Source of the DNA: Thermococcus sp. P6
GTDB taxonomy: Archaea > Methanobacteriota_B > Thermococci > Thermococcales > Thermococcaceae
Direction of reading: 5' to 3'
Assembly: GCF_002214525.1 (NCBI RefSeq)
Contig: NZ_CP015104.1
Location: 558,001-622,000 of the forward strand
Length of the DNA stretch: 64,000 nt
Part shown: positions 1 to 64,000 of the stretch, piece after piece
How the letters are laid out: each line of letters begins with the position of its first letter
How positions within the stretch are numbered: the stretch's first letter is position 1
Program-made: the position numbers and the translations under genes
Notes under the pieces: model-generated
What the model was told of the DNA's origin: nothing
What the model saw: only the letters and a program-made list of their open reading frames with translations
Database searches by the model: none

Positions 1-1
1 C

Positions 2-346
2 GACGGAACGCAGAGGAAGAGTTACCTCCACGTGAGCGATACCGTCGAGGGCATGCTCCACATCTTCGAGCACTTCAGAAAAGGCGGGAGAACCTTCGAC
101 GTCTACAACCTCGGCAACGAGGACTGGATAACGGTTACGGAGATAGCGGAGCTGGTGAGCGAGGCGATGGGACTCAGGCCGAAGTTCCGCTTCACCGGTG
201 GCGTCGACGGCGGAAGGGGATGGAAAGGTGACGTCAAGATTATGCTCTTAAGCATAGAGAAGGCAAAAGAAACCGGCTGGAGGCCGAGGATGAACAGCTA
301 CGAAGCCGTGAGGAGAACCCTCAGGGAGCTCCTGAAAAGCGTTTGA
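2..346 (+). CDS. NAD-dependent sugar-nucleotide epimerase/dehydratase, C-terminal part
   Basis: The gene enters the window already open: the frame reads GTQRKSYLHVSD from base 2, so the ATG at 44 is internal. About 114 C-terminal residues are present. GTQxRxYxHVxD is the hallmark of the C-terminal substrate-binding part of extended short-chain dehydrogenases such as UDP-glucose 4-epimerase; in this family these enzymes use bound NAD to epimerise or dehydrate nucleotide sugars for surface glycans. The following helix (VTEIAELVSEAMG) and the ending TGWRPRMNSYEAVRRTLREL also fit. The Rossmann half and the catalytic YxxxK lie outside the window, so the exact substrate cannot be named. Confidence 0.85.
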   Translation, partial: DGTQRKSYLHVSDTVEGMLHIFEHFRKGGRTFDVYNLGNEDWITVTEIAELVSEAMGLRPKFRFTGGVDGGRGWKGDVKIMLLSIEKAKETGWRPRMNSYEAVRRTLRELLKSV

Positions 347-396
347 GGAGGCACCAAAAACTTTTTAAACCCTCCAGGCTCTCTAATCTCGGACGC

Positions 397-474
397 GCCC
401 CGGTGGTGTAGCCCGGTCAATCATGCGGGACTCTCGATCCCGCGACCCGGGTTCAAATCCCGGCCGGGGCACCA
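397..474 (+). tRNA. tRNA-Glu (CTC anticodon)
   Basis: Acceptor strands GCCCCGG and CCGGGGC pair perfectly, followed by discriminator A and an encoded CCA. The anticodon stem CGGGA/TCCCG encloses loop CTCTCGA, giving anticodon CTC (Glu). The T arm carries GGTTCAAATCC. No intron. It lies 8 bases before tRNA-Ile and probably shares its promoter (TTTTTAAAC at about 362). Confidence 0.95.
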
Positions 475-482
475 ATTCTTAA

Positions 483-560
483 GGGCCCGTGGCTCAGCCT
501 GGTCAGAGCGCCCGCCTGATAAGCGGGAGGTCCGGGGTTCGAAGCCCCGCGGGCCCACCA
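483..560 (+). tRNA. tRNA-Ile (GAT anticodon)
   Basis: Acceptor GGGCCCG pairs with CGGGCCC, followed by A and an encoded CCA. The anticodon stem CCCGC/GCGGG holds loop CTGATAA, so the anticodon is GAT (Ile). The D arm and T arm (GGTTCGAAGCC) are regular. No intron. Second gene of a two-tRNA cluster. Confidence 0.95.
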
Positions 561-585
561 GCCCCTTGTTCAATCTTCAGCACAT

Positions 586-1662
586 TCATGAAAAAATTTT
601 CATCATTATGTCAACATTTTTAAATCCCGAGCCCGTTAGGGGCATGAGCACCCGGGCTTCCTCCTCAAAAAACCCTTTCTTTAAAAGCTTTTTAAATGCA
701 GCAAATGCCACTGCGGAAGTTGATTCCACCAAAAAGCCCATTGAAAGCAGTTCCTCCCATGCATCTCTGGTCTCCCTCTCGTTCACCGATACCACGGTGC
801 CTCTCGTCTCCCTGATCGCCCTCTTCATCTGCACCTTCCTTGGAGGTTCTGGAATGGCAATTCCTTCCGCAAGCGTGTTCTTCTCATTGCCCCTTTCCAT
901 TAAACTTTCAAAACCTTCTGCCTGAACTGCTATAAGCTTCGGGATTCTCTTTAATTTCCCAAGCCTCTGAAGTTCTCTAAACCCCTTGTGTGCGCCCAAA
1001 AGCAAAGTGCCACTTCCCGCAGGGATAATCGCATAATCGAATTCCCCGCCTTCTTCAAATGCCTCATATGCAAAGGTTTTGGTTCCATCCAGAAAATACG
1101 GGTTGTACCAGTGAGACACGTAAACCCCTTCCCTGAATTCCTTAGCCCTCTCATGTGCCTCCATTCTGGAACCATCCACTTCATGGATCTCCGCTTTCAA
1201 GAGCCTCAGGAGTTTCTTTTTACCTTCACTCGTGCTCTTGGGTATGAAGACGTGCACTTTGATTCCTTCGCTTCTTCCAAAGAGGGCAAGGCTTATTGCA
1301 GCATTTCCGGATGAGTCGAGGCTGACCTCCTTTATCCCCTCCTCCTTCAGCTTTGCGATGGTTACGTAGGTCCCCCTGTCCTTGAATGAACCGCTGGGCA
1401 TCAGGTATTCAAGCTTGAAGGCGACCCTGACCCATTTGAATGTCCTTTCTGTAATGGGCGTTATTGGAGGGGTAAGGGAGGGTGCAAACTCCTCTTTCAT
1501 TGCCAGAAGGTTTAGATATCTTCTGATATCCACATGCTCTTTCTTCAGGAGACTCTCGAAAGGTTCTTCGAATTCGTGGATGACATCAAGGATTCCCCCG
1601 CAATCGCACTTCAGGCGGAAAACATCCGGATAGGTCGCATTGCAAATCTGACACTTCAACAT
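586..1662 (-). CDS. thrC: Threonine synthase-like PLP enzyme
   Basis: 358 residues of the fold-type II PLP family. Threonine synthase converts O-phosphohomoserine to threonine. Seen in the sequence: an N-terminal zinc-ribbon-like start (CQIC near residue 4, CDCGG near 19), the PLP lysine motif GSFKDRG (Lys94), the substrate loop SSGNAAIS, and the glycine-rich phosphate loop GSGTLLLG. The length is somewhat below the roughly 390-residue archaeal enzyme, and Thermococcales carry several related paralogues, so cysteate synthase or another beta-replacement enzyme is possible. It stands alone, convergent to the tRNA pair and with no threonine genes next to it. Confidence 0.75.
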   Translation of the reverse strand: MLKCQICNATYPDVFRLKCDCGGILDVIHEFEEPFESLLKKEHVDIRRYLNLLAMKEEFAPSLTPPITPITERTFKWVRVAFKLEYLMPSGSFKDRGTYVTIAKLKEEGIKEVSLDSSGNAAISLALFGRSEGIKVHVFIPKSTSEGKKKLLRLLKAEIHEVDGSRMEAHERAKEFREGVYVSHWYNPYFLDGTKTFAYEAFEEGGEFDYAIIPAGSGTLLLGAHKGFRELQRLGKLKRIPKLIAVQAEGFESLMERGNEKNTLAEGIAIPEPPRKVQMKRAIRETRGTVVSVNERETRDAWEELLSMGFLVESTSAVAFAAFKKLLKKGFFEEEARVLMPLTGSGFKNVDIMMKIFS

Positions 1663-1789
1663 ATCCCATCGGGAGAGAGAACTACTTCAAAGTATTTAAA
1701 AATTGGGATTCTCCCGGGCATACTGTCAGGATAAGCAGTAGGGCGTTAGGTTTAAGTTTCTAACAATACTTCAGAAAAAGAGGGAGAAC

Positions 1790-2006
1790 ATGAAGGCTAA
1801 AACCATTATTTACTGGATAATTTCAGCCTTAAAACCTTTTCGTAGGAACAAAATCCCGGTAGAAAAGAAAATCAGGGCAATTATACTTGCGAGGCCTCAG
1901 TTACAGGCAAGCCGGAAGAATACTGGAAATCAGCCACACAACACTGAAAGGTTCAAAAACTCGCAGAAGCGGAGGCTGGTTCAGGACTGTTAAGGAGCAA
2001 GCTGGA
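1790..2006 (+). pseudogene. Decayed IS6-type transposase N-terminus
   Basis: No intact gene is present, but three reading frames in succession give a recognisable transposase start. The first frame, from ATG 1790, reads YWIISALKPFRRNKI and VEKKIRAIIL. It continues after a +1 shift near 1890 as RGLSYRQAGRILEISHTT, a helix-turn-helix typical of IS6-family transposases of Pyrococcus/Thermococcus. A further shift gives KVQKLAEAEAG and then a stop. The catalytic DDE part is absent. I infer a short relic with at least two frameshifts; no inverted repeats could be assigned. Confidence 0.55.
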
Positions 2007-2233
2007 ATAATTTCAGGGGTGGCGGAAGGTTCACAGGTTTGTTTTTCTGTTTGCTTTCTGGTATAATTTTTGTTAGTGCCCTCAAGTCGACCACCTGGTG
2101 ATGTCGCTGAATGGCTTCAGGAGGAGATGCCCCGGTTATCCTGACAGTATGGCCAGGACCCGGAGAAAGCTTTATAAACCGACCCCCTCAACCCATCGTG
2201 GTTAAAAAACCACCTTTCTCGGAGGTGTTGGCA
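2007..2233. other. Non-coding stretch upstream of the zinc-ribbon gene
   Basis: No convincing gene. It contains a TATA-like TATAATTTTT at about 2062 and, closer to the zinc-ribbon gene, TTTATAAAC at about 2171 with a ribosome binding site GGAGGTG at 2221-2227. A weak C/D-box-like arrangement at 2098-2144 was judged unconvincing. Confidence 0.5.
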
Positions 2234-2413
2234 GTGGAACCCGAATTCAAGGTACCCGTGTGCACATCATGTGGGAAGGAGATAACCCCGAGGGAGCACG
2301 CCACCCATTTCGTCTGCCCGAACTGCGGCGAGGAGATAATCTGGCGTTGCGAATCCTGCAGGGTATTAGCAGTCCCCTACAAATGCCCCAAGTGTGGCTG
2401 GGAGGGGCCTTAA
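2234..2413 (+). CDS. Small zinc-ribbon protein linked to EF-1beta
   Basis: 59 residues with four CxxC knuckles (CTSC, CPNC, CESC, CPKC), enough to hold two zinc ions. This matches the short archaeal zinc-ribbon proteins, often annotated as RNA-binding, that are encoded just before elongation factor 1-beta. Start chosen at GTG 2234 because GGAGGTG lies 6 bases upstream and a TATA box (TTTATAAAC) at about 2171 would start the mRNA nearby; an ATG at 2111 in the same frame precedes this promoter and would add an unconserved-looking proline-rich tail. It is 16 bases from the EF-1beta gene, so the two are probably cotranscribed. The molecular role is unproven. Confidence 0.8.
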
Positions 2414-2429
2414 ACGGGAGGTGAAATGA

Positions 2430-2705
2430 ATGGCTGACTTCAATCTCGTTGGCGTTATAAAGGTAATGCCCACCGACCCGGACGTAAACCTCGATGAGCT
2501 TGAGGAGAAGCTCAAGGCCGTTATCCCCGAAAAGTTCGGCCTCGCCAAGGTCGAGAGGGAACCCATAGCCTTTGGACTCGTTGCCCTTAAGTTCTACGTC
2601 CTCGGAAGGGACGAAGAGGGCTACTCCTACGACGAGGTCGCCGAACTTTTCAGGAAAGTTGAGAACGTTGAGAGTGCGGAAGTCGAGACCGTTTCAAGGA
2701 TCTGA
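2430..2705 (+). CDS. ef1b: Elongation factor 1-beta (aEF1B)
   Basis: 91 residues, the full length of archaeal EF-1beta, the guanine nucleotide exchange factor that recharges aEF-1alpha with GTP during translation. The sequence shows the family pattern: an N-terminal strand VGVIKVMPTDPDVNLDELEE, the central EPIAFGLVALK strand that contacts the GTPase, and the C-terminal VENVESAEVETVSRI. A ribosome binding site (GGAGGTG) precedes the ATG. It is cotranscribed with the zinc-ribbon gene upstream. Confidence 0.95.
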   Translation: MADFNLVGVIKVMPTDPDVNLDELEEKLKAVIPEKFGLAKVEREPIAFGLVALKFYVLGRDEEGYSYDEVAELFRKVENVESAEVETVSRI

Positions 2706-2739
2706 CTTCCTCTTCTTTTTATCAAGGTAAAAAGAAAGA

Positions 2740-3759
2740 TCAAAGCTCCAGAGTGAGCTTCGGCCTTTTCCAGTCGTCGAGAATCGAGCGGAGTTCCTCG
2801 TTCTCCACCATTGAATAAAGCCCCTCGAGACGCTCCCGGGCTTTCTCATCCCCGGCCTTCCATCTGGCAAGTTCCCCGAGGGCCCTGAAGAAGTAGGCCG
2901 TATCGTCCTCAAAGAGCTCCGCAAAGGCCTCCATATTTTCTGCCACCGTTTCGTAGCTTCCCTCGTTGAAGAGTCCTTCAATGAACTCGAGGAGCGTGTT
3001 GAAGACGAGGTCGAAAACGTCATCCCCAAGGTTTATGGCCTTCAGAAGGGCATCGCGGATGGATCTGAAAGCCTTTTTGTAATCCTCCCTTCCCGCGAAT
3101 ATCTCGGCCTCCACGAGCCTCGCGTTGACCTCCACCTCGTCGTCCCTCGGGTTCCTGAGGACCTCCCCTATGAGCTTCTCTGCGGTATCGTAATCCCCGA
3201 GCTCGTAGTGAAAGTGCGCCAGATCAAGGAGGCTTATCATGCCGTTCCTCGTGTCGTTGAGCCTCTCAAAGATCTCCCTTGCCCGGTTCATGAGCTCAAC
3301 GGCCCTCTCCGTCTCCCCCAGCTCGTCGTAGTTCACCGCCATGTTGGCGAGCGTCAGCCCGATCTCCCTTTCGTTCTTCAGGACCTCTTCCTCGAGCTTT
3401 AGCAGTTCCTCGTAGGTCTCAAGAGCCTTCTCCGGCATACCGAAGTGCTCGTAGGCATCCGCCAGATAGTAGAGGGCTGTAGCGTATTCCTCGGGATCGC
3501 TCTTCTTCCCATCGGCTATGCGTTTGTAGAGCCCTATTCCCCTCTCCGTATCACCGAGGTGGTCGTAAACGTGGGCCACCTCGTGCGCCAAATCGTAGGG
3601 GTCATCACACTCAACGAGCACCCCTTCGAGTCTCTCAAGCTCCTTTCTGAGTTCTTCCTCGTCCTCGATGCCCTCGATGTAATCGTCGAACAGTTCGAGG
3701 AGCTTCTCACAGTCCTTCTCGTTTAAGGCCTCCTTCCAGAGGGTTCCAGCATCGCTCAT
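2740..3759 (-). CDS. Tetratricopeptide-repeat protein
   Basis: About 339 acidic residues made almost entirely of helical TPR pairs, for example DPEEYATALYYLADAYEHFG, IGLTLANMAVNYDELGETE and MISLLDLAHFHYELGDYD. Such proteins act as scaffolds for protein-protein contacts; no enzymatic domain, signal peptide or membrane segment is seen. The start is taken at ATG 3759 (MSDAG), behind GGAGTGGTG; ATG 3765 and GTG 3771 in the same frame are alternatives. It is divergent from the thermosome gene with a promoter region of about 145 bases between them, so the two could share heat-responsive control, but that is inference. Confidence 0.75.
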   Translation of the reverse strand: MSDAGTLWKEALNEKDCEKLLELFDDYIEGIEDEEELRKELERLEGVLVECDDPYDLAHEVAHVYDHLGDTERGIGLYKRIADGKKSDPEEYATALYYLADAYEHFGMPEKALETYEELLKLEEEVLKNEREIGLTLANMAVNYDELGETERAVELMNRAREIFERLNDTRNGMISLLDLAHFHYELGDYDTAEKLIGEVLRNPRDDEVEVNARLVEAEIFAGREDYKKAFRSIRDALLKAINLGDDVFDLVFNTLLEFIEGLFNEGSYETVAENMEAFAELFEDDTAYFFRALGELARWKAGDEKARERLEGLYSMVENEELRSILDDWKRPKLTLEL

Positions 3760-3809
3760 CACCATCACCACTCCGACTTCGCGAAGGGGGTTAAATGGTT
3801 ACCGAAAAA

Positions 3810-3861
3810 TTTATAAATAGTCTAAAGGAATGATAAATCGAGCATACCGATGGTAACTAAA
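3810..3861 (+). promoter_or_regulatory. Thermosome promoter with Phr-type half-site
   Basis: TATA element TTTATAAATA at about 3810-3819 behind a purine-rich BRE. About 25-30 bases downstream, at the expected transcription start, 3846-3861 reads AC-CGATG-GT-A-A-CT-AAA, which fits the right part of the Phr heat-shock repressor consensus (ACnnnnnGTnAnnAAA). The left TTTAnnn part is not matched. Phr of Pyrococcus binds across transcription starts to block RNA polymerase. Confidence 0.5.
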
Positions 3862-3905
3862 AGCCCTCCTTAGGGTAAACCAAAAAACGGAGGGGGTGAG
3901 GGGAG

Positions 3906-5546
3906 ATGGCCCAGCTCGCGGGACAGCCGGTTGTTATTCTGCCTGAGGGGACCCAGAGGTACGTTGGAAAGGACGCCCAGAGGCTGAACATCCTCGCGGC
4001 AAGAATAATAGCCGAAACCGTCAGAACAACCCTCGGACCCAAAGGAATGGACAAAATGCTCGTAGACAGCCTCGGAGACATCGTAATCACCAACGACGGC
4101 GCCACAATCCTCGACGAAATGGACATCCAGCACCCGGCTGCAAAAATGATGGTTGAAATCGCCAAAACCCAGGACAAAGAAGCCGGCGACGGAACCACAA
4201 CAGCCGTCGTCATAGCCGGCGAACTTTTGAAAAAGGCCGAAGAACTACTCGACCAGAACATCCACCCAAGCATAATCATCAAAGGTTACACAATGGCCGC
4301 CGAGAAAGCCCAAAAAATACTCGACAACATGGCCAAGAAGGTAACCCCCGACGACGAGAAAACCCTGAAGAACATAGCCATGACCGCAATCACCGGCAAG
4401 ACCGCTGAGGAGGAAAAGGAGTACCTTGCAAAAATTGCCGTTGAGGCCGTTAAGCAGGTTGCGGAGAAGGACGGTGAAACTTACAGGGTGGACATCGACA
4501 ACATCAAACTCGAGAAGAAAGAGGGCGGAAGCATCAGGGACACCAAGCTCATCCGCGGTGTCGTCGTAGACAAGGAAGTGGTCCACCCGGGAATGCCCAA
4601 GAGAGTTAAGAACGCCCGGATTGCCCTCATAAACGAGGCCCTCGAGGTCAAGGAGACCGAAACGGACGCAGAGATAAGGATCACAAGTCCGGACCAGCTT
4701 CAGGCGTTCCTTGAGCAGGAGGAGCGCATGCTGAGGGAGATGGTTGAGAAGATCAAGGATGCTGGGGCGAACGTCCTCTTCGTCCAGAAGGGTATTGATG
4801 ACCTCGCCCAGCACTACCTCGCCAAGTACGGCATCCTTGCAGTAAGGCGCGTTAAGAAGAGCGACATGGAGAAGCTCGCTAAGGCAACCGGGGCAAAGAT
4901 AGTTACGAACGTCCGCGACCTCACCAGCGACGACCTCGGTGAGGCCGAGCTTGTCGAAGAGCGCAAGGTTGCTGGAGAAAACATGATCTTCGTTGAGGGC
5001 TGCAAGAACCCGAAGGCCGTCACCATACTCATCAGGGGCGGAACGGAGCACGTTATTGACGAGGTTGAGAGGGCCCTCGAGGATGCCATAAAGGTCACGA
5101 AGGACGTCATGGAGGACGGTGCCATCCTCCCGGCGGGCGGTGCGAGCGAGATTGAGCTCGCCATTAGACTCGACGAGTACGCGAAGGAAGTCGGCGGCAA
5201 GGAAGCCCTCGCCATCGAAGCCTTTGCAGAGGCAATCAAGGTTATCCCGAAGACGCTGGCAGAGAATGCAGGGCTTGACCCGATAGAAGTGCTCGTTAAG
5301 GTGGTGAGCGAGCACAAGGAGAAGGGGCCGAACGTTGGCATTGACGTGTTCGAGGGCGAGCCGGCCGACATGATGGAGCGCGGCGTCATAGCACCCCTCA
5401 GGGTTCCCAAGCAGGCCATCAAGAGCGCCAGCGAAGCAGCAATAATGATCCTCAGAATCGACGACGTAATAGCCGCCAGCAAGCCCGAGAAGGAGAATGA
5501 AGGGGGCAGGGGAGGAAGCGAGAACTTCGGAAGCGATTTTGAGTGA
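3906..5546 (+). CDS. ths: Thermosome subunit (group II chaperonin)
   Basis: 546 residues, the usual length of archaeal chaperonin subunits, which form double-ring ATP-driven protein-folding chambers in the cytosol. Visible motifs: [10 protein letters not shown] near residue 44, NDGATIL near 63, the ATP-hydrolysis motif GDGTTT at 94-99, and [10 protein letters not shown]-type apical/intermediate sequence ([17 protein letters not shown]). The C-terminal tail [14 protein letters not shown] lacks the GGM repeats common in paralogues. The first third and the last few dozen codons use GAA/AAA and C-ending codons, whereas the middle uses GAG/AAG, suggesting past gene conversion with another chaperonin gene. 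Ribosome binding site GGGGTGAGGGG precedes the ATG. Confidence 0.97.
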
Positions 5547-5596
5547 ACCTCTGATTTCTTCTCCCTTTGACGTTTTTTCTCCCGCAGGGGTCGTCT

Positions 5597-6199
5597 TCAG
5601 GGTTTCTGAGGGGTCAGCCCGGCCATCGCCTCCTCCAGCTTCCTGAGCTTCCCCTTAAAGCGCCTTACCTGGGAGTTGGCGATTCCGACTATTCTCTCGA
5701 TGTAGGCTCCATCCACCCAGAGTTTTCCCTTTTCCCCGAGGGGAACGTCCATCCTCTCCGTGGAGCGTATCTCAACGAGGAGTTTTCTGTGGCTGACGCT
5801 CTTTATGTTCGAGTACTTGAAGCCGAGGCCTATGGACAGGTTGAGCAGCCTAACGGCATCCTCCATGCTCCTCGCAGCGACGTGCAGAATTGGACTCCTC
5901 ACTAAGAACCACAGCTGGCCCCTCCGGTGCTTTTCAATGGCTTCAAACACTTCATCAGTGGTAACCTCGCGGTGCCACTTGCCGAGCCAGACCGAGTTCA
6001 CCTTGTCGCCGAAGTAGGGCATCTCCATAACCGAGATCCTTCCGGAGCAGGAGGAGGTCGTGAAGTAGTTATCCAGCGAGTTGATCCGCTCGAGGAGACC
6101 CACAATGTCCCCGTCCACCTCCCCCCGCTCCAGTGCCTCCCTTAAGCTTTGCATGGCCTTCCTTTTCTGCTCCTCAAAGTTCTCCGTGTAGAGCAACAC
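5597..6199 (-). CDS. taw3: tRNA wyosine N4-methyltransferase Taw3
   Basis: 200 residues of the TYW3/Taw3 family, which methylates N4 of 7-aminocarboxypropyl-demethylwyosine at position 37 of tRNA-Phe using S-adenosylmethionine. Diagnostic stretches: NYFTTSSCSGRISVM near residue 45, KWHREVT, QLWFLVRSPILHVAA, GFKYSNIKSV and LLVEIRSTERMDVPL. Start codon is GTG. It is the downstream neighbour of the helicase on the same strand, 39 bases apart. The partner enzyme Taw1 lies at 53.5-54.5 kb, so two steps of wyosine synthesis are in this window. Confidence 0.95.
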   Translation of the reverse strand: MLLYTENFEEQKRKAMQSLREALERGEVDGDIVGLLERINSLDNYFTTSSCSGRISVMEMPYFGDKVNSVWLGKWHREVTTDEVFEAIEKHRRGQLWFLVRSPILHVAARSMEDAVRLLNLSIGLGFKYSNIKSVSHRKLLVEIRSTERMDVPLGEKGKLWVDGAYIERIVGIANSQVRRFKGKLRKLEEAMAGLTPQKP

Positions 6200-6238
6200 G
6201 CCTCACACCCCCTTCACCAAAGCCCGCGTGCTCAACCG

Positions 6239-8209
6239 CTATGTGGACGTAATCAAATCGGCACCGACGAAGGTTCCTCTCTCCCTCACGAAATCCAGCA
6301 GTCGCCTGTAGGTGGGATGCGCGCTCAGGGTTGCCGAATCCCCCACCATTACGAGCTTCCTTTTGGCTCTGGTCAGCGAGACGTTTAGCCTCCTGAGGTC
6401 CTTCAGGAAACCAAGCTCCCCGCGGGAATTGGACCTTACGAAGGAAAGAACGATGGCCTCCTTCTCCCTCCCCTGGTAGCCGTCGACCGTCTTCACCTCG
6501 ATCTCCTCGGGAAGGAGGGACTCCAGAAGGTCGCGCTGGTCATCGTAGGGCGTTATGACGCCAATCCAGCCCGGATCAGCCCCGAGTTTTAGCAGCTGCT
6601 CAACGGTTTCCTTCACGATCCCGGCTTCCAGCGGGTTCTCCCTGCTATCGCTGCCCCTTCTCCTCCTCTCGAAGCGGTTCTCCATCCCTGAAGTGTCGAT
6701 GAAGACCAGCACGTTCTCCGGCTTCAGAACCTCCACCCATTGGCCTTCGGGTTCCTTGATCCCGAGGTCGGTGAGGGTTATGTCCCTGACGCTCGCGTCC
6801 GCCTTCACCTTTCCTCCGTAGAACTCCCGGCTCGGGAACTCCATGAGCCTTTCGTTCATCCTGTACTGGACCTCCAGCATCTCGCTCTTCCACGGGTACC
6901 TCTCGATGAGCCCCTCGAAAAGGGTTCTGGAGAGCTCCCTCGCCCCCTCGCTGAGTATGGTCGGGGGCAGCTGTCTGTGGTCCCCCGCCAGAACGAACCT
7001 CTTCGCCCGGTTTATGGGAATCAGAACGCTCGGGATGGTCGCCTGCGTTGCCTCGTCCACCACCGCAACGTCGTAGGATGCGCCCACGACCTCCAGAGCG
7101 GCCGAGGAATTGGTCGTCAGAACAACGTCCGCCCCCTCTATTATATCCCTCGCTATCCTCTCCTCGAGCTTCAGGGCATCGTCAAAGGTCTTTCTAACCA
7201 GTTCGTTGAGCCTGATCCATTCCGCCATCTCCCGGACGGTTCTGGCCGGGATTCCCCTTATTCCAATCCCTCTGGAGGCGAGCTTCAGGATCTGGTCGTC
7301 GCTCAGACCCCTCCTGTACCTCGGGGCGGGTCTGGTGAAAGAATCCCTCCTCTCCTTCAGCTTCTGGAGGTTCTCCCTGAGTTCCCTCAGCTCCCCGTAC
7401 AGCTCGTGCCGGGTCATCAGATAGGCCAGAGTGGTCTCCTGCAGGCCCCTCGATACCCTGCTCGGGTGTCCGACGCGTACGACGTTAACGCCCGACGAAA
7501 AGAGCCTCTCCACGAGGTTGTCCACCGCCACGTTGCTCTCCGCGGTTGCCAGAACCCTGCTTCCCCTCTCGACCTCCTCCACTATGAGCTCCGCGAGGGT
7601 TCTGGTCTTCCCGGTTCCGAAGGGCCCGTGGATGAGGAAGAAATCCGGACTGCCCAGCGCCTTTGAGATCGCCCGCCTCTGGCTCTCGTTCAGGTTCCGG
7701 TCGCGGGGCCTTAGTTCGATCGCAGAGCCCTCCTCAGGTTCCCTGAGCCCGAGGTAGAGCTCGAGCGCCTTCAACCCGGTCTCGCCGGGGTTTTCAAGGT
7801 TCTCCATCCACCTCCTGAAGGTCACGTCGTTGGCGTAGAGGTCCACCCGAACGCCCTTCAGGGCCCACCCCGGAACGTTTTCCAGCGCAACCGTTAGAAA
7901 CCGCTTCCCCTTCTCAACGACGGTTCCCACGAGGTCGCTCTTCAGCGGGTTTCCCCGGCTCACCACCACGAGGTCGCCGACGCTTATCCCTGTTTTTATC
8001 TCACCACCACGCCCGTAACTTACGAGTTTATAGCCGAATTCCTCACCCACGACCTTCCCGTTGAGGCCGAGAATGGCCCTTCCAACCTTTTCCCTCTCCC
8101 TTCCGGAGAGCCTCCTCATCTCGGCCCTCATGGATTCTATCTCGGCTTCCCTCTCCATCTCGACGAGCTTCTTCAGGCGATCTATGAATTCCCTCAGTTT
8201 TTCGTCCAT
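6239..8209 (-). CDS. UPF1/IGHMBP2-like superfamily 1 helicase
   Basis: 656 residues. An N-terminal beta-barrel-like region (to about 165) is followed by the helicase core: Q motif NESQRRAI, Walker A GPFGTGKT (195-202), Walker B DEAT (385-388), GDHRQLPP (409-416), and C-terminal motifs Q/VQYRMN and GYQGREKEAIVLSFVRSN. This is the layout of UPF1-like 5'-3' DNA/RNA helicases such as IGHMBP2; archaeal members are annotated as DNA helicases of unknown pathway. DEAT replaces the usual DEAQ/DECC. Upstream lie a C/D box RNA and its promoter on the same strand; taw3 follows. Confidence 0.9.
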   Translation of the reverse strand: MDEKLREFIDRLKKLVEMEREAEIESMRAEMRRLSGREREKVGRAILGLNGKVVGEEFGYKLVSYGRGGEIKTGISVGDLVVVSRGNPLKSDLVGTVVEKGKRFLTVALENVPGWALKGVRVDLYANDVTFRRWMENLENPGETGLKALELYLGLREPEEGSAIELRPRDRNLNESQRRAISKALGSPDFFLIHGPFGTGKTRTLAELIVEEVERGSRVLATAESNVAVDNLVERLFSSGVNVVRVGHPSRVSRGLQETTLAYLMTRHELYGELRELRENLQKLKERRDSFTRPAPRYRRGLSDDQILKLASRGIGIRGIPARTVREMAEWIRLNELVRKTFDDALKLEERIARDIIEGADVVLTTNSSAALEVVGASYDVAVVDEATQATIPSVLIPINRAKRFVLAGDHRQLPPTILSEGARELSRTLFEGLIERYPWKSEMLEVQYRMNERLMEFPSREFYGGKVKADASVRDITLTDLGIKEPEGQWVEVLKPENVLVFIDTSGMENRFERRRRGSDSRENPLEAGIVKETVEQLLKLGADPGWIGVITPYDDQRDLLESLLPEEIEVKTVDGYQGREKEAIVLSFVRSNSRGELGFLKDLRRLNVSLTRAKRKLVMVGDSATLSAHPTYRRLLDFVRERGTFVGADLITST

Positions 8210-8257
8210 TTTTGCCCCCGTTGGCGAAAGAGAAACGGTCTTTTAAAAGGTTGAGGG

Positions 8258-8313
8258 TGGTCAGCCCATGCGAGTTTCCTCATCCTTCGGGCGAAACTTC
8301 CCTCATCATCCCA
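8258..8313 (-). ncRNA. Probable C/D box guide RNA targeting 16S rRNA
   Basis: Reading the minus strand: box C ATGATGA (8309-8303), a guide GGGAAGTTTCGC, a weak D' (CCGA), a C'-like GGATGA, a second guide AAACTCGCATGG, and box D CTGA (8264-8261). Spacing is right for an archaeal sRNA of about 55 nt. A TATA box (CTTTTTAACC, about 8342-8333) sits about 26 bases before box C, placing the transcript start at its 5' end. The D guide can pair over 10 bases with CCATGCGAGT, a conserved stretch near the 5' end of archaeal 16S rRNA (from memory). The rule of five would put the 2'-O-methyl on the U of that stretch. Confidence 0.65.
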
Positions 8314-8346
8314 CAATGAATGGAGAAGAGAGGTTAAAAAGTTATG

Positions 8347-8610
8347 TCATCGGATGGCCAGAAGGATGTCCCTGTGGAAGGACCTGAGAGCCTTCCAGTC
8401 CCTTTCCTCAACGCTTCCCTTCCACGAGACCCTCCTGTAGAAGCCCTCCAGATCGTCGAGCAGGTAGCTCAGGTACTCCACCCGGGCACCCGAAACCCCG
8501 TTGCTCAAAAGCTTCCCCCTCAAAAAGGGCATGACCTCCGACGGCCGGCCGAGAGCGGCCCAGAACAGACCTTCCTTCAGAATCCCGTAGAGCACGTCCT
8601 CAAACTCCAA
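8347..8610 (-). CDS. Small conserved-looking protein of unknown function
   Basis: 87 residues, start TTG. The composition is that of a real helical cytosolic protein (LYGILKEGLFWAALGRPSEV, VEYLSYLLDDLEGFYRRV), without signal peptide, membrane segment or metal motif. I do not recognise the family. It precedes the guide RNA and helicase on the same strand. Just upstream, 8617-8633 forms an inverted repeat GGAGGG-N5-CCCTCC that could regulate it or end transcription. Confidence 0.5.
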   Translation of the reverse strand: MEFEDVLYGILKEGLFWAALGRPSEVMPFLRGKLLSNGVSGARVEYLSYLLDDLEGFYRRVSWKGSVEERDWKALRSFHRDILLAIR

Positions 8611-8616
8611 TCCAGC

Positions 8617-8633
8617 GGAGGGTTTGACCCTCC
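8617..8633. repeat. Inverted repeat GGAGGG-N5-CCCTCC
   Basis: Perfect 6-bp arms around TTTGA, just upstream of the 87-residue gene (minus strand) and about 200 bases before nadB (plus strand). Could be an operator or a hairpin in the leader of the minus-strand gene. Confidence 0.45.
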
Positions 8634-8834
8634 CCCCTTGCCTTTATCGATACCGCTTCCATTGGCGTCACCGGGTTACGGGAGGAGGGCATCGTATTTT
8701 AGTGTTTCGGGCGTTTTTTCGTCAATCTGCCGGCCGGTGAGGGAATCGGAGGGGAATTTTGAACGAACGTCAAAGGAACTGACAGGCAGGTTAAAAGATT
8801 TATAAGTCCCTCCCCAACTCCGACGGGGGTAAGG

Positions 8835-10235
8835 ATGACGAACGTTGGAATAGTTGGGAGCGGTGCGGCAGGGTTGACTGCTGCGGTAAGCCTCGCGAGG
8901 ATGGGCTTTGACGTAACCGTCATCGGGCCGGGCGTAAAGGAGAGCAACTCCTACCTTGCTCAGGCGGGTATAGCCCTTCCCATCCTCGACGGCGATTCCG
9001 TAAGGGCCCACGTTCTCGACACCATAAGGGCCGGGAGCTACCTCAACGACGAGGAGATCGTCTGGAGCGTGATCTCAAAGGCGAGCGAGGCCTACGGCTT
9101 TCTCCGTTCGATAGGGCTTGAGTTCGAGGCCATCCACACCGAGGGCGGTCATTCCTTCAGCCGGGTCTTCACGATAAGGAGCGAGACGGGGAAACACCTG
9201 ATGAAGGTCTTAAGCCTCGCCGCAAGGGAGGAGGGCGTCCACTTCGTCAGGGGCTTCTCCGAGGAGCTGGCAGTAAAAGAAGGCAAAGCCTACGGCGTCT
9301 TCGTCGAAGGAGAGCTCCTGAAGTTCGATGCTACAGTAATAGCCACGGGCGGGTTTTCAGGTCTCTTCAAATACACCGCCGGCTCTCCGTCCAACCTCGG
9401 ACTGCTCATAGGGGACGCGGTGTTGAAGGGCGCCCCCGCGAGGGATCTGGAGTTCGTCCAGTTCCACCCCACCGGCTACGTCGGTAAAAAGGGCGTCTTC
9501 CTCGTCAGCGAGGCGGTCAGGGGTGCGGGGGCAAAGCTCGTAACGGAAAGGGGGGATCGCTTCGTCAACGAGCTCTCCACGAGGGACATCGTGGCGAGGG
9601 CCATCTACGAAAAGATAAAGGCCGGCGAAAGGGTCTTCCTTGACGCAACGGGCATAGAGGACTTCAAAAGCAGGTTCCCCCAGATATACGCCTTTCTGAG
9701 GAAGGAAGGAATCGATCCTGTCAGAGATCCCATACCCATATCGCCCATCGCCCACTACACGATGGGGGGAACGGCCGTTGACGGCTGGTACAGAACCCGG
9801 GTGAGGAACCTGTACGTGGTTGGAGAGGCCATGAGCAACGGTTTTCACGGCGCCAACAGGCTCGCCAGCAACTCCCTTCTCGAGTGCGTTGTTAGCGGGC
9901 TCGAGGTTTCGAGGACGATACTCCGGGAGAAACCGAGACTGGATGAGAAACCAGACGTTCCCTATAGCTTCGATTCTCCCGGGGACGTTGAGTCCATACG
10001 GGAGATCCTCTGGGAGCACGCTGGCATCGTGAGGAACGCCCGGACCCTTAGGGAGGGCCTGAAAAGGCTCAGTTCGGTCGAGGCGGATCCAAGGTTGAAG
10101 TTGCTCGCCAGAGGGGTTCTCGAGTGCGCCCTCGCCAGAGAGGAGAGCAGGGGCGCCCACTACAGGGAGGACTTCCCCCTCATGAGGAAAACCTTCCTGA
10201 GACCGAGCTTCTTTGACGGGAGATGCCACCTCTGA
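8835..10235 (+). CDS. nadB: L-aspartate oxidase
   Basis: 466 residues of the succinate dehydrogenase/fumarate reductase flavoprotein family; oxidises L-aspartate to iminoaspartate, the first step of de novo NAD synthesis. FAD-binding GSGAAGLTAAVSLARMG starts at residue 7; SYLAQAGIALP, SRVFTIRSETGKHL, QFHPTGY and the active-site region SPIAHYTMGG, then NGFHGANRLASNSLLE, are characteristic. Somewhat short (E. coli about 540), as in other Thermococcales. TATA box TTTATAAG lies at about 8799-8806. First gene of nadB-nadA-nadC; the product feeds the quinolinate synthase encoded next. Confidence 0.95.
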   Translation: MTNVGIVGSGAAGLTAAVSLARMGFDVTVIGPGVKESNSYLAQAGIALPILDGDSVRAHVLDTIRAGSYLNDEEIVWSVISKASEAYGFLRSIGLEFEAIHTEGGHSFSRVFTIRSETGKHLMKVLSLAAREEGVHFVRGFSEELAVKEGKAYGVFVEGELLKFDATVIATGGFSGLFKYTAGSPSNLGLLIGDAVLKGAPARDLEFVQFHPTGYVGKKGVFLVSEAVRGAGAKLVTERGDRFVNELSTRDIVARAIYEKIKAGERVFLDATGIEDFKSRFPQIYAFLRKEGIDPVRDPIPISPIAHYTMGGTAVDGWYRTRVRNLYVVGEAMSNGFHGANRLASNSLLECVVSGLEVSRTILREKPRLDEKPDVPYSFDSPGDVESIREILWEHAGIVRNARTLREGLKRLSSVEADPRLKLLARGVLECALAREESRGAHYREDFPLMRKTFLRPSFFDGRCHL

Positions 10236-10321
10236 TTTTTAATTTTGCATGCGCGTGACTTCAGCTGATTATATGAAGGTTTTTATAGTCCTCCGGATAG
10301 TGTCTCATGGGTGGATGAGGC

Positions 10322-11227
10322 ATGGAAGAACTCGTGAGGGAGATCGAGAGGTTAAAGGAAGAGAGAAACGCGATAATCCTAGCCCACAACTACCAGCTGC
10401 CGGAGGTTCAGGACGTGGCGGATTTCCTCGGGGACAGCCTCGAACTCGCGAGGAAGGCCACCAGGGTGGACGCCGACGTGATAGTCTTCGCGGGCGTTGA
10501 CTTCATGGCCGAAACCGCTAAGATCCTCAACCCGGACAAAACCGTTCTCCTGCCCGTTAGAGGGGCCACGTGCGCGATGGCCAACATGCTGAAGGTCGAG
10601 CACATCCTCGAGGCAAGGAAGCGCTATCCGAACGCCCCCGTGGTTCTCTACGTGAACACGACGGCCGAAGCCAAAGCTCACGCCGACGTCACGGTTACGT
10701 CTGCCAACGCCGCAGAGATCGTGGAGAAGCTCGATGCCGACACGGTCATCTTCGGGCCCGATAACAATCTGGCCTACTACGTGGCAAAGAGGACCGGAAA
10801 GAGGATCATCCCGATCCCGGAAGGAGGGCACTGCTACGTTCACAGGAAGTTCACCCTTGAGGATGTTGAGAGGGCCAGAAGGCTTTACCCAAAGGCAAAG
10901 CTCATGGTTCACCCCGAATGTGAGCCGGAGGTGCAGGAGGAGGCGGACCTGATAGTCTCCACCGGAGGAATGGTCAGAAACGCGTGCCAGCACGACGAAT
11001 GGGTCGTCTTCACGGAGAGGGAAATGTGCTACCGCCTGCAGAAGCTCTATCCGGGCAAGAAGTTCCACCCGGCGAGGGAAGATGCCTTCTGCATAGGAAT
11101 GAAGGCCATAACGCTCAGGCACCTCTACGAGTCTCTTAGAGATATGAAGCACAGGGTTGAAGTTCCCGGGGAAATCGCCGGGAAGGCCAGAAGGGCCATA
11201 GAGAGGATGCTGGAGATGAGCGGTTGA
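10322..11227 (+). CDS. nadA: Quinolinate synthase
   Basis: 301 residues; condenses iminoaspartate with dihydroxyacetone phosphate to quinolinate on a [4Fe-4S] cluster. The three expected cluster ligands are present as Cys84 (RGATCAMAN), Cys171 (GGHCYVH) and Cys257 (DAFCIGMK), one residue offset from the known Pyrococcus enzyme. [19 protein letters not shown] and HPEC are also typical. It has its own TATA-like GTTTTTATAG at about 10278 in the 86-base gap after nadB, and GGATGAGG before the ATG. 19 bases separate it from nadC. Confidence 0.96.
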
Positions 11228-11246
11228 GGTTTTAGGGGTGATGGCA

Positions 11247-12080
11247 ATGGTTTCCCTTAACTATCTCCTGCGCTTCATCGAGGAGGACGCACCCTTCGGG
11301 GACGTCACGAGCGAGGCGGTAATCCCGGAGGGAACTAAAGCCAGAGCGGTCGTAATAGCCAGACAGAGCGGGGTTATAGCGGGTATCGAGGAGGCGAAGG
11401 CCCTTTTCGAGCACTTCGGGGTTAACGTAGATGCTAAAAAGCGCGACGGCGAGGAGGTGGAGAAGGGCGACGTTATCCTCGAGCTCCGCGGGGATGCAAG
11501 AAAGATACTGCTCGTCGAGAGGACCGCTCTGAACGTGATGGGGCGGATGAGCGGCATCGCCACAGAGGTAAGGAACCTTGTAAAGAAGGTTAGGGCGGTT
11601 AACCCGAAGGTGCGCGTTGCCGGAACGAGGAAGACCCTTCTAAAACCCATCGACAAGAGGGCCATTCTCATAGGCGGTGGCGAGATGCACCGCTTCTCGC
11701 TGAGCGACGCGGTACTCATAAAGGACAACCACCTCGCTCTGGTCCCGCTTGAAGAAGCGGTAAGAAGGGCGAGGGAGTTCAGCGTTTACAAAGTTGTTGA
11801 GGTCGAGGTAGAAAGGGTGGAAGATGCCCTAAAGGCCGCCAGAGCCGGGGCGGACGTGGTGATGCTCGACAACATGACGCCGGAACAGATTGAGGCGGTT
11901 CTCGAGGCTTTGAGGCGCGAGGGGTTAAGGGAGGCCGTTAAGATCGAGGTAAGCGGAGGGGTAACTCCAGAAAACATAGGGGAGTACGCAGGGCTCGACG
12001 TTGACGTTATAAGCCTCGGCTACCTGACGCACAGCGTGAGGAACTTCGACGTGAGCCTTGAAATAGTTGAGAGACTATAA
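11247..12080 (+). CDS. nadC: Quinolinate phosphoribosyltransferase (nicotinate-nucleotide pyrophosphorylase)
   Basis: About 277 residues; converts quinolinate and PRPP to nicotinate mononucleotide and CO2, completing the three-step module encoded with nadB and nadA. Motifs: EDAPFGDVTSEAV at the N-terminus, ERTALNVMGRMSGIAT, GTRKTLLKPIDKRA, HRFSLSDAVLIKDNHL and KIEVSGGVTPENI. The start is taken at ATG 11247 (MVSLNYLLRF), with AGGGGTG 6 bases upstream; GTG 11238 and ATG 11241 overlap this ribosome binding site. Note ADK-type wording is not needed here: the family assignment is unambiguous. Confidence 0.96.
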   Translation: MVSLNYLLRFIEEDAPFGDVTSEAVIPEGTKARAVVIARQSGVIAGIEEAKALFEHFGVNVDAKKRDGEEVEKGDVILELRGDARKILLVERTALNVMGRMSGIATEVRNLVKKVRAVNPKVRVAGTRKTLLKPIDKRAILIGGGEMHRFSLSDAVLIKDNHLALVPLEEAVRRAREFSVYKVVEVEVERVEDALKAARAGADVVMLDNMTPEQIEAVLEALRREGLREAVKIEVSGGVTPENIGEYAGLDVDVISLGYLTHSVRNFDVSLEIVERL

Positions 12081-12213
12081 ACCCTCTTTTGTTTTCCGTT
12101 TGGAGACCTCTGAACACCAGCGGATTAAGACTCCGGCCGGGTAACCCTCATGGAAAGGCCGGGTCGTTTCGATCTCAGGTTTGATGTTGACGAAGAGCCT
12201 ACCCTCAGAGATT

Positions 12214-12251
12214 GTTCCATTTTTAGAACAAAATTTTTTAAATTTGGAACA
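12214..12251 (+). promoter_or_regulatory. ribD promoter with repeated GAACA half-sites
   Basis: TGTTC (12214-12218) and GAACA (12227-12231) form an inverted repeat, and a third half-site GGAACA sits at 12246-12251. Between the second and third lies the TATA-like AAAATTTTTTAAATTT (12231-12246), about 26 bases before ATG 12266, so the mRNA is probably leaderless. A regulator bound here would bracket the TATA box of the riboflavin operon. Confidence 0.5.
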
Positions 12252-12265
12252 CCATTCCCCCACCG

Positions 12266-13315
12266 ATGGTCATGGAAGATGAAGGCTTTATGAGGCTGGC
12301 ACTGGAACTGGCCAAAAAGGGCGAGGGGAGGGTAAACCCAAACCCGATGGTCGGGGCCGTTATCGTGAAGGATGGCAGGATCATTGGGATGGGCTACCAC
12401 GAACGTTTTGGTGACAAGCACGCGGAGGTCAACGCCATAGAAGACGCAAAGAAAAGGGGTAATTCACCCAAAGGGGCAACGATGTACGTCACCATGGAGC
12501 CCTGCTCCCACCGGGGTAAGCAGCCACCCTGCGCTGACAGGATAATAAGGGAAGGTATATCGCGGGTCGTGGTTGCTATGGAGGATCCCAATCCACTGGT
12601 TAACGGAAGGGGAATCAGGAAACTCAAAAGCGCCGGAGTTGAGGTCAGGGTTGGGGTTCTCGAAAGGGAAGCGAGGGAGCTGAACGAGGTTTTCATCAAA
12701 TACATAACCACGAGAGTGCCCTTCGTCGCCGTAAAGCTCGCCTTAACCCTTGACGGCTTCATCGCAACCAGAAGTTTCTCCTCGAAGTGGATCACGGGGG
12801 AAAGGGCAAGGATGAAGGTGCAGGAGCTCAGGAGGAGGTACATGGCGGTAATGGTGGGGGCCAACACTATTCTAAGGGACGATCCGGAACTGACCTGCAG
12901 GATAAGTGGGTGCACCGATAAGGTGAAGGTGATCCTCGACAGGCACGGATTGACCGCCGGCGGGAACTTTAGAGCCTTTAAAGAGGGCAGAGTATTGGTT
13001 TTCACGGAGAGCGAGAAGGAATGGAACAAGGGAGAGGTCATCAGGGAAACGGATCCCGGGAAGATACTCAAGATCCTCGGAGAAAAGGGAATCGACAGCG
13101 TTTTGATAGAAGGGGGGAGAGCAGCCTGCCAGTTCCTTCCCTTCGCGGACAGACTGCACCTGTTCTACGGTAACAAACTCTTTGGAAAGGGAATCTCACC
13201 ATTCGAATGCCTAAACGTCGATAGGGTGGAAGATGCGTTTAGGGTCGATTTTCGTGGGTTCGAAAACTTTGGGGACAGCTTTTACGTGGAGGCGATCCCG
13301 TGTTCTCGGGAATAG
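12266..13315 (+). CDS. ribD: Bifunctional riboflavin deaminase/reductase RibD
   Basis: 349 residues combining the two early riboflavin steps, deamination of the GTP-derived pyrimidine and NADPH-dependent ribose reduction. The N-terminal deaminase has the zinc signatures HAEVNAI (about residue 52) and PCSHRGKQPPC; the C-terminal reductase starts near VPFVAVKLALTLDGFIA and contains MVGANTILRDDPELT and SVLIEGGRAACQF. This fused bacterial-type enzyme is unusual for archaea, most of which use separate proteins, so lateral origin of the operon is likely. Start at ATG 12266 fits a leaderless transcript; ATG 12272 is possible. First gene of ribD-ribE-ribBA-ribH. Confidence 0.95.
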   Translation: MVMEDEGFMRLALELAKKGEGRVNPNPMVGAVIVKDGRIIGMGYHERFGDKHAEVNAIEDAKKRGNSPKGATMYVTMEPCSHRGKQPPCADRIIREGISRVVVAMEDPNPLVNGRGIRKLKSAGVEVRVGVLEREARELNEVFIKYITTRVPFVAVKLALTLDGFIATRSFSSKWITGERARMKVQELRRRYMAVMVGANTILRDDPELTCRISGCTDKVKVILDRHGLTAGGNFRAFKEGRVLVFTESEKEWNKGEVIRETDPGKILKILGEKGIDSVLIEGGRAACQFLPFADRLHLFYGNKLFGKGISPFECLNVDRVEDAFRVDFRGFENFGDSFYVEAIPCSRE

Positions 13316-13893
13316 TGGAGAGGGTTGCAAGGGCCACTTATTCAGGAGAAAAACTGTACGTTGAGAAGGTTCTTGATGTGGATCCGGGGGACAGCGTTGC
13401 CGTTAACGGGGCGTGTTTGACCGTAACTCAAGTTAAGGACCGCTGGATGGTCTTTGAAGTGGGCGAGGAGACACTTAAGAGGACGAACCTCAAAAGGGCA
13501 AAGCTCGTCAACCTCGAGAGGGCGCTGAGGTTCGGGGAAAGGATCAACGGACATCTCGTCACCGGGCACGTTGATGGAACCCTGAAGCTGAAGAAAGTCC
13601 TCGGGAAGGGCAACACACACTGGATGGCCTTTGAAATGCCCGATGTAGGCTTTGGGATTGTGGAAAAGGGAAGCATAGCCCTAAACGGGGTGAGTTTAAC
13701 GATCGCCCGGGTTGAAAAGGACCGCTTCTGGGTCCAGGTGATCCCCTACACCTGGGAGAACAGCAACCTGAGGTTCCTGAAGGTGGGGGACGAGGTCAAC
13801 TACGAGGTGGATATCGTTGCCAGGTATCTAAGGGACCTTCTGGGTGATGGGTATGAATACGGAGGAGCTCAGAGAAAGCGTTATCCGGGGTAA
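13300..13893 (+). CDS. ribE: Riboflavin synthase, alpha-chain type
   Basis: 197 residues; dismutates two 6,7-dimethyl-8-ribityllumazine molecules to riboflavin. The internal duplication of the family is visible: MFSGIVE...VNGACLTV in the first barrel and FGIVEKGSIALNGVSLTIA in the second, with GHVDG between. This is the bacterial trimeric type, not the archaeal RibC-type synthase. GTG start inside the end of ribD (16-base overlap) behind GGAGG; its own end overlaps ribBA. Confidence 0.95.
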   Translation: MFSGIVERVARATYSGEKLYVEKVLDVDPGDSVAVNGACLTVTQVKDRWMVFEVGEETLKRTNLKRAKLVNLERALRFGERINGHLVTGHVDGTLKLKKVLGKGNTHWMAFEMPDVGFGIVEKGSIALNGVSLTIARVEKDRFWVQVIPYTWENSNLRFLKVGDEVNYEVDIVARYLRDLLGDGYEYGGAQRKRYPG

Positions 13894-15022
13894 GCCCGTA
13901 GTCCTGATCGATGAGGACAGGGAGGTCGAGGCAGATCTCGTATATCCGGCCGAGATGATAACCGCCCGGACGTTGAACTTCATGCTTCTGGCCAAGGGGA
14001 TGCTCTGCCTTGCCATGGATGAGGGGGAAGCCCTTAGAAGGGGGTTCTTTAAGATCCCCTCAAAAGGCGCCGAGACGAACTTCCTGATAAGCCTGGACTA
14101 CAGGGAGACCCGTACCGGTATCAGTGCGGAAGAGAGGGCTTTAACAGCTAAAAAGATCGCCGAAGGGCTCGGCATCGAGCACTTTCGTTATCCCGGACAT
14201 CTGCACGTACTGGGGGGAATCGGGATAAACAGGAGAAAGGGGCACACCGAAGCATCCCTTGAACTGGTTGAAATGCTTGGATTCAAGAGGTACGCGTTGA
14301 TAATAGAGCTTCTGGACGAAGAGGGGGACTCCCACAACTTTGAGTTCGTGCAGGATTTTGCGGAAAAGCACGATCTACCTGTGGTTACGGTCCGGGAAGT
14401 TTACAAAGAAGTCCTAAGAAGGAAGAGCTTTATCAGGGTCTCAGCACGGGCAAAACTCCCCACCAAATACGGAAACCTCGAGATAGTATCCTTCGAGAAC
14501 CAGCTTGACTTCAAGGACCACGTGGCCATTGTTTCCGAACCTTACGACGTTCCCCTGGTGAGGATCCATTCGGAATGCTTAACAGGTGATACGCTGGGTT
14601 CTTTAAGGTGCGATTGCGGGAGCCAGCTGGCGAACTCCCTGAGGATTATAGCCAAGGAAGGAGGGATTCTCCTCTACCTGAGGCAGGAGGGGAGGGGCAT
14701 CGGTCTGAAGAACAAAATCAAGGCCTACGAACTTCAGGATAAAGGTCTCGACACGGTTGAGGCCAACAGGGCTCTGGGCTTTAGAGAGGACGAAAGGGAT
14801 TTCAGCGTTGCGTTTCAGATGCTCAGGGCGCTGGGCGTCTCAAGGATCCGGCTTCTGACGAACAATCCCGATAAGGTCAAAAGCCTTAAAGAGCTTGGAA
14901 TGGAAGTTGTCGAGGTTATTCCTATTTTTGGAGAGGTTAACGAGATTAATAGACCCTATTTGGAGGTTAAAATGCTCAAGCTCGGACACAACCTAAAACC
15001 GCTTTTGGAGGGAGGGGAATGA
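13853..15022 (+). CDS. ribBA: Bifunctional DHBP synthase / GTP cyclohydrolase II
   Basis: 389 residues. The N-terminal half is 3,4-dihydroxy-2-butanone-4-phosphate synthase (DEDREVEADLVYPAEM, HVLGGIGINRRKGHTEAS); the C-terminal half is GTP cyclohydrolase II with the zinc cysteines in RIHSECLTGDTLGSLRCDCG and the QEGRGIGL motif. Both supply precursors of riboflavin, one from ribulose 5-phosphate and one from GTP. Start at ATG 13853 behind GGGTGATGG; ATG 13847 is an alternative. Overlap with ribE of about 40 bases and ATGA overlap with ribH indicate translational coupling. Confidence 0.95.
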   Translation: MNTEELRESVIRGKPVVLIDEDREVEADLVYPAEMITARTLNFMLLAKGMLCLAMDEGEALRRGFFKIPSKGAETNFLISLDYRETRTGISAEERALTAKKIAEGLGIEHFRYPGHLHVLGGIGINRRKGHTEASLELVEMLGFKRYALIIELLDEEGDSHNFEFVQDFAEKHDLPVVTVREVYKEVLRRKSFIRVSARAKLPTKYGNLEIVSFENQLDFKDHVAIVSEPYDVPLVRIHSECLTGDTLGSLRCDCGSQLANSLRIIAKEGGILLYLRQEGRGIGLKNKIKAYELQDKGLDTVEANRALGFREDERDFSVAFQMLRALGVSRIRLLTNNPDKVKSLKELGMEVVEVIPIFGEVNEINRPYLEVKMLKLGHNLKPLLEGGE

Positions 15023-15465
15023 TCTACGAAGGGGGATACTCCGGAAAAGGTCTGAAAATAGGCATAGTGGTGAGCAGGTTTAACGATCTGCTAACGGAGG
15101 AGCTTTTGAAGGGTGCGCTGGACTGCTTCAGAAGACACGAGGTTGAAGAGCTGGAGGTCTTCAGGGTCCCGGGGGCTTTTGAGATCCCATTCGTCGTCAA
15201 GGAACTGGCAAAGAAGGGGAAATACGATGCAATCCTGACGCTTGGGGCCGTTGTTAAGGGAGAAACGTACCACTTCGATCTGGTTGCCAGCGAGGTCGCC
15301 AAAGGGATCGCTCAGGTAAACCTGAACTACGAAACCCCCGTGGTATTCGGTGTTATAACGGTTGAAGACGAGCTCCAAGGACTCAACAGGGCAGGCGTAA
15401 AGTCAAACAGAGGCTTTGAATACGCTATGGCCACCCTTGAGATGGCAAACCTAAGAAAAAACTGA
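15019..15465 (+). CDS. ribH: 6,7-dimethyl-8-ribityllumazine synthase
   Basis: 148 residues; condenses the pyrimidine from the RibD route with the butanone phosphate from RibB to give lumazine, the substrate of RibE. Typical motifs: GIVVSRFNDLLTEELLKGALD, FRVPGAFEIPF, TLGAVVKGETYHFD and the histidine within it, and PVVFGVITVE. ATGA overlap with ribBA. Last gene of the operon, convergent with purO 8 bases later. Confidence 0.96.
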   Translation: MIYEGGYSGKGLKIGIVVSRFNDLLTEELLKGALDCFRRHEVEELEVFRVPGAFEIPFVVKELAKKGKYDAILTLGAVVKGETYHFDLVASEVAKGIAQVNLNYETPVVFGVITVEDELQGLNRAGVKSNRGFEYAMATLEMANLRKN

Positions 15466-15472
15466 GAGGGGT

Positions 15473-16069
15473 TTAATTTTTGTTCTTTATCCCTATCCTG
15501 AATCCATCTCCGGCATCGAAAACCCCGATGGCCAGGACAGGATGGGGGAAGTCGAGTCCCAGAGCCCTCTCCGCCAGCTCATCTTCGTCCTCGAACTCCA
15601 GACCAAGGGTTTCGATGCCCTCAACGTTGTAGGTGGCCGTGAAGAAGGCCCTTCCCTCCTCGAGCTCAACCCTCTTCACCCAGAGGTGGTCCCTTCCCGC
15701 AAAGCCCAGAAAACCGTCCCCGCTTCCCCGTTCTATTATTCCCGCTATCCTCGGGGTGTTAAGGCTATCCCTCTCGTAGTCCATGGCATCCAGAACGTGG
15801 ATCAGGGCCTTTTTCGGGCTTTCCCACTCCAGAGACTGGGCTACGAAGGTCGTATGGGTGCCGTTGCCGATTACGGCGTAATCCCCGGCGAGCTTAACGG
15901 CGGTATAGCTCACGTAGGGGTTGGACGTCTCCGTCAGGTTGATCACAACCACCCCGTCTCCCCTCAGTTCCGCCCTTCTCCTCGGGAAGGACCTCGAGCT
16001 CAGACGGTAGAAGGCGAAGGGCCTGCCCTTCCTCAGCCCGAGACCCAGCATCCTTCCGGTGTACCTCAC
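15473..16069 (-). CDS. purO: IMP cyclohydrolase, archaeal PurO type
   Basis: 198 residues matching PurO, the archaeal enzyme that closes FAICAR to IMP in the last step of purine synthesis. Recognised by GRMLGLGLRKGRPFAFYRLS, ETSNPYVSYTAVK, NGTHTTFV, NTPRIAGII and RDHLWVKRVEL. GTG start overlaps the end of purP' (GTGA). It is the last gene of thiC-purC'-purP'-purO, so its expression probably follows the thiamine gene promoter. No other IMP cyclohydrolase is in the window. Confidence 0.93.
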   Translation of the reverse strand: MRYTGRMLGLGLRKGRPFAFYRLSSRSFPRRRAELRGDGVVVINLTETSNPYVSYTAVKLAGDYAVIGNGTHTTFVAQSLEWESPKKALIHVLDAMDYERDSLNTPRIAGIIERGSGDGFLGFAGRDHLWVKRVELEEGRAFFTATYNVEGIETLGLEFEDEDELAERALGLDFPHPVLAIGVFDAGDGFRIGIKNKN

Positions 16070-16998
16070 GTTACCACCTCCTCGAGGCGGCCCTCATCCA
16101 TGGCCATCCTTATCTCCCGGGCTATCCTCTGGCCCATCATCAGCTCCTCGCCCCAGTAGATGGAGGAATACCAGTGTTTGGCGTTGCTTCCGCCGTCTAT
16201 GCGCGAGGCGAAGCCCACGCACCTGAAAGAGGTGTCGTAGGCAAAGTGAAGGGCGAAGGGTCCTATGACTCCGGGAGGCTCGAGCTTCTCCATGGCCTCG
16301 ACGAAGGCCAGACCGTAGTCATAGAGCTGCGGCAGGAGGGATTCCCTCAGGGCCACGCTCCTGTTGCCGGCTATGGTGTAGGGCAGGGCCTTAAAGGGCC
16401 TCCTGCCGTTTGCGTCCGCTATAACCAGCCTCTCGTCGACCCCAAAGAGCTCCAGCCTTTCGAGCAGGGGGGAGTAGAAGAAGTGCACGTAGATGAAGAC
16501 CCCATCTACAAAGCGCTCGATCCTGTAGGGCTCTTTAACCCCCGCAAGCTTCTCCGGAAGTTCCCTTCCACGGGCTATGAAGTGTCCGCTCCCCCCTCTG
16601 GGCCCCTCCATCCTGACGAAGTAGAGCTCGTCGTCCCTGACCTCGTCGACATCGAAGACCTCCACCCCCGGAATCCCGGCCTTCTTTAGAGCCCTGTCCA
16701 CGAGCTCGAACCGGGTTTCCCACTTCAGAAAACGCCTGTTCCCAAAGAACCTCGTTTTGCTCTTCTCTATCGCATCAATCCCGAGGTAGGCCACGAAGGA
16801 GCCGTGGGGTATCACCACGCCTTCATCCTTCAGTATCTCCCCCATCTCACGGGTTACCCTGAGCTCGTCCACCACGGGAAGCGAGGAGTAGAAGGCCTTC
16901 CTTTTCGGCGAAACGTAGAGCCGGGTTTTAAAGCCCTCCCTCTTTGCCCCTGTAACTATCTGCAAGGCTGAGTGAGATGCTATCGTCGAGAGGATCAC
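16066..16998 (-). CDS. PurP-family FAICAR synthetase paralogue 1 (purP')
   Basis: 310 residues of the archaeal PurP family, ATP-grasp enzymes that formylate AICAR with formate and ATP. Family features: SHSALQIVTGAKREGF at the N-terminus, PHGSFVAYLGIDAIE, FFGNRRFLKWE, a glycine-rich ATP loop GPRGGSGHFIARG, and FVYFHFFYSPLLERLELFG-like sequence (YVHFFYSPLLERLELFGVD). It is shorter than the canonical PurP at 34.3 kb (333 residues) and diverged from it. GTG start overlaps purC' by four bases. It could be a true isozyme or act on a related substrate; the operon with thiC and purO is the main clue. Confidence 0.8.
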   Translation of the reverse strand: MILSTIASHSALQIVTGAKREGFKTRLYVSPKRKAFYSSLPVVDELRVTREMGEILKDEGVVIPHGSFVAYLGIDAIEKSKTRFFGNRRFLKWETRFELVDRALKKAGIPGVEVFDVDEVRDDELYFVRMEGPRGGSGHFIARGRELPEKLAGVKEPYRIERFVDGVFIYVHFFYSPLLERLELFGVDERLVIADANGRRPFKALPYTIAGNRSVALRESLLPQLYDYGLAFVEAMEKLEPPGVIGPFALHFAYDTSFRCVGFASRIDGGSNAKHWYSSIYWGEELMMGQRIAREIRMAMDEGRLEEVVT

Positions 16999-17654
16999 CC
17001 TATCACCCCCAGAAGCTCCTCGCTCTTCAGTATTCTTCCATCCTTCATCACCCTCATGGTGTCCCCGCTGACCTCGTCTATAACCAGAAGCTCCCCGTCC
17101 TTCCGCCCGAACTCGACCTTGAAGTCAATAATCCCCAAACCCTTCTCCTCGAAGAATTCATGAAGAATGAGGGCCACCCGTCGGGTGAGGTCCTTCATCA
17201 GGGCTATCTCCTCCCCGCTGGCGATTCCCAGCTTTTCTATGGCTTCCTCGCAGATCGGAGGATCCCCGAGGGCGTCGTCCTTCAGGGTGAACTCGACGAT
17301 GTTGAGCTCCTCCAGAGGCCTTACAAATCGCCCGTATCTCCTCAGAAAGCTCCCGTATGCCCTGAAACGGTAGATGATCTCCAGAGGGATGCGTTCCGTC
17401 TTCAGGAACCTCGCCCGCCTTTCGTCCATCCTCTCCACGAAGTGCGTTTTTATGCCCTCCCTTTCGAGGAGTTTAAAGAAGAATTCCGTCTGCTTCAGGA
17501 TGGCGCTTCCCTTGCCCCTTCTCTCTCCTATCACCTCGTTCCCGCCCGTATCTTCCCTTCCATCGGCCCCGAGAACGCTGTCCTTGAAGTGGAAGACGAG
17601 GTAAGGGCCTTCGTCGTAGACGTCCTTCGTCTTTCCCCTGTAAGCCGGCTCCAT
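16995..17654 (-). CDS. Second, divergent SAICAR synthetase (purC')
   Basis: 219 residues with the SAICAR synthetase layout: YRGKTKDVYD (nucleotide loop), GIKTHFVE, RFRAYGSFLRR in place of the RNVVAGS of the other copy, LKDDALGDPP, and DFKVEFG followed by DEVSGDTMRV instead of DEISPDTCRF. SAICAR synthetase joins CAIR and aspartate using ATP. An extra segment GREDTGGNEVIGERRGKG near residue 33 separates it from the standard purC at 24.8 kb. It begins 2 bases after the thiC stop and overlaps purP'. Whether it makes SAICAR or a related amide is not settled by sequence. Confidence 0.8.
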   Translation of the reverse strand: MEPAYRGKTKDVYDEGPYLVFHFKDSVLGADGREDTGGNEVIGERRGKGSAILKQTEFFFKLLEREGIKTHFVERMDERRARFLKTERIPLEIIYRFRAYGSFLRRYGRFVRPLEELNIVEFTLKDDALGDPPICEEAIEKLGIASGEEIALMKDLTRRVALILHEFFEEKGLGIIDFKVEFGRKDGELLVIDEVSGDTMRVMKDGRILKSEELLGVIG

Positions 17655-17656
17655 CC

Positions 17657-18934
17657 TTAACCCCTCATCATATCCCTGACTATCTTTATGGCGCAGAGGT
17701 CACCGCACATCGAGCAGGCCTCCGTGGAGGTCGGCCTCTCCTTCCGTATCTCGACAAAGCGCTCCTTATCCATTGCCATTTCAAACTGCCTTTTCCAGTT
17801 GAGCTCGCCCCTCGCCCTGCTCATCTCGCGGTCGAGCCTGTAGTCCCTCTCGAAGCGCGTTAAATTCACGGCGTGTGCCGCTATCTTCGAAGCTATCACC
17901 CCGAGGCGCACGTGCTCCCCCTCCGGCAGCCCGAGGTGCTCCGCCGGGGTTACGTAGCAGAGGAAGTCGGCGCCGTTCAAAGCGGCTATAGCACCGCCGA
18001 TGGCAGCGGTTATGTGGTCGTAGCCCGGGAAGACGTCCGTGACGAGTGGGCCCAGCACGTAGAAGGGGGCGTTATCGGTGGCAACCTTGGCGATCTTCAC
18101 CTGCATGGCTATCTGGTCTATGGGCACGTGGCCGGGGCCCTCAACCATCGTCTGCACTCCAGAGCTTCTGGCCCTCCTGACGAGGCGTCCGAGGGTGAAG
18201 AGCTCGCTCATCTGAAGCTCATCGCCCGCATCCGGCAGACCGCCGGGCCTGAGCCCATCGCCGAGGCTCAGAACGACATCATACTCCCCTGCAAGCTCCA
18301 GCAGGTAGTCGTAGTTCTCGTAAAACGGGTTTTCCCGGTCCCAGTGGTCTATCCATGCTGCAATAAAGGTTCCTCCCCTCGAGACCATGCCCACGACCCT
18401 TTTTGTCCTCTTCATCTTTTCCACGACTTCCCTCGTAACTCCGGCGTGAATCGTTGCAAAGTCGACGCCGTCCTTAAAGTGCTTCTCCACGGCCTTCCAC
18501 ATGTCATCCTCGTCCATGTCTATTATGGCCCTGCCTCTGGCGAGCATCTCTTCGGCGGCCTGATAGATTGGAACGGTGCCAACGGGCACATCAACGGCGT
18601 GCATTATGGCCTTCCTTATCTCGTCGAGGTCGCCGCCCGTTGATAAGTCCATTATCGTGTCGGCGCCGTACTTTACCGCCACTTTGGCCTTCTCTATCTC
18701 GGCCTTAACGTCAACGATGTCGCGCGAGGTGCCTATGTTTGCGTTCACCTTGACCCTGACGCCTGCGCCAACGGCAACCGGCTTAACCCAGTCGTGGCGA
18801 ACGTTGTGGAAGATGACGGTGTAGCCCTTGGCGACGCTTCTCCTCAGCTTCTCGGCGTCTATTCCCTCCCTCTCGGCTATGAACTTCATTTCCTCCGTAA
18901 TTACCCCACGCCTAGCTTCCTCAAGCTGGGTCAT
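17657..18934 (-). CDS. thiC: Phosphomethylpyrimidine synthase ThiC
   Basis: About 425 residues; radical SAM enzyme that rearranges the purine intermediate AIR to the hydroxymethylpyrimidine phosphate of thiamine. Motifs: NIGTSRDIVD, DLSTGGDLDEIR, TIHAGVT, SLGDGLRPGG, EGPGHVPIDQI, YVTPAEHLGLP and the C-terminal iron-sulphur motif CSMCGDLC, in which the last spacing is one residue shorter than the usual CxxCxxxxC. The start is taken at ATG 18934 (MTQLEEA) behind GGTGGTGG; the upstream ATGs lie in the promoter. It heads the operon with purC', purP' and purO, and a conserved AGTTTT/AAAACT element precedes it. Confidence 0.95.
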   Translation of the reverse strand: MTQLEEARRGVITEEMKFIAEREGIDAEKLRRSVAKGYTVIFHNVRHDWVKPVAVGAGVRVKVNANIGTSRDIVDVKAEIEKAKVAVKYGADTIMDLSTGGDLDEIRKAIMHAVDVPVGTVPIYQAAEEMLARGRAIIDMDEDDMWKAVEKHFKDGVDFATIHAGVTREVVEKMKRTKRVVGMVSRGGTFIAAWIDHWDRENPFYENYDYLLELAGEYDVVLSLGDGLRPGGLPDAGDELQMSELFTLGRLVRRARSSGVQTMVEGPGHVPIDQIAMQVKIAKVATDNAPFYVLGPLVTDVFPGYDHITAAIGGAIAALNGADFLCYVTPAEHLGLPEGEHVRLGVIASKIAAHAVNLTRFERDYRLDREMSRARGELNWKRQFEMAMDKERFVEIRKERPTSTEACSMCGDLCAIKIVRDMMRG

Positions 18935-18947
18935 TGCCACCACCATG

Positions 18948-19004
18948 TATAACATAGTTTTTAGATTTCAAAACTCAGTTTTTAGCGAGCCTTAAAAGGT
19001 TTTT
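18948..19004. promoter_or_regulatory. Thiamine-gene operator, copy A (thiC side)
   Basis: AGTTTT (18956-18961), N8, AAAACT (18970-18975), then AGTTTT (18977-18982). A near-identical stretch of about 57 bases, in the same orientation on the plus strand, precedes thi4 (copy B). For thiC, CTTTTAAGG on the minus strand (19000-18992) can serve as TATA, placing the transcript start within the repeat. This geometry suits a repressor such as the archaeal thiamine regulator ThiR, which is inference. Confidence 0.6.
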
Positions 19005-19062
19005 GATGATTACAAAAAACTTTTTAAGTAAGTAATTGGTATAAATATCCTGAGGTGTTTCA

Positions 19063-20646
19063 ATGAGAAGACTCATGATAGCAATCCTAGTTAGTTTTGC
19101 CTTAATATTAACAACAGCATCGGCAGCGTTGCATATTCCGGTTAACTCTATAGAGTACGCTGGGGCTAAGGTTGAGTACTACAGGAGCACTTTTCTTGGT
19201 CCATCCTTCGAGATCAAGCTACTCACCAGCGATCCAGCGACCGTTACAGTCTCAATGCTCATGCCCAACGGTTCCGTTATTGATCTCGGAGTGTACTCCG
19301 GCAAGGGCAAAATCTCAATAGACTTCCACAGGGTACTCTACGCCATGCACGAATGGAATAGATACCTGAGGTCAGAAGGCATTAATCCCGAGAGCGTTAA
19401 ACCTTCACTTCTTCTGCTGGGGACTACGGTTGACAAAGACGGCAATCTGAACTACTTCATGAAAACTATCCCCCTGAGCATTAATAGAATTGTCTCTGGA
19501 ACAAGAGTCAAGGTTCAGCTCGACAGTGACTCTATAGGCAGAATCTACGGCAAAAAAGAAGTAATGAAACTCCTGCATGAAACTGAGGGACTTCCCCTAG
19601 GCAAAGCCAGTAAAACCGCAGGTGTAGCCGCCCAGGATTCACTTCTGGAATCCTCATGCTCACCAGTCTTTTATGAAGGCGGTGATCGGACGTGGTACTG
19701 CTTTGAGTGGTTCCACGAGAAGACATTGGGGAGGGCCAGCATTATTCCAGTGGCCGCTTTTCAGGTGACTGGCGATACAAGCAAAGTGAACAATGTCTTT
19801 ATTTCTCTAAATTATGATGCAGTATCAGACAATAACGCAGAGCTGGCTTTTTCTGCGGTGGGAGCCATTGAGAAAGGCAGTGTCAGCGGTTCAGTGGAAG
19901 GAAAGATACTTGGATATTCGTATACAATAGATAGGCGCTCACTTAGGATTCCAGAGTCAACGATCAAGATATGGGGCTCAGAGTTAACGTCCCCTTCTGT
20001 TATTGGAGCCGGAATTAAGGGGAGTGCCGTGTTCACTAAGTACAGACTCTACAGGGTTGATTACATCAACGGTGAGGTCTGGAACAAAAAACCTCTTGAC
20101 ACATACGCCTACGTTATCCTTGGAAAACCTGACGAAAGGGATATGCGCCTAAAGAAATTCGTAGAACTAGGAGAGCCGAAAAATAATGGCGGGCCAATGA
20201 GTAGAACTATGTGGTTTGTGCACAGATACTGGAACATTAAAGACAACATAGAGAGTACAGGTGGAATTCTTACTAGCACCTACTACTTTAGCCAGAGAGT
20301 AAATACACTCCCACTGTTTTCTGCATCAGCGCCCGTATTGGGAATCATTGGATATGAAAACACAAAAATTACACCATTTACCTTGGCGATTGGGGTGGGA
20401 TTAACTAGCGAAACAAGAACTTCATCCTTAGTAACTGTTTCATTGGCATTAAAAGAAGAGTACAAAGATACTAATGTACGTCTTACAATTTACTCCAGCA
20501 AAACCAGGCTTGAGTATAAGGGTAAAAACTATCCTCTCACTGGCATGTTTGGTGATATCTTCATCCCGGGAAGCTCAGGGTACACTCCACCCTGCGATCC
20601 GCACACCGGCTACTGCCCGACTAATGGTGGGGGCCTTACAAGTTGA
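19063..20646 (+). CDS. Secreted protein of unknown function
   Basis: 527 residues. A clear signal peptide (RRLMIAILVSFALILTTASA) is followed by a beta-rich extracellular region with no membrane anchor and a C-terminal Gly/Pro/Cys tail (PPCDPHTGYCPTNGG). I do not recognise a family. Codon use and base composition are markedly more AT-rich than the neighbours (many ATA, AAT, TTA codons), and the gene is flanked by two copies of the thiamine operator, so it looks inserted. A TATA box (TATAAATAT) at about 19042 and GAGGTG before the ATG suggest it has its own promoter. Confidence 0.7.
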   Translation: MRRLMIAILVSFALILTTASAALHIPVNSIEYAGAKVEYYRSTFLGPSFEIKLLTSDPATVTVSMLMPNGSVIDLGVYSGKGKISIDFHRVLYAMHEWNRYLRSEGINPESVKPSLLLLGTTVDKDGNLNYFMKTIPLSINRIVSGTRVKVQLDSDSIGRIYGKKEVMKLLHETEGLPLGKASKTAGVAAQDSLLESSCSPVFYEGGDRTWYCFEWFHEKTLGRASIIPVAAFQVTGDTSKVNNVFISLNYDAVSDNNAELAFSAVGAIEKGSVSGSVEGKILGYSYTIDRRSLRIPESTIKIWGSELTSPSVIGAGIKGSAVFTKYRLYRVDYINGEVWNKKPLDTYAYVILGKPDERDMRLKKFVELGEPKNNGGPMSRTMWFVHRYWNIKDNIESTGGILTSTYYFSQRVNTLPLFSASAPVLGIIGYENTKITPFTLAIGVGLTSETRTSSLVTVSLALKEEYKDTNVRLTIYSSKTRLEYKGKNYPLTGMFGDIFIPGSSGYTPPCDPHTGYCPTNGGGLTS

Positions 20647-20712
20647 GCAGTCGGGTGTTTTCGCTTCTGTTTTTATCTCTTCTCGTATTTTAACTCGATT
20701 TTAAAACCTGTT

Positions 20713-20768
20713 TATAACAAAGTTTTTAAATTCCAAAACTTAGTTTTTAACGCAACTTAAAGGTTTTG
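20713..20768. promoter_or_regulatory. Thiamine-gene operator, copy B (thi4 side)
   Basis: AGTTTT (20721-20726), N8, AAAACT (20735-20740), T, AGTTTT (20742-20747), in the same order and orientation as copy A; identity continues into CTTAAAGGTTTT. GTTTTTAAATT within it is the probable thi4 TATA box, with transcription starting near 20752. Confidence 0.6.
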
Positions 20769-20778
20769 GGTGGTGAAG

Positions 20779-21534
20779 ATGAGGGACGTCGAGATAAGCA
20801 AAGCTATAGTTGAGGCCTACTTCAACGACCTTATCGAGAACCTCCAGCTCGACGTTGCCGTGGTTGGGGCCGGCCCATCGGGAATGGTTGCCGCTTATCA
20901 CCTCGCCAAAGGCGGCGCAAAGGTGGCGATCTTCGAGAAGAAGCTCAGCACAGGTGGAGGAATCTGGGGCGGTGCAATGGGCTTTAACAAAGTGGTCGTT
21001 CAGGAGGAGGCGAAATCCATTCTGGACGAGTTCGGAATCTCCTACAAGGAATTCGAGAAGGGTTACTACGTTGCAGATGCCGTTGAGGTGGCAGCGACGA
21101 TGGCGAGCAGAACCGTGAAGGCCGGAGTGAAGATCTTCAACATGGTTGAGGTCGAGGATCTGGTCGTTAAAAACAACCGCGTGGCCGGAGTTGTTATCAA
21201 CTGGACACCAGTTAAGATGACGAACCTCCACGTTGATCCGCTAACGGTTGAAGCCAAGTTCGTGATCGACTCCACGGGACATGGAGCAATGGTAAGCCAG
21301 TTCCTCGTGCGTAGGGGGTTGATGGAGGGGATCCCAGGCGAGGGTGCGATGTGGGCCGAGATGGGAGAAAAACTGACGGTCGAGAACACCGGGGAGGTCT
21401 ACCCCGGGCTCTACGTTACCGGAATGGCGGCTAACGCACTGAAAGGCTCCCCGAGGATGGGACCGATATTCGGGGGAATGTTCCTGAGCGGAAGGAAGGC
21501 CGCGATGGAGATACTCGAGAAGCTTAAGAAATAA
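20779..21534 (+). CDS. thi4: Thiazole synthase Thi4, histidine (sulfide-using) type
   Basis: 251 residues; builds the thiazole of thiamine from NAD and glycine. Dinucleotide fold [19 protein letters not shown] near residue 29, [12 protein letters not shown] near 59, and a C-terminal [19 protein letters not shown]-like stretch. At the position where yeast Thi4 has its sacrificial Cys205, this protein has His151 (NLHVDP), as in methanogen enzymes that use external sulfide and turn over catalytically. Start at ATG 20779 behind GGTGGTG; GTG 20770 is in the ribosome binding site. Acts with ThiC, whose gene lies 1.8 kb away in the opposite direction. Confidence 0.93.
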
Positions 21535-21632
21535 ACGATCCCCGTAAGTTTTGCTTTCTCTCATTAGCCGTAAATTTTATATTCAAGTTTTTTCTTGAAT
21601 ATAATTGAAGAGTTTGACTTGAGGTGATCGGT

Positions 21633-22640
21633 ATGGGGAAGCTTGAGGTTATCGAGCAGAAGGGGACCGAACGTTTGAAGCGCGGTTTTGCCAGGATGGT
21701 CAAAGGCGGCGTTATAATGGACGTTACAAACGCCGAGCAGGCCCGAATAGCTGAAGAAGCTGGAGCTGTTTCCGTTATGGCACTCCACAAAGTCCCTGCC
21801 GACATCAGGAAGGCCGGCGGAGTGGCGAGGATGGCACCGATTGAGAAGATTCAGGAGATAATGGATGCGGTCACGATTCCCGTCATGGCAAAGATCAGGA
21901 TAGGGCATTACGCCGAAGCGAGGATACTGGAAGCTTTAGGCGTTGACATGATCGACGAGAGCGAGGTACTAACGCCCTCTGACCCGTTCTTCCACGTGGA
22001 CAAGAGGAAATTCAAAGTGCCATTTGTTTGCGGTGCAAGGAACCTCGGGGAAGCCGTGAGGAGAATCTGGGAAGGTTCGGCAATGATCAGAACCAAGGGC
22101 GAAGCCGGAACCGGGAACATAGTTGAGGCCGTAAGGCATGTAAGGCTGGTCAATGAGAACATCAGGCTTCTGAAAAGGTTAACAGACGAGCAGATTTACG
22201 GGGTGGCCAAAAAGTTTGCGGAACCTTACCTGAGGCTGGCCTTGGAAGTTAAACAGATAAGCGGTCTGGAGCCCAGAGTTTTAGAGAACGAACCGATTTA
22301 CGAGGAATACACCTATGGGGAGATAGTGGACGGCCTCTACAGGATTCTTCTCGAAATTAAGAAACTGCAGAGGTTACCGGTGGTTAACTTCGCCGCCGGT
22401 GGTGTGGCGACTCCGGCGGATGCTGCCCTAATGATGCAGATGGGAATGGACGGCGTTTTCGTTGGAAGCGGGATCTTCAAGAGTTCCGACCCGGAGAAGA
22501 TGGCGAGGGCAATAGTTGAGGCGGTTAACCACTATGACGAGCCGGAGGTAGTTGCGGAGATAAGCAGGGAAATAGGAGAACCCATGAAGGGCAGTGATAT
22601 AGAGGAGCTCGAGGTTCGCCTCGAGGAGAGGGGAGTCTGA
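21633..22640 (+). CDS. pdxS: Pyridoxal 5'-phosphate synthase, PdxS subunit
   Basis: 335 residues; makes PLP from ribose 5-phosphate, glyceraldehyde 3-phosphate and ammonia. Conserved stretches: [44 protein letters not shown] (catalytic lysine), [36 protein letters not shown]. About 45 residues longer than bacterial PdxS because of an insert after the [11 protein letters not shown] helix, as in other Thermococcales. Start at ATG 21633 behind GAGGTGAT. Forms a complex with PdxT, encoded 15 bases downstream. Confidence 0.96.
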
Positions 22641-22655
22641 ATCGAGGTGGCCTCG

Positions 22656-23249
22656 ATGGTGAAAGTAGGAGTCATAGGCCTTCAGGGTGACGTGAGTGAG
22701 CACATAGACGCAACTAAGAGGACCCTGAAGAACCTCGGGGTCTCCGGCGAGGTCATCTGGCTGAGGAGGAAGGAACAGCTCGAGGACGTTTCAGCCCTGA
22801 TAATCCCCGGCGGCGAGAGCACTACCATATCGAGGCTGATGGAGAGAAACGGCCTTCTGGAGCCGGTAAGGAAGCTCGGAGAGGATGGCCTGCCGATAAT
22901 GGGAACCTGCGCGGGCCTCATAATGCTCTCAAAGGAGGTTATCGGGGCCACCCCGGGGCAGAGGTTCCTCAATCTTCTGGATGTGAGGGTTTCCAGAAAC
23001 GCCTACGGCAGGCAGGTGGACAGCTTCGAGGCGCCTGTAAAGCTTTCCTTCAGCGAAGAACCCTTCCCGGGCGTCTTCATCCGCGCCCCGAGGATCCTCG
23101 GGCTTTTGAGCGAGAGAGCGGAGCCCATAGCGTGGCTCGGAGACAGGCCCGTTGGGGTGGAGCAGAAAAACATCATCGGCCTCGAGTTCCATCCCGAGCT
23201 TACGGAGGACGCGAGGGTTCACGAGTACTTCCTCGAGAAAGCCCTTTAG
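22656..23249 (+). CDS. pdxT: Pyridoxal 5'-phosphate synthase, PdxT glutaminase subunit
   Basis: 197 residues; class I glutaminase supplying ammonia to PdxS. Motifs: GVIGLQGDVSEH, PGGESTTISRL, nucleophile in GTCAGLIML, and the catalytic pair in FHPEL. Start at ATG 22656 behind GAGGTGG. Cotranscribed with pdxS; convergent with purF, 14 bases away. Confidence 0.96.
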   Translation: MVKVGVIGLQGDVSEHIDATKRTLKNLGVSGEVIWLRRKEQLEDVSALIIPGGESTTISRLMERNGLLEPVRKLGEDGLPIMGTCAGLIMLSKEVIGATPGQRFLNLLDVRVSRNAYGRQVDSFEAPVKLSFSEEPFPGVFIRAPRILGLLSERAEPIAWLGDRPVGVEQKNIIGLEFHPELTEDARVHEYFLEKAL

Positions 23250-23263
23250 TCCCTCCTTTTCTT

Positions 23264-24604
23264 TTAAACTTTAAAGTCGAAGGCCCATTCCGGATACTCC
23301 CCGGTGAGGCAGGCCATACAGAGATCCTCCTTTCCAAGGACTTTCTTAAGACCCTCAACGCTGAGGTAGGCCAGACTGTCGGCCCCTATACGCTTCCTGA
23401 CCCGCTCAACCCCGCCGAAGGCCGCTATGAGCTCGTGCCTCGTTGGGATGTCTATCCCCATGTAGCAGGGGTATCTGATGGGAGGCGATGCTATCCTCAC
23501 GTGAACCTCCCTCGCCCCGGCCCTCCTCAGCATCTCCACTATGTGCCTCATCGTCGTCCCCCTGACTATGGAGTCGTCAACGAGAACGACCCTTCTTCCC
23601 CTCACCACTTCCCCCACAGGGGAGAGCTTTAACCTCACCTTAAGCTCGCGGTTGAACTGCCCGGGCGTTATGAAGGTCCTCCCGATGTAGCGGTTCTTTA
23701 TCAGTCCCTCGGCGTAAGGCACGCCACTCTCCTGAGAGAAGCCGAGTGCCGCGGCCCTTCCCGAATCGGGCACGGCTATGACGATGTCCCCCTCGGCCGG
23801 ACTCTCCCGGGCCAGCTCCCGTCCCATTCTGACCCTCGAGGCGTACACGTTGAGGCCGTCTATCGTGCTGTCGGGACGGGCGAAGTAGATGTACTCAAAA
23901 ACGCAGTGGTGGTGGCTTTTTTTAACCAGAACCCGGCTTTCAACGTCCCCGTCCGATATCAGGAAGACCTCCCCGGGTTTAACGTCCCTCGTTTCATCCG
24001 TGAAGAGCCTCAGGGCCGGGTCTTCGGAGGCGAAGTAGTGCCCATCGCCGACGCCGTAACTCAGGGGTCTGAAGCCGAGGGGGTCCCTCGCCACGATTAT
24101 CTTCCCATCAAAGAGAAATGCAACGGAGTAAGCCCCCCGGACCTCCTCAAAAAGGCCTCTCATGGCCTCGAACTCGTCTCCGGTTTCGGTGAGGTGCCGG
24201 AGAAAGGAAACCCCGAGCAGCTCGGAATCCACCGAGTGCCCGAACCTAAACCCAAGTTTCCGATAGTGCCTCCTCAGGGGAAAGAAGTTGGTGAGGGTTC
24301 CGTTGTGGGCCACGGCGATGCTCTTTCCGCAGCAGGAGGTTTCCAGCGGCTGGGTCTCGGTGAGTGAGCCCGAGGTCGAATAGCGGACGTGGGCAATGAC
24401 GGTGTTCGATTTAAGCCCCGAGAGCCCCCCGTCCCTGAAGACTTCCGACACAAGTCCCCTTCCAGAGAGGGTCCTTATCCCCCGGTTCCACGCGCTTATC
24501 CCGGCACTCTCCTGTCCGCGGTGCTGGAGTGCCATGAGGGCGTAATAGGCCTTCTGAACTGCATTTTCTGTCTTTGCAGCGAAGATCCCGCACTTCTCCC
24601 TCAT
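23264..24604 (-). CDS. purF: Amidophosphoribosyltransferase
   Basis: 446 residues; first committed step of purine synthesis, PRPP plus glutamine to phosphoribosylamine. A short propeptide MREK precedes the nucleophile Cys5 of the glutaminase domain (CGIFAA); [18 protein letters not shown] and SVDSELLG follow; the PRPP motif is [13 protein letters not shown] in the C-terminal half. [12 protein letters not shown] near the end is the usual last segment. Divergent from purC, with a palindromic operator-like element just before the start. Confidence 0.96.
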
Positions 24605-24616
24605 GCGATCACCGTT

Positions 24617-24634
24617 TTAACATTTTAATGTAAA
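24617..24634. promoter_or_regulatory. purF palindrome (purine-gene motif)
   Basis: TTAACATTTTAATGTAAA: core ACATT-TT-AATGT with one mismatched pair in the flanks. It lies 13 bases upstream of the purF start codon on the minus strand, in the probable 5' leader or start region. Variants of the same motif occur before purC, purT, purP, guaB and guaA. Confidence 0.5.
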
Positions 24635-24693
24635 GGAGAGCTTAATTTCCACTGGAACTTTACAGACTTCTGCTTAAAAACTTTGCCCTCCGA

Positions 24694-24749
24694 TTAACAA
24701 AATTTTGTTAAGAAAAGCCTTATAAATAGAAAATTTTAACATTTTTATG
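24694..24749 (+). promoter_or_regulatory. purC promoter with perfect 18-bp palindrome
   Basis: TTAACAAAATTTTGTTAA (24694-24711) is a perfect palindrome directly upstream of the TATA box CTTATAAATA (24719-24728). A second element TTTTAACATTTTTATG (24734-24749) lies between TATA and the expected transcript start, so a regulator could act at either side of the promoter. Confidence 0.55.
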
Positions 24750-24758
24750 GTGAAGGCT

Positions 24759-25454
24759 ATGGAGGTCTATGAGGGTAAGGCCAAGAGGATTATCCCGCTC
24801 GATGAGACGAAGGTTATTATGGAGTTCAAAGACGATGCAACCGCCTTTAACGGAAAGAAGAAGGCAAGTCTGATGGGCAAGGGCACCCTGAACGCCCGGA
24901 TAAGTGCGCTCCTCTTCAGGGTTCTCGAGGAGAATGGTGTAAAGACCCACTTCATAGGGGTTGCCGGCGACAACAGGCTCATCGTCGAGCGCCTGAAGAT
25001 GTACCCGCTTGAGGTTGTGGTGAGGAACGTCGTCGCCGGAAGCCTGAAGAGGCGCCTTCCGCTCGAGGAGGGAACGGAACTTCCGGAGCCGGTGGTGGAG
25101 CTCTACTACAAGGACGATGGCCTCGGGGACCCCATGATCAACCGCCACCACGCAAAGGTTCTCGGAATAAGCGAGGATGAGATAGAGGAAATCGAAAGAA
25201 CGGCCCTCAGGGTGAACTCCATCCTCCGGGACTACTTCAAAAGAAGGGGTATTATTCTGGTGGATTTCAAGCTTGAGTTCGGCAGGAACGGGAAGGGCGA
25301 GATAGTCCTCGGCGACGAGATAAGCCCGGACACGTGCCGCTTCTGGGATGCGGAGACAAAGAGAAGCCTCGACAAGGACGTCTTCCGCTTCGATAAGGGC
25401 GATTTGATTGAAGCCTACGGAGAGCTATACGGCCGGCTTTTGGAGACACCGTAG
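24759..25454 (+). CDS. purC: SAICAR synthetase (canonical copy)
   Basis: 231 residues; joins CAIR with aspartate to SAICAR. All usual motifs are present: YEGKAKRIIP, GKGTLNARISALLF, VVRNVVAGSLKRR, YKDDGLGDPMIN, DFKLEFGR and GDEISPDTCRFWD. Start at ATG 24759 behind GGTGAAGG; ATG 24747 lies in the promoter element. Its last 40 bases overlap, tail to tail, a small minus-strand gene. A more divergent paralogue lies at 17.0-17.7 kb. Confidence 0.96.
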   Translation: MEVYEGKAKRIIPLDETKVIMEFKDDATAFNGKKKASLMGKGTLNARISALLFRVLEENGVKTHFIGVAGDNRLIVERLKMYPLEVVVRNVVAGSLKRRLPLEEGTELPEPVVELYYKDDGLGDPMINRHHAKVLGISEDEIEEIERTALRVNSILRDYFKRRGIILVDFKLEFGRNGKGEIVLGDEISPDTCRFWDAETKRSLDKDVFRFDKGDLIEAYGELYGRLLETP

Positions 25455-25594
25455 GTTATGAAAACCGTATAACAGCCCTTTTCATCTTCTTCTATCACTA
25501 TCTTCCTCAGCCCTATCCCGTAATCTCTTACGGCCCTTTCCACAAGCCCCGGCAGGTCCTCAAGGAAGGCCTTTCTCCTTATCGTGAGCTCCAT
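25415..25594 (-). CDS. Small unknown protein downstream of purM
   Basis: A 59-residue reading frame from ATG 25594 to TAG 25415, beginning MELTIRRKAFLEDLPGLVE and containing RDYGIGLRKIVIEEDEKGCY. The pattern of an alternating basic/acidic helix followed by a strand (YTVFITYGV) looks protein-like, and GGTGATC sits at correct spacing before the ATG. It begins 29 bases after purM on the same strand, so it is likely cotranscribed, and its tail overlaps purC antiparallel. I do not know the family; a small accessory protein of purine synthesis is a guess. Confidence 0.6.
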   Translation of the reverse strand: MELTIRRKAFLEDLPGLVERAVRDYGIGLRKIVIEEDEKGCYTVFITYGVSKSRPYSSP

Positions 25595-25623
25595 GGGATC
25601 ACCGAAAAAAGTTGGGGAGGAGC

Positions 25624-26628
25624 TTAAAGCTTTATCCCGTAGTTCTCCAAGGTTATCCCGGGTTCCCTTCTGACGGTTCCGAGCTCGAAGCTCTCCACAT
25701 GTTTGTTGAGCACGCTGAGGGCTTCCTCCCTTTCTTCCCGCGGCACCACGACGACCATGCCAACGCCCATGTTGAAGACCCTGAACATCTCCTCGAGGGG
25801 GACGCCGTTTTCGTGGATCAGCCTGAAGATCCCTTCAACCGGCGGCATCTCGAGGGAAAAGCCGTAGTTAGTGAGGCGCTTCAGGTTGTTGAGGCCGCCA
25901 CCCGTTATGTGGGCCAGCCCGTGAACTTCCACGCTTTCCAGAAGCTCCAGAACCGGCTTTACGTATATCCTTGTGGGTTCCAGCAGCCACTCCCAAAGCT
26001 CCCTCCCCTCGTACTCGTAATCGAGCCCGTACCTCGGGATAAGGAGTTTTCTTGCCAGCGTGAGGCCGTTGGAGTGTATCCCAGAGCTGGCGATCCCTAT
26101 AACGGCATCCCCCGGGCTTATCTTTCCTCCGGTTATCGTTTTGTCCTTCCCGACAACGCCGAGGGCGGTTCCCGCGAGATCGAAGCCCTTCATCAGGTCG
26201 GGCATGACGGCCGTCTCGCCACCGACTACGGCGATTCCAGCCTGCCTCGCTCCAGCGTAGAGCCCCTTTCCTATCTCCTCGAAGACCCTCTCGTCGGGCT
26301 CTCTAACCGCCAGATAATCCACCAGAGCCACAGGCTCGGCCCCGACGCACAGCAGGTCGTTCACGTTCATCGCCACCATGTCTATTCCTATCGTGTCGAA
26401 CTTCCCAACGGCCTCGGCGATGAGTGTCTTCGTCCCGACGCCATCCGTCGTCATGGCGAGGTAAAACTCCCCGAAATCCATCAAGGCGGCGTAGTGGCCT
26501 ATATCCTCCCTCGGTTCGCCGGGCTTCCCCCTCCTGAATTCGAAGGTCGCCTGCGCCATTTTTACGATCCCTTTTAGGGCCCTCGAGGTCTTTTCATCAT
26601 CCACACCGGCCTGAGCATAAGTGAGCAT
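25624..26628 (-). CDS. purM: Phosphoribosylformylglycinamidine cyclo-ligase (AIR synthetase)
   Basis: 334 residues; closes FGAM to AIR with ATP. AIR is the branch point to purines (PurE) and thiamine (ThiC). Motifs: [61 protein letters not shown] and [10 protein letters not shown]. Start at ATG 26628 behind AGGTGGTG. Divergent from purT; the 119 bases between hold purine-type motifs. Confidence 0.96.
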
Positions 26629-26747
26629 CTGCTTCACCACCTGGAGTTGAACCCGGGCCTTAAAAAAGTTTTGCCATTTTAATGCTTAAAAAAGCTTAAA
26701 TATTGTAGATTTTTAACATTTAAACGTCAATAATTGAGGTGGTATCC

Positions 26748-28040
26748 ATGATCGAACCCCGGGATGAGCTCGGAACCCCCCTTACGGATTCGGCCGTGAA
26801 GATAATGCTCCTCGGAAGCGGGGAGCTCGGAAAGGAGATAGCGATCGAGGCCCAGAGGCTCGGCGTTGAGGTTGTTGCCGTGGACAGGTACGCAAACGCC
26901 CCGGCGATGCAGGTGGCACACAGAAGCTACGTGGGGAACATGAAGGACGGGGATTTCCTCTGGAGCGTCGTCGAGCGCGAGGAACCAGATGCTATAATCC
27001 CCGAGGTGGAGGCCATAAACCTCGAGGCCCTCTTCGAGCTTGAGAAGGACGGTTACTTCGTTGTTCCGAACGCGAGGGCAACGTGGATCGCCATGCACCG
27101 CGAGAGGACGAGGGAGACCCTTGTTAGAGAGGCCGGAGTTCCGACGTCCCGCTACGCCTACGCTACAACCCTCGACGAGCTCTACGATGCCTGCGAAAAG
27201 GTGGGTTATCCCTGCCACACGAAGGCCATAATGAGCTCCTCCGGGAAGGGCTCCTACTTCGTGAGGGAACCTGAGGACGTTCCAAAGGCGTGGGAGGTGG
27301 CCAAGAAGAAGGCCCGCGGCAGTGCCGACAAAATAATCGTCGAGGAGCACATAGACTTCGACGTTGAGATAACCGAGCTCGCGGTAAGGCACTACGACGA
27401 GAACGGCGAAATTGTCACGACATTCCCGAAGCCCGTCGGCCACTACCAGATCGACGGGGATTACCACGCGAGCTGGCAGCCCGCGGAGATAAGCGAGAAA
27501 GCCGAGAGAAGGGTTTACGAGATTGCGAAGAAGATAACAGACGTTCTCGGAGGCCTCGGAATCTTCGGTGTGGAGATGTTCGTGAAGGGCGACGAGGTCT
27601 GGGCCAACGAGGTCTCACCGCGGCCCCACGACACGGGCATGGTTACCCTGGCCTCTCACCCGGCGGGCTTTTCAGAGTTCGGGCTGCACCTCAGGGCCGT
27701 TCTTGGACTTCCCATCCCCGGGGAGTGGGTCGATGGATACCGCCTCTTCCCGATCCTCACACCGGCGGCGACCCACGTTATCAAGGCCAATCAGGAGGGT
27801 TACGCCCCGAGGTTCAGGGGGCTATTCAGGGCCCTTAGCGTTCCAAACGCCACGATACGGCTCTTCGGAAAGCCGGAAGCTTACAGGGGAAGAAGGCTCG
27901 GCGTTGCGCTGGCGTGGGATAAAGAAGTGGAGAGGGCGAAGAGAAGGGCAGAGGAGGTTGCCCATAAGGTGGAGCTCAGGACGAGGAGAGGGGAATGGCA
28001 GGGTCAGGACTACGAGAAAAGGAAACATCTTTTAACATAA
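26748..28040 (+). CDS. purT: Formate-dependent GAR transformylase
   Basis: 430 residues; ATP-grasp enzyme that formylates GAR with formate and ATP, bypassing folate. Seen: MLLGSGELGKEIAIEAQRLG at the N-terminus, DRYANAPAMQVAHR, the ATP loop MSSSGKGSYFV, EEHIDFDVEIT, and EVSPRPHDTGMVT. Formate use fits the PurP enzymes of the same pathway. Start at ATG 26748 behind GAGGTGG. A small perfect palindrome TAACATAATGTTA overlaps its stop codon. Confidence 0.96.
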   Translation: MIEPRDELGTPLTDSAVKIMLLGSGELGKEIAIEAQRLGVEVVAVDRYANAPAMQVAHRSYVGNMKDGDFLWSVVEREEPDAIIPEVEAINLEALFELEKDGYFVVPNARATWIAMHRERTRETLVREAGVPTSRYAYATTLDELYDACEKVGYPCHTKAIMSSSGKGSYFVREPEDVPKAWEVAKKKARGSADKIIVEEHIDFDVEITELAVRHYDENGEIVTTFPKPVGHYQIDGDYHASWQPAEISEKAERRVYEIAKKITDVLGGLGIFGVEMFVKGDEVWANEVSPRPHDTGMVTLASHPAGFSEFGLHLRAVLGLPIPGEWVDGYRLFPILTPAATHVIKANQEGYAPRFRGLFRALSVPNATIRLFGKPEAYRGRRLGVALAWDKEVERAKRRAEEVAHKVELRTRRGEWQGQDYEKRKHLLT

Positions 28041-28157
28041 TGTTACAGTTCGGTAGAAGAACGGAGGATTTAAAAGGGATCAAATGTTACGGGGAGTGGT
28101 TTAATAAGGCGTCCCTTGAATAAGGGGGGATGGAATAAGAAAGCTGACGATGGGGGT

Positions 28158-28589
28158 TCACGCCCGCATCCTTTCCCTGTACTCCTCGAGCTTTTTCTTC
28201 AGGCTTTCATCCTTTAAAGCAAGGATCTCGATGGCGAGCAGTGCAGCGTTCTTTCCGTTGTCTATCCCCACGGTAGCAACGGGTATTCCGGGTGGCATCT
28301 GGGCTATGCTTAGAAGGGCATCCAGACCGCCGAGCTTCGCCGAGACGGGAACGCCTATTACCGGTCTGGTGGTATGGGCCCCCACAACCCCCGGTAAAGC
28401 CGCGCTTAGGCCCGCTATCGCTATGAAAACGTCGTAATCTCTTTTGGCGAGTTCCTCAACCTTCTTCGGGTTTCTGTGAGCCGAGGCAACCTCGACGTCA
28501 TAATCAACCCCGAATTCATCGAGGACTTCAGTTACTTTTTCGGCTATTTTCGAATCGCTTTTGCTTCCCATAACCACGAGCACCCTCAT
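28158..28589 (-). CDS. purE: N5-CAIR mutase-type PurE (AIR carboxylase)
   Basis: 143 residues; carboxylation step from AIR to CAIR. Motifs: [54 protein letters not shown] and [19 protein letters not shown]. No purK is visible here, so it may act on CO2 directly as in other archaea lacking PurK. Start at ATG 28589 behind GGTGAAGG. Divergent from purD. Confidence 0.93.
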
Positions 28590-28696
28590 GGCCTTCACCG
28601 GCTGAGGTTCACTTCAAGCCTTATAACTGTTTTGCCTGTTTTATGTTAAAACAAAGCTTAAAAACTAAAACTTTTAACAAATTTATGGTGAAGCTC

Positions 28697-30010
28697 ATGA
28701 AGGTTCTGCTCGTCGGAGGCGGGGGAAGGGAGCACGCCATAGGTGAGGCCCTCGTAAAAGGCGGGGCCGAGCTTTACGCGGTTTCAAAACACCCGAACCC
28801 CGGAATCAGGAGGATTGCGAAGGAATACGGCCTCAGCAAAGAGACGGACGTTCAAAAGGTTCTGGAGTTAGCCCTGAAATGGAACGTTGATTTAGCCTTT
28901 ATCGGACCCGAGGCCCCCCTCGAGAGGGGAATCGTCGACCTGCTCGAGGAGAACGGAATCCCGACCGTCGGGCCGGTAAGAGATGCCGCCAGAATTGAGA
29001 CGGACAAATCCTTCGCCCGCTACCTCATGGAGAAACACAGGATCCCCGGGAGGAAGCTCTTCAGGGTTTTCGATGACGTTTCGGAAATGCGCTCGTGGAT
29101 AGACGACTTCGGAAGACCGGTGGTTGTAAAGCCCCTTGGATTGACGGGAGGCAAGGGGGTTAAGGTCGTCGGTTACCACCTCAGGGACAACGAGGAGGCG
29201 AAGGCCTACGCCCGGGAGCTCATCGAGAGGGACGGAAGGGTCCTGATCGAGGAGAGAACCGACGGCGTTGAGTTCACCTTTCAGGTTTTCACGGACGGAA
29301 AAAGGGTAATTCCAATGCCCCTCGCTCAGGATTATCCCCACGCCTTTGAGGGCGACACCGGGCCGATTACGGGAGGAATGGGGAGCTACTCGTGTAAAAA
29401 CCACAGACTTCCCTTCATAACGGAGGAGGACTACGAGAAAGCCCTTGAGACGCTGAAAGCCACCGTGAGGGCCATGAAAAAGGAGGGAACACCCTACAAA
29501 GGCATCCTCTACGGCCAGTTCATGCTCGCAAGGGAAGGCCCGGTTGTAATCGAATACAACGCCCGCTTTGGAGACCCCGAAGCAATGAACGTCCTGCCAA
29601 TCCTACGGACGAGCCTGCTCGAGATAGCCGAAGGAATAGTCGACGGTAACCTCGGAAGTGCAGAGTTCGAGGAAAAGGCAACCGTTGTGAAGTATATAGC
29701 GCCCAGAGGATATCCCACTGATCCAATCAGGGGAGTTAAAGTTCAAATCAGGGAGGATAAAATCAGGGAAGAGGGGGCAGGGGTTTACTACGCTTCGGTT
29801 GATGAGAACCTCACAATGCTTGGCTCGAGGGCACTGGCGATTGTTGGAATAGCGGATACCCTTGAGGAGGCTGAGGAAATAGCTTCCCGGGGAATAAAGC
29901 ACGTTGAAGGTGAAATCTTCTACCGCAAAGACGTGGGGACACGGGAGAGCGTGGAGAGGAGGATAAATCTGGCGAAGGAATTTGGAAGGGATGTAAGGTA
30001 CTCGTGCTGA
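28697..30010 (+). CDS. purD: Phosphoribosylamine-glycine ligase (GAR synthetase)
   Basis: 437 residues; joins phosphoribosylamine with glycine using ATP. N-terminal VLLVGGGGREHAIGEAL, ATP-grasp loop KPLGLTGGKGVKVVG, and PITGGMGSYS, EYNARFGDPEAM are diagnostic. Start at ATG 28697 behind GGTGAAGC; earlier in-frame codons lie in the promoter, which carries CTTTTAACAAATTTATG. Followed closely by the purP paralogue, purS, purQ and purL. Confidence 0.96.
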   Translation: MKVLLVGGGGREHAIGEALVKGGAELYAVSKHPNPGIRRIAKEYGLSKETDVQKVLELALKWNVDLAFIGPEAPLERGIVDLLEENGIPTVGPVRDAARIETDKSFARYLMEKHRIPGRKLFRVFDDVSEMRSWIDDFGRPVVVKPLGLTGGKGVKVVGYHLRDNEEAKAYARELIERDGRVLIEERTDGVEFTFQVFTDGKRVIPMPLAQDYPHAFEGDTGPITGGMGSYSCKNHRLPFITEEDYEKALETLKATVRAMKKEGTPYKGILYGQFMLAREGPVVIEYNARFGDPEAMNVLPILRTSLLEIAEGIVDGNLGSAEFEEKATVVKYIAPRGYPTDPIRGVKVQIREDKIREEGAGVYYASVDENLTMLGSRALAIVGIADTLEEAEEIASRGIKHVEGEIFYRKDVGTRESVERRINLAKEFGRDVRYSC

Positions 30011-30019
30011 GGTGGTAAG

Positions 30020-31162
30020 ATGATAGGTCGTGAAGAGATCATAGGCGTGCTTGAGGAGTATGACCCGGAAAGGATAACCGTGGGCGTCATAGGGAGCCAC
30101 TCGGCCCTCGACATAGCCGACGGCGCAAAGGCTGAGGGCCTTCCGGTCCTCGTCGTCGCCCAGAGGGGCAGGCACAGGACCTACGAGAGGTACTTCAGGC
30201 TGAGGAAAACGAGGGACGGCCTTACCAAGGGCTTCATAGACGAGGTGATGGTCCTTGAGAGGTTCGCCGGGATAATGGACGTTCAGGAGGAGCTGAGAAG
30301 GAGAAACGTTATCTTCGTCCCCAACCGCTCCTTCGTGGTCTACACGGGCATCGACAGGGTCGAGAACGACTTTAAGGTTCCCCTCTTCGGGAGCAGAAAC
30401 CTGCTGAGGAGCGAGGAAAGAAGCGAGGAGAAGAGCTACTACTGGCTCCTCGAGAGGGCGGGTCTTCCCTATCCGGAGGAAGTGAAGCCGGAGGAGATCG
30501 ATGACGTCGGTCTGGTCATAGTTAAACTCCCCCACGCGAAGAAGAGACTTGAGCGGGGTTTCTTCACGGCCGCTTCCTATAAAGAGTTCCGCGAGAAGGC
30601 AGAGAGGCTTATCAAACTCAACGTGATCACCGAAGAAGACCTGGAAAGGGCCAGAATCGAGCGCTACATAATAGGCCCGGTCTTCAACTTCGATTTCTTC
30701 TACTCGCCGATAGATGAAGAAATAGAGCTTCTGGGGATAGACTGGCGCTTCGAGACGAGTCTGGATGGTCATGTAAGACTTCCCGCGAGCCAGCAGCTCA
30801 CCCTTCCGGAGCACCAGTTCGAGCCAGAATACACCGTCTGCGGCCATGCGAGCTCGACTTTGAGGGAATCCCTGCTCGAGAAGGTCTTTGGCATGGCCGA
30901 GCGTTACGTCGAGGCCACTCAGAAGTATTATCCACCCGGAATAATCGGGCCCTTCACATTGCAGACTACAGTTGACAAGGACCTGAACTTCTACATCTAC
31001 GACGTGGCCCCGAGAACTGGGGGTGGAACGAACATACACATGGCTATGGGCCATCCCTACGGTAACTCCCTCTGGAGGAAGGAGATGAGCACCGGCCGGA
31101 GGGTGGCCCTCGAGATAAAGCGTGCGATCGAGCTGGACGAGCTCGAGAAGGTAGTCACCTGA
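30020..31162 (+). CDS. PurP-family paralogue 2 with altered ATP loop (purP'')
   Basis: 380 residues, longer than PurP (333). Clearly PurP-related: GVIGSHSALDIADGAKAEGL, NRSFVVYTGIDRVE, FGSRNLLRSEE, FNFDFFYSPIDEEIELLGID, PPGIIGPFTLQT and a C-terminal MSTGRRVALEIKRAIE. However, where PurP has the glycine-rich ATP loop ([10 protein letters not shown]), this protein reads HAKKRLERGFF. It may therefore be a non-canonical formylase, a structural partner or an enzyme with another substrate. It lies between purD and purS, 9 bases after purD, so a role in purine metabolism is likely. Confidence 0.82.
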   Translation: MIGREEIIGVLEEYDPERITVGVIGSHSALDIADGAKAEGLPVLVVAQRGRHRTYERYFRLRKTRDGLTKGFIDEVMVLERFAGIMDVQEELRRRNVIFVPNRSFVVYTGIDRVENDFKVPLFGSRNLLRSEERSEEKSYYWLLERAGLPYPEEVKPEEIDDVGLVIVKLPHAKKRLERGFFTAASYKEFREKAERLIKLNVITEEDLERARIERYIIGPVFNFDFFYSPIDEEIELLGIDWRFETSLDGHVRLPASQQLTLPEHQFEPEYTVCGHASSTLRESLLEKVFGMAERYVEATQKYYPPGIIGPFTLQTTVDKDLNFYIYDVAPRTGGGTNIHMAMGHPYGNSLWRKEMSTGRRVALEIKRAIELDELEKVVT

Positions 31163-31172
31163 GGTGATTCCA

Positions 31173-31418
31173 ATGAGATGGAAGGTAATGGTGGTGGTTC
31201 GTCTCAAGGAGGGCCTCAACGACCCGGAGGGGAGGGTCATCGGAAAGGCGCTCAAAAACCTCGGCTACGAAGTTAAGGACTTCAAGGTTCCAAAGTGCTT
31301 CGAGTTCGAGCTCGAAAGCCAGAACCCGGAGAAGGACGTTGAAGAGATGTGCATAAAGCTCCTCGCCAATCCCCTGATACATACCTACGAATACGAGATA
31401 GAGCCGGCCGGTGAGTGA
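31173..31418 (+). CDS. purS: FGAM synthase subunit PurS
   Basis: 81 residues, the standard length of PurS, the small dimeric scaffold that joins PurQ to PurL and channels ammonia. Motifs: [50 protein letters not shown]. Start at ATG 31173 behind GAGGTGAT. purQ begins at the next base but one. Confidence 0.95.
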
Positions 31419-31419
31419 T

Positions 31420-32088
31420 ATGCCCAAGTTCGCCGTTGTGGTGTTCCCCGGAACGAACTGCGACTTCGAGACGGTTGAGGCGATTAGAAGAGCCGGAGGG
31501 GAAGCGGAGAGGGTGTGGTACAAAGGCAAACTCAAGGACTTCGACGGCGTCGTTCTGCCCGGGGGATTCAGCTACGCCGATTATCTCCGCGCCGGAGCAA
31601 TAGCCGCGAGGCAGGAGATCATGGAGGAAGTTAAGGAGCTGGCCAGAGATGGGAAGCCCGTTCTCGGAATATGCAACGGCTTTCAGATCCTAACCGAGTC
31701 AAAACTCTTACCCGGAGCCTTAAGGCCCAACAAAACCCCGAGGTTCATCTGCAGATGGGTGCACCTGCGCGTTGAGGACGTTGGGACGGCCTTTACATCG
31801 CTCTACGAACCTGGAGAGGTCATAAGAATGCCCATAGCCCACGCCGAAGGGAATTATTATACGGAAGATCCCGGTGTAAGGGTCGTCTTCCGCTACAGCG
31901 ACGGCGATGGAAGGGTTACCGAAGAGGCGAATCCGAACGGATCGGTTTTCAACATAGCTGGAATAGCCAACGGGCGCGGCAACGTTCTTGGAATTATGCC
32001 CCACCCGGAGAGGGCGAGCGATCGCTTCCTCGGAAGTGAGGACGGCCTGAGGCTCTTTAGAAGCATGGTGGAGTTTGCAAGGAGGTGA
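31420..32088 (+). CDS. purQ: FGAM synthase glutaminase subunit PurQ
   Basis: 222 residues; class I glutaminase giving ammonia to PurL. Motifs: [30 protein letters not shown], nucleophile in [11 protein letters not shown], and MPHPERASD. Start at ATG 31420 behind GGTGAGTG. Works with PurS and PurL encoded on either side. Confidence 0.96.
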
Positions 32089-32092
32089 GCAC

Positions 32093-34222
32093 GTGTTTCC
32101 TCATGAGGAGAGGATCATCAGGGAAAGGCTCGGAAGGGAGCCCAACGGGATTGAAAAAGCCATGCTCGAGGTTATGTGGAGCGAGCACGCCTCCTACAAG
32201 TCGAGCAGGCGCTGGTTAAAGCTCCTTCCAACAAAAAACGAGCACGTAATCCTAGGTCCGGGTGAGGATGCCGGTGTTGTGAGGTTCGACGAGAACACCG
32301 CTATAGTGGTCGGAATAGAGAGCCACAACCACCCTTCGGCCGTGGAGCCCTACGGTGGGGCCGCAACGGGCGTGGGCGGAATAGTGAGGGACATCCTCTG
32401 CATGGGCGCTCGTCCAGTAGCGTTACTGGATTCGATACGCTTCGGGCCGATTGACGGGGAGCGCAACAGGTACCTGCTCGAGGGGGTTGTGAAGGGCATA
32501 TCCGACTACGGGAACAGAATAGGCGTCCCGACGGTTGGGGGGGAAGCGGAGTTCGATGAGAGCCTTGAGGGTTACACGCTCGTGAACGTGGCGTGCGTTG
32601 GACTGATGAAGCCCGAAGACCTCGTCCACAGCTACGTTACTGAGGCCGGGCTCAAGCTGGTCCTCGTCGGCAACAGGACGGGAAGGGACGGAATCCATGG
32701 GGTTACGTTCGCGAGCGAGGAGCTGAGCGAAAACGAAGAGGACCGCTCCGCGGTGCAGATTCCGGACCCCTTCACGGAGAAGCTTTTAATTGAGGCAACC
32801 CTTGAAGCGCTCAAGACCGGAAAGATTAAGGCTCTAAAGGACCTCGGCGGCGGCGGTTTGACCTGCGCTTCCTCGGAGATGGCTGGAAAGAAGGGCTTTG
32901 GGGCTATAATTTATGCTGATAGGGTTCCCCAAAGAGAGCCCAGCATGAACGCCGTGGAGGTCATGATCTCGGAGAGTCAGGAGAGGATGCTCTTTGCAGT
33001 CAGGGAGGAGGATCTGGAAGAGATAGCGAAGATCTTTGAGAAGTACGGGCTCGAATGGGCCGTGGTGGGTGAAATAACAGAGGAGCCACGCTTCGTCGTT
33101 TACTGGGGCGACGAGAGGGTTGCGGACCTGCCGGTAGAACTTCTGGTGGAGGTTCCCACGATAGAATGGGAGGCCGAGCCTTACACCCTCGAAAGGGACG
33201 TAAAAACTCCGGACGTAAGCATCGAGGAAGCCCTCCTTAAGGTGCTCTCAAGTCCGAACGTAATTAGCAAGCGCTGGATCTGGGAGCAGTACGACCACGA
33301 GGTTCAGGGGAGAACGGTGTTAAAGCCCGGCCTCGACGCGGCGGTGCTTAAAATAAACGACGAATACGGACTGGCGGTTGTGAGCGACAGCAATCCCTCC
33401 TACAGCCACCTTAACCCCTACCATGGAGCGATGGGGACGGTTGCTGAAGTCGTTAGAAACCTCGTCAGCGTTGGGGCGAGACCTCTGGCGCTGGTGGACA
33501 ACCTCAACTTCGCGTCTCCAGAAAGGCCCCATGTTTACTGGAGCTTTACGGAGACGGTTAAAGGTCTTAGGGATGCCGCGAGGGTTTTTGGACTGGCTTA
33601 CGTGAGCGGAAACGTGAGTTTCTACAACGAGATCAACGGCAGACCCATAAAACCCACTCCCGTCGTTGCGGGCCTTGGAAAGGTGAGGCTCGAGCGCATC
33701 ATGACCATGGACTTCAAGGAAGAGGGAGATCTGATAGGCATCGTCGGACTAACGAGAAGGGAACTTGGAGGGAGCGAGCTTTACAGGGTTCTGGGGGTTG
33801 AAAGGGGCATAGCTCCGAGGGTTGACCCGGAGAGGGAAAGGGAAAAAGCCGGGGGCATTTTAAAGGCCATAGAGCTCGGGCTGGTGAAGGCCGTTCACGA
33901 CGTTAGCAGGGGTGGAATTGCAGTGGCACTGACGGAGATGGCGGTAAGCGGGAACCTCGGGTTCGAGGTCGAGATAGCCAGAATCCCGACGGAGGGGAAG
34001 ATGGACCCGCTGGAGGTACTCTTTTCAGAGAGCCATGGGCGGTTCCTGATAACCTTTGAGGAGGAAAACCTCAAGGAGATCGGGGAACTCTTTGGGGAGT
34101 TTGCCGTCATTGGAAGGGTCGGAGGCAAAAGGCTCGTTTTCAGAAACTTCGAGGAGGTTTCCATAGACCTAAAAAAGGCCGGGGAGCTCTACGAGTCATT
34201 TCCAGAGCTTCTCGGGGAGTGA
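32093..34222 (+). CDS. purL: FGAM synthase large subunit PurL
   Basis: 709 residues, the small-PurL form that needs PurS and PurQ; converts FGAR to FGAM with ATP. Motifs: MWSEHASYKSSRRWLK, GIESHNHPSAVEPYGGAATGVGGI, GGGGLTCASSEMA, and in the second half SDSNPSYSHLNPYHGAMG and HDVSRGGIAVALTEMA. GTG start at 32093 (FPHEERII) behind AAGGAGGTGAG. Last gene of the purD-purP''-purS-purQ-purL operon. Confidence 0.96.
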   Translation: MFPHEERIIRERLGREPNGIEKAMLEVMWSEHASYKSSRRWLKLLPTKNEHVILGPGEDAGVVRFDENTAIVVGIESHNHPSAVEPYGGAATGVGGIVRDILCMGARPVALLDSIRFGPIDGERNRYLLEGVVKGISDYGNRIGVPTVGGEAEFDESLEGYTLVNVACVGLMKPEDLVHSYVTEAGLKLVLVGNRTGRDGIHGVTFASEELSENEEDRSAVQIPDPFTEKLLIEATLEALKTGKIKALKDLGGGGLTCASSEMAGKKGFGAIIYADRVPQREPSMNAVEVMISESQERMLFAVREEDLEEIAKIFEKYGLEWAVVGEITEEPRFVVYWGDERVADLPVELLVEVPTIEWEAEPYTLERDVKTPDVSIEEALLKVLSSPNVISKRWIWEQYDHEVQGRTVLKPGLDAAVLKINDEYGLAVVSDSNPSYSHLNPYHGAMGTVAEVVRNLVSVGARPLALVDNLNFASPERPHVYWSFTETVKGLRDAARVFGLAYVSGNVSFYNEINGRPIKPTPVVAGLGKVRLERIMTMDFKEEGDLIGIVGLTRRELGGSELYRVLGVERGIAPRVDPEREREKAGGILKAIELGLVKAVHDVSRGGIAVALTEMAVSGNLGFEVEIARIPTEGKMDPLEVLFSESHGRFLITFEEENLKEIGELFGEFAVIGRVGGKRLVFRNFEEVSIDLKKAGELYESFPELLGE

Positions 34223-34283
34223 GCCGGGAAGAGGGAAGGATCCAATTTTTGTTCTTTATACCCCTCCTGAACCCCCGCCCCAT

Positions 34284-39368
<5,085 letters not shown>

Positions 39369-39430
39369 CTTTACATTTTTATGCTTAAATAACAAGTTTT
39401 TTAAATTACATTTAACAATTTTATGTTGAA
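39369..39430 (+). promoter_or_regulatory. guaA promoter with purine-type motifs
   Basis: CTTTACATTTTTATG (39369-39383) precedes the TATA-like GTTTTTTAAATTAC (39396-39409); ACATTTAACAATTTTATGT follows at about 39408-39426. One motif on each side of TATA, as at purC and purP. Confidence 0.45.
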
Positions 39431-39440
39431 GGTGAAGGTC

Positions 39441-40364
39441 ATGTGGGAGGAGTTCATAGGTGAGAAGGTCGAGGAGATAAGGAAGACGGTCGGCGATGGA
39501 AAGGCAATTATAGCCCTGAGCGGAGGGGTGGACAGCTCGACGGCCGCTGTTCTGGCCCACAGGGCAATCGGCGACAGGCTACACGCGGTTTTCGTCAACA
39601 CCGGTTTCATGAGGAAGAACGAGCCGGAGTTCGTTGTGAAAACCTTCCAGGACGACCTTGGCCTGAACCTTATCTACGTCGACGCTCAGGAGCGCTTCTT
39701 TGAGGCCCTTAAGGGCGTCACGGATCCGGAGGAGAAGAGGAAGGTAATAGGAAAAACCTTCATAGACGTCTTTGAGGAGGTCGCCCGCGAGATCGATGCC
39801 GGCTTTTTGATTCAGGGGACGATAGCCCCGGACTGGATAGAGAGCAAGGGGAAGATAAAGAGCCACCACAACGTCGGTGGCTTACCCGAGCGTTTGAACC
39901 TCAGGCTCATCGAACCATTGAGGGACCTCTACAAGGACGAGGTCAGGGAGCTCGCGAGGGAGCTCGGTCTTCCAGAGAAGATTTACAATAGAATGCCCTT
40001 CCCGGGGCCGGGTCTGGCCGTCCGCGTCCTCGGAGAGGTCACCCCAGAGAGAGTAGCCATCGTCAGGGAGGCCAACGCCATAGTGGAGGAGGAGATCGAG
40101 AGGGCCAAACTAAAGCCGTGGCAGGCCTTTGCAGTCCTTTTGGGAGTTAAAACCGTCGGAGTTCAGGGAGATATAAGGGCCTACAAGGAGACAGTAGCCG
40201 TTAGGGTTGTTGAGAGCCTTGACGGGATGACCGCAAATGCCATGGAGGTTCCCTTCGAAGTGCTGCAGAGGATAGCCTTCAGGATAACAAGCGAGGTTCC
40301 TCAGGTGGGAAGGGTTCTCTACGACGTAACCAACAAGCCTCCTGCAACAATAGAGTTTGAGTAG
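39441..40364 (+). CDS. guaAb: GMP synthetase, ATP pyrophosphatase subunit B
   Basis: 307 residues; activates XMP with ATP and accepts ammonia to give GMP. The PP-loop SGGVDSS appears near residue 30, and [48 protein letters not shown] and the C-terminal KPPATIEFE are characteristic. In archaea the glutaminase is a separate protein, encoded here 9 bases downstream. Start at ATG 39441 (MWEEF) behind GGTGAAGG. Confidence 0.96.
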
Positions 40365-40373
40365 GTGAGGGGG

Positions 40374-40940
40374 ATGATAGTCATAATGGACAACCACGGT
40401 CAATACGTTCACAGGATATGGAGAACCCTGCGCTATCTGGGCGTCGATTCAAAGGTAATACGCAACACAACTCCTCTGGAGGAGATAAAGGCGCTGAGGC
40501 CGAAGGGCATAATCTTCTCCGGGGGCCCGGACATCGAGAGAACGGGCAACTGCCGGAAAATCCTTGAGCGTTACGATGAGTTCAACGTCCCCATACTGGG
40601 CATCTGCCTCGGCCACCAGCTCATAGCGAAGCACTTCGGCGGGAAGGTCGGGAGGGGCGAGAGAGCGGAATACAGCCTTGTGGAGATCGAGATAATCGAG
40701 AAGGACGAAATCTTCGAGGGCCTTCCGGAGAGGCTCAGGGTATGGGAGAGCCACATGGATGAGGTCAAGGAACTTCCAGCGGGCTTCAGGCTTCTGGCGA
40801 GGAGCGAGACCTGCCCGGTGGAGGCCATGAGACATGAGAGGCTTCCGATCTACGGGGTGCAGTTCCATCCCGAGGTCACCCACACGGAGAAGGGGAGTGA
40901 AATCTACCGCAACTTCGCAAGGCTCTGCGGGGAGCTTTGA
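40374..40940 (+). CDS. guaAa: GMP synthetase, glutaminase subunit A
   Basis: 188 residues; class I glutaminase supplying ammonia to subunit B. Motifs: [27 protein letters not shown], nucleophile in [19 protein letters not shown] and [12 protein letters not shown]. Start at ATG 40374 behind GGTGAGG. Completes the guaB-guaA set. Confidence 0.96.
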
Positions 40941-41031
40941 TTTTCCCGCTGCCAGCATCGTTCTTTTACGTTTAAAAATTGCAAATTAGAAAATTTTTTA
41001 AAGTTTAACCACTACCTAATCTGGTGATAGT

Positions 41032-41307
41032 TTGGGGCACACTCTTTATTACCGTACTAGAATAGAGAGGAGATCCGGGTTCAGGAAATTCCTCAGGAGG
41101 GTCTGTGAGGGTATCGGCTACCGCTTCAGCGAAGGTTCAGGGTCTGTAATCGTCTTCCCGGAGTGCCCGCTCGTCGAACCCCTCGAGATCCCGTGGAAGG
41201 GAGAGGGTTCGGTCAAGACGAACCTCATCGAGCCCTGTCACTCGGTTTACCTCCTCATCCTTCACTCGGTCTCCTTCTTCGGCTCCGTAGAGCTCTGGGA
41301 GGACTGA
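41032..41307 (+). CDS. Conserved-looking protein of unknown function
   Basis: 91 residues with a TTG start. The protein has a basic N-terminal half (TRIERRSGFRKFLRRVCEG), then IVFPECPLVEPLEIP and KTNLIEPCHSVYLLILHSV. I believe I have seen closely related unnamed proteins in Thermococcales but cannot name a family. GGTGAT lies before the start and a TATA-like AAATTTTTTAAAG at about 40993. Its last 46 bases overlap, tail to tail, the final gene of the large minus-strand operon. Confidence 0.6.
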   Translation: MGHTLYYRTRIERRSGFRKFLRRVCEGIGYRFSEGSGSVIVFPECPLVEPLEIPWKGEGSVKTNLIEPCHSVYLLILHSVSFFGSVELWED

Positions 41308-42008
41308 TCCGTGAGGTAGACCTCGATTATCCTCACGGGCACGGCTCCCCTGAACGTCCTGTCCTCCACGAGGAGCTTCACGACCCTCCCCACCTCGAGG
41401 TCTCCAACAGCGTCCACCCAGTAGTGGCCGGGTTTGACGTTTGCCGCCATGTCGTCGTGGACGAAGATCCTGACGAGATCGCCCTTGATCTCTTCGACTA
41501 TCCCGTAGGTGTAATCCCTCCCGTACTTCGACTTGAAGTACCACCTGAAGACGAGGACGACCACGAGGACAAAGAGCAGGTACGCGTAATAGTAGTAGGC
41601 CTCCGGGGCCTTCCCGCGTATCAGGGCGTATCCGAGGAAAACCCCCAGGAGAATGGCGGATATGCCGTAGTAGAAGAACCTGTAGGGTTCATACTCGACG
41701 AAGAAGTTCCGGTTTTTGATAAGGGTGTACCTCAGGAAGGGGAAGTAAACCACCGCCAGTCCCACGAGCCAGAGCGGGTCGGCCCTGATGAGGAGCAGGA
41801 TGAAGTTGAGGATTAGATAGCCTGTGAAGGCCATCTGGAGCCTCAGACTAAGGTATTCGTGAACCGTAAGGGGCTTTTTGAAGAGCCGGCGGAGGTACCT
41901 GAAGTCGGGGGGACGCTCCGATGGCGATGGCATGAAAAAATCCCGGAGCCGATCGATGCCCGATTCTACAAGCTCGCCCACCCTGTAAAGGAACTCCTCA
42001 ACGTCCAT
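41262..42008 (-). CDS. Membrane protein, last gene of the pilin/CetZ operon
   Basis: 248 residues. A cytosolic N-terminal part (MDVEEFLYRVGELVESG) is followed by three or four membrane segments (about YLILNFILLLIRADPLWLVG, ISAILLGVFLGYAL, YLLFVLVVVLVFRWYF) and a soluble C-terminal beta-type domain (EIKGDLVRIFVHDDMAANVK, VGRVVKLLVED). It resembles the archaeal DUF2101 membrane proteins, though I am not certain. Start at ATG 42008 behind AGAGGTGAAA, four bases after the previous stop, so cotranscribed. It could anchor or assist the surface proteins. Confidence 0.7.
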   Translation of the reverse strand: MDVEEFLYRVGELVESGIDRLRDFFMPSPSERPPDFRYLRRLFKKPLTVHEYLSLRLQMAFTGYLILNFILLLIRADPLWLVGLAVVYFPFLRYTLIKNRNFFVEYEPYRFFYYGISAILLGVFLGYALIRGKAPEAYYYYAYLLFVLVVVLVFRWYFKSKYGRDYTYGIVEEIKGDLVRIFVHDDMAANVKPGHYWVDAVGDLEVGRVVKLLVEDRTFRGAVPVRIIEVYLTDQSSQSSTEPKKETE

Positions 42009-42012
42009 GATT

Positions 42013-44421
42013 TCACCTCTTGAGCAAATCTTCCGCTTCCACTTCGCCAAATATGGCCTCTGCCGTCTCTTCATCGAGGAAGAAAGGAATCGAGCTCAAA
42101 TCTCCCGTTGAAGTAATACCGTAGGATATCCCCCAGACGCGGTAACCTTCCACCTTGCTCCCCCTTCTGAAGTAATAGCTGAGGAAGTAGTAATCCACAC
42201 TGCTCTGTCCTTCCTCCACGGCTATTCCGAGGGAGTTGAAGAGGTTGAAGAGCTTCTCGTCGTAGCTGGCGTGGGGTATCATGAAGCTGACGAGGCCTAT
42301 CGGATAATATCTGTCCCCGTACTTAACTCCCAGCTCATCCTGCATTCTCTTGGCCAGTTCGAAGTATTCGTCATGATTTTTGCTGCTCCCCTCAAGCCTC
42401 TCGAAGAGGGACCAGCCGTCGTAGGTGCCGAAGTAACGCTGGTCCATAAGGCAGTCAACGAAGGGCTGGAGGTCGTAGGCCCTCGAAGGGCCGGCTGAGG
42501 AGGAAGGAGTGGGCTTTGTTTCTGGATCATTCTGGTTCACATTCGGATAGGAGATACCGTTAAAGTTGGGATCCTCAAGGCGGTCACTATCGTCGGGATA
42601 TTTCCTGATGGCTATCCAGTCGTAGATCGTCTCTCTCTTATTTTTCTCACTGTCCGTTACGAGGTAGAGCTTCCTCAGGGGTTCACTCCAAAAGCGGAAG
42701 TAACTGTCATCGTTTACCCCGCCATCGGTTATATCCTTGAACCTTGAATCCTTGCTTGATGATGAGTAAGGCTTCATGAGGGCCTCGTAGACGTGGTAAG
42801 TGTTGGCAGGACTTCTTCCGTCAACGTTCGACTCATTGTTCCACCATGCGTAGTGGATCGCAAGCCCATCTCCACCTCTTGTGCTGTCGTCCGTAAACAG
42901 CAACATCCTACCATCATCATCCTCGATTCCTATTCCTCCATCCCAATCTCGAGGGTTCTGCCGGTTGCTCATCATCCTGAACCTTACGGCAAAGCCCTTG
43001 GAAACGTCCAAATCCTGAGCAAGTGGATGCTCAACCTCATCTCCCCCATTAAGGGTGAACTCTCCCTTGAAATCGTTGAAGTACTCAAAGACCTCACTGC
43101 CATCTCCCTTCGTCGGCGGGAGCTCGTCTCCAAAATATAGCCCTATCCTGAGGTTGCCGTTCGCGGGTATCGAGGCCCTTATCCAGATCAATGCCTCTTT
43201 GTTGTTTGAATCCCAGTACTCGATCCAGAATGGAACTGGATTGCAGCTTGAGTTGTATATAGCTATGGAGGCGTTCGTTTCATAGGGATCACTGCCGGCT
43301 GTGGCGGTATTGCCGAATATCTCATTCAGCTGGTCTTGGGTGAATCCTTTGGCCGTGCTCAGGAGTATGGGGATCTGATAATCAGTCAGATCAACATTTA
43401 GGTTATTCCTAACTGTAATGTTGAGCCTGTGTCCAAGGGAGGAACACCATTCGCCCCCCCCGGACGAAGCACCGGAAAAAACGAGCACCCCCCTATCTCC
43501 ATCCTTGAAAATTTCAGCCGGATTTACCGGAGTGCCTTCCATAGTCGTGTTGACTATTATACGGTCGGCCGAATCTATGCTCCCCTCTTCGAGAACATAG
43601 GCGTAAGCTTTAGCTTCTTCATCATCGGGATACGTCTCCCCGATGAAAATTCCATTCGGATCGAGCTGGCTCGAGTAGGTCCCGACCACGTGACCCTCGT
43701 TGCTCTTTCCAGTTCCGTAAAGGACCTTTACCGGCTTATCTATGAGCTCCGGGAAGGGATAAGTGCAGGCTCTTATAGACCTCTGATACCTACCCCCGGT
43801 CATCGCCGAGAAGATTGGATCCTCAAGATCCCTTATGTCAACTATCGAGTAAGCGTATCCACTCCTCGGTATGGGGCCGGTGTAGACCACCCTCCCGGAG
43901 GTGTCGGAGATCGTGATGTTCGTTATCCTCGCCTTTATGACGATCCTGAAGGAATCGAGGGGTGCCACCGTGATGTTCATGTTATTGGCTATCTCATCCG
44001 CACCCGGGGAAAGCCTGTAGCCCTGTTCCCGGAGCTTTTCTCCGATGAGATCCAGCCATCTCTCTATGCTCTGGTTCTGCATTATCCTCTGAAGGTTCTC
44101 GTAGCTGGAGAGCTGGGGAGATGTAGCACGTAAAGTCAGATCCTTTATCGTTTCGTTTGCCGGCCTGTAAGTCAGAAAATTACCCGTGGTTGAGACGTAA
44201 TCGATAGCCGCCACCACCGCCCTCTTTCCGGATATCTCCAGCGCCTTTTGAAAGTCCATCTCAACGTACGATACTACCCGGTAGGTTCTCTCAACCTGAG
44301 TTCTCTCGCTCTGAGCCCCCACTATCTGGGACGAAACGTCCTCGTAGGTTGCCAGCAGGAGCATGAGGGGTATGAGCAGGAGCACGACGGTTGAGTTAAT
44401 CAGGAAGGCCCTTCTTTTCAT
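42013..44421 (-). CDS. Giant prepilin-like surface protein with DUF2341 domain
   Basis: 802 residues. N-terminus MKRRAFLINSTVVLLLIPLM is one membrane helix behind a basic start, resembling type IV prepilins but without the canonical G|Q cleavage. The rest is extracellular: a helical stalk (QSERTQVERTYRVVSYVEMD), a beta region, and from about residue 335 a DUF2341/concanavalin-like module (NLNVDLTDYQIPILL, IRASIPANGNLRIGLYFG, FEYFNDFKGEFTLNGG). Such modules occur in archaeal surface proteins and are thought to bind sugars or proteins. ATGA overlap with the preceding gene. Probably a cell-surface or appendage-tip protein. Confidence 0.75.
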   Translation of the reverse strand: MKRRAFLINSTVVLLLIPLMLLLATYEDVSSQIVGAQSERTQVERTYRVVSYVEMDFQKALEISGKRAVVAAIDYVSTTGNFLTYRPANETIKDLTLRATSPQLSSYENLQRIMQNQSIERWLDLIGEKLREQGYRLSPGADEIANNMNITVAPLDSFRIVIKARITNITISDTSGRVVYTGPIPRSGYAYSIVDIRDLEDPIFSAMTGGRYQRSIRACTYPFPELIDKPVKVLYGTGKSNEGHVVGTYSSQLDPNGIFIGETYPDDEEAKAYAYVLEEGSIDSADRIIVNTTMEGTPVNPAEIFKDGDRGVLVFSGASSGGGEWCSSLGHRLNITVRNNLNVDLTDYQIPILLSTAKGFTQDQLNEIFGNTATAGSDPYETNASIAIYNSSCNPVPFWIEYWDSNNKEALIWIRASIPANGNLRIGLYFGDELPPTKGDGSEVFEYFNDFKGEFTLNGGDEVEHPLAQDLDVSKGFAVRFRMMSNRQNPRDWDGGIGIEDDDGRMLLFTDDSTRGGDGLAIHYAWWNNESNVDGRSPANTYHVYEALMKPYSSSSKDSRFKDITDGGVNDDSYFRFWSEPLRKLYLVTDSEKNKRETIYDWIAIRKYPDDSDRLEDPNFNGISYPNVNQNDPETKPTPSSSAGPSRAYDLQPFVDCLMDQRYFGTYDGWSLFERLEGSSKNHDEYFELAKRMQDELGVKYGDRYYPIGLVSFMIPHASYDEKLFNLFNSLGIAVEEGQSSVDYYFLSYYFRRGSKVEGYRVWGISYGITSTGDLSSIPFFLDEETAEAIFGEVEAEDLLKR

Positions 44422-46514
44422 CAGCTCTCCCTCCACACCCTGAGGGTTATCGTTATTGGCTGGAACAGGCCGGGCACGTTGCCCATTGAGGCGAAGTCCA
44501 TCCTAACGCTGGCCGGAAGTCCCACGTCTATCGGGTTTTGCCGGGAGCCGTCGTAGGGAGTTTCCTTCCATTCTTCGGGGTTTTGGTCATCTCTGAAGTT
44601 GAGCTTATCCAAAAGCCTCAGGATGGCGTCGTCAACAGCATACCTGCCGGGATCCAGCTCCTCAACCTGGATCCGTCTGTAAGGCTCGTCCCCCACGAGG
44701 ATGGTTTTCTCTCCACTAATACTCGAGTAGTAGGTCAGGTTGTAGCCTTTGTAGGCAGGATAGCCCTGAAGGAGGTAGGGGAAAACATCTCCATACCCAG
44801 CGTAACCCTCTATGAAGTATCTTATTATTCCTCTTGTCTCACCATTCCTGACGTAGGAATTTCCATTCTCCATTCCGATCTCAAACTCGTTCTCCTGTCC
44901 GGGAACCATCATCCAGTCGTAAAGGCGCGTGTAGGCAACTCTAATGGCGTACATTCCAAGGGGACCGCTGTAGAACATTCTGCCATTCTCCCAGAGCTCC
45001 TGAACTGTTGAATAATCAAATACATACCCAACCCAATAATCCGCATACCATGGCGTGCTCCCGGGCGGAAGGGGATACGAGACACTCATTCTGGAACACA
45101 CCCAGTAATCCCCGTCATAGTGGCAATCCCTGTACTGGATATCATCGTAGTCCTTGAATATCGAAAGGGGTATGCTGTACGGGGTTACCACGGTTTTTGG
45201 AATGTAGCCAATCCTCACGTATGATTCCGGATAGCCGTATATCCTACGCTCTCTCTCAAGACCGTAATCCTGCCCCTCATAATACCAGTCTCCCTGCCAG
45301 TAAAGAGCGTCAAATCCAAGGACGAAGTCGAAGACCATTTTGCTCAGGTTCTCGTAGGTGACCCCCATATCTCTCAGGGCGGATCTGATCTCGTCGTCGG
45401 TGAACTCAACCACGGCATCACCGTTTGAATTCGCCGTTTTGGTTAAGAGGAGTGCCAAGTTTCCACCCAATCCGTAGTAAAGCCTCACCTCTCCCACGTT
45501 ATGCACCTTGAACCTCATGTCGATCGAGGTTATGTTGCCGGGAACGAAGGTTTCGAGGAGGTACATTATCCCCGTATACTCGGATGTAACGTCGTAGACC
45601 TTAACAATCCCGGGATCTTCGACCGAGGTGGAGTTCGTCCTGTACTTAACGTACATCGTGGTTCCGCTTGCGGAGCCTATTTCATTCCCTGTTGGCTCAC
45701 TAAAAACCAACGTGACGGCGTTGTCGCCACCATGAAGGTAATTCGTTAGGTTGTCCTTGTTAATCTGCTCATATCCCAAATCGACTGGTTCACTGTTAAT
45801 GTATAGATCTATACGCTCGTCATACCTAGCCACGAACTTACCATCAGCTTCCACCACTTTCGCATCAGAGGGCAGGGTTATGGTCCTGCTGATCGTCAGG
45901 GTGTTGTCTCCGTAGTAGGCGCCGGCGAGAACCCTGAACCACCCGAAAAGGTCTTCCCGTGTAGTGGTCGCCTTCGTCAGATAGGCCCTCGCCATGTAGC
46001 CCCTCGGCGTCTGGTTGTAGGCGTAACCGCTCAGTATGAGGGTTGCCGGGCTCACATCTTCAGCCGAAGAATAGTTCGCCCCGACCTTCCTCAGGTATGG
46101 GCTCGTGTAGTTGTTTATCAAAAGCTCGTAGTTGTAATCCTTAAGCGTGCTGTTGAGCAGGTATCCCATTATTACCTCGGCCTTGTGCCTGAGGTCTGCG
46201 GAGGGATACACGGGCTCCGCGGCCCAGTACGTTGCAACTATATCGAGGGGAGACATGTCCGGGCTTACGAGCGTCGTGTTCAGTGTCCCGTCATCCATCC
46301 ATTCCTCGATCTTCTCCGGGGGAACGAGATCCTTCAGCGGGACCGTCCTGAAGGTGGTGAGGGTATCCTCCGCCACGTACTTCGACTGGGAGCGCATGTA
46401 GGTTGAATAAACCTGAGTGTCCGGGTTGATCTGGGCCATGCTAACAACGAACAGGGTTATGAGCAGGAGGCCGAGTATGGCATCCAGCGTGAACACAAAG
46501 CCTCGCCTTTTCAT
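44421..46514 (-). CDS. Giant prepilin-like surface protein
   Basis: 697 residues. The N-terminus MKRRGFVFTLDAILGLLLIT has the basic-Gly-hydrophobic design of archaeal class III (prepilin-type) signal peptides, with cleavage expected after Gly5. The remaining ectodomain is beta-rich with many Tyr/Trp (DWYYEGQDYGLERERRIYGY) and a laminin-like or jelly-roll feel (NLALLLTKTANSNGDAVVEF); no named domain was recognised. ATGA overlaps on both sides tie it to its neighbours. A minor pilin with a large exposed head is the likeliest role. Confidence 0.72.
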   Translation of the reverse strand: MKRRGFVFTLDAILGLLLITLFVVSMAQINPDTQVYSTYMRSQSKYVAEDTLTTFRTVPLKDLVPPEKIEEWMDDGTLNTTLVSPDMSPLDIVATYWAAEPVYPSADLRHKAEVIMGYLLNSTLKDYNYELLINNYTSPYLRKVGANYSSAEDVSPATLILSGYAYNQTPRGYMARAYLTKATTTREDLFGWFRVLAGAYYGDNTLTISRTITLPSDAKVVEADGKFVARYDERIDLYINSEPVDLGYEQINKDNLTNYLHGGDNAVTLVFSEPTGNEIGSASGTTMYVKYRTNSTSVEDPGIVKVYDVTSEYTGIMYLLETFVPGNITSIDMRFKVHNVGEVRLYYGLGGNLALLLTKTANSNGDAVVEFTDDEIRSALRDMGVTYENLSKMVFDFVLGFDALYWQGDWYYEGQDYGLERERRIYGYPESYVRIGYIPKTVVTPYSIPLSIFKDYDDIQYRDCHYDGDYWVCSRMSVSYPLPPGSTPWYADYWVGYVFDYSTVQELWENGRMFYSGPLGMYAIRVAYTRLYDWMMVPGQENEFEIGMENGNSYVRNGETRGIIRYFIEGYAGYGDVFPYLLQGYPAYKGYNLTYYSSISGEKTILVGDEPYRRIQVEELDPGRYAVDDAILRLLDKLNFRDDQNPEEWKETPYDGSRQNPIDVGLPASVRMDFASMGNVPGLFQPITITLRVWRES

Positions 46515-47953
46515 GAGTCATCCCACACTAAGAGTTTTATCACGGCCCCATCGAACCTCGGCCCCATAAGGAACCTTATACCCGGGGTTATCTCAAGGCC
46601 CACATCATCCCTGCGCCATCCTTCCAGAGAGTAGAGCCACAGACCGATGGGCTTATCCGTGGCATCCACTGACCCGAAAAGATCTTTGAAGGGCACCGTT
46701 ATCACGCCGTTCACACCGCGGTAGTGCTTCGTATGTGCCTCACCGTTCTCGTAGTAGACGAGCGTTGCGTTAAGCTCCCCTTGGTTTCCGTAAACGAAAA
46801 GACCTCTGACTTCGGTTCCAAGAAGGGAAACGAGCGTCAGGTTGCCCTGAGAGGAGGAACCAACGCTTATCCTGAGGGAAGTTTCGAGGGGAGGGTTGTA
46901 CCTCATCACGCCGTATAGGATGGGCTCTTCCTTCGATGGGCCTGCCGAAAGGTTGTAGAAGAACGTCGAGACCATGATGTACCTGTCCACGGGCTCTATC
47001 CACGGCGAGCGTGCCATCGATTCGTTTATCGTCGTCGCATCTTCCACCACCGAGCCGTTGATCAGGGCGAAACCGTAGGCCGGTTCGCCCATTTCGACGA
47101 AGTTCTGGGCACTCGTGAAGTTTGAAACGATCTGAGGGGAAGCGTTATCATAGGCCGAGATCTGGATCTGAACCTGACCCTGGCCGCCTATGTGTATTGA
47201 GGTCACATTATGGGGGCATCCGTCTACTTTCATGTGATAGCTGCTCGTGGAATCAAGGACCCTGAACTCGACCCTTACGTTCTGCGGTAGGGTCTCCTCA
47301 AATTTTTGCTTTCCTTGGACGGTAACATCTATCTCTTGGGTGGCCACGAACACAAGATAATCGTTTCGTTCAAGGAATACATTATTCCCCCCACCCTGAG
47401 CTAAACTGCATACCTCCTTACCCACGTAAGTGGTTCCTCCCCGGGTTAGGCTGATGTAGGAAACTGGAAACTCTTTATTGCCGTTTCCCGCCAGAGAGAT
47501 CTTAACGTTCCCCAGATCATTTCCCGGGAGGATGAGGTTGTAGAGGTAGTACCTTGGGAAGCTACCATCAACATTGACTTTAAACCTCGAAAGGTAGACC
47601 TCCAGAAGGAAGTCCTTCCCGCTCGCCATGCTGTACAAAGCGTCCTTAAGCTGGTCTTTTGAGCTGTTCAAAGCAAGCAGCTTTCCGTAATCAAGGGCGA
47701 AGTAATAGTTATCGTCCCTCAGCCCAACCACCTTCACATCTGAGGGGTTATCCTCCCAGTCCCCGGGATCGCCGGGGCTCTTAACGAGCAGGTCCATCAT
47801 ACCATCCCCGATGTTGGCCCTCTCGTACCAGCCGAGGAGGGAGGTCACCTCCGCCTTTATGTCCTCGGAGGCGGACGTGAAAGTGCCGAGTATCATTATC
47901 ACAACGATCAGGGCGAGCATCGCATCGAGTGAAAACAGCTGACCCCTCCTCAT
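46511..47953 (-). CDS. Large prepilin-like surface protein
   Basis: 480 residues starting MRRGQLFSLDAMLALIVVIM, a class III signal with probable cleavage between Gly4 and Gln5 and a hydrophobic helix that would pack in a filament core. The ectodomain is beta-rich (VRVEFRVLDSTSSYHMKVDG, LRISVGSSSQGNLTLVSLLG). No family was recognised beyond the signal. ATGA overlaps with both neighbours. One of six prepilin-like proteins of the operon. Confidence 0.72.
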   Translation of the reverse strand: MRRGQLFSLDAMLALIVVIMILGTFTSASEDIKAEVTSLLGWYERANIGDGMMDLLVKSPGDPGDWEDNPSDVKVVGLRDDNYYFALDYGKLLALNSSKDQLKDALYSMASGKDFLLEVYLSRFKVNVDGSFPRYYLYNLILPGNDLGNVKISLAGNGNKEFPVSYISLTRGGTTYVGKEVCSLAQGGGNNVFLERNDYLVFVATQEIDVTVQGKQKFEETLPQNVRVEFRVLDSTSSYHMKVDGCPHNVTSIHIGGQGQVQIQISAYDNASPQIVSNFTSAQNFVEMGEPAYGFALINGSVVEDATTINESMARSPWIEPVDRYIMVSTFFYNLSAGPSKEEPILYGVMRYNPPLETSLRISVGSSSQGNLTLVSLLGTEVRGLFVYGNQGELNATLVYYENGEAHTKHYRGVNGVITVPFKDLFGSVDATDKPIGLWLYSLEGWRRDDVGLEITPGIRFLMGPRFDGAVIKLLVWDDS

Positions 47954-48423
47954 GTTCTCACCACGTCAACCTCTATCTCAATCTCGTATCCGTTGAGGTA
48001 AAGCTTCCCCTTCTTTTCAACGACGTTGGTCCTCGAAGTGAGGTCCCCCTCGATGTACTCCCTTATCCCGCTCTCGATCGCTCCTTCATCCATTCCGCTC
48101 CCGGTGTAGGATATCCCGACCTTCACCCGAATCCTGCCTTCCGTTTCCTCCGTCTCAATCCCCGAGATCTGAAAAGCCCTGTAGGTGTAATTAACGGCCT
48201 CTATTATTTCGTTCAGGGGTTCATATAGGCTTTCGTTAACCACAACACCCGTGTTCAGGTAGGCGCAGGCATCTGAGGCGGAGTTCCTTACGTAGGTTAC
48301 CGCCGAGGTGACCACGTTCTCGTGGAGGTAGGGGGGTACGATGATCAGAACTCCCGTGAGGATCAGAGCCGTGATGAAGAGCACCTCAAGGGAGGTCTGG
48401 GCCCTACGGCGAGAGTGTAACAT
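47950..48423 (-). CDS. Small prepilin-like protein, class III signal peptide
   Basis: 157 residues. RRRAQTSLEVLFITALILTG carries the archaeal class III signature QxSxExxxL, which Thermococcales/Methanococcus prepilin peptidases cut before the Gln. A small C-terminal domain with IRVKVGISYTGSGMDEGAIE follows. Size and signal fit a filament subunit or minor pilin. It overlaps the gene upstream by 20 bases and the one downstream by 4. Confidence 0.75.
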   Translation of the reverse strand: MLHSRRRAQTSLEVLFITALILTGVLIIVPPYLHENVVTSAVTYVRNSASDACAYLNTGVVVNESLYEPLNEIIEAVNYTYRAFQISGIETEETEGRIRVKVGISYTGSGMDEGAIESGIREYIEGDLTSRTNVVEKKGKLYLNGYEIEIEVDVVRT

Positions 48424-48844
48424 CGATCCACCCCCCCGTTTCGTTGTGTTGGGCCCTTATAAGGAACGCCCTGTTTTCCCACGTCAGGACTACGGAGCTC
48501 TTCCGGTGCAGTGAAAGGGGAACCTTCTGGATGACGCTGTACCTTCTTCCCCCTATGGTGGCGTTGACGAGCAGCTTATCCGGGGGTGCGAGGCTCACGG
48601 TCACGCTATCACCCGTCCCCAGCTCCATCGGGAGCTCCTTCCTCAGGGTGAAGCCATTTCCGGAGGAGTAAACCTTGACGACCGAATCCCTCACGTCTAT
48701 TGAGAAGGCCTTCAGCTTTGAGACCGTGTCGAAGGTCTCCGAATGAACCCTCTCGCTGCTCGCAATGTAAACTATGTTAAGCGCCGTGATGCCTATGAGC
48801 GTAACCGCGAAGAGGAAATCGAGGCTTATCTGTCCCCTTTTCAT
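48404..48844 (-). CDS. Small prepilin-like protein, class III signal peptide
   Basis: 146 residues starting MKRGQISLDFLFAVTLIGIT: basic residues, Gly, then QxSxDxL, a slight variant of the class III prepilin motif, and a long hydrophobic helix. The C-terminal domain is beta-rich (GTGDSVTVSLAPPDKLLVNA, SSVVLTWENRAFLIRAQHN), like a compact pilin head. Start at ATG 48844, inside the ribosome binding site overlap GGTGGGTGAG of the preceding stop. Confidence 0.75.
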   Translation of the reverse strand: MKRGQISLDFLFAVTLIGITALNIVYIASSERVHSETFDTVSKLKAFSIDVRDSVVKVYSSGNGFTLRKELPMELGTGDSVTVSLAPPDKLLVNATIGGRRYSVIQKVPLSLHRKSSVVLTWENRAFLIRAQHNETGGWIDVTLSP

Positions 48845-48845
48845 C

Positions 48846-49478
48846 TCACCCACCGGGATTTATGTTTATCCTGAGCTCGCCCCTTTCCTGATCGAAGGTC
48901 CAGAGGTCGGGCTTATCGGGGTTCCACTCCACGACCACCCTGAGGATCGCCGGAACGTCGGCCGGATCCAGCTCAAGGCCGTAGATCCGCACTCCACCGA
49001 TGGTTAAGCTGCCCCTTGGAGACCACACGTCGGAGCGGTTGTAGAGAACGGCCCCATAAAGGGCCCTGCTCCAGAAGACGTTCTTGTCCCCGCCGCTCAG
49101 GACGGGGGTGGAGTCCTTCCCGGTAACCGTGACGTAGGTTCCGTTACCGCTATCGGTGTAGTTCCCGTAGGTTACGAAGACCTTCGGGTCCTCAACTCCG
49201 AGACCTTTGAGGAGCATATCCCTGTCCCGGAGGTAGGTTAGCCTGACGTAGGCGGTGGACTTTGAGCCGGGCCCCTGAGAGTAGACCTGAGACACCGTGT
49301 TCGATATCACGTTGGCGAGGTTCTTCTCTTCGAGGCTTATCTGGATCCTCAGGTTCTCGGTTGAGGCGGAGCCCTCTTTAAAGGTCACGTTGTTCACGGA
49401 ATAGAGCAGGAGGATGAGCATTAGACCGAAGACCAGCATGAACTCGAGTGAAACCTGCCCGCGCTTTCTAAGTTCCAT
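48846..49478 (-). CDS. Prepilin-like protein, class III signal peptide
   Basis: 210 residues. MELRKRGQVSLEFMLVFGLM has the textbook class III motif QVSLEFMLV after Lys-Arg-Gly, so the peptidase would cut between Gly and Gln. The mature head is beta-rich (TAYVRLTYLRDRDMLLKGLG, SLTIGGVRIYGLELDPAD). Start at ATG 49478. First of the six pilin-like genes after the CetZ and membrane-protein genes; probably a main or core subunit, which is inference. Confidence 0.78.
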   Translation of the reverse strand: MELRKRGQVSLEFMLVFGLMLILLLYSVNNVTFKEGSASTENLRIQISLEEKNLANVISNTVSQVYSQGPGSKSTAYVRLTYLRDRDMLLKGLGVEDPKVFVTYGNYTDSGNGTYVTVTGKDSTPVLSGGDKNVFWSRALYGAVLYNRSDVWSPRGSLTIGGVRIYGLELDPADVPAILRVVVEWNPDKPDLWTFDQERGELRININPGG

Positions 49479-49512
49479 ACCTCTCCCCCATGTGGGTTCG
49501 TCCATCTTCTAT

Positions 49513-50133
49513 TTAATCGTTGCCCCCGGATTTTACGACGGCAAATATTCCTTTCCCTATTCTTACGGTCTTCACACCGAAGTAATCCCCGCTGAATATC
49601 TTGAACCTGTAGCGGTCGCTCTTCAGCGAGTGCCTTTCGATGATCTCCTTAAGTTCGTCGATGAAGAACTGGGTCAGTTCGTAGTAAATCAGGTCGAGCT
49701 TTTCCCCCGTGAAGTCCCTGACGAAGAGGGCAGCCGGGAGCATCGCAAGTCCGATTATCAGGTAAAGTTCCCCGGAGATCGCTGTGGCGAGGGCCGTGGC
49801 CCCTGCGAGGAAGCCTATCAGGGTGTAGAGCAGGGTTGCGTTTCTCTTCGTCTTCTTGATCTCCTTGACCTTCCGCTCCCACAGGTCCAGAAGGGCGGGG
49901 TTGTAGAAGTCAAAGGCCGTGTGGCGCTTTCCCTTCGATATCCTCTCCCTGATGAGGTCCTCCCAGTCGTCCCGGTAGTAGATGACCTCGCCGTGGAGTT
50001 TCGCCCGCTCAGCATCGAGAGAGGAGATGATCCTCGTTATGTCCTCGGCGCTCTCGTGGGCCACGTGGGAGTAAAGCTCGCTCTCGTCCAGCTCGAGGGC
50101 AACCTCGACGGAGTCCCTGACGGGTTCACTCAT
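49513..50133 (-). CDS. Membrane protein next to the CetZ gene
   Basis: 206 residues. A charged cytosolic N-terminal helical part (about 100 residues, DITRIISSLDAERAKLHGEV), then a hairpin of two membrane helices (LLYTLIGFLAGATALATAIS and LYLIIGLAMLPAALFV), then a cytosolic C-terminal domain (KIFSGDYFGVKTVRIGKGIF). No known family. Its start overlaps the end of the CetZ gene by 8 bases. Both large domains appear cytosolic, so it could tether the tubulin-like protein to the membrane. Confidence 0.7.
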   Translation of the reverse strand: MSEPVRDSVEVALELDESELYSHVAHESAEDITRIISSLDAERAKLHGEVIYYRDDWEDLIRERISKGKRHTAFDFYNPALLDLWERKVKEIKKTKRNATLLYTLIGFLAGATALATAISGELYLIIGLAMLPAALFVRDFTGEKLDLIYYELTQFFIDELKEIIERHSLKSDRYRFKIFSGDYFGVKTVRIGKGIFAVVKSGGND

Positions 50134-51277
50134 CCTCCCGCCTCCTGAGCCTTTTGATGATTCCCTCTATGCTCCCCGGATAGTTCTCCTCCATCCCCGC
50201 CGGGTAAACGTCATCGAAGTCGGGCAGACCGCTTAGGAGCTCCTTTTTCCTCGTTTCGGCCTCCTCCTTTACCTCCATGAACGAGCGAGCGTACTGTTTT
50301 GCGGTGATGATTATCTCCTCGATGCTGCTGCTCTCGTATATCCCGCTCAGGAGCGTAACCACCTCAACCTCCCTCTCGCGCGGGTCCGGGTAGAACCCCC
50401 TGAATATCTGCTTGCCCCTTATCTTTCCGGTCAGGTAGTCGAGGGCCTCAAAGATCTCGGAAGCTTTGAGGACTTCCGGCGGGCCGTGGATGGCCACGAG
50501 TCCGTAAAGGGCCGACTCGATGTTCGCGTCGAGGTACAGCCCCTCGCTCTCGAAAGATCTCATGATCAGACGGGAGAGGTTCTTCACCTTACCCGCCTCG
50601 GCCTTTGCGTAGCCAACCGTTGCGAAGCTTCCGAAGGCCTTCAGAACGAACTTCAGATCGCTCGCGTCGAGGGTCTGTTCCCCGGGAACGTCAACGAGCG
50701 CCAGAAGGGATGCTATCCTCTCCACGACGGTGTAGTTTATCCTCTCGTAGGCCCGCGTTATGTCGTCGTTTCCCTCCTTGAGCTTGTTGTTGTCTATGGC
50801 TATTATCGAGTCCGCCACCCGGGATAGCTTGTCTATGGTTATGGCGGCGTTTATGGTTGGCCTTATGCCCTCCTCCCTGAGGGGAAGGGCTCCTATGGCC
50901 ACCACGAGGGCCTCCGGGTACTCCTCCTTGAGGGCCTGAGCGAGTACGGGCGTTCCACCCGCCCCCGTTCCACCTCCGAATCCGAAGGTGAGGAAGAAGA
51001 CGTCAACGTCCTCGTAGCCTATTATCGACCCTATCTTACGCATGACAACCGGAAGGTCACGTTTCATGGCCTCCCTTCCCAGTATCGGGTTGGCGTTGAC
51101 GCCTTTGCCGTTGGTGAGACCCTCGCCTATAAGTACCCTCCTCTCGGAGGGAACGTGCTTGAGGTACTCGAGGTCCCCCTTTGATGTGTTCACGGCTATG
51201 GCCTCAAAGTCCACCAGCGCGAACAGGTCCGCTATCTTGGTTCCGCACTGGCCGATTCCCACTATAAGGGCCCTCAC
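50126..51277 (-). CDS. cetZ: CetZ/FtsZ-like tubulin homologue
   Basis: 383 residues of the tubulin superfamily. GTP-binding N-terminus IVGIGQCGTKIADLF, the tubulin signature GFGGGTGAGGTP at about 99-109, AIGALPLREEG, and a T7-loop-like LDASDLKFVL with the catalytic-type aspartate. Sequence is closer to archaeal CetZ-type proteins, which control cell shape in haloarchaea, than to cell-division FtsZ. Here it is the second gene of the operon for pilin-like surface proteins, overlapping a two-helix membrane protein. I infer a cytoskeletal or positioning role for the surface structure; the start is GTG. Confidence 0.85.
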   Translation of the reverse strand: MRALIVGIGQCGTKIADLFALVDFEAIAVNTSKGDLEYLKHVPSERRVLIGEGLTNGKGVNANPILGREAMKRDLPVVMRKIGSIIGYEDVDVFFLTFGFGGGTGAGGTPVLAQALKEEYPEALVVAIGALPLREEGIRPTINAAITIDKLSRVADSIIAIDNNKLKEGNDDITRAYERINYTVVERIASLLALVDVPGEQTLDASDLKFVLKAFGSFATVGYAKAEAGKVKNLSRLIMRSFESEGLYLDANIESALYGLVAIHGPPEVLKASEIFEALDYLTGKIRGKQIFRGFYPDPREREVEVVTLLSGIYESSSIEEIIITAKQYARSFMEVKEEAETRKKELLSGLPDFDDVYPAGMEENYPGSIEGIIKRLRRREDE

Positions 51278-51284
51278 CTGTTGC

Positions 51285-53468
51285 TCACCCCACCGTTGTT
51301 ACCTTCACCCTTCCCCTTTCGATGCGGAACACCATCGCGTTCCCCCTGATGTAACGGATGAAACTTGAGGTAAAGATTTCCCTGGCGATTTCAACGTTCT
51401 CGGGTTCGTAGAGCACGAAGAGGACAACCCCTCCCGCGGTTTTGCCCGGAACGAGGATTACGGATTCATTCGTCGGCACGGTGACGTTGCCCACTGTGAC
51501 GGTGCCATTCTCGAGGTGGAACCCTACGTAAGGATTGTAGGCCCCGACGTCGTACTCCCCGAAGTTCGCCATGACTATGTAGCTGTCCTCGCCGATTGAA
51601 GTGATGTTTACCCGCACGAAACCGCCGCTGAAGAGGTTGTTAAGGGCCTCCACGACTTCCTCGAGGCTCTCGTTGTCCATCCCCGGGCCAATTACCCTGA
51701 ACATTTTGACATCGAGCAGAGTCCTCACGTCGTAGAGGGTCACCGGAGGAACGAACCGGTACCGGGAGAGGTACTCTATCGCGCTGGCGAGCTCTATCGT
51801 TTTTCCCTTTATACTCCCACCGTCCCTGGCGTCCATGACGAACTTCAGGGTTTCGTTGGTGTAGTCGTAGCCGTAGTTGAGCAACAAATCGGTCGCCCTG
51901 ACCGTAAGCTCGACCCTCGGTTCACCCATGGTCTTCATGTAGGGCCAGCCGCCGTCGACTCTCTGGCCAACGAGCCACTCGATGTGGGGTTTAAGCTCTT
52001 CAGCAGTGGCGATCCTTCCGAGGACCTCGAGGACGGTCAGGGTCGTCAGCACGTCCGGTTCGAGCATGTAGGAGTAGTAGTGGTTCGTGATCATGGTCCC
52101 CCATCCACCGTCGCTTACGCCGAGGAGCCAGTCCCTCGCCCTCTGGACGAGCGGATCCTCCGGGGAAACCCCGAGGTCGAGAAGGGCATCTACGGCAAGG
52201 GCGGTGTCGTAAGGCTGGGGTCCGAAAATCCTGCTACCCCAGAGCCCGTGGTAGAGCTGGACCTCCCGTATAAGGTCCTCCGCTTCCTTCATCTCCTCCG
52301 GAGTAAGGTTGTCGTACTTAAGGAGCGTTTTGAGGGCGTAGTAGTAACCCACGGACATCCTGTGATTTTCCCTCATCCACTCCGCATCCCTTTCGAAGGC
52401 CTCCCTCGCCCATGAGAGGGCCTTCTCCACCGAACCCTTCTCCGGATAGCAGGCCTCAAGGCTCAGTAGTGCGTAGTAGGTGGCCTTCTCGCTGGAGGGA
52501 TCGTTGGGCTTGAGGCCCCATCCCCCGTCCGGGTTCTGCAGGTTTTTGAGTTCATCACAGGGCAGTTCGTAGGGGTTCTTCACCTCTTCCACCGGTCGAA
52601 TCTCAACGTTGGTCGAAATCGCCATGAGGGCGTAAGCCGTCGTTGCTATCGGCTCCGTTGAGGAGAAGAAGACCGGCTCGCTCGTCCAGTAAACGAGATT
52701 GCCGGATCTCTGAGCGTAGGATTCGAGCATCATAACGGCCTTTGCGGTTTCAAAATCCATCGGATCGTTCAGAAGGAGCCCATAGGTTAGCATGGCCCTT
52801 TCCTTCATGCTCAATTCGCCGTTGAAGAGCAGTTCTCTGACCCTCTCCAGTGTTTCGTTCGATACCCCGTAGCCCACGCTGTGGTAGGCTATTAGCCTGA
52901 GGGCGAGCGCCTCGTGATCCGGTATCTCGCAGGTAGTGTTTTCAAGATACCTGAGTGCCACCCTGACCGGCCGGCTGTTGTAGCTGTACCGATTCTCCCC
53001 GAGGGCCCATACGGCCATCAGCGTGGGATAGCAGTAGGAAGGAGTCCCCGGAACGTAGCCCCAGCCGGCTTCATTTTCGGCCGAGAGAAGGTAGGATATA
53101 CCCTCCTCGATGGCCGATCGGACCGCACCAACCTCCGGGGCGGGAAGGTGGGGATAGGCCCTTCTGAGGGCTATGATTGCGTAGGAGGTGTCGACCACGC
53201 TGCTTACCTCACCCGGGTAGAAACCCCATCCACCATCCGGGTTCTGATAACCAATGAGCCTGTTGACGAGATCGTCTACCTCCGAGCTCAGGTCCAGGTT
53301 CTCATTTTCGGCAGTTGAGAGGGCCATTATCATCAGGCTTATTTCCCTCGTCTGCTGGGTTGAACCGGCCATACCTTTAAGGAACCTTACCGAGCCGTCC
53401 ACGGTACCGGCACTCACTACAGGGATTACCATAAGGACCATAATTGCCAGAGCTAAAAGTCTCTTCAT
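51285..53468 (-). CDS. Secreted alpha/alpha-toroid (prenyltransferase-like) repeat protein
   Basis: 727 residues. Signal peptide KRLLALAIMVLMVIPVVSAG, then repeated QxxDGGWG units (YQNPDGGWGFYP, LQNPDGGWGLKP, VSDGGWGTM, RVDGGWPYM) of the squalene-cyclase/prenyltransferase toroid fold to about residue 560, and a C-terminal beta region. The acidic DxDD motif of true cyclases is not evident, so a binding or adhesion role outside the cell is more likely than terpene chemistry. First gene of the operon; the promoter TATA GTTTATTTATTT lies at about 53502-53513. The start ATG 53468 follows GGGGTGCGGG. Confidence 0.8.
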   Translation of the reverse strand: MKRLLALAIMVLMVIPVVSAGTVDGSVRFLKGMAGSTQQTREISLMIMALSTAENENLDLSSEVDDLVNRLIGYQNPDGGWGFYPGEVSSVVDTSYAIIALRRAYPHLPAPEVGAVRSAIEEGISYLLSAENEAGWGYVPGTPSYCYPTLMAVWALGENRYSYNSRPVRVALRYLENTTCEIPDHEALALRLIAYHSVGYGVSNETLERVRELLFNGELSMKERAMLTYGLLLNDPMDFETAKAVMMLESYAQRSGNLVYWTSEPVFFSSTEPIATTAYALMAISTNVEIRPVEEVKNPYELPCDELKNLQNPDGGWGLKPNDPSSEKATYYALLSLEACYPEKGSVEKALSWAREAFERDAEWMRENHRMSVGYYYALKTLLKYDNLTPEEMKEAEDLIREVQLYHGLWGSRIFGPQPYDTALAVDALLDLGVSPEDPLVQRARDWLLGVSDGGWGTMITNHYYSYMLEPDVLTTLTVLEVLGRIATAEELKPHIEWLVGQRVDGGWPYMKTMGEPRVELTVRATDLLLNYGYDYTNETLKFVMDARDGGSIKGKTIELASAIEYLSRYRFVPPVTLYDVRTLLDVKMFRVIGPGMDNESLEEVVEALNNLFSGGFVRVNITSIGEDSYIVMANFGEYDVGAYNPYVGFHLENGTVTVGNVTVPTNESVILVPGKTAGGVVLFVLYEPENVEIAREIFTSSFIRYIRGNAMVFRIERGRVKVTTVG

Positions 53469-53548
53469 TACCCGCACCCCTGCGTCCACATAAGAGAAGG
53501 AAATAAATAAACTTTTTCATTAAAAAGAAAAAGCAGGGGAAACCGGGC

Positions 53549-54547
53549 TCAGTGCCTTATGAACCTGCCCCCCTCACCGGACCCGGAGTGGACGTCGTCA
53601 CGCATTATCAGAACTACCCTGCTCGCCTCGTATTCGTCTTCAATGTGGTATCCCGGAAGGTGCCTGACGAGCTCCTCTGCAAAGGTCCGTATCTCCTCGT
53701 GACTCGGCATGTTGTTTATCGTCAGCCTGCTCCTCGAGTAACCGACGAACATGTACGCTTTGGCCTCAACGAACATCGGGCTGGCGATTTTTATGAGCCG
53801 GGCGTAGCCCTCTGGATTCCTCATGTTCTCGCCCTTCACGAGCGTGAGTCTGATTACCGTCCTCGCCTCCACGTCCTTCATGAGCCTCAGGGTCTCCTTT
53901 ATCCTCTCCCATCCATCGGGCACCATGGGAACGTTGACCGAGTTGTAAGTCTGAAGGTCCGGGGCGGTCAGGGAGAGGTAGAGCTGGGTTGGCAGTTTGT
54001 CCTCCCTCATCATCTCCTCCAGCCTCTCGGGAACCGTGCCGTTGGTGACTATGAACGTCGTAAAGCCCCTCCTGTGGAACTCCTCCACGAGGTTACCCAT
54101 ATAGGGGTAGAGCATCGGCTCACCGGAAAGGCTTATCGCCGCGTGCTTCGGGTTCCACGCCTCCTCGAACTTCTTCATGTCTATACCGGGCATGCCTTTG
54201 TATCCGACGAGGAGCTTTCTCTGGGCTTTTATGCTCTCCTCGACTATGAAAGCCGGGTCGTCCCACGGTTCGGGTAGTTCCGTTCCAAGGAAGCTCTCCA
54301 TTGGGCGCCAGCAGAATATGCAGTTGTGGGTGCACCACGCCGTTACGGGCGTCATCTGAAGGCATCTATGGGAGTGTATGCCGTAGAACTTCTGCTTGTA
54401 GCAGAACCTGTTATGTTTTATGCTCTCCTTCAGCCAGTGGCATAGCTTGACCGAACTGTGCCTGCCCACGAGGGCGTAGTGCTGCTTCCTGAACAGCTCC
54501 GCTATCTCCTCCGGCATGTTGGGATTGGACTTAAAGGTCAGCTTCAT
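53549..54547 (-). CDS. taw1: tRNA 4-demethylwyosine synthase Taw1
   Basis: 332 residues; radical SAM enzyme that adds pyruvate carbons to N1-methylguanosine 37 of tRNA-Phe, forming the tricyclic wyosine core. The SAM cluster motif is CTHNCIFCWR near residue 70; an upstream Cys triad (CHWLKESIKHNRFCYKQKFYG, HRCLQMTP) would hold the second cluster; GEPMLYPYM and YLSLTAPDLQ are typical. Start at ATG 54547 (MKLTFKSN) behind AGGTGAG. Complements taw3 at 5.6 kb. Confidence 0.95.
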   Translation of the reverse strand: MKLTFKSNPNMPEEIAELFRKQHYALVGRHSSVKLCHWLKESIKHNRFCYKQKFYGIHSHRCLQMTPVTAWCTHNCIFCWRPMESFLGTELPEPWDDPAFIVEESIKAQRKLLVGYKGMPGIDMKKFEEAWNPKHAAISLSGEPMLYPYMGNLVEEFHRRGFTTFIVTNGTVPERLEEMMREDKLPTQLYLSLTAPDLQTYNSVNVPMVPDGWERIKETLRLMKDVEARTVIRLTLVKGENMRNPEGYARLIKIASPMFVEAKAYMFVGYSRSRLTINNMPSHEEIRTFAEELVRHLPGYHIEDEYEASRVVLIMRDDVHSGSGEGGRFIRH

Positions 54548-54681
54548 TAGTCTCACCTAAAAATCTCTCTGGGCTAACTTCGGGGGGACGTTTTAAAAAG
54601 GTGATGGTCATTCCGATGTTTTACGAAGAACACTTCGGCAATCTGCGAAAGGTTTAAAAGCCTGAAGGCCCTTCCCACGTT

Positions 54682-54807
54682 ATGTTCGAGAAGGTAAAAC
54701 CCATATCCCTGAACGTTGATGGGATGGAAATCGACCCAGTTGAGGAGTTCGAGGGCAGGCCTAAGGTCAGATTCCTCTTCGAGGTCAGGCGCAATCATCT
54801 GGCGTAA
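54682..54807 (+). CDS. Possible 41-residue protein
   Basis: A short frame from ATG 54682 beginning MFEKVKPISLNVDGMEID and ending VRFLFEVRRNHLA. The TATA-like GGTTTAAAAG at about 54650-54660 lies about 25 bases upstream, which would give a leaderless mRNA starting at this ATG. Codon use is like that of neighbours. Its last 13 bases overlap the methyltransferase gene tail to tail. No family recognised; it may be real or a decayed end of a longer gene. Confidence 0.45.
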   Translation: MFEKVKPISLNVDGMEIDPVEEFEGRPKVRFLFEVRRNHLA

Positions 54808-55373
54808 CCGTTTATCAGCACTATGTCCTCGAAGAAGAGGTGCTTCCTCGCCACGACCTTTCCGTCCAGTCCGGCCCTTCTCAGGCCCTTCAGGGTTTCC
54901 TCCACGCCGGTTATGGAACTCTGGACTATCTGTACCACACCGCCGGGTTTTAAGTATCCGGGAACCTCCCTGATGAACCTATCCAATACCTCCCTCCCGG
55001 TCTCACCACCGATCAGTGCAAGGTCTATGGGCTCCTCGACCCTGCCGGGCAGATAGGGGGCGTTGAAGGTTACAACGTCGAACCTTCCGGAGACCCTCTC
55101 AAAGAGGTCGCTGAGGACGAACTCCACGTTTTTAATCCCGTTTAACCTCGCGTTCTCTTCGGCGAGCTTCACCGCGAGCGGATTCACGTCAACGCCGAGG
55201 ACGAAGCGAAAACCGCGGGCCATTAGAAGGGCTATGAGGCCCGTTCCGGTGCCCATGTCGAGGGCAAGATCACCTTTCTTCATCGCGAGGTTCTCGGCAA
55301 GGAGAAAGGTGTCCTCCGCCGGTTCGTAAACCTGCGGGTGGAGTTTCAGCTTTATGCCGTAGTAGAGGGGCAT
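54795..55373 (-). CDS. HemK/Mtq2-like methyltransferase
   Basis: 192 residues, class I SAM methyltransferase: YEPAEDTFLLAENL at the N-terminus, SAM loop DMGTGTGLIALLMA, GVDVNPLAVKLAEENARLNG, and the catalytic tetrapeptide, here NAPY rather than the usual NPPY. Archaeal/eukaryotic relatives (Mtq2, N6AMT1) methylate the glutamine of the GGQ motif of release factor aRF1. The Pro to Ala change in the active motif is unusual. The gene lies 42 bases after rps27ae and may end that translation-linked operon. Confidence 0.85.
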   Translation of the reverse strand: MPLYYGIKLKLHPQVYEPAEDTFLLAENLAMKKGDLALDMGTGTGLIALLMARGFRFVLGVDVNPLAVKLAEENARLNGIKNVEFVLSDLFERVSGRFDVVTFNAPYLPGRVEEPIDLALIGGETGREVLDRFIREVPGYLKPGGVVQIVQSSITGVEETLKGLRRAGLDGKVVARKHLFFEDIVLINGYAR

Positions 55374-55415
55374 TTAACGGTCCTCTTGTCAAGGGTTTAG
55401 AAAAGTCAAAGGGAG

Positions 55416-55568
55416 TTACCTTTTCCACTCCGTGTAACCGCACCTTCCGCAGCTCCAGCGGTCCCCGTGGTCCGCCATGAACACTCCGGGACCACAGCGC
55501 GGGCAGAACCTGTTCTTCCTCTTGACCTTGCCACCCTTAACCTCGTAGAGCTTCCACTTCTGCCCCAT
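55416..55568 (-). CDS. rps27ae: Ribosomal protein S27ae
   Basis: 50 residues from ATG 55568 to TAA 55416. The sequence carries a zinc ribbon CPRC...CGRC ([18 protein letters not shown] and [12 protein letters not shown]), typical of the small-subunit protein S27ae, and a basic N-terminus ([10 protein letters not shown]). One base separates it from the rps24e stop, so the two are cotranscribed, as in other archaea. Confidence 0.95.
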
Positions 55569-55569
55569 T

Positions 55570-55866
55570 TCACTCCTCCTCCTTCGTTATTATTCCGTCC
55601 CTTACGAGGACGTATTCGGGCTCGATGTAGAGCATCCTCTCCCTGCTCTCGTAGGCCTTGGCGTAGCCCTTCGAAACCCTGCTACCGAAGTAGCTCCTTA
55701 CGTACTGGATGACGACCGTTTCGGGGTTGAGGTCGAGCATTGCGACGAGCTTTCCCTTGACGTCCTTTCTGCTTGGCGTGGCCTCGCCCTCGTGGATGAC
55801 GTCGAAGTATATCTCCTTCCTTCCCAGGAGTTTGTTCTCCCTTATCTCCGTAACCTTAATCTCCAT
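55570..55866 (-). CDS. rps24e: Ribosomal protein S24e
   Basis: 98 residues, the normal length. Recognised by [19 protein letters not shown], the [20 protein letters not shown] stretch, [20 protein letters not shown] and the end YVLVRDG. Overlaps the dephospho-CoA kinase gene by 11 bases and is followed by rps27ae. Confidence 0.97.
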
Positions 55867-56389
55867 CCCTAACCACCTCCATTCTTGACATGATTTTCCC
55901 GCATCTGAGCCTGCATTCGGGTGTTACCTTTATAAGCACTACTCCCTCACCGGGCTGGCCGTAGAGCACGATGGAGCCGGTCGGGGCATAGAGCACGGCT
56001 GGTATAGCCGCCAGATCTTCCTCACCAGCTACCTTTATGCAAACCCTCCTGCCCCTCCTGGCCAGTTCAAGGCCCTTTCTGACTGCGTTTAATAAAGCTT
56101 TCGTTATGGTTCCGGACGGATTCCGGACGGTCATCACAACGGCATCCATATCGATATCCGGCTTGTACTCGCGGCGTTTGGTTCTGTAGTCGTACACCGC
56201 CACGTCGGGCTTTATCCCAAGCTTGAGGACGTTTTCGGTGACAATGTCCCCTACTGTTATCAGGTAATCCGCCCCCTCAAGTTCTCCCCGGATCCTCTCG
56301 TAGGGTTCCGGAATCTCCCCTCTGACGAGCTCGCCGAGGGGGGCCTTTAATTCCCTTCTGAGCTGTGGGGTGAGTCGGAACAGCATCAT
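55856..56389 (-). CDS. GTP-dependent dephospho-CoA kinase
   Basis: 177 residues of the former DUF359 family, shown in Thermococcus kodakarensis to phosphorylate dephospho-CoA with GTP, the last step of coenzyme A synthesis. Features: [63 protein letters not shown] and [11 protein letters not shown]. It overlaps spt4 by four bases and sits in the transcription/translation operon, its usual place in Thermococcales. Confidence 0.93.
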
Positions 56390-56574
56390 CTAACCCTTAT
56401 GGCGTATTTTCCCGGCTTGGTGACGCCCAGTTTTTGGGCCATCATCGACTTCTCCGGGTCCAGGATGATAACGAGACCGAACCACTCGTCGCTCAGGTCC
56501 CTGCTACCGCAGTTCGGGCACCTGTCTTCCGTGGTCAGATAATGGCAGTGCCTGCAGGCCCTCTCTTTCGTCAT
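56386..56574 (-). CDS. spt4: Transcription elongation factor Spt4
   Basis: 62 residues, also called RpoE2. Zinc site CRHCHYLTTEDRCPNCGS and the core LSDEWFGLVIILDPEKS; partners with Spt5 to hold the RNA polymerase clamp closed during elongation. ATGA-type overlap with rpo7 upstream and the kinase gene downstream. Confidence 0.96.
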   Translation of the reverse strand: MTKERACRHCHYLTTEDRCPNCGSRDLSDEWFGLVIILDPEKSMMAQKLGVTKPGKYAIRVR

Positions 56575-57131
56575 TTTTCGGCCTCCTTACGCTTTTCCTT
56601 CTCAATCCAGTCCTTCTTTCCGAGACCGGGCTGACGCATGGTCAGGCCTATCTTGTTCTCCCTTATAACGCGGCTCTTGACGCTTATGGCGATGATCCTC
56701 GCCCTGACCTCGTCGCCGAGCTTTAGAATCCTCTTCGTCTCCTTTCCGAGGAACTGCTTGTTCTTCTCGTCGAAGACGACGTAATCGTCCATGAGCTGGC
56801 TTATGTGAACGAGACCGTCCACCGGACCGATCCTGATGAAGGCGCCGTAGGGGGCCACGTCGATGACCTCGCCCTCAACGATTTCGTGCATCTCGGGCTT
56901 CCAGACGAGAACCGTGAAGACCACCTCGTGGTAGGTTGCACCGTCCCCCGGCACCACGATGCCCTTCCCGATCTTCTCGACGTCCATGATCCCGAGCACA
57001 ACGCCCTCGTCACGGTCGTATATGCCCTCGTAGGTTTCGCGAAGGACGAGCTTTGCGGCATCCTTCGGGTCCATCGTGAACATTCTGGGCGGGATTCTCA
57101 CAACGTCCTGGACCTTAAGGAGCTTGTACAT
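56571..57131 (-). CDS. rpo7: RNA polymerase subunit Rpo7 (RpoE1)
   Basis: 186 residues; with Rpo4 forms the stalk of archaeal RNA polymerase. N-terminal tip KLLKVQDVVRIPPRMF and NLVLRETYEGIYDRDEGVVL-type sequence (KLVLRETYEGIYDRDEG), then an S1-like RNA-binding domain (GEVIDVAPYGAFIRIGPVDGLVHISQLMDD). Start at ATG 57131 (MYKLLK) behind GGAGGTAAAGG. Follows ppa by 38 bases. Confidence 0.96.
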   Translation of the reverse strand: MYKLLKVQDVVRIPPRMFTMDPKDAAKLVLRETYEGIYDRDEGVVLGIMDVEKIGKGIVVPGDGATYHEVVFTVLVWKPEMHEIVEGEVIDVAPYGAFIRIGPVDGLVHISQLMDDYVVFDEKNKQFLGKETKRILKLGDEVRARIIAISVKSRVIRENKIGLTMRQPGLGKKDWIEKEKRKEAEK

Positions 57132-57169
57132 GCCTTTACCTCCTCCGGGGTGGAAATAGAAATGGAAGG

Positions 57170-57706
57170 TCACTCCTTCCCGCCGAACTTCTCCCTGTAC
57201 AGCTCGATGGCCCGGAGTATCTCCTTCTTGGCCTCCTCGGCGTTACCCCAGCCCTCGACGGTGGTGGTCTTGCCCTGGAGTTCCTTGTAGCGCTGGAAGA
57301 AGTGGGCAATCTCGTCGAGGAACGCCTTTGGAACGTCCCCTATGTCCTTCCAGTCCTTGAAGTAGGGGTCCTCGACGGGAACGGCCAGAACCTTCCAGTC
57401 CCTGTCTCCGGAATCGTTCATCTTCATTATGCCCACCGGCCTTGCCTCAATGAGCGTGAGCGGGTAAACCGGCTCGCGCATGATGACCATGATGTCGAAG
57501 GGATCCCCGTCGTCGTACCATGTCCGGGGGATTATTCCGTAGTCCACCGGGTAGAAGAAGGGACTGTAGAGGACTCTATCGAGTTTGATGAGTCCTGTCT
57601 TCTTGTCGAGCTCGTACTTGTTTCTGCTTCCCTTGGGGATCTCTATGAGGGCGTAAACAACCTCTGGAACGTCCGGCCCGGGCTCAAGTTCGTGGAACGG
57701 GTTCAT
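57170..57706 (-). CDS. ppa: Inorganic pyrophosphatase
   Basis: 178 residues, family I. Hydrolyses pyrophosphate to drive biosynthesis. Metal-binding signature [10 protein letters not shown] (DGDPLD-type), plus [42 protein letters not shown]. Start at ATG 57706 ([10 protein letters not shown]) behind AAGAGGTGG. A TATA-like CTTTAAAAGT at about 57755-57764 starts the ppa-rpo7-spt4-kinase-rps24e-rps27ae operon. Confidence 0.97.
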
Positions 57707-57793
57707 CCATAACCACCTCTTACCTTTTAGAACCACACGTTAGCTTTTGGGTAGGACTTTTAAAGTTGTTGGTTAAAGAAAAGGAGAGGGCCA

Positions 57794-58816
57794 TCAATCC
57801 TTTGAGTTCTTCTTCAAATCCGGCGGTTTTCTGTACTCGTAGGACGTTCCCCCGTCTATTATGGCGAAGACCTCGTCATCACCATCCACGTAGTGGAGTA
57901 CCGGCCTGTCAACGAGCTCGAAGACCTTCTCCAGATCCCCTGGGGTTTTGACCGTGATCCTCTCGCGAACCTCCCCGGGCTTGCCCTCAACTACGTACCC
58001 CCTTATCCTGCCCAGTTCGTCCTTTTCCGGTCTTGAGGTGTAGAGGTAGCCGATGGGGGGTATCAGCATCAGCATGGCCACGAGTGGCGTTACGATCCGG
58101 GCCGTGCCGAGGTCCATCGTGATTCCCAGAAGGCTCGCACTGACCTTCTCCCTGCTGCTCGACGTCAGGGTTTTCCTAACTGTACTGTTCGTGTTCGTGA
58201 AGTAGTAAAGCCCCGCTCCACCGTCCCTGACGAGCTCCGCCGTATGGTCAAATTTTTCGGTTATTCTCTCTCCGCCGGCCTCTCCCGATCCGGAGACCCT
58301 GGCCGTTACGGTTATCCTCCTGTTCAGCCGTTTGATCCCGAGTTCCTCCGAGACGTTGGAGCTAATCCCGTCGAGTTTCTCCATGTCCAGAGTTTTTTCA
58401 ACGGTAAACCCTCCGTCCTGAAGTTCTCCCCTCTCTTCAAAGAGGGTCTCCTCCCAGAGGACGGCCTCCTCGCTCCCCCTGTTAACGTAGTAGACGGCCC
58501 TTCCGGTGACCTCGTAGGTGCCCTCCTCAAGGGCCGGATCCGAGCTGTAGGTGTACTCCAGCCGGAACCCCCTGACGAGGGATATCGGGTACTCCCCTCT
58601 GGAAACCACGGTTCCGTAGAGCTCGTTGGGCTTCAGGTAGGCGGTCTGCCTCAGCTCGCCGGCTTCCCTGAAGGTTCCGGTTCTTTCGGTGTTAACCACG
58701 TAGGGGTTTGCGCTCATGAACTTCAGGGAATAAAAGGCGAAGACCACGAACAGTATCAGGAATACACCCAATGTTTCCTTCCTTCTGAAAAATCCGTTCA
58801 ACTTTTTCCTTTTCAT
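57794..58816 (-). CDS. DUF5305-type membrane protein, last gene of the TasA-like operon
   Basis: 340 residues. One N-terminal membrane helix (TLGVFLILFVVFAFYSLKFM), an extracellular beta-rich domain (GEYPISLVRGFRLEYTYSSD, RRITVTARVSGSGE), a second helix (IVTPLVAMLMLIPPIGYLYT), and a cytosolic C-terminal domain of about 85 residues. This matches DUF5305, often found beside archaeal type I signal peptidases. ATGA overlap with the preceding gene. Possibly an assembly or anchoring factor for the secreted subunits. Confidence 0.8.
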   Translation of the reverse strand: MKRKKLNGFFRRKETLGVFLILFVVFAFYSLKFMSANPYVVNTERTGTFREAGELRQTAYLKPNELYGTVVSRGEYPISLVRGFRLEYTYSSDPALEEGTYEVTGRAVYYVNRGSEEAVLWEETLFEERGELQDGGFTVEKTLDMEKLDGISSNVSEELGIKRLNRRITVTARVSGSGEAGGERITEKFDHTAELVRDGGAGLYYFTNTNSTVRKTLTSSSREKVSASLLGITMDLGTARIVTPLVAMLMLIPPIGYLYTSRPEKDELGRIRGYVVEGKPGEVRERITVKTPGDLEKVFELVDRPVLHYVDGDDEVFAIIDGGTSYEYRKPPDLKKNSKD

Positions 58817-59763
58817 TTTTCCATTTCTCCAGTCTGGTTTTCATGATTAAAACATCGGTTACCACGCCTTTCCGAAGGGCAATCGACCGTTACGACGAGG
58901 GAGTTGCTCGTTATGCCGTATCCCACGAGGATAGCCCCATCGTTCAGGTTGTAGCTACCGCACGAGGTAAACTCCTGCTGTCCTCCGTGGTTTACCCTTG
59001 TGAACACGGTCACGTTTACGTGGGCGCTCCCACCTGCCGGAACGGTCACGTTCCATTCCATTTTGGTGGCGGATCTACCGCTATGGCCGGCTTCGGAGAA
59101 GGTATAGGTGCCGGCGCTTGCCGCGGTTCCTCCCGAACTGACGTTGAGTTCAGCGGGTATGGTGTCTTTAACCGTAAAGCTGAGTTCGTTATCGGTTGGA
59201 TTGGTCACCAGTATCTGAAAGGTCCATTCCTGATACGTCTTCATCGGTATTCCGCTCGTGTTACCGCTGAGGAGTACCTTCTCTATGGTGGGGCTACCCC
59301 TTACGACGAGCTTTATCTGGCAGGTTTCCACAACCGCATCCCCGTCCTCCCAGTGGGCGTACATCGTGATCGGGACGAAGTACTCCCCCGGCGGGGCGTT
59401 GCCGGTTTCCACGTGACCCGTGAAGGTGTACTCTTCTCCATAGGATAGGGTCCTCCGGGCCCCGTCTTCCGTCTCTATGAACACGATTATGCCAGCCGGA
59501 AGGCGGGAGTAGTCCGGATCGAGTGACACCTCTATAGACTCCATCCCGCTCAGGTGGTTTCTCACCGTTAGCTCGAAGTCGCTCCCCGTGTTCTGGCTCT
59601 CAACCAGATCGACGCATTCAAGGCCGAGGTAACCGTTGTCCCCGGGAACCACGTCAACTTTAACCTCCCGTGATGCATCAAAACTCACGAACGTCCCGCT
59701 GGAGCCCACGAGAATAAGCGATGCCAGTGAGAGCGTCAGGATAATCGAAAATAGAGCTTTCAT
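58813..59763 (-). CDS. Secreted repeat-domain protein of the TasA-like operon
   Basis: 316 residues. The signal KALFSIILTLSLASLILVGS ends in GSSGTFVSFDAS, resembling the cleavage region of SipW-dependent proteins (Gly-x-x-Ala/Gly-x-Phe). Two beta-sandwich-like parts follow: residues about 30-150 (TVRNHLSGMESIEVSLDPDY) and a CARDB/DUF11-like domain about 155-285 (WTFQILVTNPTDNELSFTVK, VPAGGSAHVNVTVFTRV). No anchor at the C-terminus. Overlaps both neighbours by four bases. Probably an accessory or capping subunit of the fibre. Confidence 0.75.
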   Translation of the reverse strand: MKALFSIILTLSLASLILVGSSGTFVSFDASREVKVDVVPGDNGYLGLECVDLVESQNTGSDFELTVRNHLSGMESIEVSLDPDYSRLPAGIIVFIETEDGARRTLSYGEEYTFTGHVETGNAPPGEYFVPITMYAHWEDGDAVVETCQIKLVVRGSPTIEKVLLSGNTSGIPMKTYQEWTFQILVTNPTDNELSFTVKDTIPAELNVSSGGTAASAGTYTFSEAGHSGRSATKMEWNVTVPAGGSAHVNVTVFTRVNHGGQQEFTSCGSYNLNDGAILVGYGITSNSLVVTVDCPSERRGNRCFNHENQTGEMEK

Positions 59764-60827
59764 GTTCCAAACACCTCCGATGCTCTTTCAAGGAGTGAAC
59801 CTCTCCTTTTCCTGATTCTAAGGAGGTTCTCATCTCCGACGCCCGAAATCCAGTAGAGAACCGCCAGAAAGAGGGACACCTCCAGCAGGATGGCCATAAG
59901 GGGCACCATCGGGTGGATCCCGTGGAGACGGCCCATGAGGGAGGCCGGTAAGAGGGGCGGGTAAGCGTTGACCCGCAGTTTGGGTGAGTAAAGGGCCGTT
60001 GATAGGGGAGCTTTGATGTCCAGTATGATGCCCTTTTCTCCGCCTCCACCCAGCCTGAACTCCCCCTCGGACACTCCGGTGATCGTTGCCCCGGGGGAGA
60101 TGTAGTAGAGCATCGGGTAGATGTTCCCGTTCTCAATCGTTAGCTTCCTCTGGAACTCCTCGCCCGGAAGGTGCCACTCATCCCTCATCTCCCCGGCGGA
60201 CGTTACCGAGTAGGTTACGGGAATTTCCTCCCATGAAGCAAAGGTTGAGACGGCCACCATTAGAAGGAGGAACACCGAGGCCAGAAGGTAGAGGGCCCTG
60301 AACTTAACCGTCAGGTATCTTTTCCCTTTTCTCCGGGCTTTCGGAGTTCCTTCTCCGGCGAAGACGAGGATCCCGAGTATCATAAGGGCCCCCGCGAACA
60401 ATACCCTGTTTCCCTCCGAAAGGCCCTCTCCGAGGTAGTTACCTATCAGGGGTATCTTCACCGGCCTTCCGCCCGCGGTGATCACCGTCCCCGCTATCCT
60501 GCTCCCCGGAACGGGGGGGATGCCATGGCTCTGCTGGTCGGTCGCTATGTTGTTGTCGCCCTTCGTGATGTACCCGCCTTCCGTTTCCGCGTAAACCCTG
60601 TGAACCGTCCACACGCTTCCCGTCTGGAAGACTATGATATCGCCCACCACCGGGTTCCCGGCGAAGGGGTTGATGAAGAACACGTCCCCCCTGTTTATCG
60701 TCGGGCTCATGCTCCCTGAGTAGGCGTAGGATATGAACACCGGTCTGTCGAGCAGCATCCCCACGAGGGAACCAACGACGAGAACACCGACGATGACCAT
60801 CAGAGCGTAGCCTGCCAGGGCCTTCAT
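59760..60827 (-). CDS. SipW-like archaeal signal peptidase I with extra C-terminal module
   Basis: 355 residues. The first 125 are an ER/archaeal-type (S26B) signal peptidase: membrane helix, catalytic Ser39 in GSMSPT, GDIIVFQTG, catalytic His76 in VHRV, and Asp91 in KGDNN. Beyond the protease come two more helices (LFAGALMILGILVFAGEG, YLLASVFLLLMVAVSTFAS), an extracellular beta domain (WHLPGEEFQRKLTIENGN) and a last helix (LMAILLEVSLFLAVLYWIS). Ordinary archaeal signal peptidases stop near 155-200 residues. Its place among TasA-like subunits suggests a dedicated processing enzyme. Start at ATG 60827 behind GGAGGGTG. Confidence 0.85.
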   Translation of the reverse strand: MKALAGYALMVIVGVLVVGSLVGMLLDRPVFISYAYSGSMSPTINRGDVFFINPFAGNPVVGDIIVFQTGSVWTVHRVYAETEGGYITKGDNNIATDQQSHGIPPVPGSRIAGTVITAGGRPVKIPLIGNYLGEGLSEGNRVLFAGALMILGILVFAGEGTPKARRKGKRYLTVKFRALYLLASVFLLLMVAVSTFASWEEIPVTYSVTSAGEMRDEWHLPGEEFQRKLTIENGNIYPMLYYISPGATITGVSEGEFRLGGGGEKGIILDIKAPLSTALYSPKLRVNAYPPLLPASLMGRLHGIHPMVPLMAILLEVSLFLAVLYWISGVGDENLLRIRKRRGSLLERASEVFGT

Positions 60828-61336
60828 CCGCACCCTCCTCCCGATGCTCCTATGGTTATCCACTCCCGGTAATCCCCGGGCGGGGTGTCGTGGGTGTCTA
60901 TCATCATTCCAACGGTCAGGCTCTCGTTCTCCCCGAGGGTTACCTCAAGTGCGTCGCTCCAGTTCCCCTCGAATCTTCCGGTAAAGAGCCCCACTTTTGG
61001 GGAGTTTGAGGCGATGTCGATGCATACCTCCTCGTAGCCGGTCTGGCTCAGGTTGTTCCTTATGGTGAACACGTCCTCAAAAACGAAGGTGGCGTTCACC
61101 CCAAGGCCGCTGCCGTTAGAGGGATAGAAAGGACCATCGGGGGAGACGTCGATGGAGAGGGATCCTTCATTATTTGAACGTACGTAAGGAGGTGAAGGAT
61201 GATCGGGAGAAAAGGTACCGTTAAGACCGTACACGTAAACCACATTCAGAGTATCCGGGGAGCTCAAGCCCCTTATCCCGGTGAGAATTATCAGGAGTAT
61301 TCCAAAACCGATAATCAAAGTTGCATTTCTTACCAT
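60824..61336 (-). CDS. Minor secreted subunit, DUF1102/TasA-like
   Basis: 170 residues. Hydrophobic N-terminus (ATLIIGFGILLIILTGIRG), then a beta-sandwich with the pattern shared by the two larger-copy subunits downstream in coordinates: VNATFVFEDVFTIRNNLSQT, a strand ending before SLTVGMMIDTHDTPPGDY, and a C-terminal Gly-Cys. The exact DUF1102 signature (VVPDD...LIDL) is not retained, so it is a divergent member. A small hairpin lies between it and the subunit gene upstream. ATGA overlap with the signal peptidase gene. Confidence 0.72.
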   Translation of the reverse strand: MVRNATLIIGFGILLIILTGIRGLSSPDTLNVVYVYGLNGTFSPDHPSPPYVRSNNEGSLSIDVSPDGPFYPSNGSGLGVNATFVFEDVFTIRNNLSQTGYEEVCIDIASNSPKVGLFTGRFEGNWSDALEVTLGENESLTVGMMIDTHDTPPGDYREWITIGASGGGCG

Positions 61337-61366
61337 CTTTCTTACCTTCCATCACACAAGATAAAG

Positions 61367-61380
61367 GGAGCAAAGGCTCC
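61367..61380 (-). terminator. Intercistronic hairpin
   Basis: GGAGC-AAAG-GCTCC, a perfect 5-bp stem in the 53-base gap between the second subunit gene and the minor subunit gene. On the transcript it is followed by CTTTATCTTG. It could cause partial termination or mRNA end protection so that the first two subunits are made in excess. Confidence 0.35.
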
Positions 61381-61389
61381 AGAACTAAA

Positions 61390-61923
61390 TCACGGGCTTC
61401 CGCAGTAGCCTGAGACGGCGTAGAACTGGACCTGTCCGTTTATGCTGTCTCCAGCCACGTAGTCGGTGCCGTTCAGAATCAGGCCAATGGGGACAACTTC
61501 TCCCGGCATTACCGTAACGTCGAGGGTCGTCTCACCCGGCTGACCTGTGTAGTCTCCGGCAAAGAGCTTTACCCCGGTGGGGCCGCTGTAGGTTATGTGC
61601 ATACAGATGGGCGTTCCTTCCCAGAGGTCGTTGCTGACGCCCAGCACTTCCCTGAACACGTAGGTGCTGTTCGGGCTGATGCCCTCACCGAAGCCGTCCT
61701 GATAGTTCGGGTTGTTCTGGCTGAGGTCGATGACCAGCATTCCGTTGTCCGTGATGTACGCGTAGGGCTGCATCGGTCTCAGGTCTATGAGTTCGTTGTC
61801 GTCGGGGACGACCTCAATATGAACGCCCCTGTCTGCCGTGAAGTAGGCGAAGTGGGCGCTACTGGCGGTGACCGCAACGAGGAGGCCTATGATAAGTGCG
61901 AAAAGGCCCATTATCTTTCTCAT
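61390..61923 (-). CDS. Secreted fibre subunit 2, DUF1102/TasA-like
   Basis: 177 residues. Signal GLFALIIGLLVAVTASSAHF with the SipW-type ending AHFAYF, then the DUF1102 pattern VHIEVVPDDNELIDLRPMQP, SPNSTYVFREVLGVSNDLWE, and MPGEVVPIGLILNGTDYVAG. These are shared almost step for step with subunit 1. Proteins of this type, related to bacterial TasA and to archaeal bundling-pilus AbpA, polymerise by donating an N-terminal strand to the next subunit. Start at ATG 61923, two bases after the previous stop. Confidence 0.8.
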   Translation of the reverse strand: MRKIMGLFALIIGLLVAVTASSAHFAYFTADRGVHIEVVPDDNELIDLRPMQPYAYITDNGMLVIDLSQNNPNYQDGFGEGISPNSTYVFREVLGVSNDLWEGTPICMHITYSGPTGVKLFAGDYTGQPGETTLDVTVMPGEVVPIGLILNGTDYVAGDSINGQVQFYAVSGYCGSP

Positions 61924-61925
61924 GA

Positions 61926-62558
61926 TCAGCCACCTCCGCAGGTAAACGGTGCGTCCGATGCGGGCCACGCCTGGACGTTTATGTCCACATCATAGCTTCC
62001 CAGTGTGTTGGGTGCCGCGAGTTCCATGCCAACACCGAGGGCTTCCCCGGGTGCAAGGTAGAAGCAGACATCTCCAACCGCGGTGTCCGAGTTGTAGGGA
62101 ACGCCGCCACCGTTTGTGTTGTACATCATTCCGTCGGGGTTGTAGAAGGAGACCATTCCCGCGTTTGAGGACGTTACCTCAACAACTATCGGCTCCCCCT
62201 CCCACAGGTGGTTGCTGACGTTGAAAACCTCGTCGAAGTTGTACCTGCTCTGCGGGCTGAGGCCGATTCCCCTTCCGGTGTAGCCGTCAAGCTCGCCCTG
62301 GTATGTGGCCCAGCTTTCGTTCTCGTGCCCTGGCCAGTTGGGGTTGTTCATTGAGAAGTCAATAACGAGTTGCCCTCCATCGTTCAGGTAAGCGTAGGGC
62401 TGAACCGGCGTCAGATCTATGAGCTCGCTGTCGTCTGGAACGACGGCGATGTGAACGCTCCTCTGGACCCTGTAGTCCCTGAAGGTTGCGCTCGTGCCCA
62501 GTGCGAAGGCCGCCGCAAACACCAGCCCCAGCATACCAAGGGCAAAAATTTTCTTCAT
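61926..62558 (-). CDS. Secreted fibre subunit 1, DUF1102/TasA-like
   Basis: 210 residues. Signal MKKIFALGMLGLVFAAAFAL with a GTSATF end, then VHIAVVPDDSELIDLTPVQP, a strand-rich domain with SPQSRYNFDEVFNVSNHLWE, YLAPGEALGVGMELAAPNTL, and a final CGGG. Contains an insert (NWPGHENESWATYQGELDGY) not found in subunit 2. Likely the major subunit: first structural gene behind a strong promoter (TATA TACTATATAG near 62640-62650) and ribosome binding site GGAGGAATGT. Function inferred from similarity to TasA/AbpA-type matrix fibres. Confidence 0.8.
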   Translation of the reverse strand: MKKIFALGMLGLVFAAAFALGTSATFRDYRVQRSVHIAVVPDDSELIDLTPVQPYAYLNDGGQLVIDFSMNNPNWPGHENESWATYQGELDGYTGRGIGLSPQSRYNFDEVFNVSNHLWEGEPIVVEVTSSNAGMVSFYNPDGMMYNTNGGGVPYNSDTAVGDVCFYLAPGEALGVGMELAAPNTLGSYDVDINVQAWPASDAPFTCGGG

Positions 62559-62639
62559 GGTACATTCCTCCATTTTTTCAATCAGACATCCTCGGCGGAA
62601 CCATCATAAGATGCCTCGTTCACAACTTGAGGGGTTCTC

Positions 62640-62684
62640 CTATATAGTAAATTCCAGCTTACCAAAGGGTAACCCCACGTTACC
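62640..62684 (-). promoter_or_regulatory. Fibre operon promoter with TTACC/GGTAAC operator
   Basis: On the minus strand a TATA box TTTACTATATAG occupies about 62640-62651. Just upstream lie three alternating half-sites: TTACC (62659-62663), GGTAAC (62668-62673) and GTTACC (62679-62684) on the plus strand. The pair GGTAAC-N5-GTTACC is a perfect inverted repeat. Its position before the BRE/TATA suits an activator or a competitor of TFB, plausibly the regulator encoded at 62698. Confidence 0.55.
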
Positions 62685-62697
62685 AGCGGATGGGGGT

Positions 62698-63132
62698 TCA
62701 AAAGAGCTTCTTGACCTTCCAGTGGTGGATCAGGCCCATGGCCAAGTACACAAAGGCCGCCAGAAGCAGGTGCGTGCTACCAAAATACCAGCCCGCGAGT
62801 ATGAACACCACGGACGTCCCGATGTAGAAGGAGCTCCAGCTTATGTCGTGCCTGCCGACGGTTTCCATGTAGACCGTGACGTTCTCCGGGACCTTCAGGA
62901 GCGTGACCACGCCGTGGTCGAAGGTTATGACCCCCTCCCTCCTAAGGGTGGGGATGTGCGTCTGAACGAGGCTGACGTAGACGCTCTTCCTGTGCCTGCT
63001 ATCGCTCTTCCCTTCCTTCTCGGCAATGTACTCCACCAGATCCCGCAGGTCCGCCCGGCCGTTCGTATCCTTGAGGTACTCCACCATAAGCGTCCTTCTT
63101 TCGTTCCCGAGTATCAAGGTCGTTGCTCCCAT
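62698..63132 (-). CDS. Winged-helix membrane regulator of the TasA-like operon
   Basis: 144 residues. An N-terminal winged helix (RRTLMVEYLKDTNGRADLRD, VYVSLVQTHIPTLRREGVIT) resembles the DUF7344/ArsR-like family, followed by two membrane helices (FYIGTSVVFILAGWYFGS, LLLAAFVYLAMGLIHHW). A DNA-binding domain fixed to the membrane could couple surface status to transcription. It is transcribed toward the fibre genes, 140 bases upstream of subunit 1, with the TTACC/GGTAAC operator in between. A small frame of 27 codons precedes it. Confidence 0.75.
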   Translation of the reverse strand: MGATTLILGNERRTLMVEYLKDTNGRADLRDLVEYIAEKEGKSDSRHRKSVYVSLVQTHIPTLRREGVITFDHGVVTLLKVPENVTVYMETVGRHDISWSSFYIGTSVVFILAGWYFGSTHLLLAAFVYLAMGLIHHWKVKKLF

Positions 63133-63138
63133 CCTCTC

Positions 63139-63222
63139 TCACCTCAACCCGCAGTGTTCTCTTCCGTTCCCTCTGGCTTCCCCGGGGGTTCTCTCTTCGG
63201 TCTCGCTTTTCAGTATCATCAT
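63139..63222 (-). CDS. Possible 27-residue leader peptide
   Basis: Frame from ATG 63222 (MMILKSETEERTPGEARGNG) to TGA 63139, ending 6 bases before the regulator start. GTGGTGA lies at good spacing before the ATG, and a TATA-like CTTAAATAG at about 63258-63250. Hydrophilic, no known family. It could be a small translated leader that controls the regulator, or simply chance. Confidence 0.35.
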   Translation of the reverse strand: MMILKSETEERTPGEARGNGREHCGLR

Positions 63223-63585
63223 TAATTCACCACTAAAGGATTGGGGGCATACTATTTAAGGCTACCTGAAAAGTCCGATTTTCGATTTTTGGAGGCTTGT
63301 AAACGTTCCATCCTTCTCTAACCTTAAATTCTCCAGAAAAACCCAAAAAAGAGGCCTTTCGTTCCTTCTTGTCCATACCATCCCTGGCCGGTTTTGAACA
63401 TCAGGCGGAGTTCTGGGAAAAGCATCCAGAAACCGGGGACGTTTTCCACCTCCTTGTGGATTAGACAGCCGAACGGTCAACCGTTGAACATCCGAAAGGG
63501 GCTCGGGGTTACGTGATAAAGTGTAATTCGAGGTTCGAAAAACGGGGGTATAAAGAAGGGGTTCGAGGGTCTGGAGCCCAGTTAA
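63223..63585. other. Gene-free stretch before tRNA-Gln
   Basis: No supported gene in about 360 bases. It contains the promoter of the regulator operon at its left end and a perfect inverted repeat AACGGT-CA-ACCGTT near 63474-63487. The composition is rich in A/T runs. A minus-strand open frame across 63262-63714 runs through tRNA-Gln and is not accepted. Confidence 0.5.
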
Positions 63586-63661
63586 TGGTAGCCCCGCGGG
63601 GATTCGAACCCCGGTCGCGGGATCCAGAGTCCCGCATGATTGGCCGCTACACCACGGGGCT
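63586..63661 (-). tRNA. tRNA-Gln (CTG anticodon)
   Basis: Read on the minus strand: acceptor AGCCCCG pairs with CGGGGCT, discriminator A, encoded CCA. Anticodon stem CGGGA/TCCCG with loop CTCTGGA gives CTG (Gln). The body is very similar to tRNA-Glu at 397, differing mainly in the acceptor and the anticodon. TATA-like TTTATAAATTTTA lies just upstream (about 63690-63702). Confidence 0.95.
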
Positions 63662-63741
63662 GTGCCCGCTGATAGCTTGGGGGATGGATTTATAAATTTT
63701 ATCCTCGAACGCAAAAGACCAAGAGAACCCCGCCCAGAATC

Positions 63742-63819
63742 TGGTGGGGCCGCCGAGATTCGAACTCGGGTCCCCGGCTCCCGAAGCCGGAAGGATAGGC
63801 CAAGCTACCCCACGGCCCC
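63742..63819 (-). tRNA. tRNA-Pro (CGG anticodon)
   Basis: Minus strand: acceptor GGGGCCG pairs with CGGCCCC, then A and an encoded CCA. Anticodon stem CCGGC/GCCGG with loop TTCGGGA gives CGG (Pro). T arm GAGTTCGAATCTC is regular. Separated from tRNA-Gln by 80 bases with its own upstream TATA (TTATAAAG at about 63848). Confidence 0.94.
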
Positions 63820-63886
63820 ATGCCCGGCTTAAGGCTCTTCGCAGAACTTATAAAGTTTACGGAGCAGCGAAGGTGGAGGGAGTGCC

Positions 63887-64000
63887 GTGAAGATCAGCGT
63901 CATAGTTCCCACTTACAACGAACGCGAGAACCTCGAGGAGCTTTTTGAGAGGATCGATCGGGCTTTGAGAGGTTACGATTACGAGATCGTTGTGGTGGAC
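63887..64000 (+). CDS. Family 2 glycosyltransferase, N-terminal part
   Basis: The last 38 codons of the window open a gene with GTG start behind GGTGGAGGG. KISVIVPTYNERENLEELFE and the beginning of the nucleotide-binding strand EIVVVD are typical of GT-A glycosyltransferases related to dolichol-phosphate mannose synthase, which transfers mannose from GDP-mannose to a polyprenyl phosphate. The catalytic part is outside the window, so the exact donor is unknown. Confidence 0.85.
   Translation, partial: MKISVIVPTYNERENLEELFERIDRALRGYDYEIVVVD

Follow-up and report, generated by a model that had tools for sequence, protein, structure and literature searches.

CetZ is an archaeal tubulin-family protein that acts outside division. 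An FtsZ-family GTPase (arCOG02202) and a squalene cyclase (arCOG03396) were described in clade-1 type IV pilus (T4P) loci by Makarova et al. 2016 (PMC4858521), where Szabo et al. 2007 is cited as an earlier source for the link between CetZ and pilus genes in Thermococcales; Brown & Duggin 2023 (PMC9856176) also describe this link. The EppA-dependent pili of Methanococcus maripaludis have the minor pilins EpdA-C (PMC4858521). The cluster analyzed here, from a 64,000-nt stretch of the Thermococcus sp. P6 genome (the window), is the already published Thermococcales cetZ/type IV pilus locus. The gene content is identical: five to six class III pilin genes adjoin those for CetZ, a toroid (squalene-cyclase-like) protein and a DUF2341 protein, in the same order, and the genome encodes an ATPase with two TadC proteins and an EppA-type peptidase. 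Our literature search found no experiment on any gene of the cluster.

Ten open reading frames had been proposed from the DNA alone, and all ten were confirmed on the minus strand at window positions 41262-53468 (Table 1). We named them g1-g10 in order from the toroid gene to the DUF2101 gene. Six of the products are prepilin-like proteins; the others are a secreted toroid protein, CetZ and two membrane proteins, one with two helices and one of the DUF2101 family. CetZ had been placed at the head of the operon, but it is the second gene, and the head is the toroid gene. Hydropathy analysis predicted four transmembrane (TM) segments in g10, two in g3 and a single N-terminal one in every protein from g4 to g9. 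An Rfam search gave no match within the cluster.

Table 1 Features of the Thermococcus sp. P6 cluster (positions in the window; a slash marks the putative peptidase site).
Feature	Position	Strand	Properties
Promoter P1 (BRE/TATA)	53503..53518	-	GAAAAAGTTTATTTAT; TATA ~43 nt before g1 ATG
g1, secreted alpha-alpha toroid protein (squalene/hopene-cyclase-like)	51285..53468	-	727 aa; signal peptide; QW-type repeats
g2, CetZ (tubulin/FtsZ superfamily)	50126..51277	-	383 aa
CetZ C-terminal peptide LPDFDDVY	50204..50227	-	Thermococcales pattern LPDF[DE]D[ILVM]Y, invariant
g3, two-helix membrane protein	49513..50133	-	206 aa; start overlaps cetZ stop by 8 nt
g3 N-terminal soluble domain, residues 5-95	49849..50121	-	presumably cytoplasmic; candidate CetZ-binding domain
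Internal promoter-like element P2 (BRE/TATA)	49510..49521	-	AACGATTAAATA; g3/g4 junction
g4, prepilin-like	48846..49478	-	210 aa; MELRKRG/QVSLEF
g5, prepilin-like	48404..48844	-	146 aa; MKRG/QISLDF
g6, prepilin-like	47950..48423	-	157 aa; RRRA/QTSLEV
g7, large prepilin-like	46511..47953	-	480 aa; MRRG/QLFSLD
g8, large prepilin-like	44421..46514	-	697 aa; MKRRG/FVFTLD
g9, very large prepilin-like, DUF2341, candidate pilus-tip adhesin	42013..44421	-	802 aa; MKRRA/FLINST
g10, DUF2101 membrane protein	41262..42008	-	248 aa; four predicted TM helices; DUF2101 E 1.1e-79

We compared the neighborhoods of 60 fetched Thermococcales loci from six genera. The g2-g9 arrangement is kept in all 60 (in locus L072, g5 was recovered solely as a cross-match to g4), and the order of all ten genes in at least 56. 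The median gaps from g1 to g10 are 7, -8, 40, 1, -20, -4, -4, -1 and 6 nt (58-60 loci). Since spacing and gene order are both conserved over the Thermococcales loci, the coupling of the cluster genes is far beyond chance. The flanking gene order is broken on both sides in relatives, while the block itself is intact. In every neighborhood examined, the genes for CetZ and the two-helix protein adjoin class III signal genes, the comparison that the sequence-only reading had proposed as a check. Its description of overlaps and short gaps is borne out by the conserved medians, except at the g3-g4 junction. The gap there, 34 nt in Thermococcus sp. P6 against the median of 40 nt, is not a tight coupling and contains a conserved promoter-like element.

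The product of g2 is, by its sequence, a member of the CetZ family. It contains the GTPase domain (Pfam Tubulin PF00091, E 1.2e-29) and the CetZ C-terminal domain (CetZ_C PF21011, E 3.3e-15), both over the cut-off, and the GGGTGxG T4 loop is found in 59 of 59 orthologs. The best PDB matches are 4b46 and 4b45, the Haloferax CetZ1/CetZ2 structures. CetZ is present in all 94 Thermococcales genomes, with a mean pairwise identity of 86% among orthologs. The C-terminal peptide LPDF[DE]D[ILVM]Y is conserved in 59/59 Thermococcales orthologs and was not found in 38 haloarchaeal CetZ2 proteins. Each genome has approximately three FtsZ/tubulin-family matches, which, together with the FtsZ homology, could indicate that CetZ is a third FtsZ acting in cell division, placed beside pilin genes by history. 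The other two FtsZ-like genes match CetZ weakly (~31% identity), and CetZ carries the CetZ_C domain and a C-terminal peptide of its own, and we consider a division role very improbable.

The toroid protein g1 matches Pfam SQHop_cyclase_C/N over the cut-off, has an N-terminal TM segment at residues 5-23, and its PDB matches are cyclase-like toroids. We do not class it as a cyclase on its sequence, because the DxDD catalytic motif is absent from g1 of Thermococcus sp. P6; the string is present in 3 of 58 orthologs.

The six proteins from g4 to g9 all have peptidase-type sites and an N-terminal TM segment, so that the proposal of six prepilin-like proteins largely stands, with g9 as an atypical member. 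The small proteins g4-g6 fit the pattern [KR][GA]/Q-x-x-x-[ED] followed by a hydrophobic helix, as in class III, EppA-type prepilins. The Class_IIIsignal profile matches g4 over the cut-off and g6 under it (E 0.0072). E/D at +5 is found in 60/60 orthologs of g4 and, among orthologs with a recognizable site, in 55/55 of g5 and 58/58 of g6. In the large proteins g7 and g8 the acidic residue is at +6 (56/57 and 50/51 orthologs with a site, respectively). The g8 profile matches the g7 N-terminus, and within its phylum g8 was found in the Thermococcaceae alone. The largest prepilin of the set, g9, has a [KR][GA]/[FY] site; 60/60 orthologs have a [KR][GA] site without an acidic residue at +5/+6. It contains a DUF2341 region (E 5e-18), detected in 47 of 60 orthologs; DUF2341 proteins have been proposed as tip adhesins (PMC4858521). 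PDB searches with g8 and g9 gave no significant match. Because g8 matched haloarchaeal DUF7288 (E 0.0052), a connection with the cetZ2 pilus cluster through homology was considered, and dropped; in L109/G094, where contig numbering permits the comparison, hundreds of kilobases separate DUF7288 from cetZ2, and there was no HMM match in cetZ2 loci.

The cluster itself contains no gene for an ATPase, a platform protein or a peptidase, as had been noted from the sequence, and we located these parts elsewhere in the genome. A secretion ATPase (T2SSE) and two TadC proteins (T2SSF) are encoded at genome positions 17836-21759 (~17.8-21.8 kb), in a locus with a DUF515 protein, and an EppA-type prepilin peptidase (398 aa, Arc_PepC E 2.9e-29) at 655 kb. 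Among 94 Thermococcales genomes, the pilus ATPase was found in all and EppA in 92. As every Thermococcales genome has CetZ as well as the ATPase, their co-occurrence alone is uninformative. The same genome encodes small stand-alone class III pilins, one of them adjoining EppA, which by sequence fit the role of major pilin. These small pilins argue against a reading in which the six prepilin-like proteins form, with the toroid protein, a short pseudopilus, a secretion apparatus or a sugar/polymer-binding surface complex that shares the ATPase/TadC and builds no long pilus. Such a complex would be suited by the size of three of the subunits, which greatly exceeds that of filament-forming pilins and is highly variable in two of them, and by the large secreted toroid protein, which 58 of the 60 loci also encode. 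The two genomes that lack the toroid gene keep the rest of the cluster, and in the related Methanococcus maripaludis system three minor pilins are essential for piliation (PMC4858521). We judge the pseudopilus reading to be unlikely.

The pilus ATPase and the archaellum ATPase are plainly different proteins (~37% identity), and the archaellum locus is separate, at ~1401-1413 kb. The archaellum ATPase (FlaI) is missing from 12 of 74 good genomes, and all eight near-complete genomes without it whose neighborhood was fetched keep the cluster. Because it persists in genomes without the archaellum ATPase, the cluster goes with the pilus. That it serves the archaellum, as the effect of Haloferax CetZ1 on archaellum positioning (PMC11621097) might suggest, is thus largely refuted and scarcely credible.

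The membrane protein g3 shows a strong contrast between its parts, with a mean pairwise identity of 80% in the N-terminal domain, 32% in the TM hairpin and 57% in the C-terminal part. In a profile search within the phylum, matches were confined to the Thermococcaceae, barring two weak C-terminal ones. The latter, from two other Thermococci families, cover the C-terminal 60 residues alone, have no CetZ or pilin genes nearby, and were rejected. A PDB search with g3 gave no significant match, and AlphaFold run from the single sequence gave a pLDDT of 37. From the conservation and the adjacency of the genes, we infer that CetZ and g3 may be in contact.

The BRE/TATA-like pattern of P1 precedes g1 in 93% of 58 orthologs, compared to 5% in shuffles, and is found before each of g2-g10 at 0-5%. 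A second BRE/TATA-like element, P2, lies ~41 nt before g4, the first pilin gene, in 58/60 genomes. The string TTAAATA occurs within 70 nt of g4 in 58/60 orthologous loci (2.3% in shuffles), with AA at -5/-4 in 58/58 and an AT-rich patch where the -10 position is expected. The element occurs in all three g3 reading phases and is expected 0.16 times per window. A scan for bacterial promoters and terminators gave signals at chance level, the method not being applicable to archaea. Since this second conserved promoter-like element precedes the pilin genes, CetZ and its membrane partner on one side and the pilins on the other are probably two overlapping transcription units, and they need not be co-transcribed. 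Thus, the ten genes and their order stand, while a simple single operon probably does not. Conserved neighbors were found for CetZ; separate transcripts for CetZ, which the sequence-only reading took to speak against it, may partly exist given the internal element. Transcription-start maps are published for T. kodakarensis (PMC4247193) and T. onnurineus (PMC5316973), and dRNA-seq data also for P. furiosus (PMC6640164).

The division of g1-g3 from g4-g10 by the second promoter also suits a reading in which CetZ and g3 are a general cell-shape or envelope scaffold, and the pilin genes share one surface regulon with it without direct mechanical coupling. CetZ has evolved far more slowly than the pilins, whose mean pairwise identity is 34-50%, and rod shape requires Haloferax CetZ1 (PMC11621097, PMC9856176). 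On the other hand, the arrangement is unbroken in the 60 loci from six genera despite the broken flanks, and haloarchaea have a separate cetZ2-pilus association (PMC9856176). We regard the shape scaffold as rather unlikely.

The most likely reading of the sequence evidence is that CetZ forms a scaffold, anchored to the membrane, which serves pilus assembly. We judge the odds to be even that the clade-1 type IV pilus of Thermococcales takes its minor and tip subunits, as well as a cytoskeletal scaffold, from this cluster. EppA would trim all six prepilin-like proteins. With its DUF2341 domain and no acidic residue, g9 would sit at the pilus tip, followed below by g7 and g8, whereas g4-g6 would lie close to the base or the tip as an initiation complex; the ATPase and the TadC pair would extend the filament using the small pilins. 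The g3 protein would hold CetZ polymers on the membrane, probably through its own N-terminal domain and the invariant LPDFDDxY tail of CetZ, and the membrane-held polymers would set the place or time of machine assembly. The CetZ/g3 genes (P1) and the pilin genes (P2) could be tuned separately, yet be kept together. The analogy of Haloferax CetZ1 (PMC11621097) makes it plausible that CetZ places filaments. Against the reading, clade-1 methanogens form pili with this ATPase class, and a survey records no CetZ in their orders (PMC9856176), so that such pili have no intrinsic need of CetZ. We propose tentatively, as a possibility on the doubtful side, that CetZ is a dedicated pilus cytoskeleton, docking on the cytoplasmic domain of g3 through its invariant LPDFDDxY peptide and thereby forming a membrane-anchored tubulin-family polymer that nucleates or places pili, that the promoters are separate but linked, and that haloarchaea have a similar pairing with unrelated partners.

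The missing +5 acidic residue is a mark of GspK, and g9 is alike in this respect to the tip subunits of T2SS/T4P (GspK class), with no sequence homology shown; it carries a DUF2341 domain, which is not known in GspK. Set alongside by description, the clade-1 pili of Methanococcus maripaludis (PMC4858521) share the EppA-type peptidase and sites, the ATPase with two TadC and the scattered small pilins, but no CetZ or toroid gene is reported there. The haloarchaeal cetZ2-pilB2/C2 cluster (Brown & Duggin 2023) likewise has a CetZ gene adjoining type IV pilus genes; it differs in that cetZ2 is divergent to pilB2/pilC2, both of which lie inside that cluster. With E values up to 1 allowed, HMMs of g1 and g3-g10 matched nothing in 48 haloarchaeal cetZ2 loci, in all of which CetZ was found. 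The cetZ2 partners are DUF7310, DUF7311, DUF7283, DUF7284 and DUF7286, unlike those in Thermococcales. Relative to the published Thermococcales locus, sequence comparison adds the second conserved promoter-like element, the lack of an acidic residue in g9, the CetZ tail motif and the g3 domain contrast. The explicit location of the remaining machine and the retention of the cluster without an archaellum are also new. As the cluster was already published, the value lies in sharper hypotheses. CetZ occurs singly in Thermococcales, of which T. kodakarensis is amenable to genetics, and the minimal set of CetZ, a candidate membrane anchor and a pilus system makes the membrane role of CetZ directly testable.

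The sequence-only reading described a ten-gene operon headed by CetZ with six prepilin-like genes. The gene content held up, but the cluster is headed by the toroid gene g1 (genes are numbered by order of transcription; see table). The g1 protein combines a signal peptide with toroid repeats, and since the DxDD motif is absent from the window protein, it was not filed as a terpene cyclase. CetZ (g2) is encoded in all 94 Thermococcales genomes. Among 60 fetched neighbourhoods, covering all six genera, g2-g9 were all present in the same order, except that g5 of L072 was only a cross-hit to g4. Losses comprised g10 in one locus (L084) and the toroid gene in two (L062 of genome G020 and L072 of G072), both of which have a TATA-like sequence immediately upstream of cetZ. 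Thus, the toroid gene is dispensable for keeping the rest of the cluster. The block is intact in seven loci with a differing upstream flank and in seven where the downstream flank was not found. Intergenic gaps are near-constant: cetZ and g3 overlap in every locus and overlaps of a few bases occur at g6/g7, g7/g8 and g8/g9 in most, the exception to these tight joins being the g3/g4 spacing of ~40 nt. The window also carries a CRISPR array and a GMP synthase in two adjacent genes, an arrangement common in archaea.

Features of the cluster, the window and related loci (L, fetched locus; G000, genome of the window)
Feature	Position	Strand	Length	Domains or content
Cluster g1-g10	window 41262-53468	-		ten genes
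g1, toroid protein		-	727 aa	Pfam SQHop cyclase toroid over cut-off
g2, CetZ		-	383 aa	Pfam Tubulin and CetZ_C over cut-off
g3, two-helix membrane protein		-	206 aa	no Pfam family over cut-off
g4, small prepilin-like		-	210 aa	Pfam class III signal over cut-off
g5, small prepilin-like		-	146 aa	no Pfam family over cut-off
g6, small prepilin-like		-	157 aa	class III signal, sub-threshold
g7, large prepilin-like		-	480 aa	no Pfam family over cut-off
g8, large prepilin-like		-	697 aa	no Pfam family over cut-off
g9, large prepilin-like		-	802 aa	Pfam DUF2341 over cut-off
g10, membrane protein		-	248 aa	Pfam DUF2101 over cut-off
CRISPR array	window 35471-37317	-		28 copies of Rfam CRISPR-DR6, 30-nt repeat, spacing ~67 nt
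GMP synthase	window 39423-40940	+		PP-ATPase subunit, then glutaminase subunit; adjoins guaB
Pilus assembly locus	G000 15.4-21.8 kb			ATPase, two TadC (T2SSF), DUF515 protein, secreted protein
Pilus ATPase	G000:C1 17836-19782 (L101)		648 aa	T2SSE
EppA-type peptidase	G000:C1 655122-656486 (L104, L193; region with the adjoining pilin gene)		398 aa	Arc_PepC; pilin alongside
g3-like proteins	L189 6135-6836; L190 7640-8380		233-246 aa	

A BRE/TATA, GGAAAAAGTTTATTTAT, lies upstream of g1 in 93% of 58 loci (5% in shuffles). This pattern fails to pick up a second promoter-like element at the g3/g4 junction, TTAAATA, found at most 70 nt from the g4 start (median 41 nt) in 58 of 60 loci, which share ancestry and are not 58 independent cases, versus 2.3% in shuffles. 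The element has AA at -5/-4 in 58/58, with variable neighbouring positions, and an AT-rich patch 18-22 nt downstream. The motif AANNNTTAAATA occurs three times in the window, once at g3/g4, against 0.16 expected. Relative to g3, the element shifts among all three reading phases and takes 14 distinct distances to the stop codon, and this change between loci argues for selection on the DNA. Its layout matches that of Thermococcus promoters, in which the BRE sits ~5 nt ahead of TATA and the -10 position carries an AT-rich element (PMC5316973; PMC4247193). From these patterns, g4-g10 probably have their own promoter, and read-through from the first promoter is also likely because the genes abut.

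Across orthologues, the acidic residue is at +5 in g4-g6 and at +6 in g7-g8. The g8 profile also matches the g7 N-terminus, indicating a region common to both. No acidic residue was found at +5/+6 in any of 60 orthologues of g9, the largest prepilin-like protein of the set. In this, g9 resembles GspK, the T2SS tip subunit, which lacks the acidic residue. A tip position was proposed earlier for DUF2341 proteins by analogy with Pseudomonas PilY (PMC4858521). By such analogies, g9 is a candidate tip subunit. Its orthologues (L031-L090) form three length groups (~360-480, 715-860 and 1060-1200 aa), with a DUF2341 region detected in 47 of 60. Of the 13 others, 12 are short forms (~360-480 aa), and almost all members of this short group are without the region, which suggests that adhesin domains were gained or lost as modules.

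The pilus ATPase is present in 94/94 Thermococcales genomes and the EppA-type peptidase in 92/94. In about half of Thermococcales, an insertion of ~500 aa, probably the known KlbA intein, interrupts the ATPase at a constant position (query residue 486); the G000 ATPase is free of it. A 54-aa class III pilin gene directly adjoins the G000 peptidase gene at 655 kb and is a candidate for the major pilin of this system. More small class III proteins are encoded at 930 and 1038 kb. Like the 54-aa protein, they are consistent with the stand-alone major pilins that Makarova et al. (PMC4858521) proposed. Of 74 good genomes, 12 lack the archaellum ATPase. All eight of these whose neighbourhood was fetched (G017, G020, G027, G032, G040, G073, G076 and G087) keep the cluster, G020 without g1, indicating that the cluster tracks the pilus machinery rather than the archaellum.

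Mean identity between loci is 86% for CetZ, 60% for g3 and 34-50% for the pilins. Within g3, identity is 80% over the N-terminal 90 residues and 32% over the TM hairpin. CetZ ends in LPDF[DE]D[ILVM]Y in 59/59 orthologues, a tail absent from 38 haloarchaeal CetZ2 proteins. The FtsZ C-terminal peptide docks on membrane anchors; by analogy, a natural hypothesis is that the CetZ tail contacts g3. In a small local search, proteins from other Thermococci families (L189, L190) weakly matched the C-terminal region of g3 (E about 5e-7); their neighbourhoods contain neither CetZ nor pilin genes.

An FtsZ-family GTPase and a squalene cyclase were reported in clade-1 loci of most Thermococci by Makarova et al. 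(2016, PMC4858521), who credit Szabo 2007, and all Thermococcales cetZ regions analysed by Brown and Duggin (2023, PMC9856176) were pilus-associated with conserved order. Thus, the CetZ-pilus cluster was already known. In the literature consulted, we found no earlier mention of four features that sharpen the tests: the probable promoter of g4-g10, the tip candidate without an acidic residue, the conserved end of CetZ and the domain contrast within g3. We also fetched 48 haloarchaeal CetZ2 loci, nine of which have a recognisable pilus ATPase near cetZ2. The CetZ HMM matches 48/48, whereas HMMs of g1 and g3-g10 found no relative in these loci; the Thermococcales and haloarchaeal pairings therefore share CetZ only. 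This is consistent with a CetZ-pilus pairing that arose independently in Thermococcales and haloarchaea, but homology between the two sets of loci could also be masked by very rapid pilin evolution.
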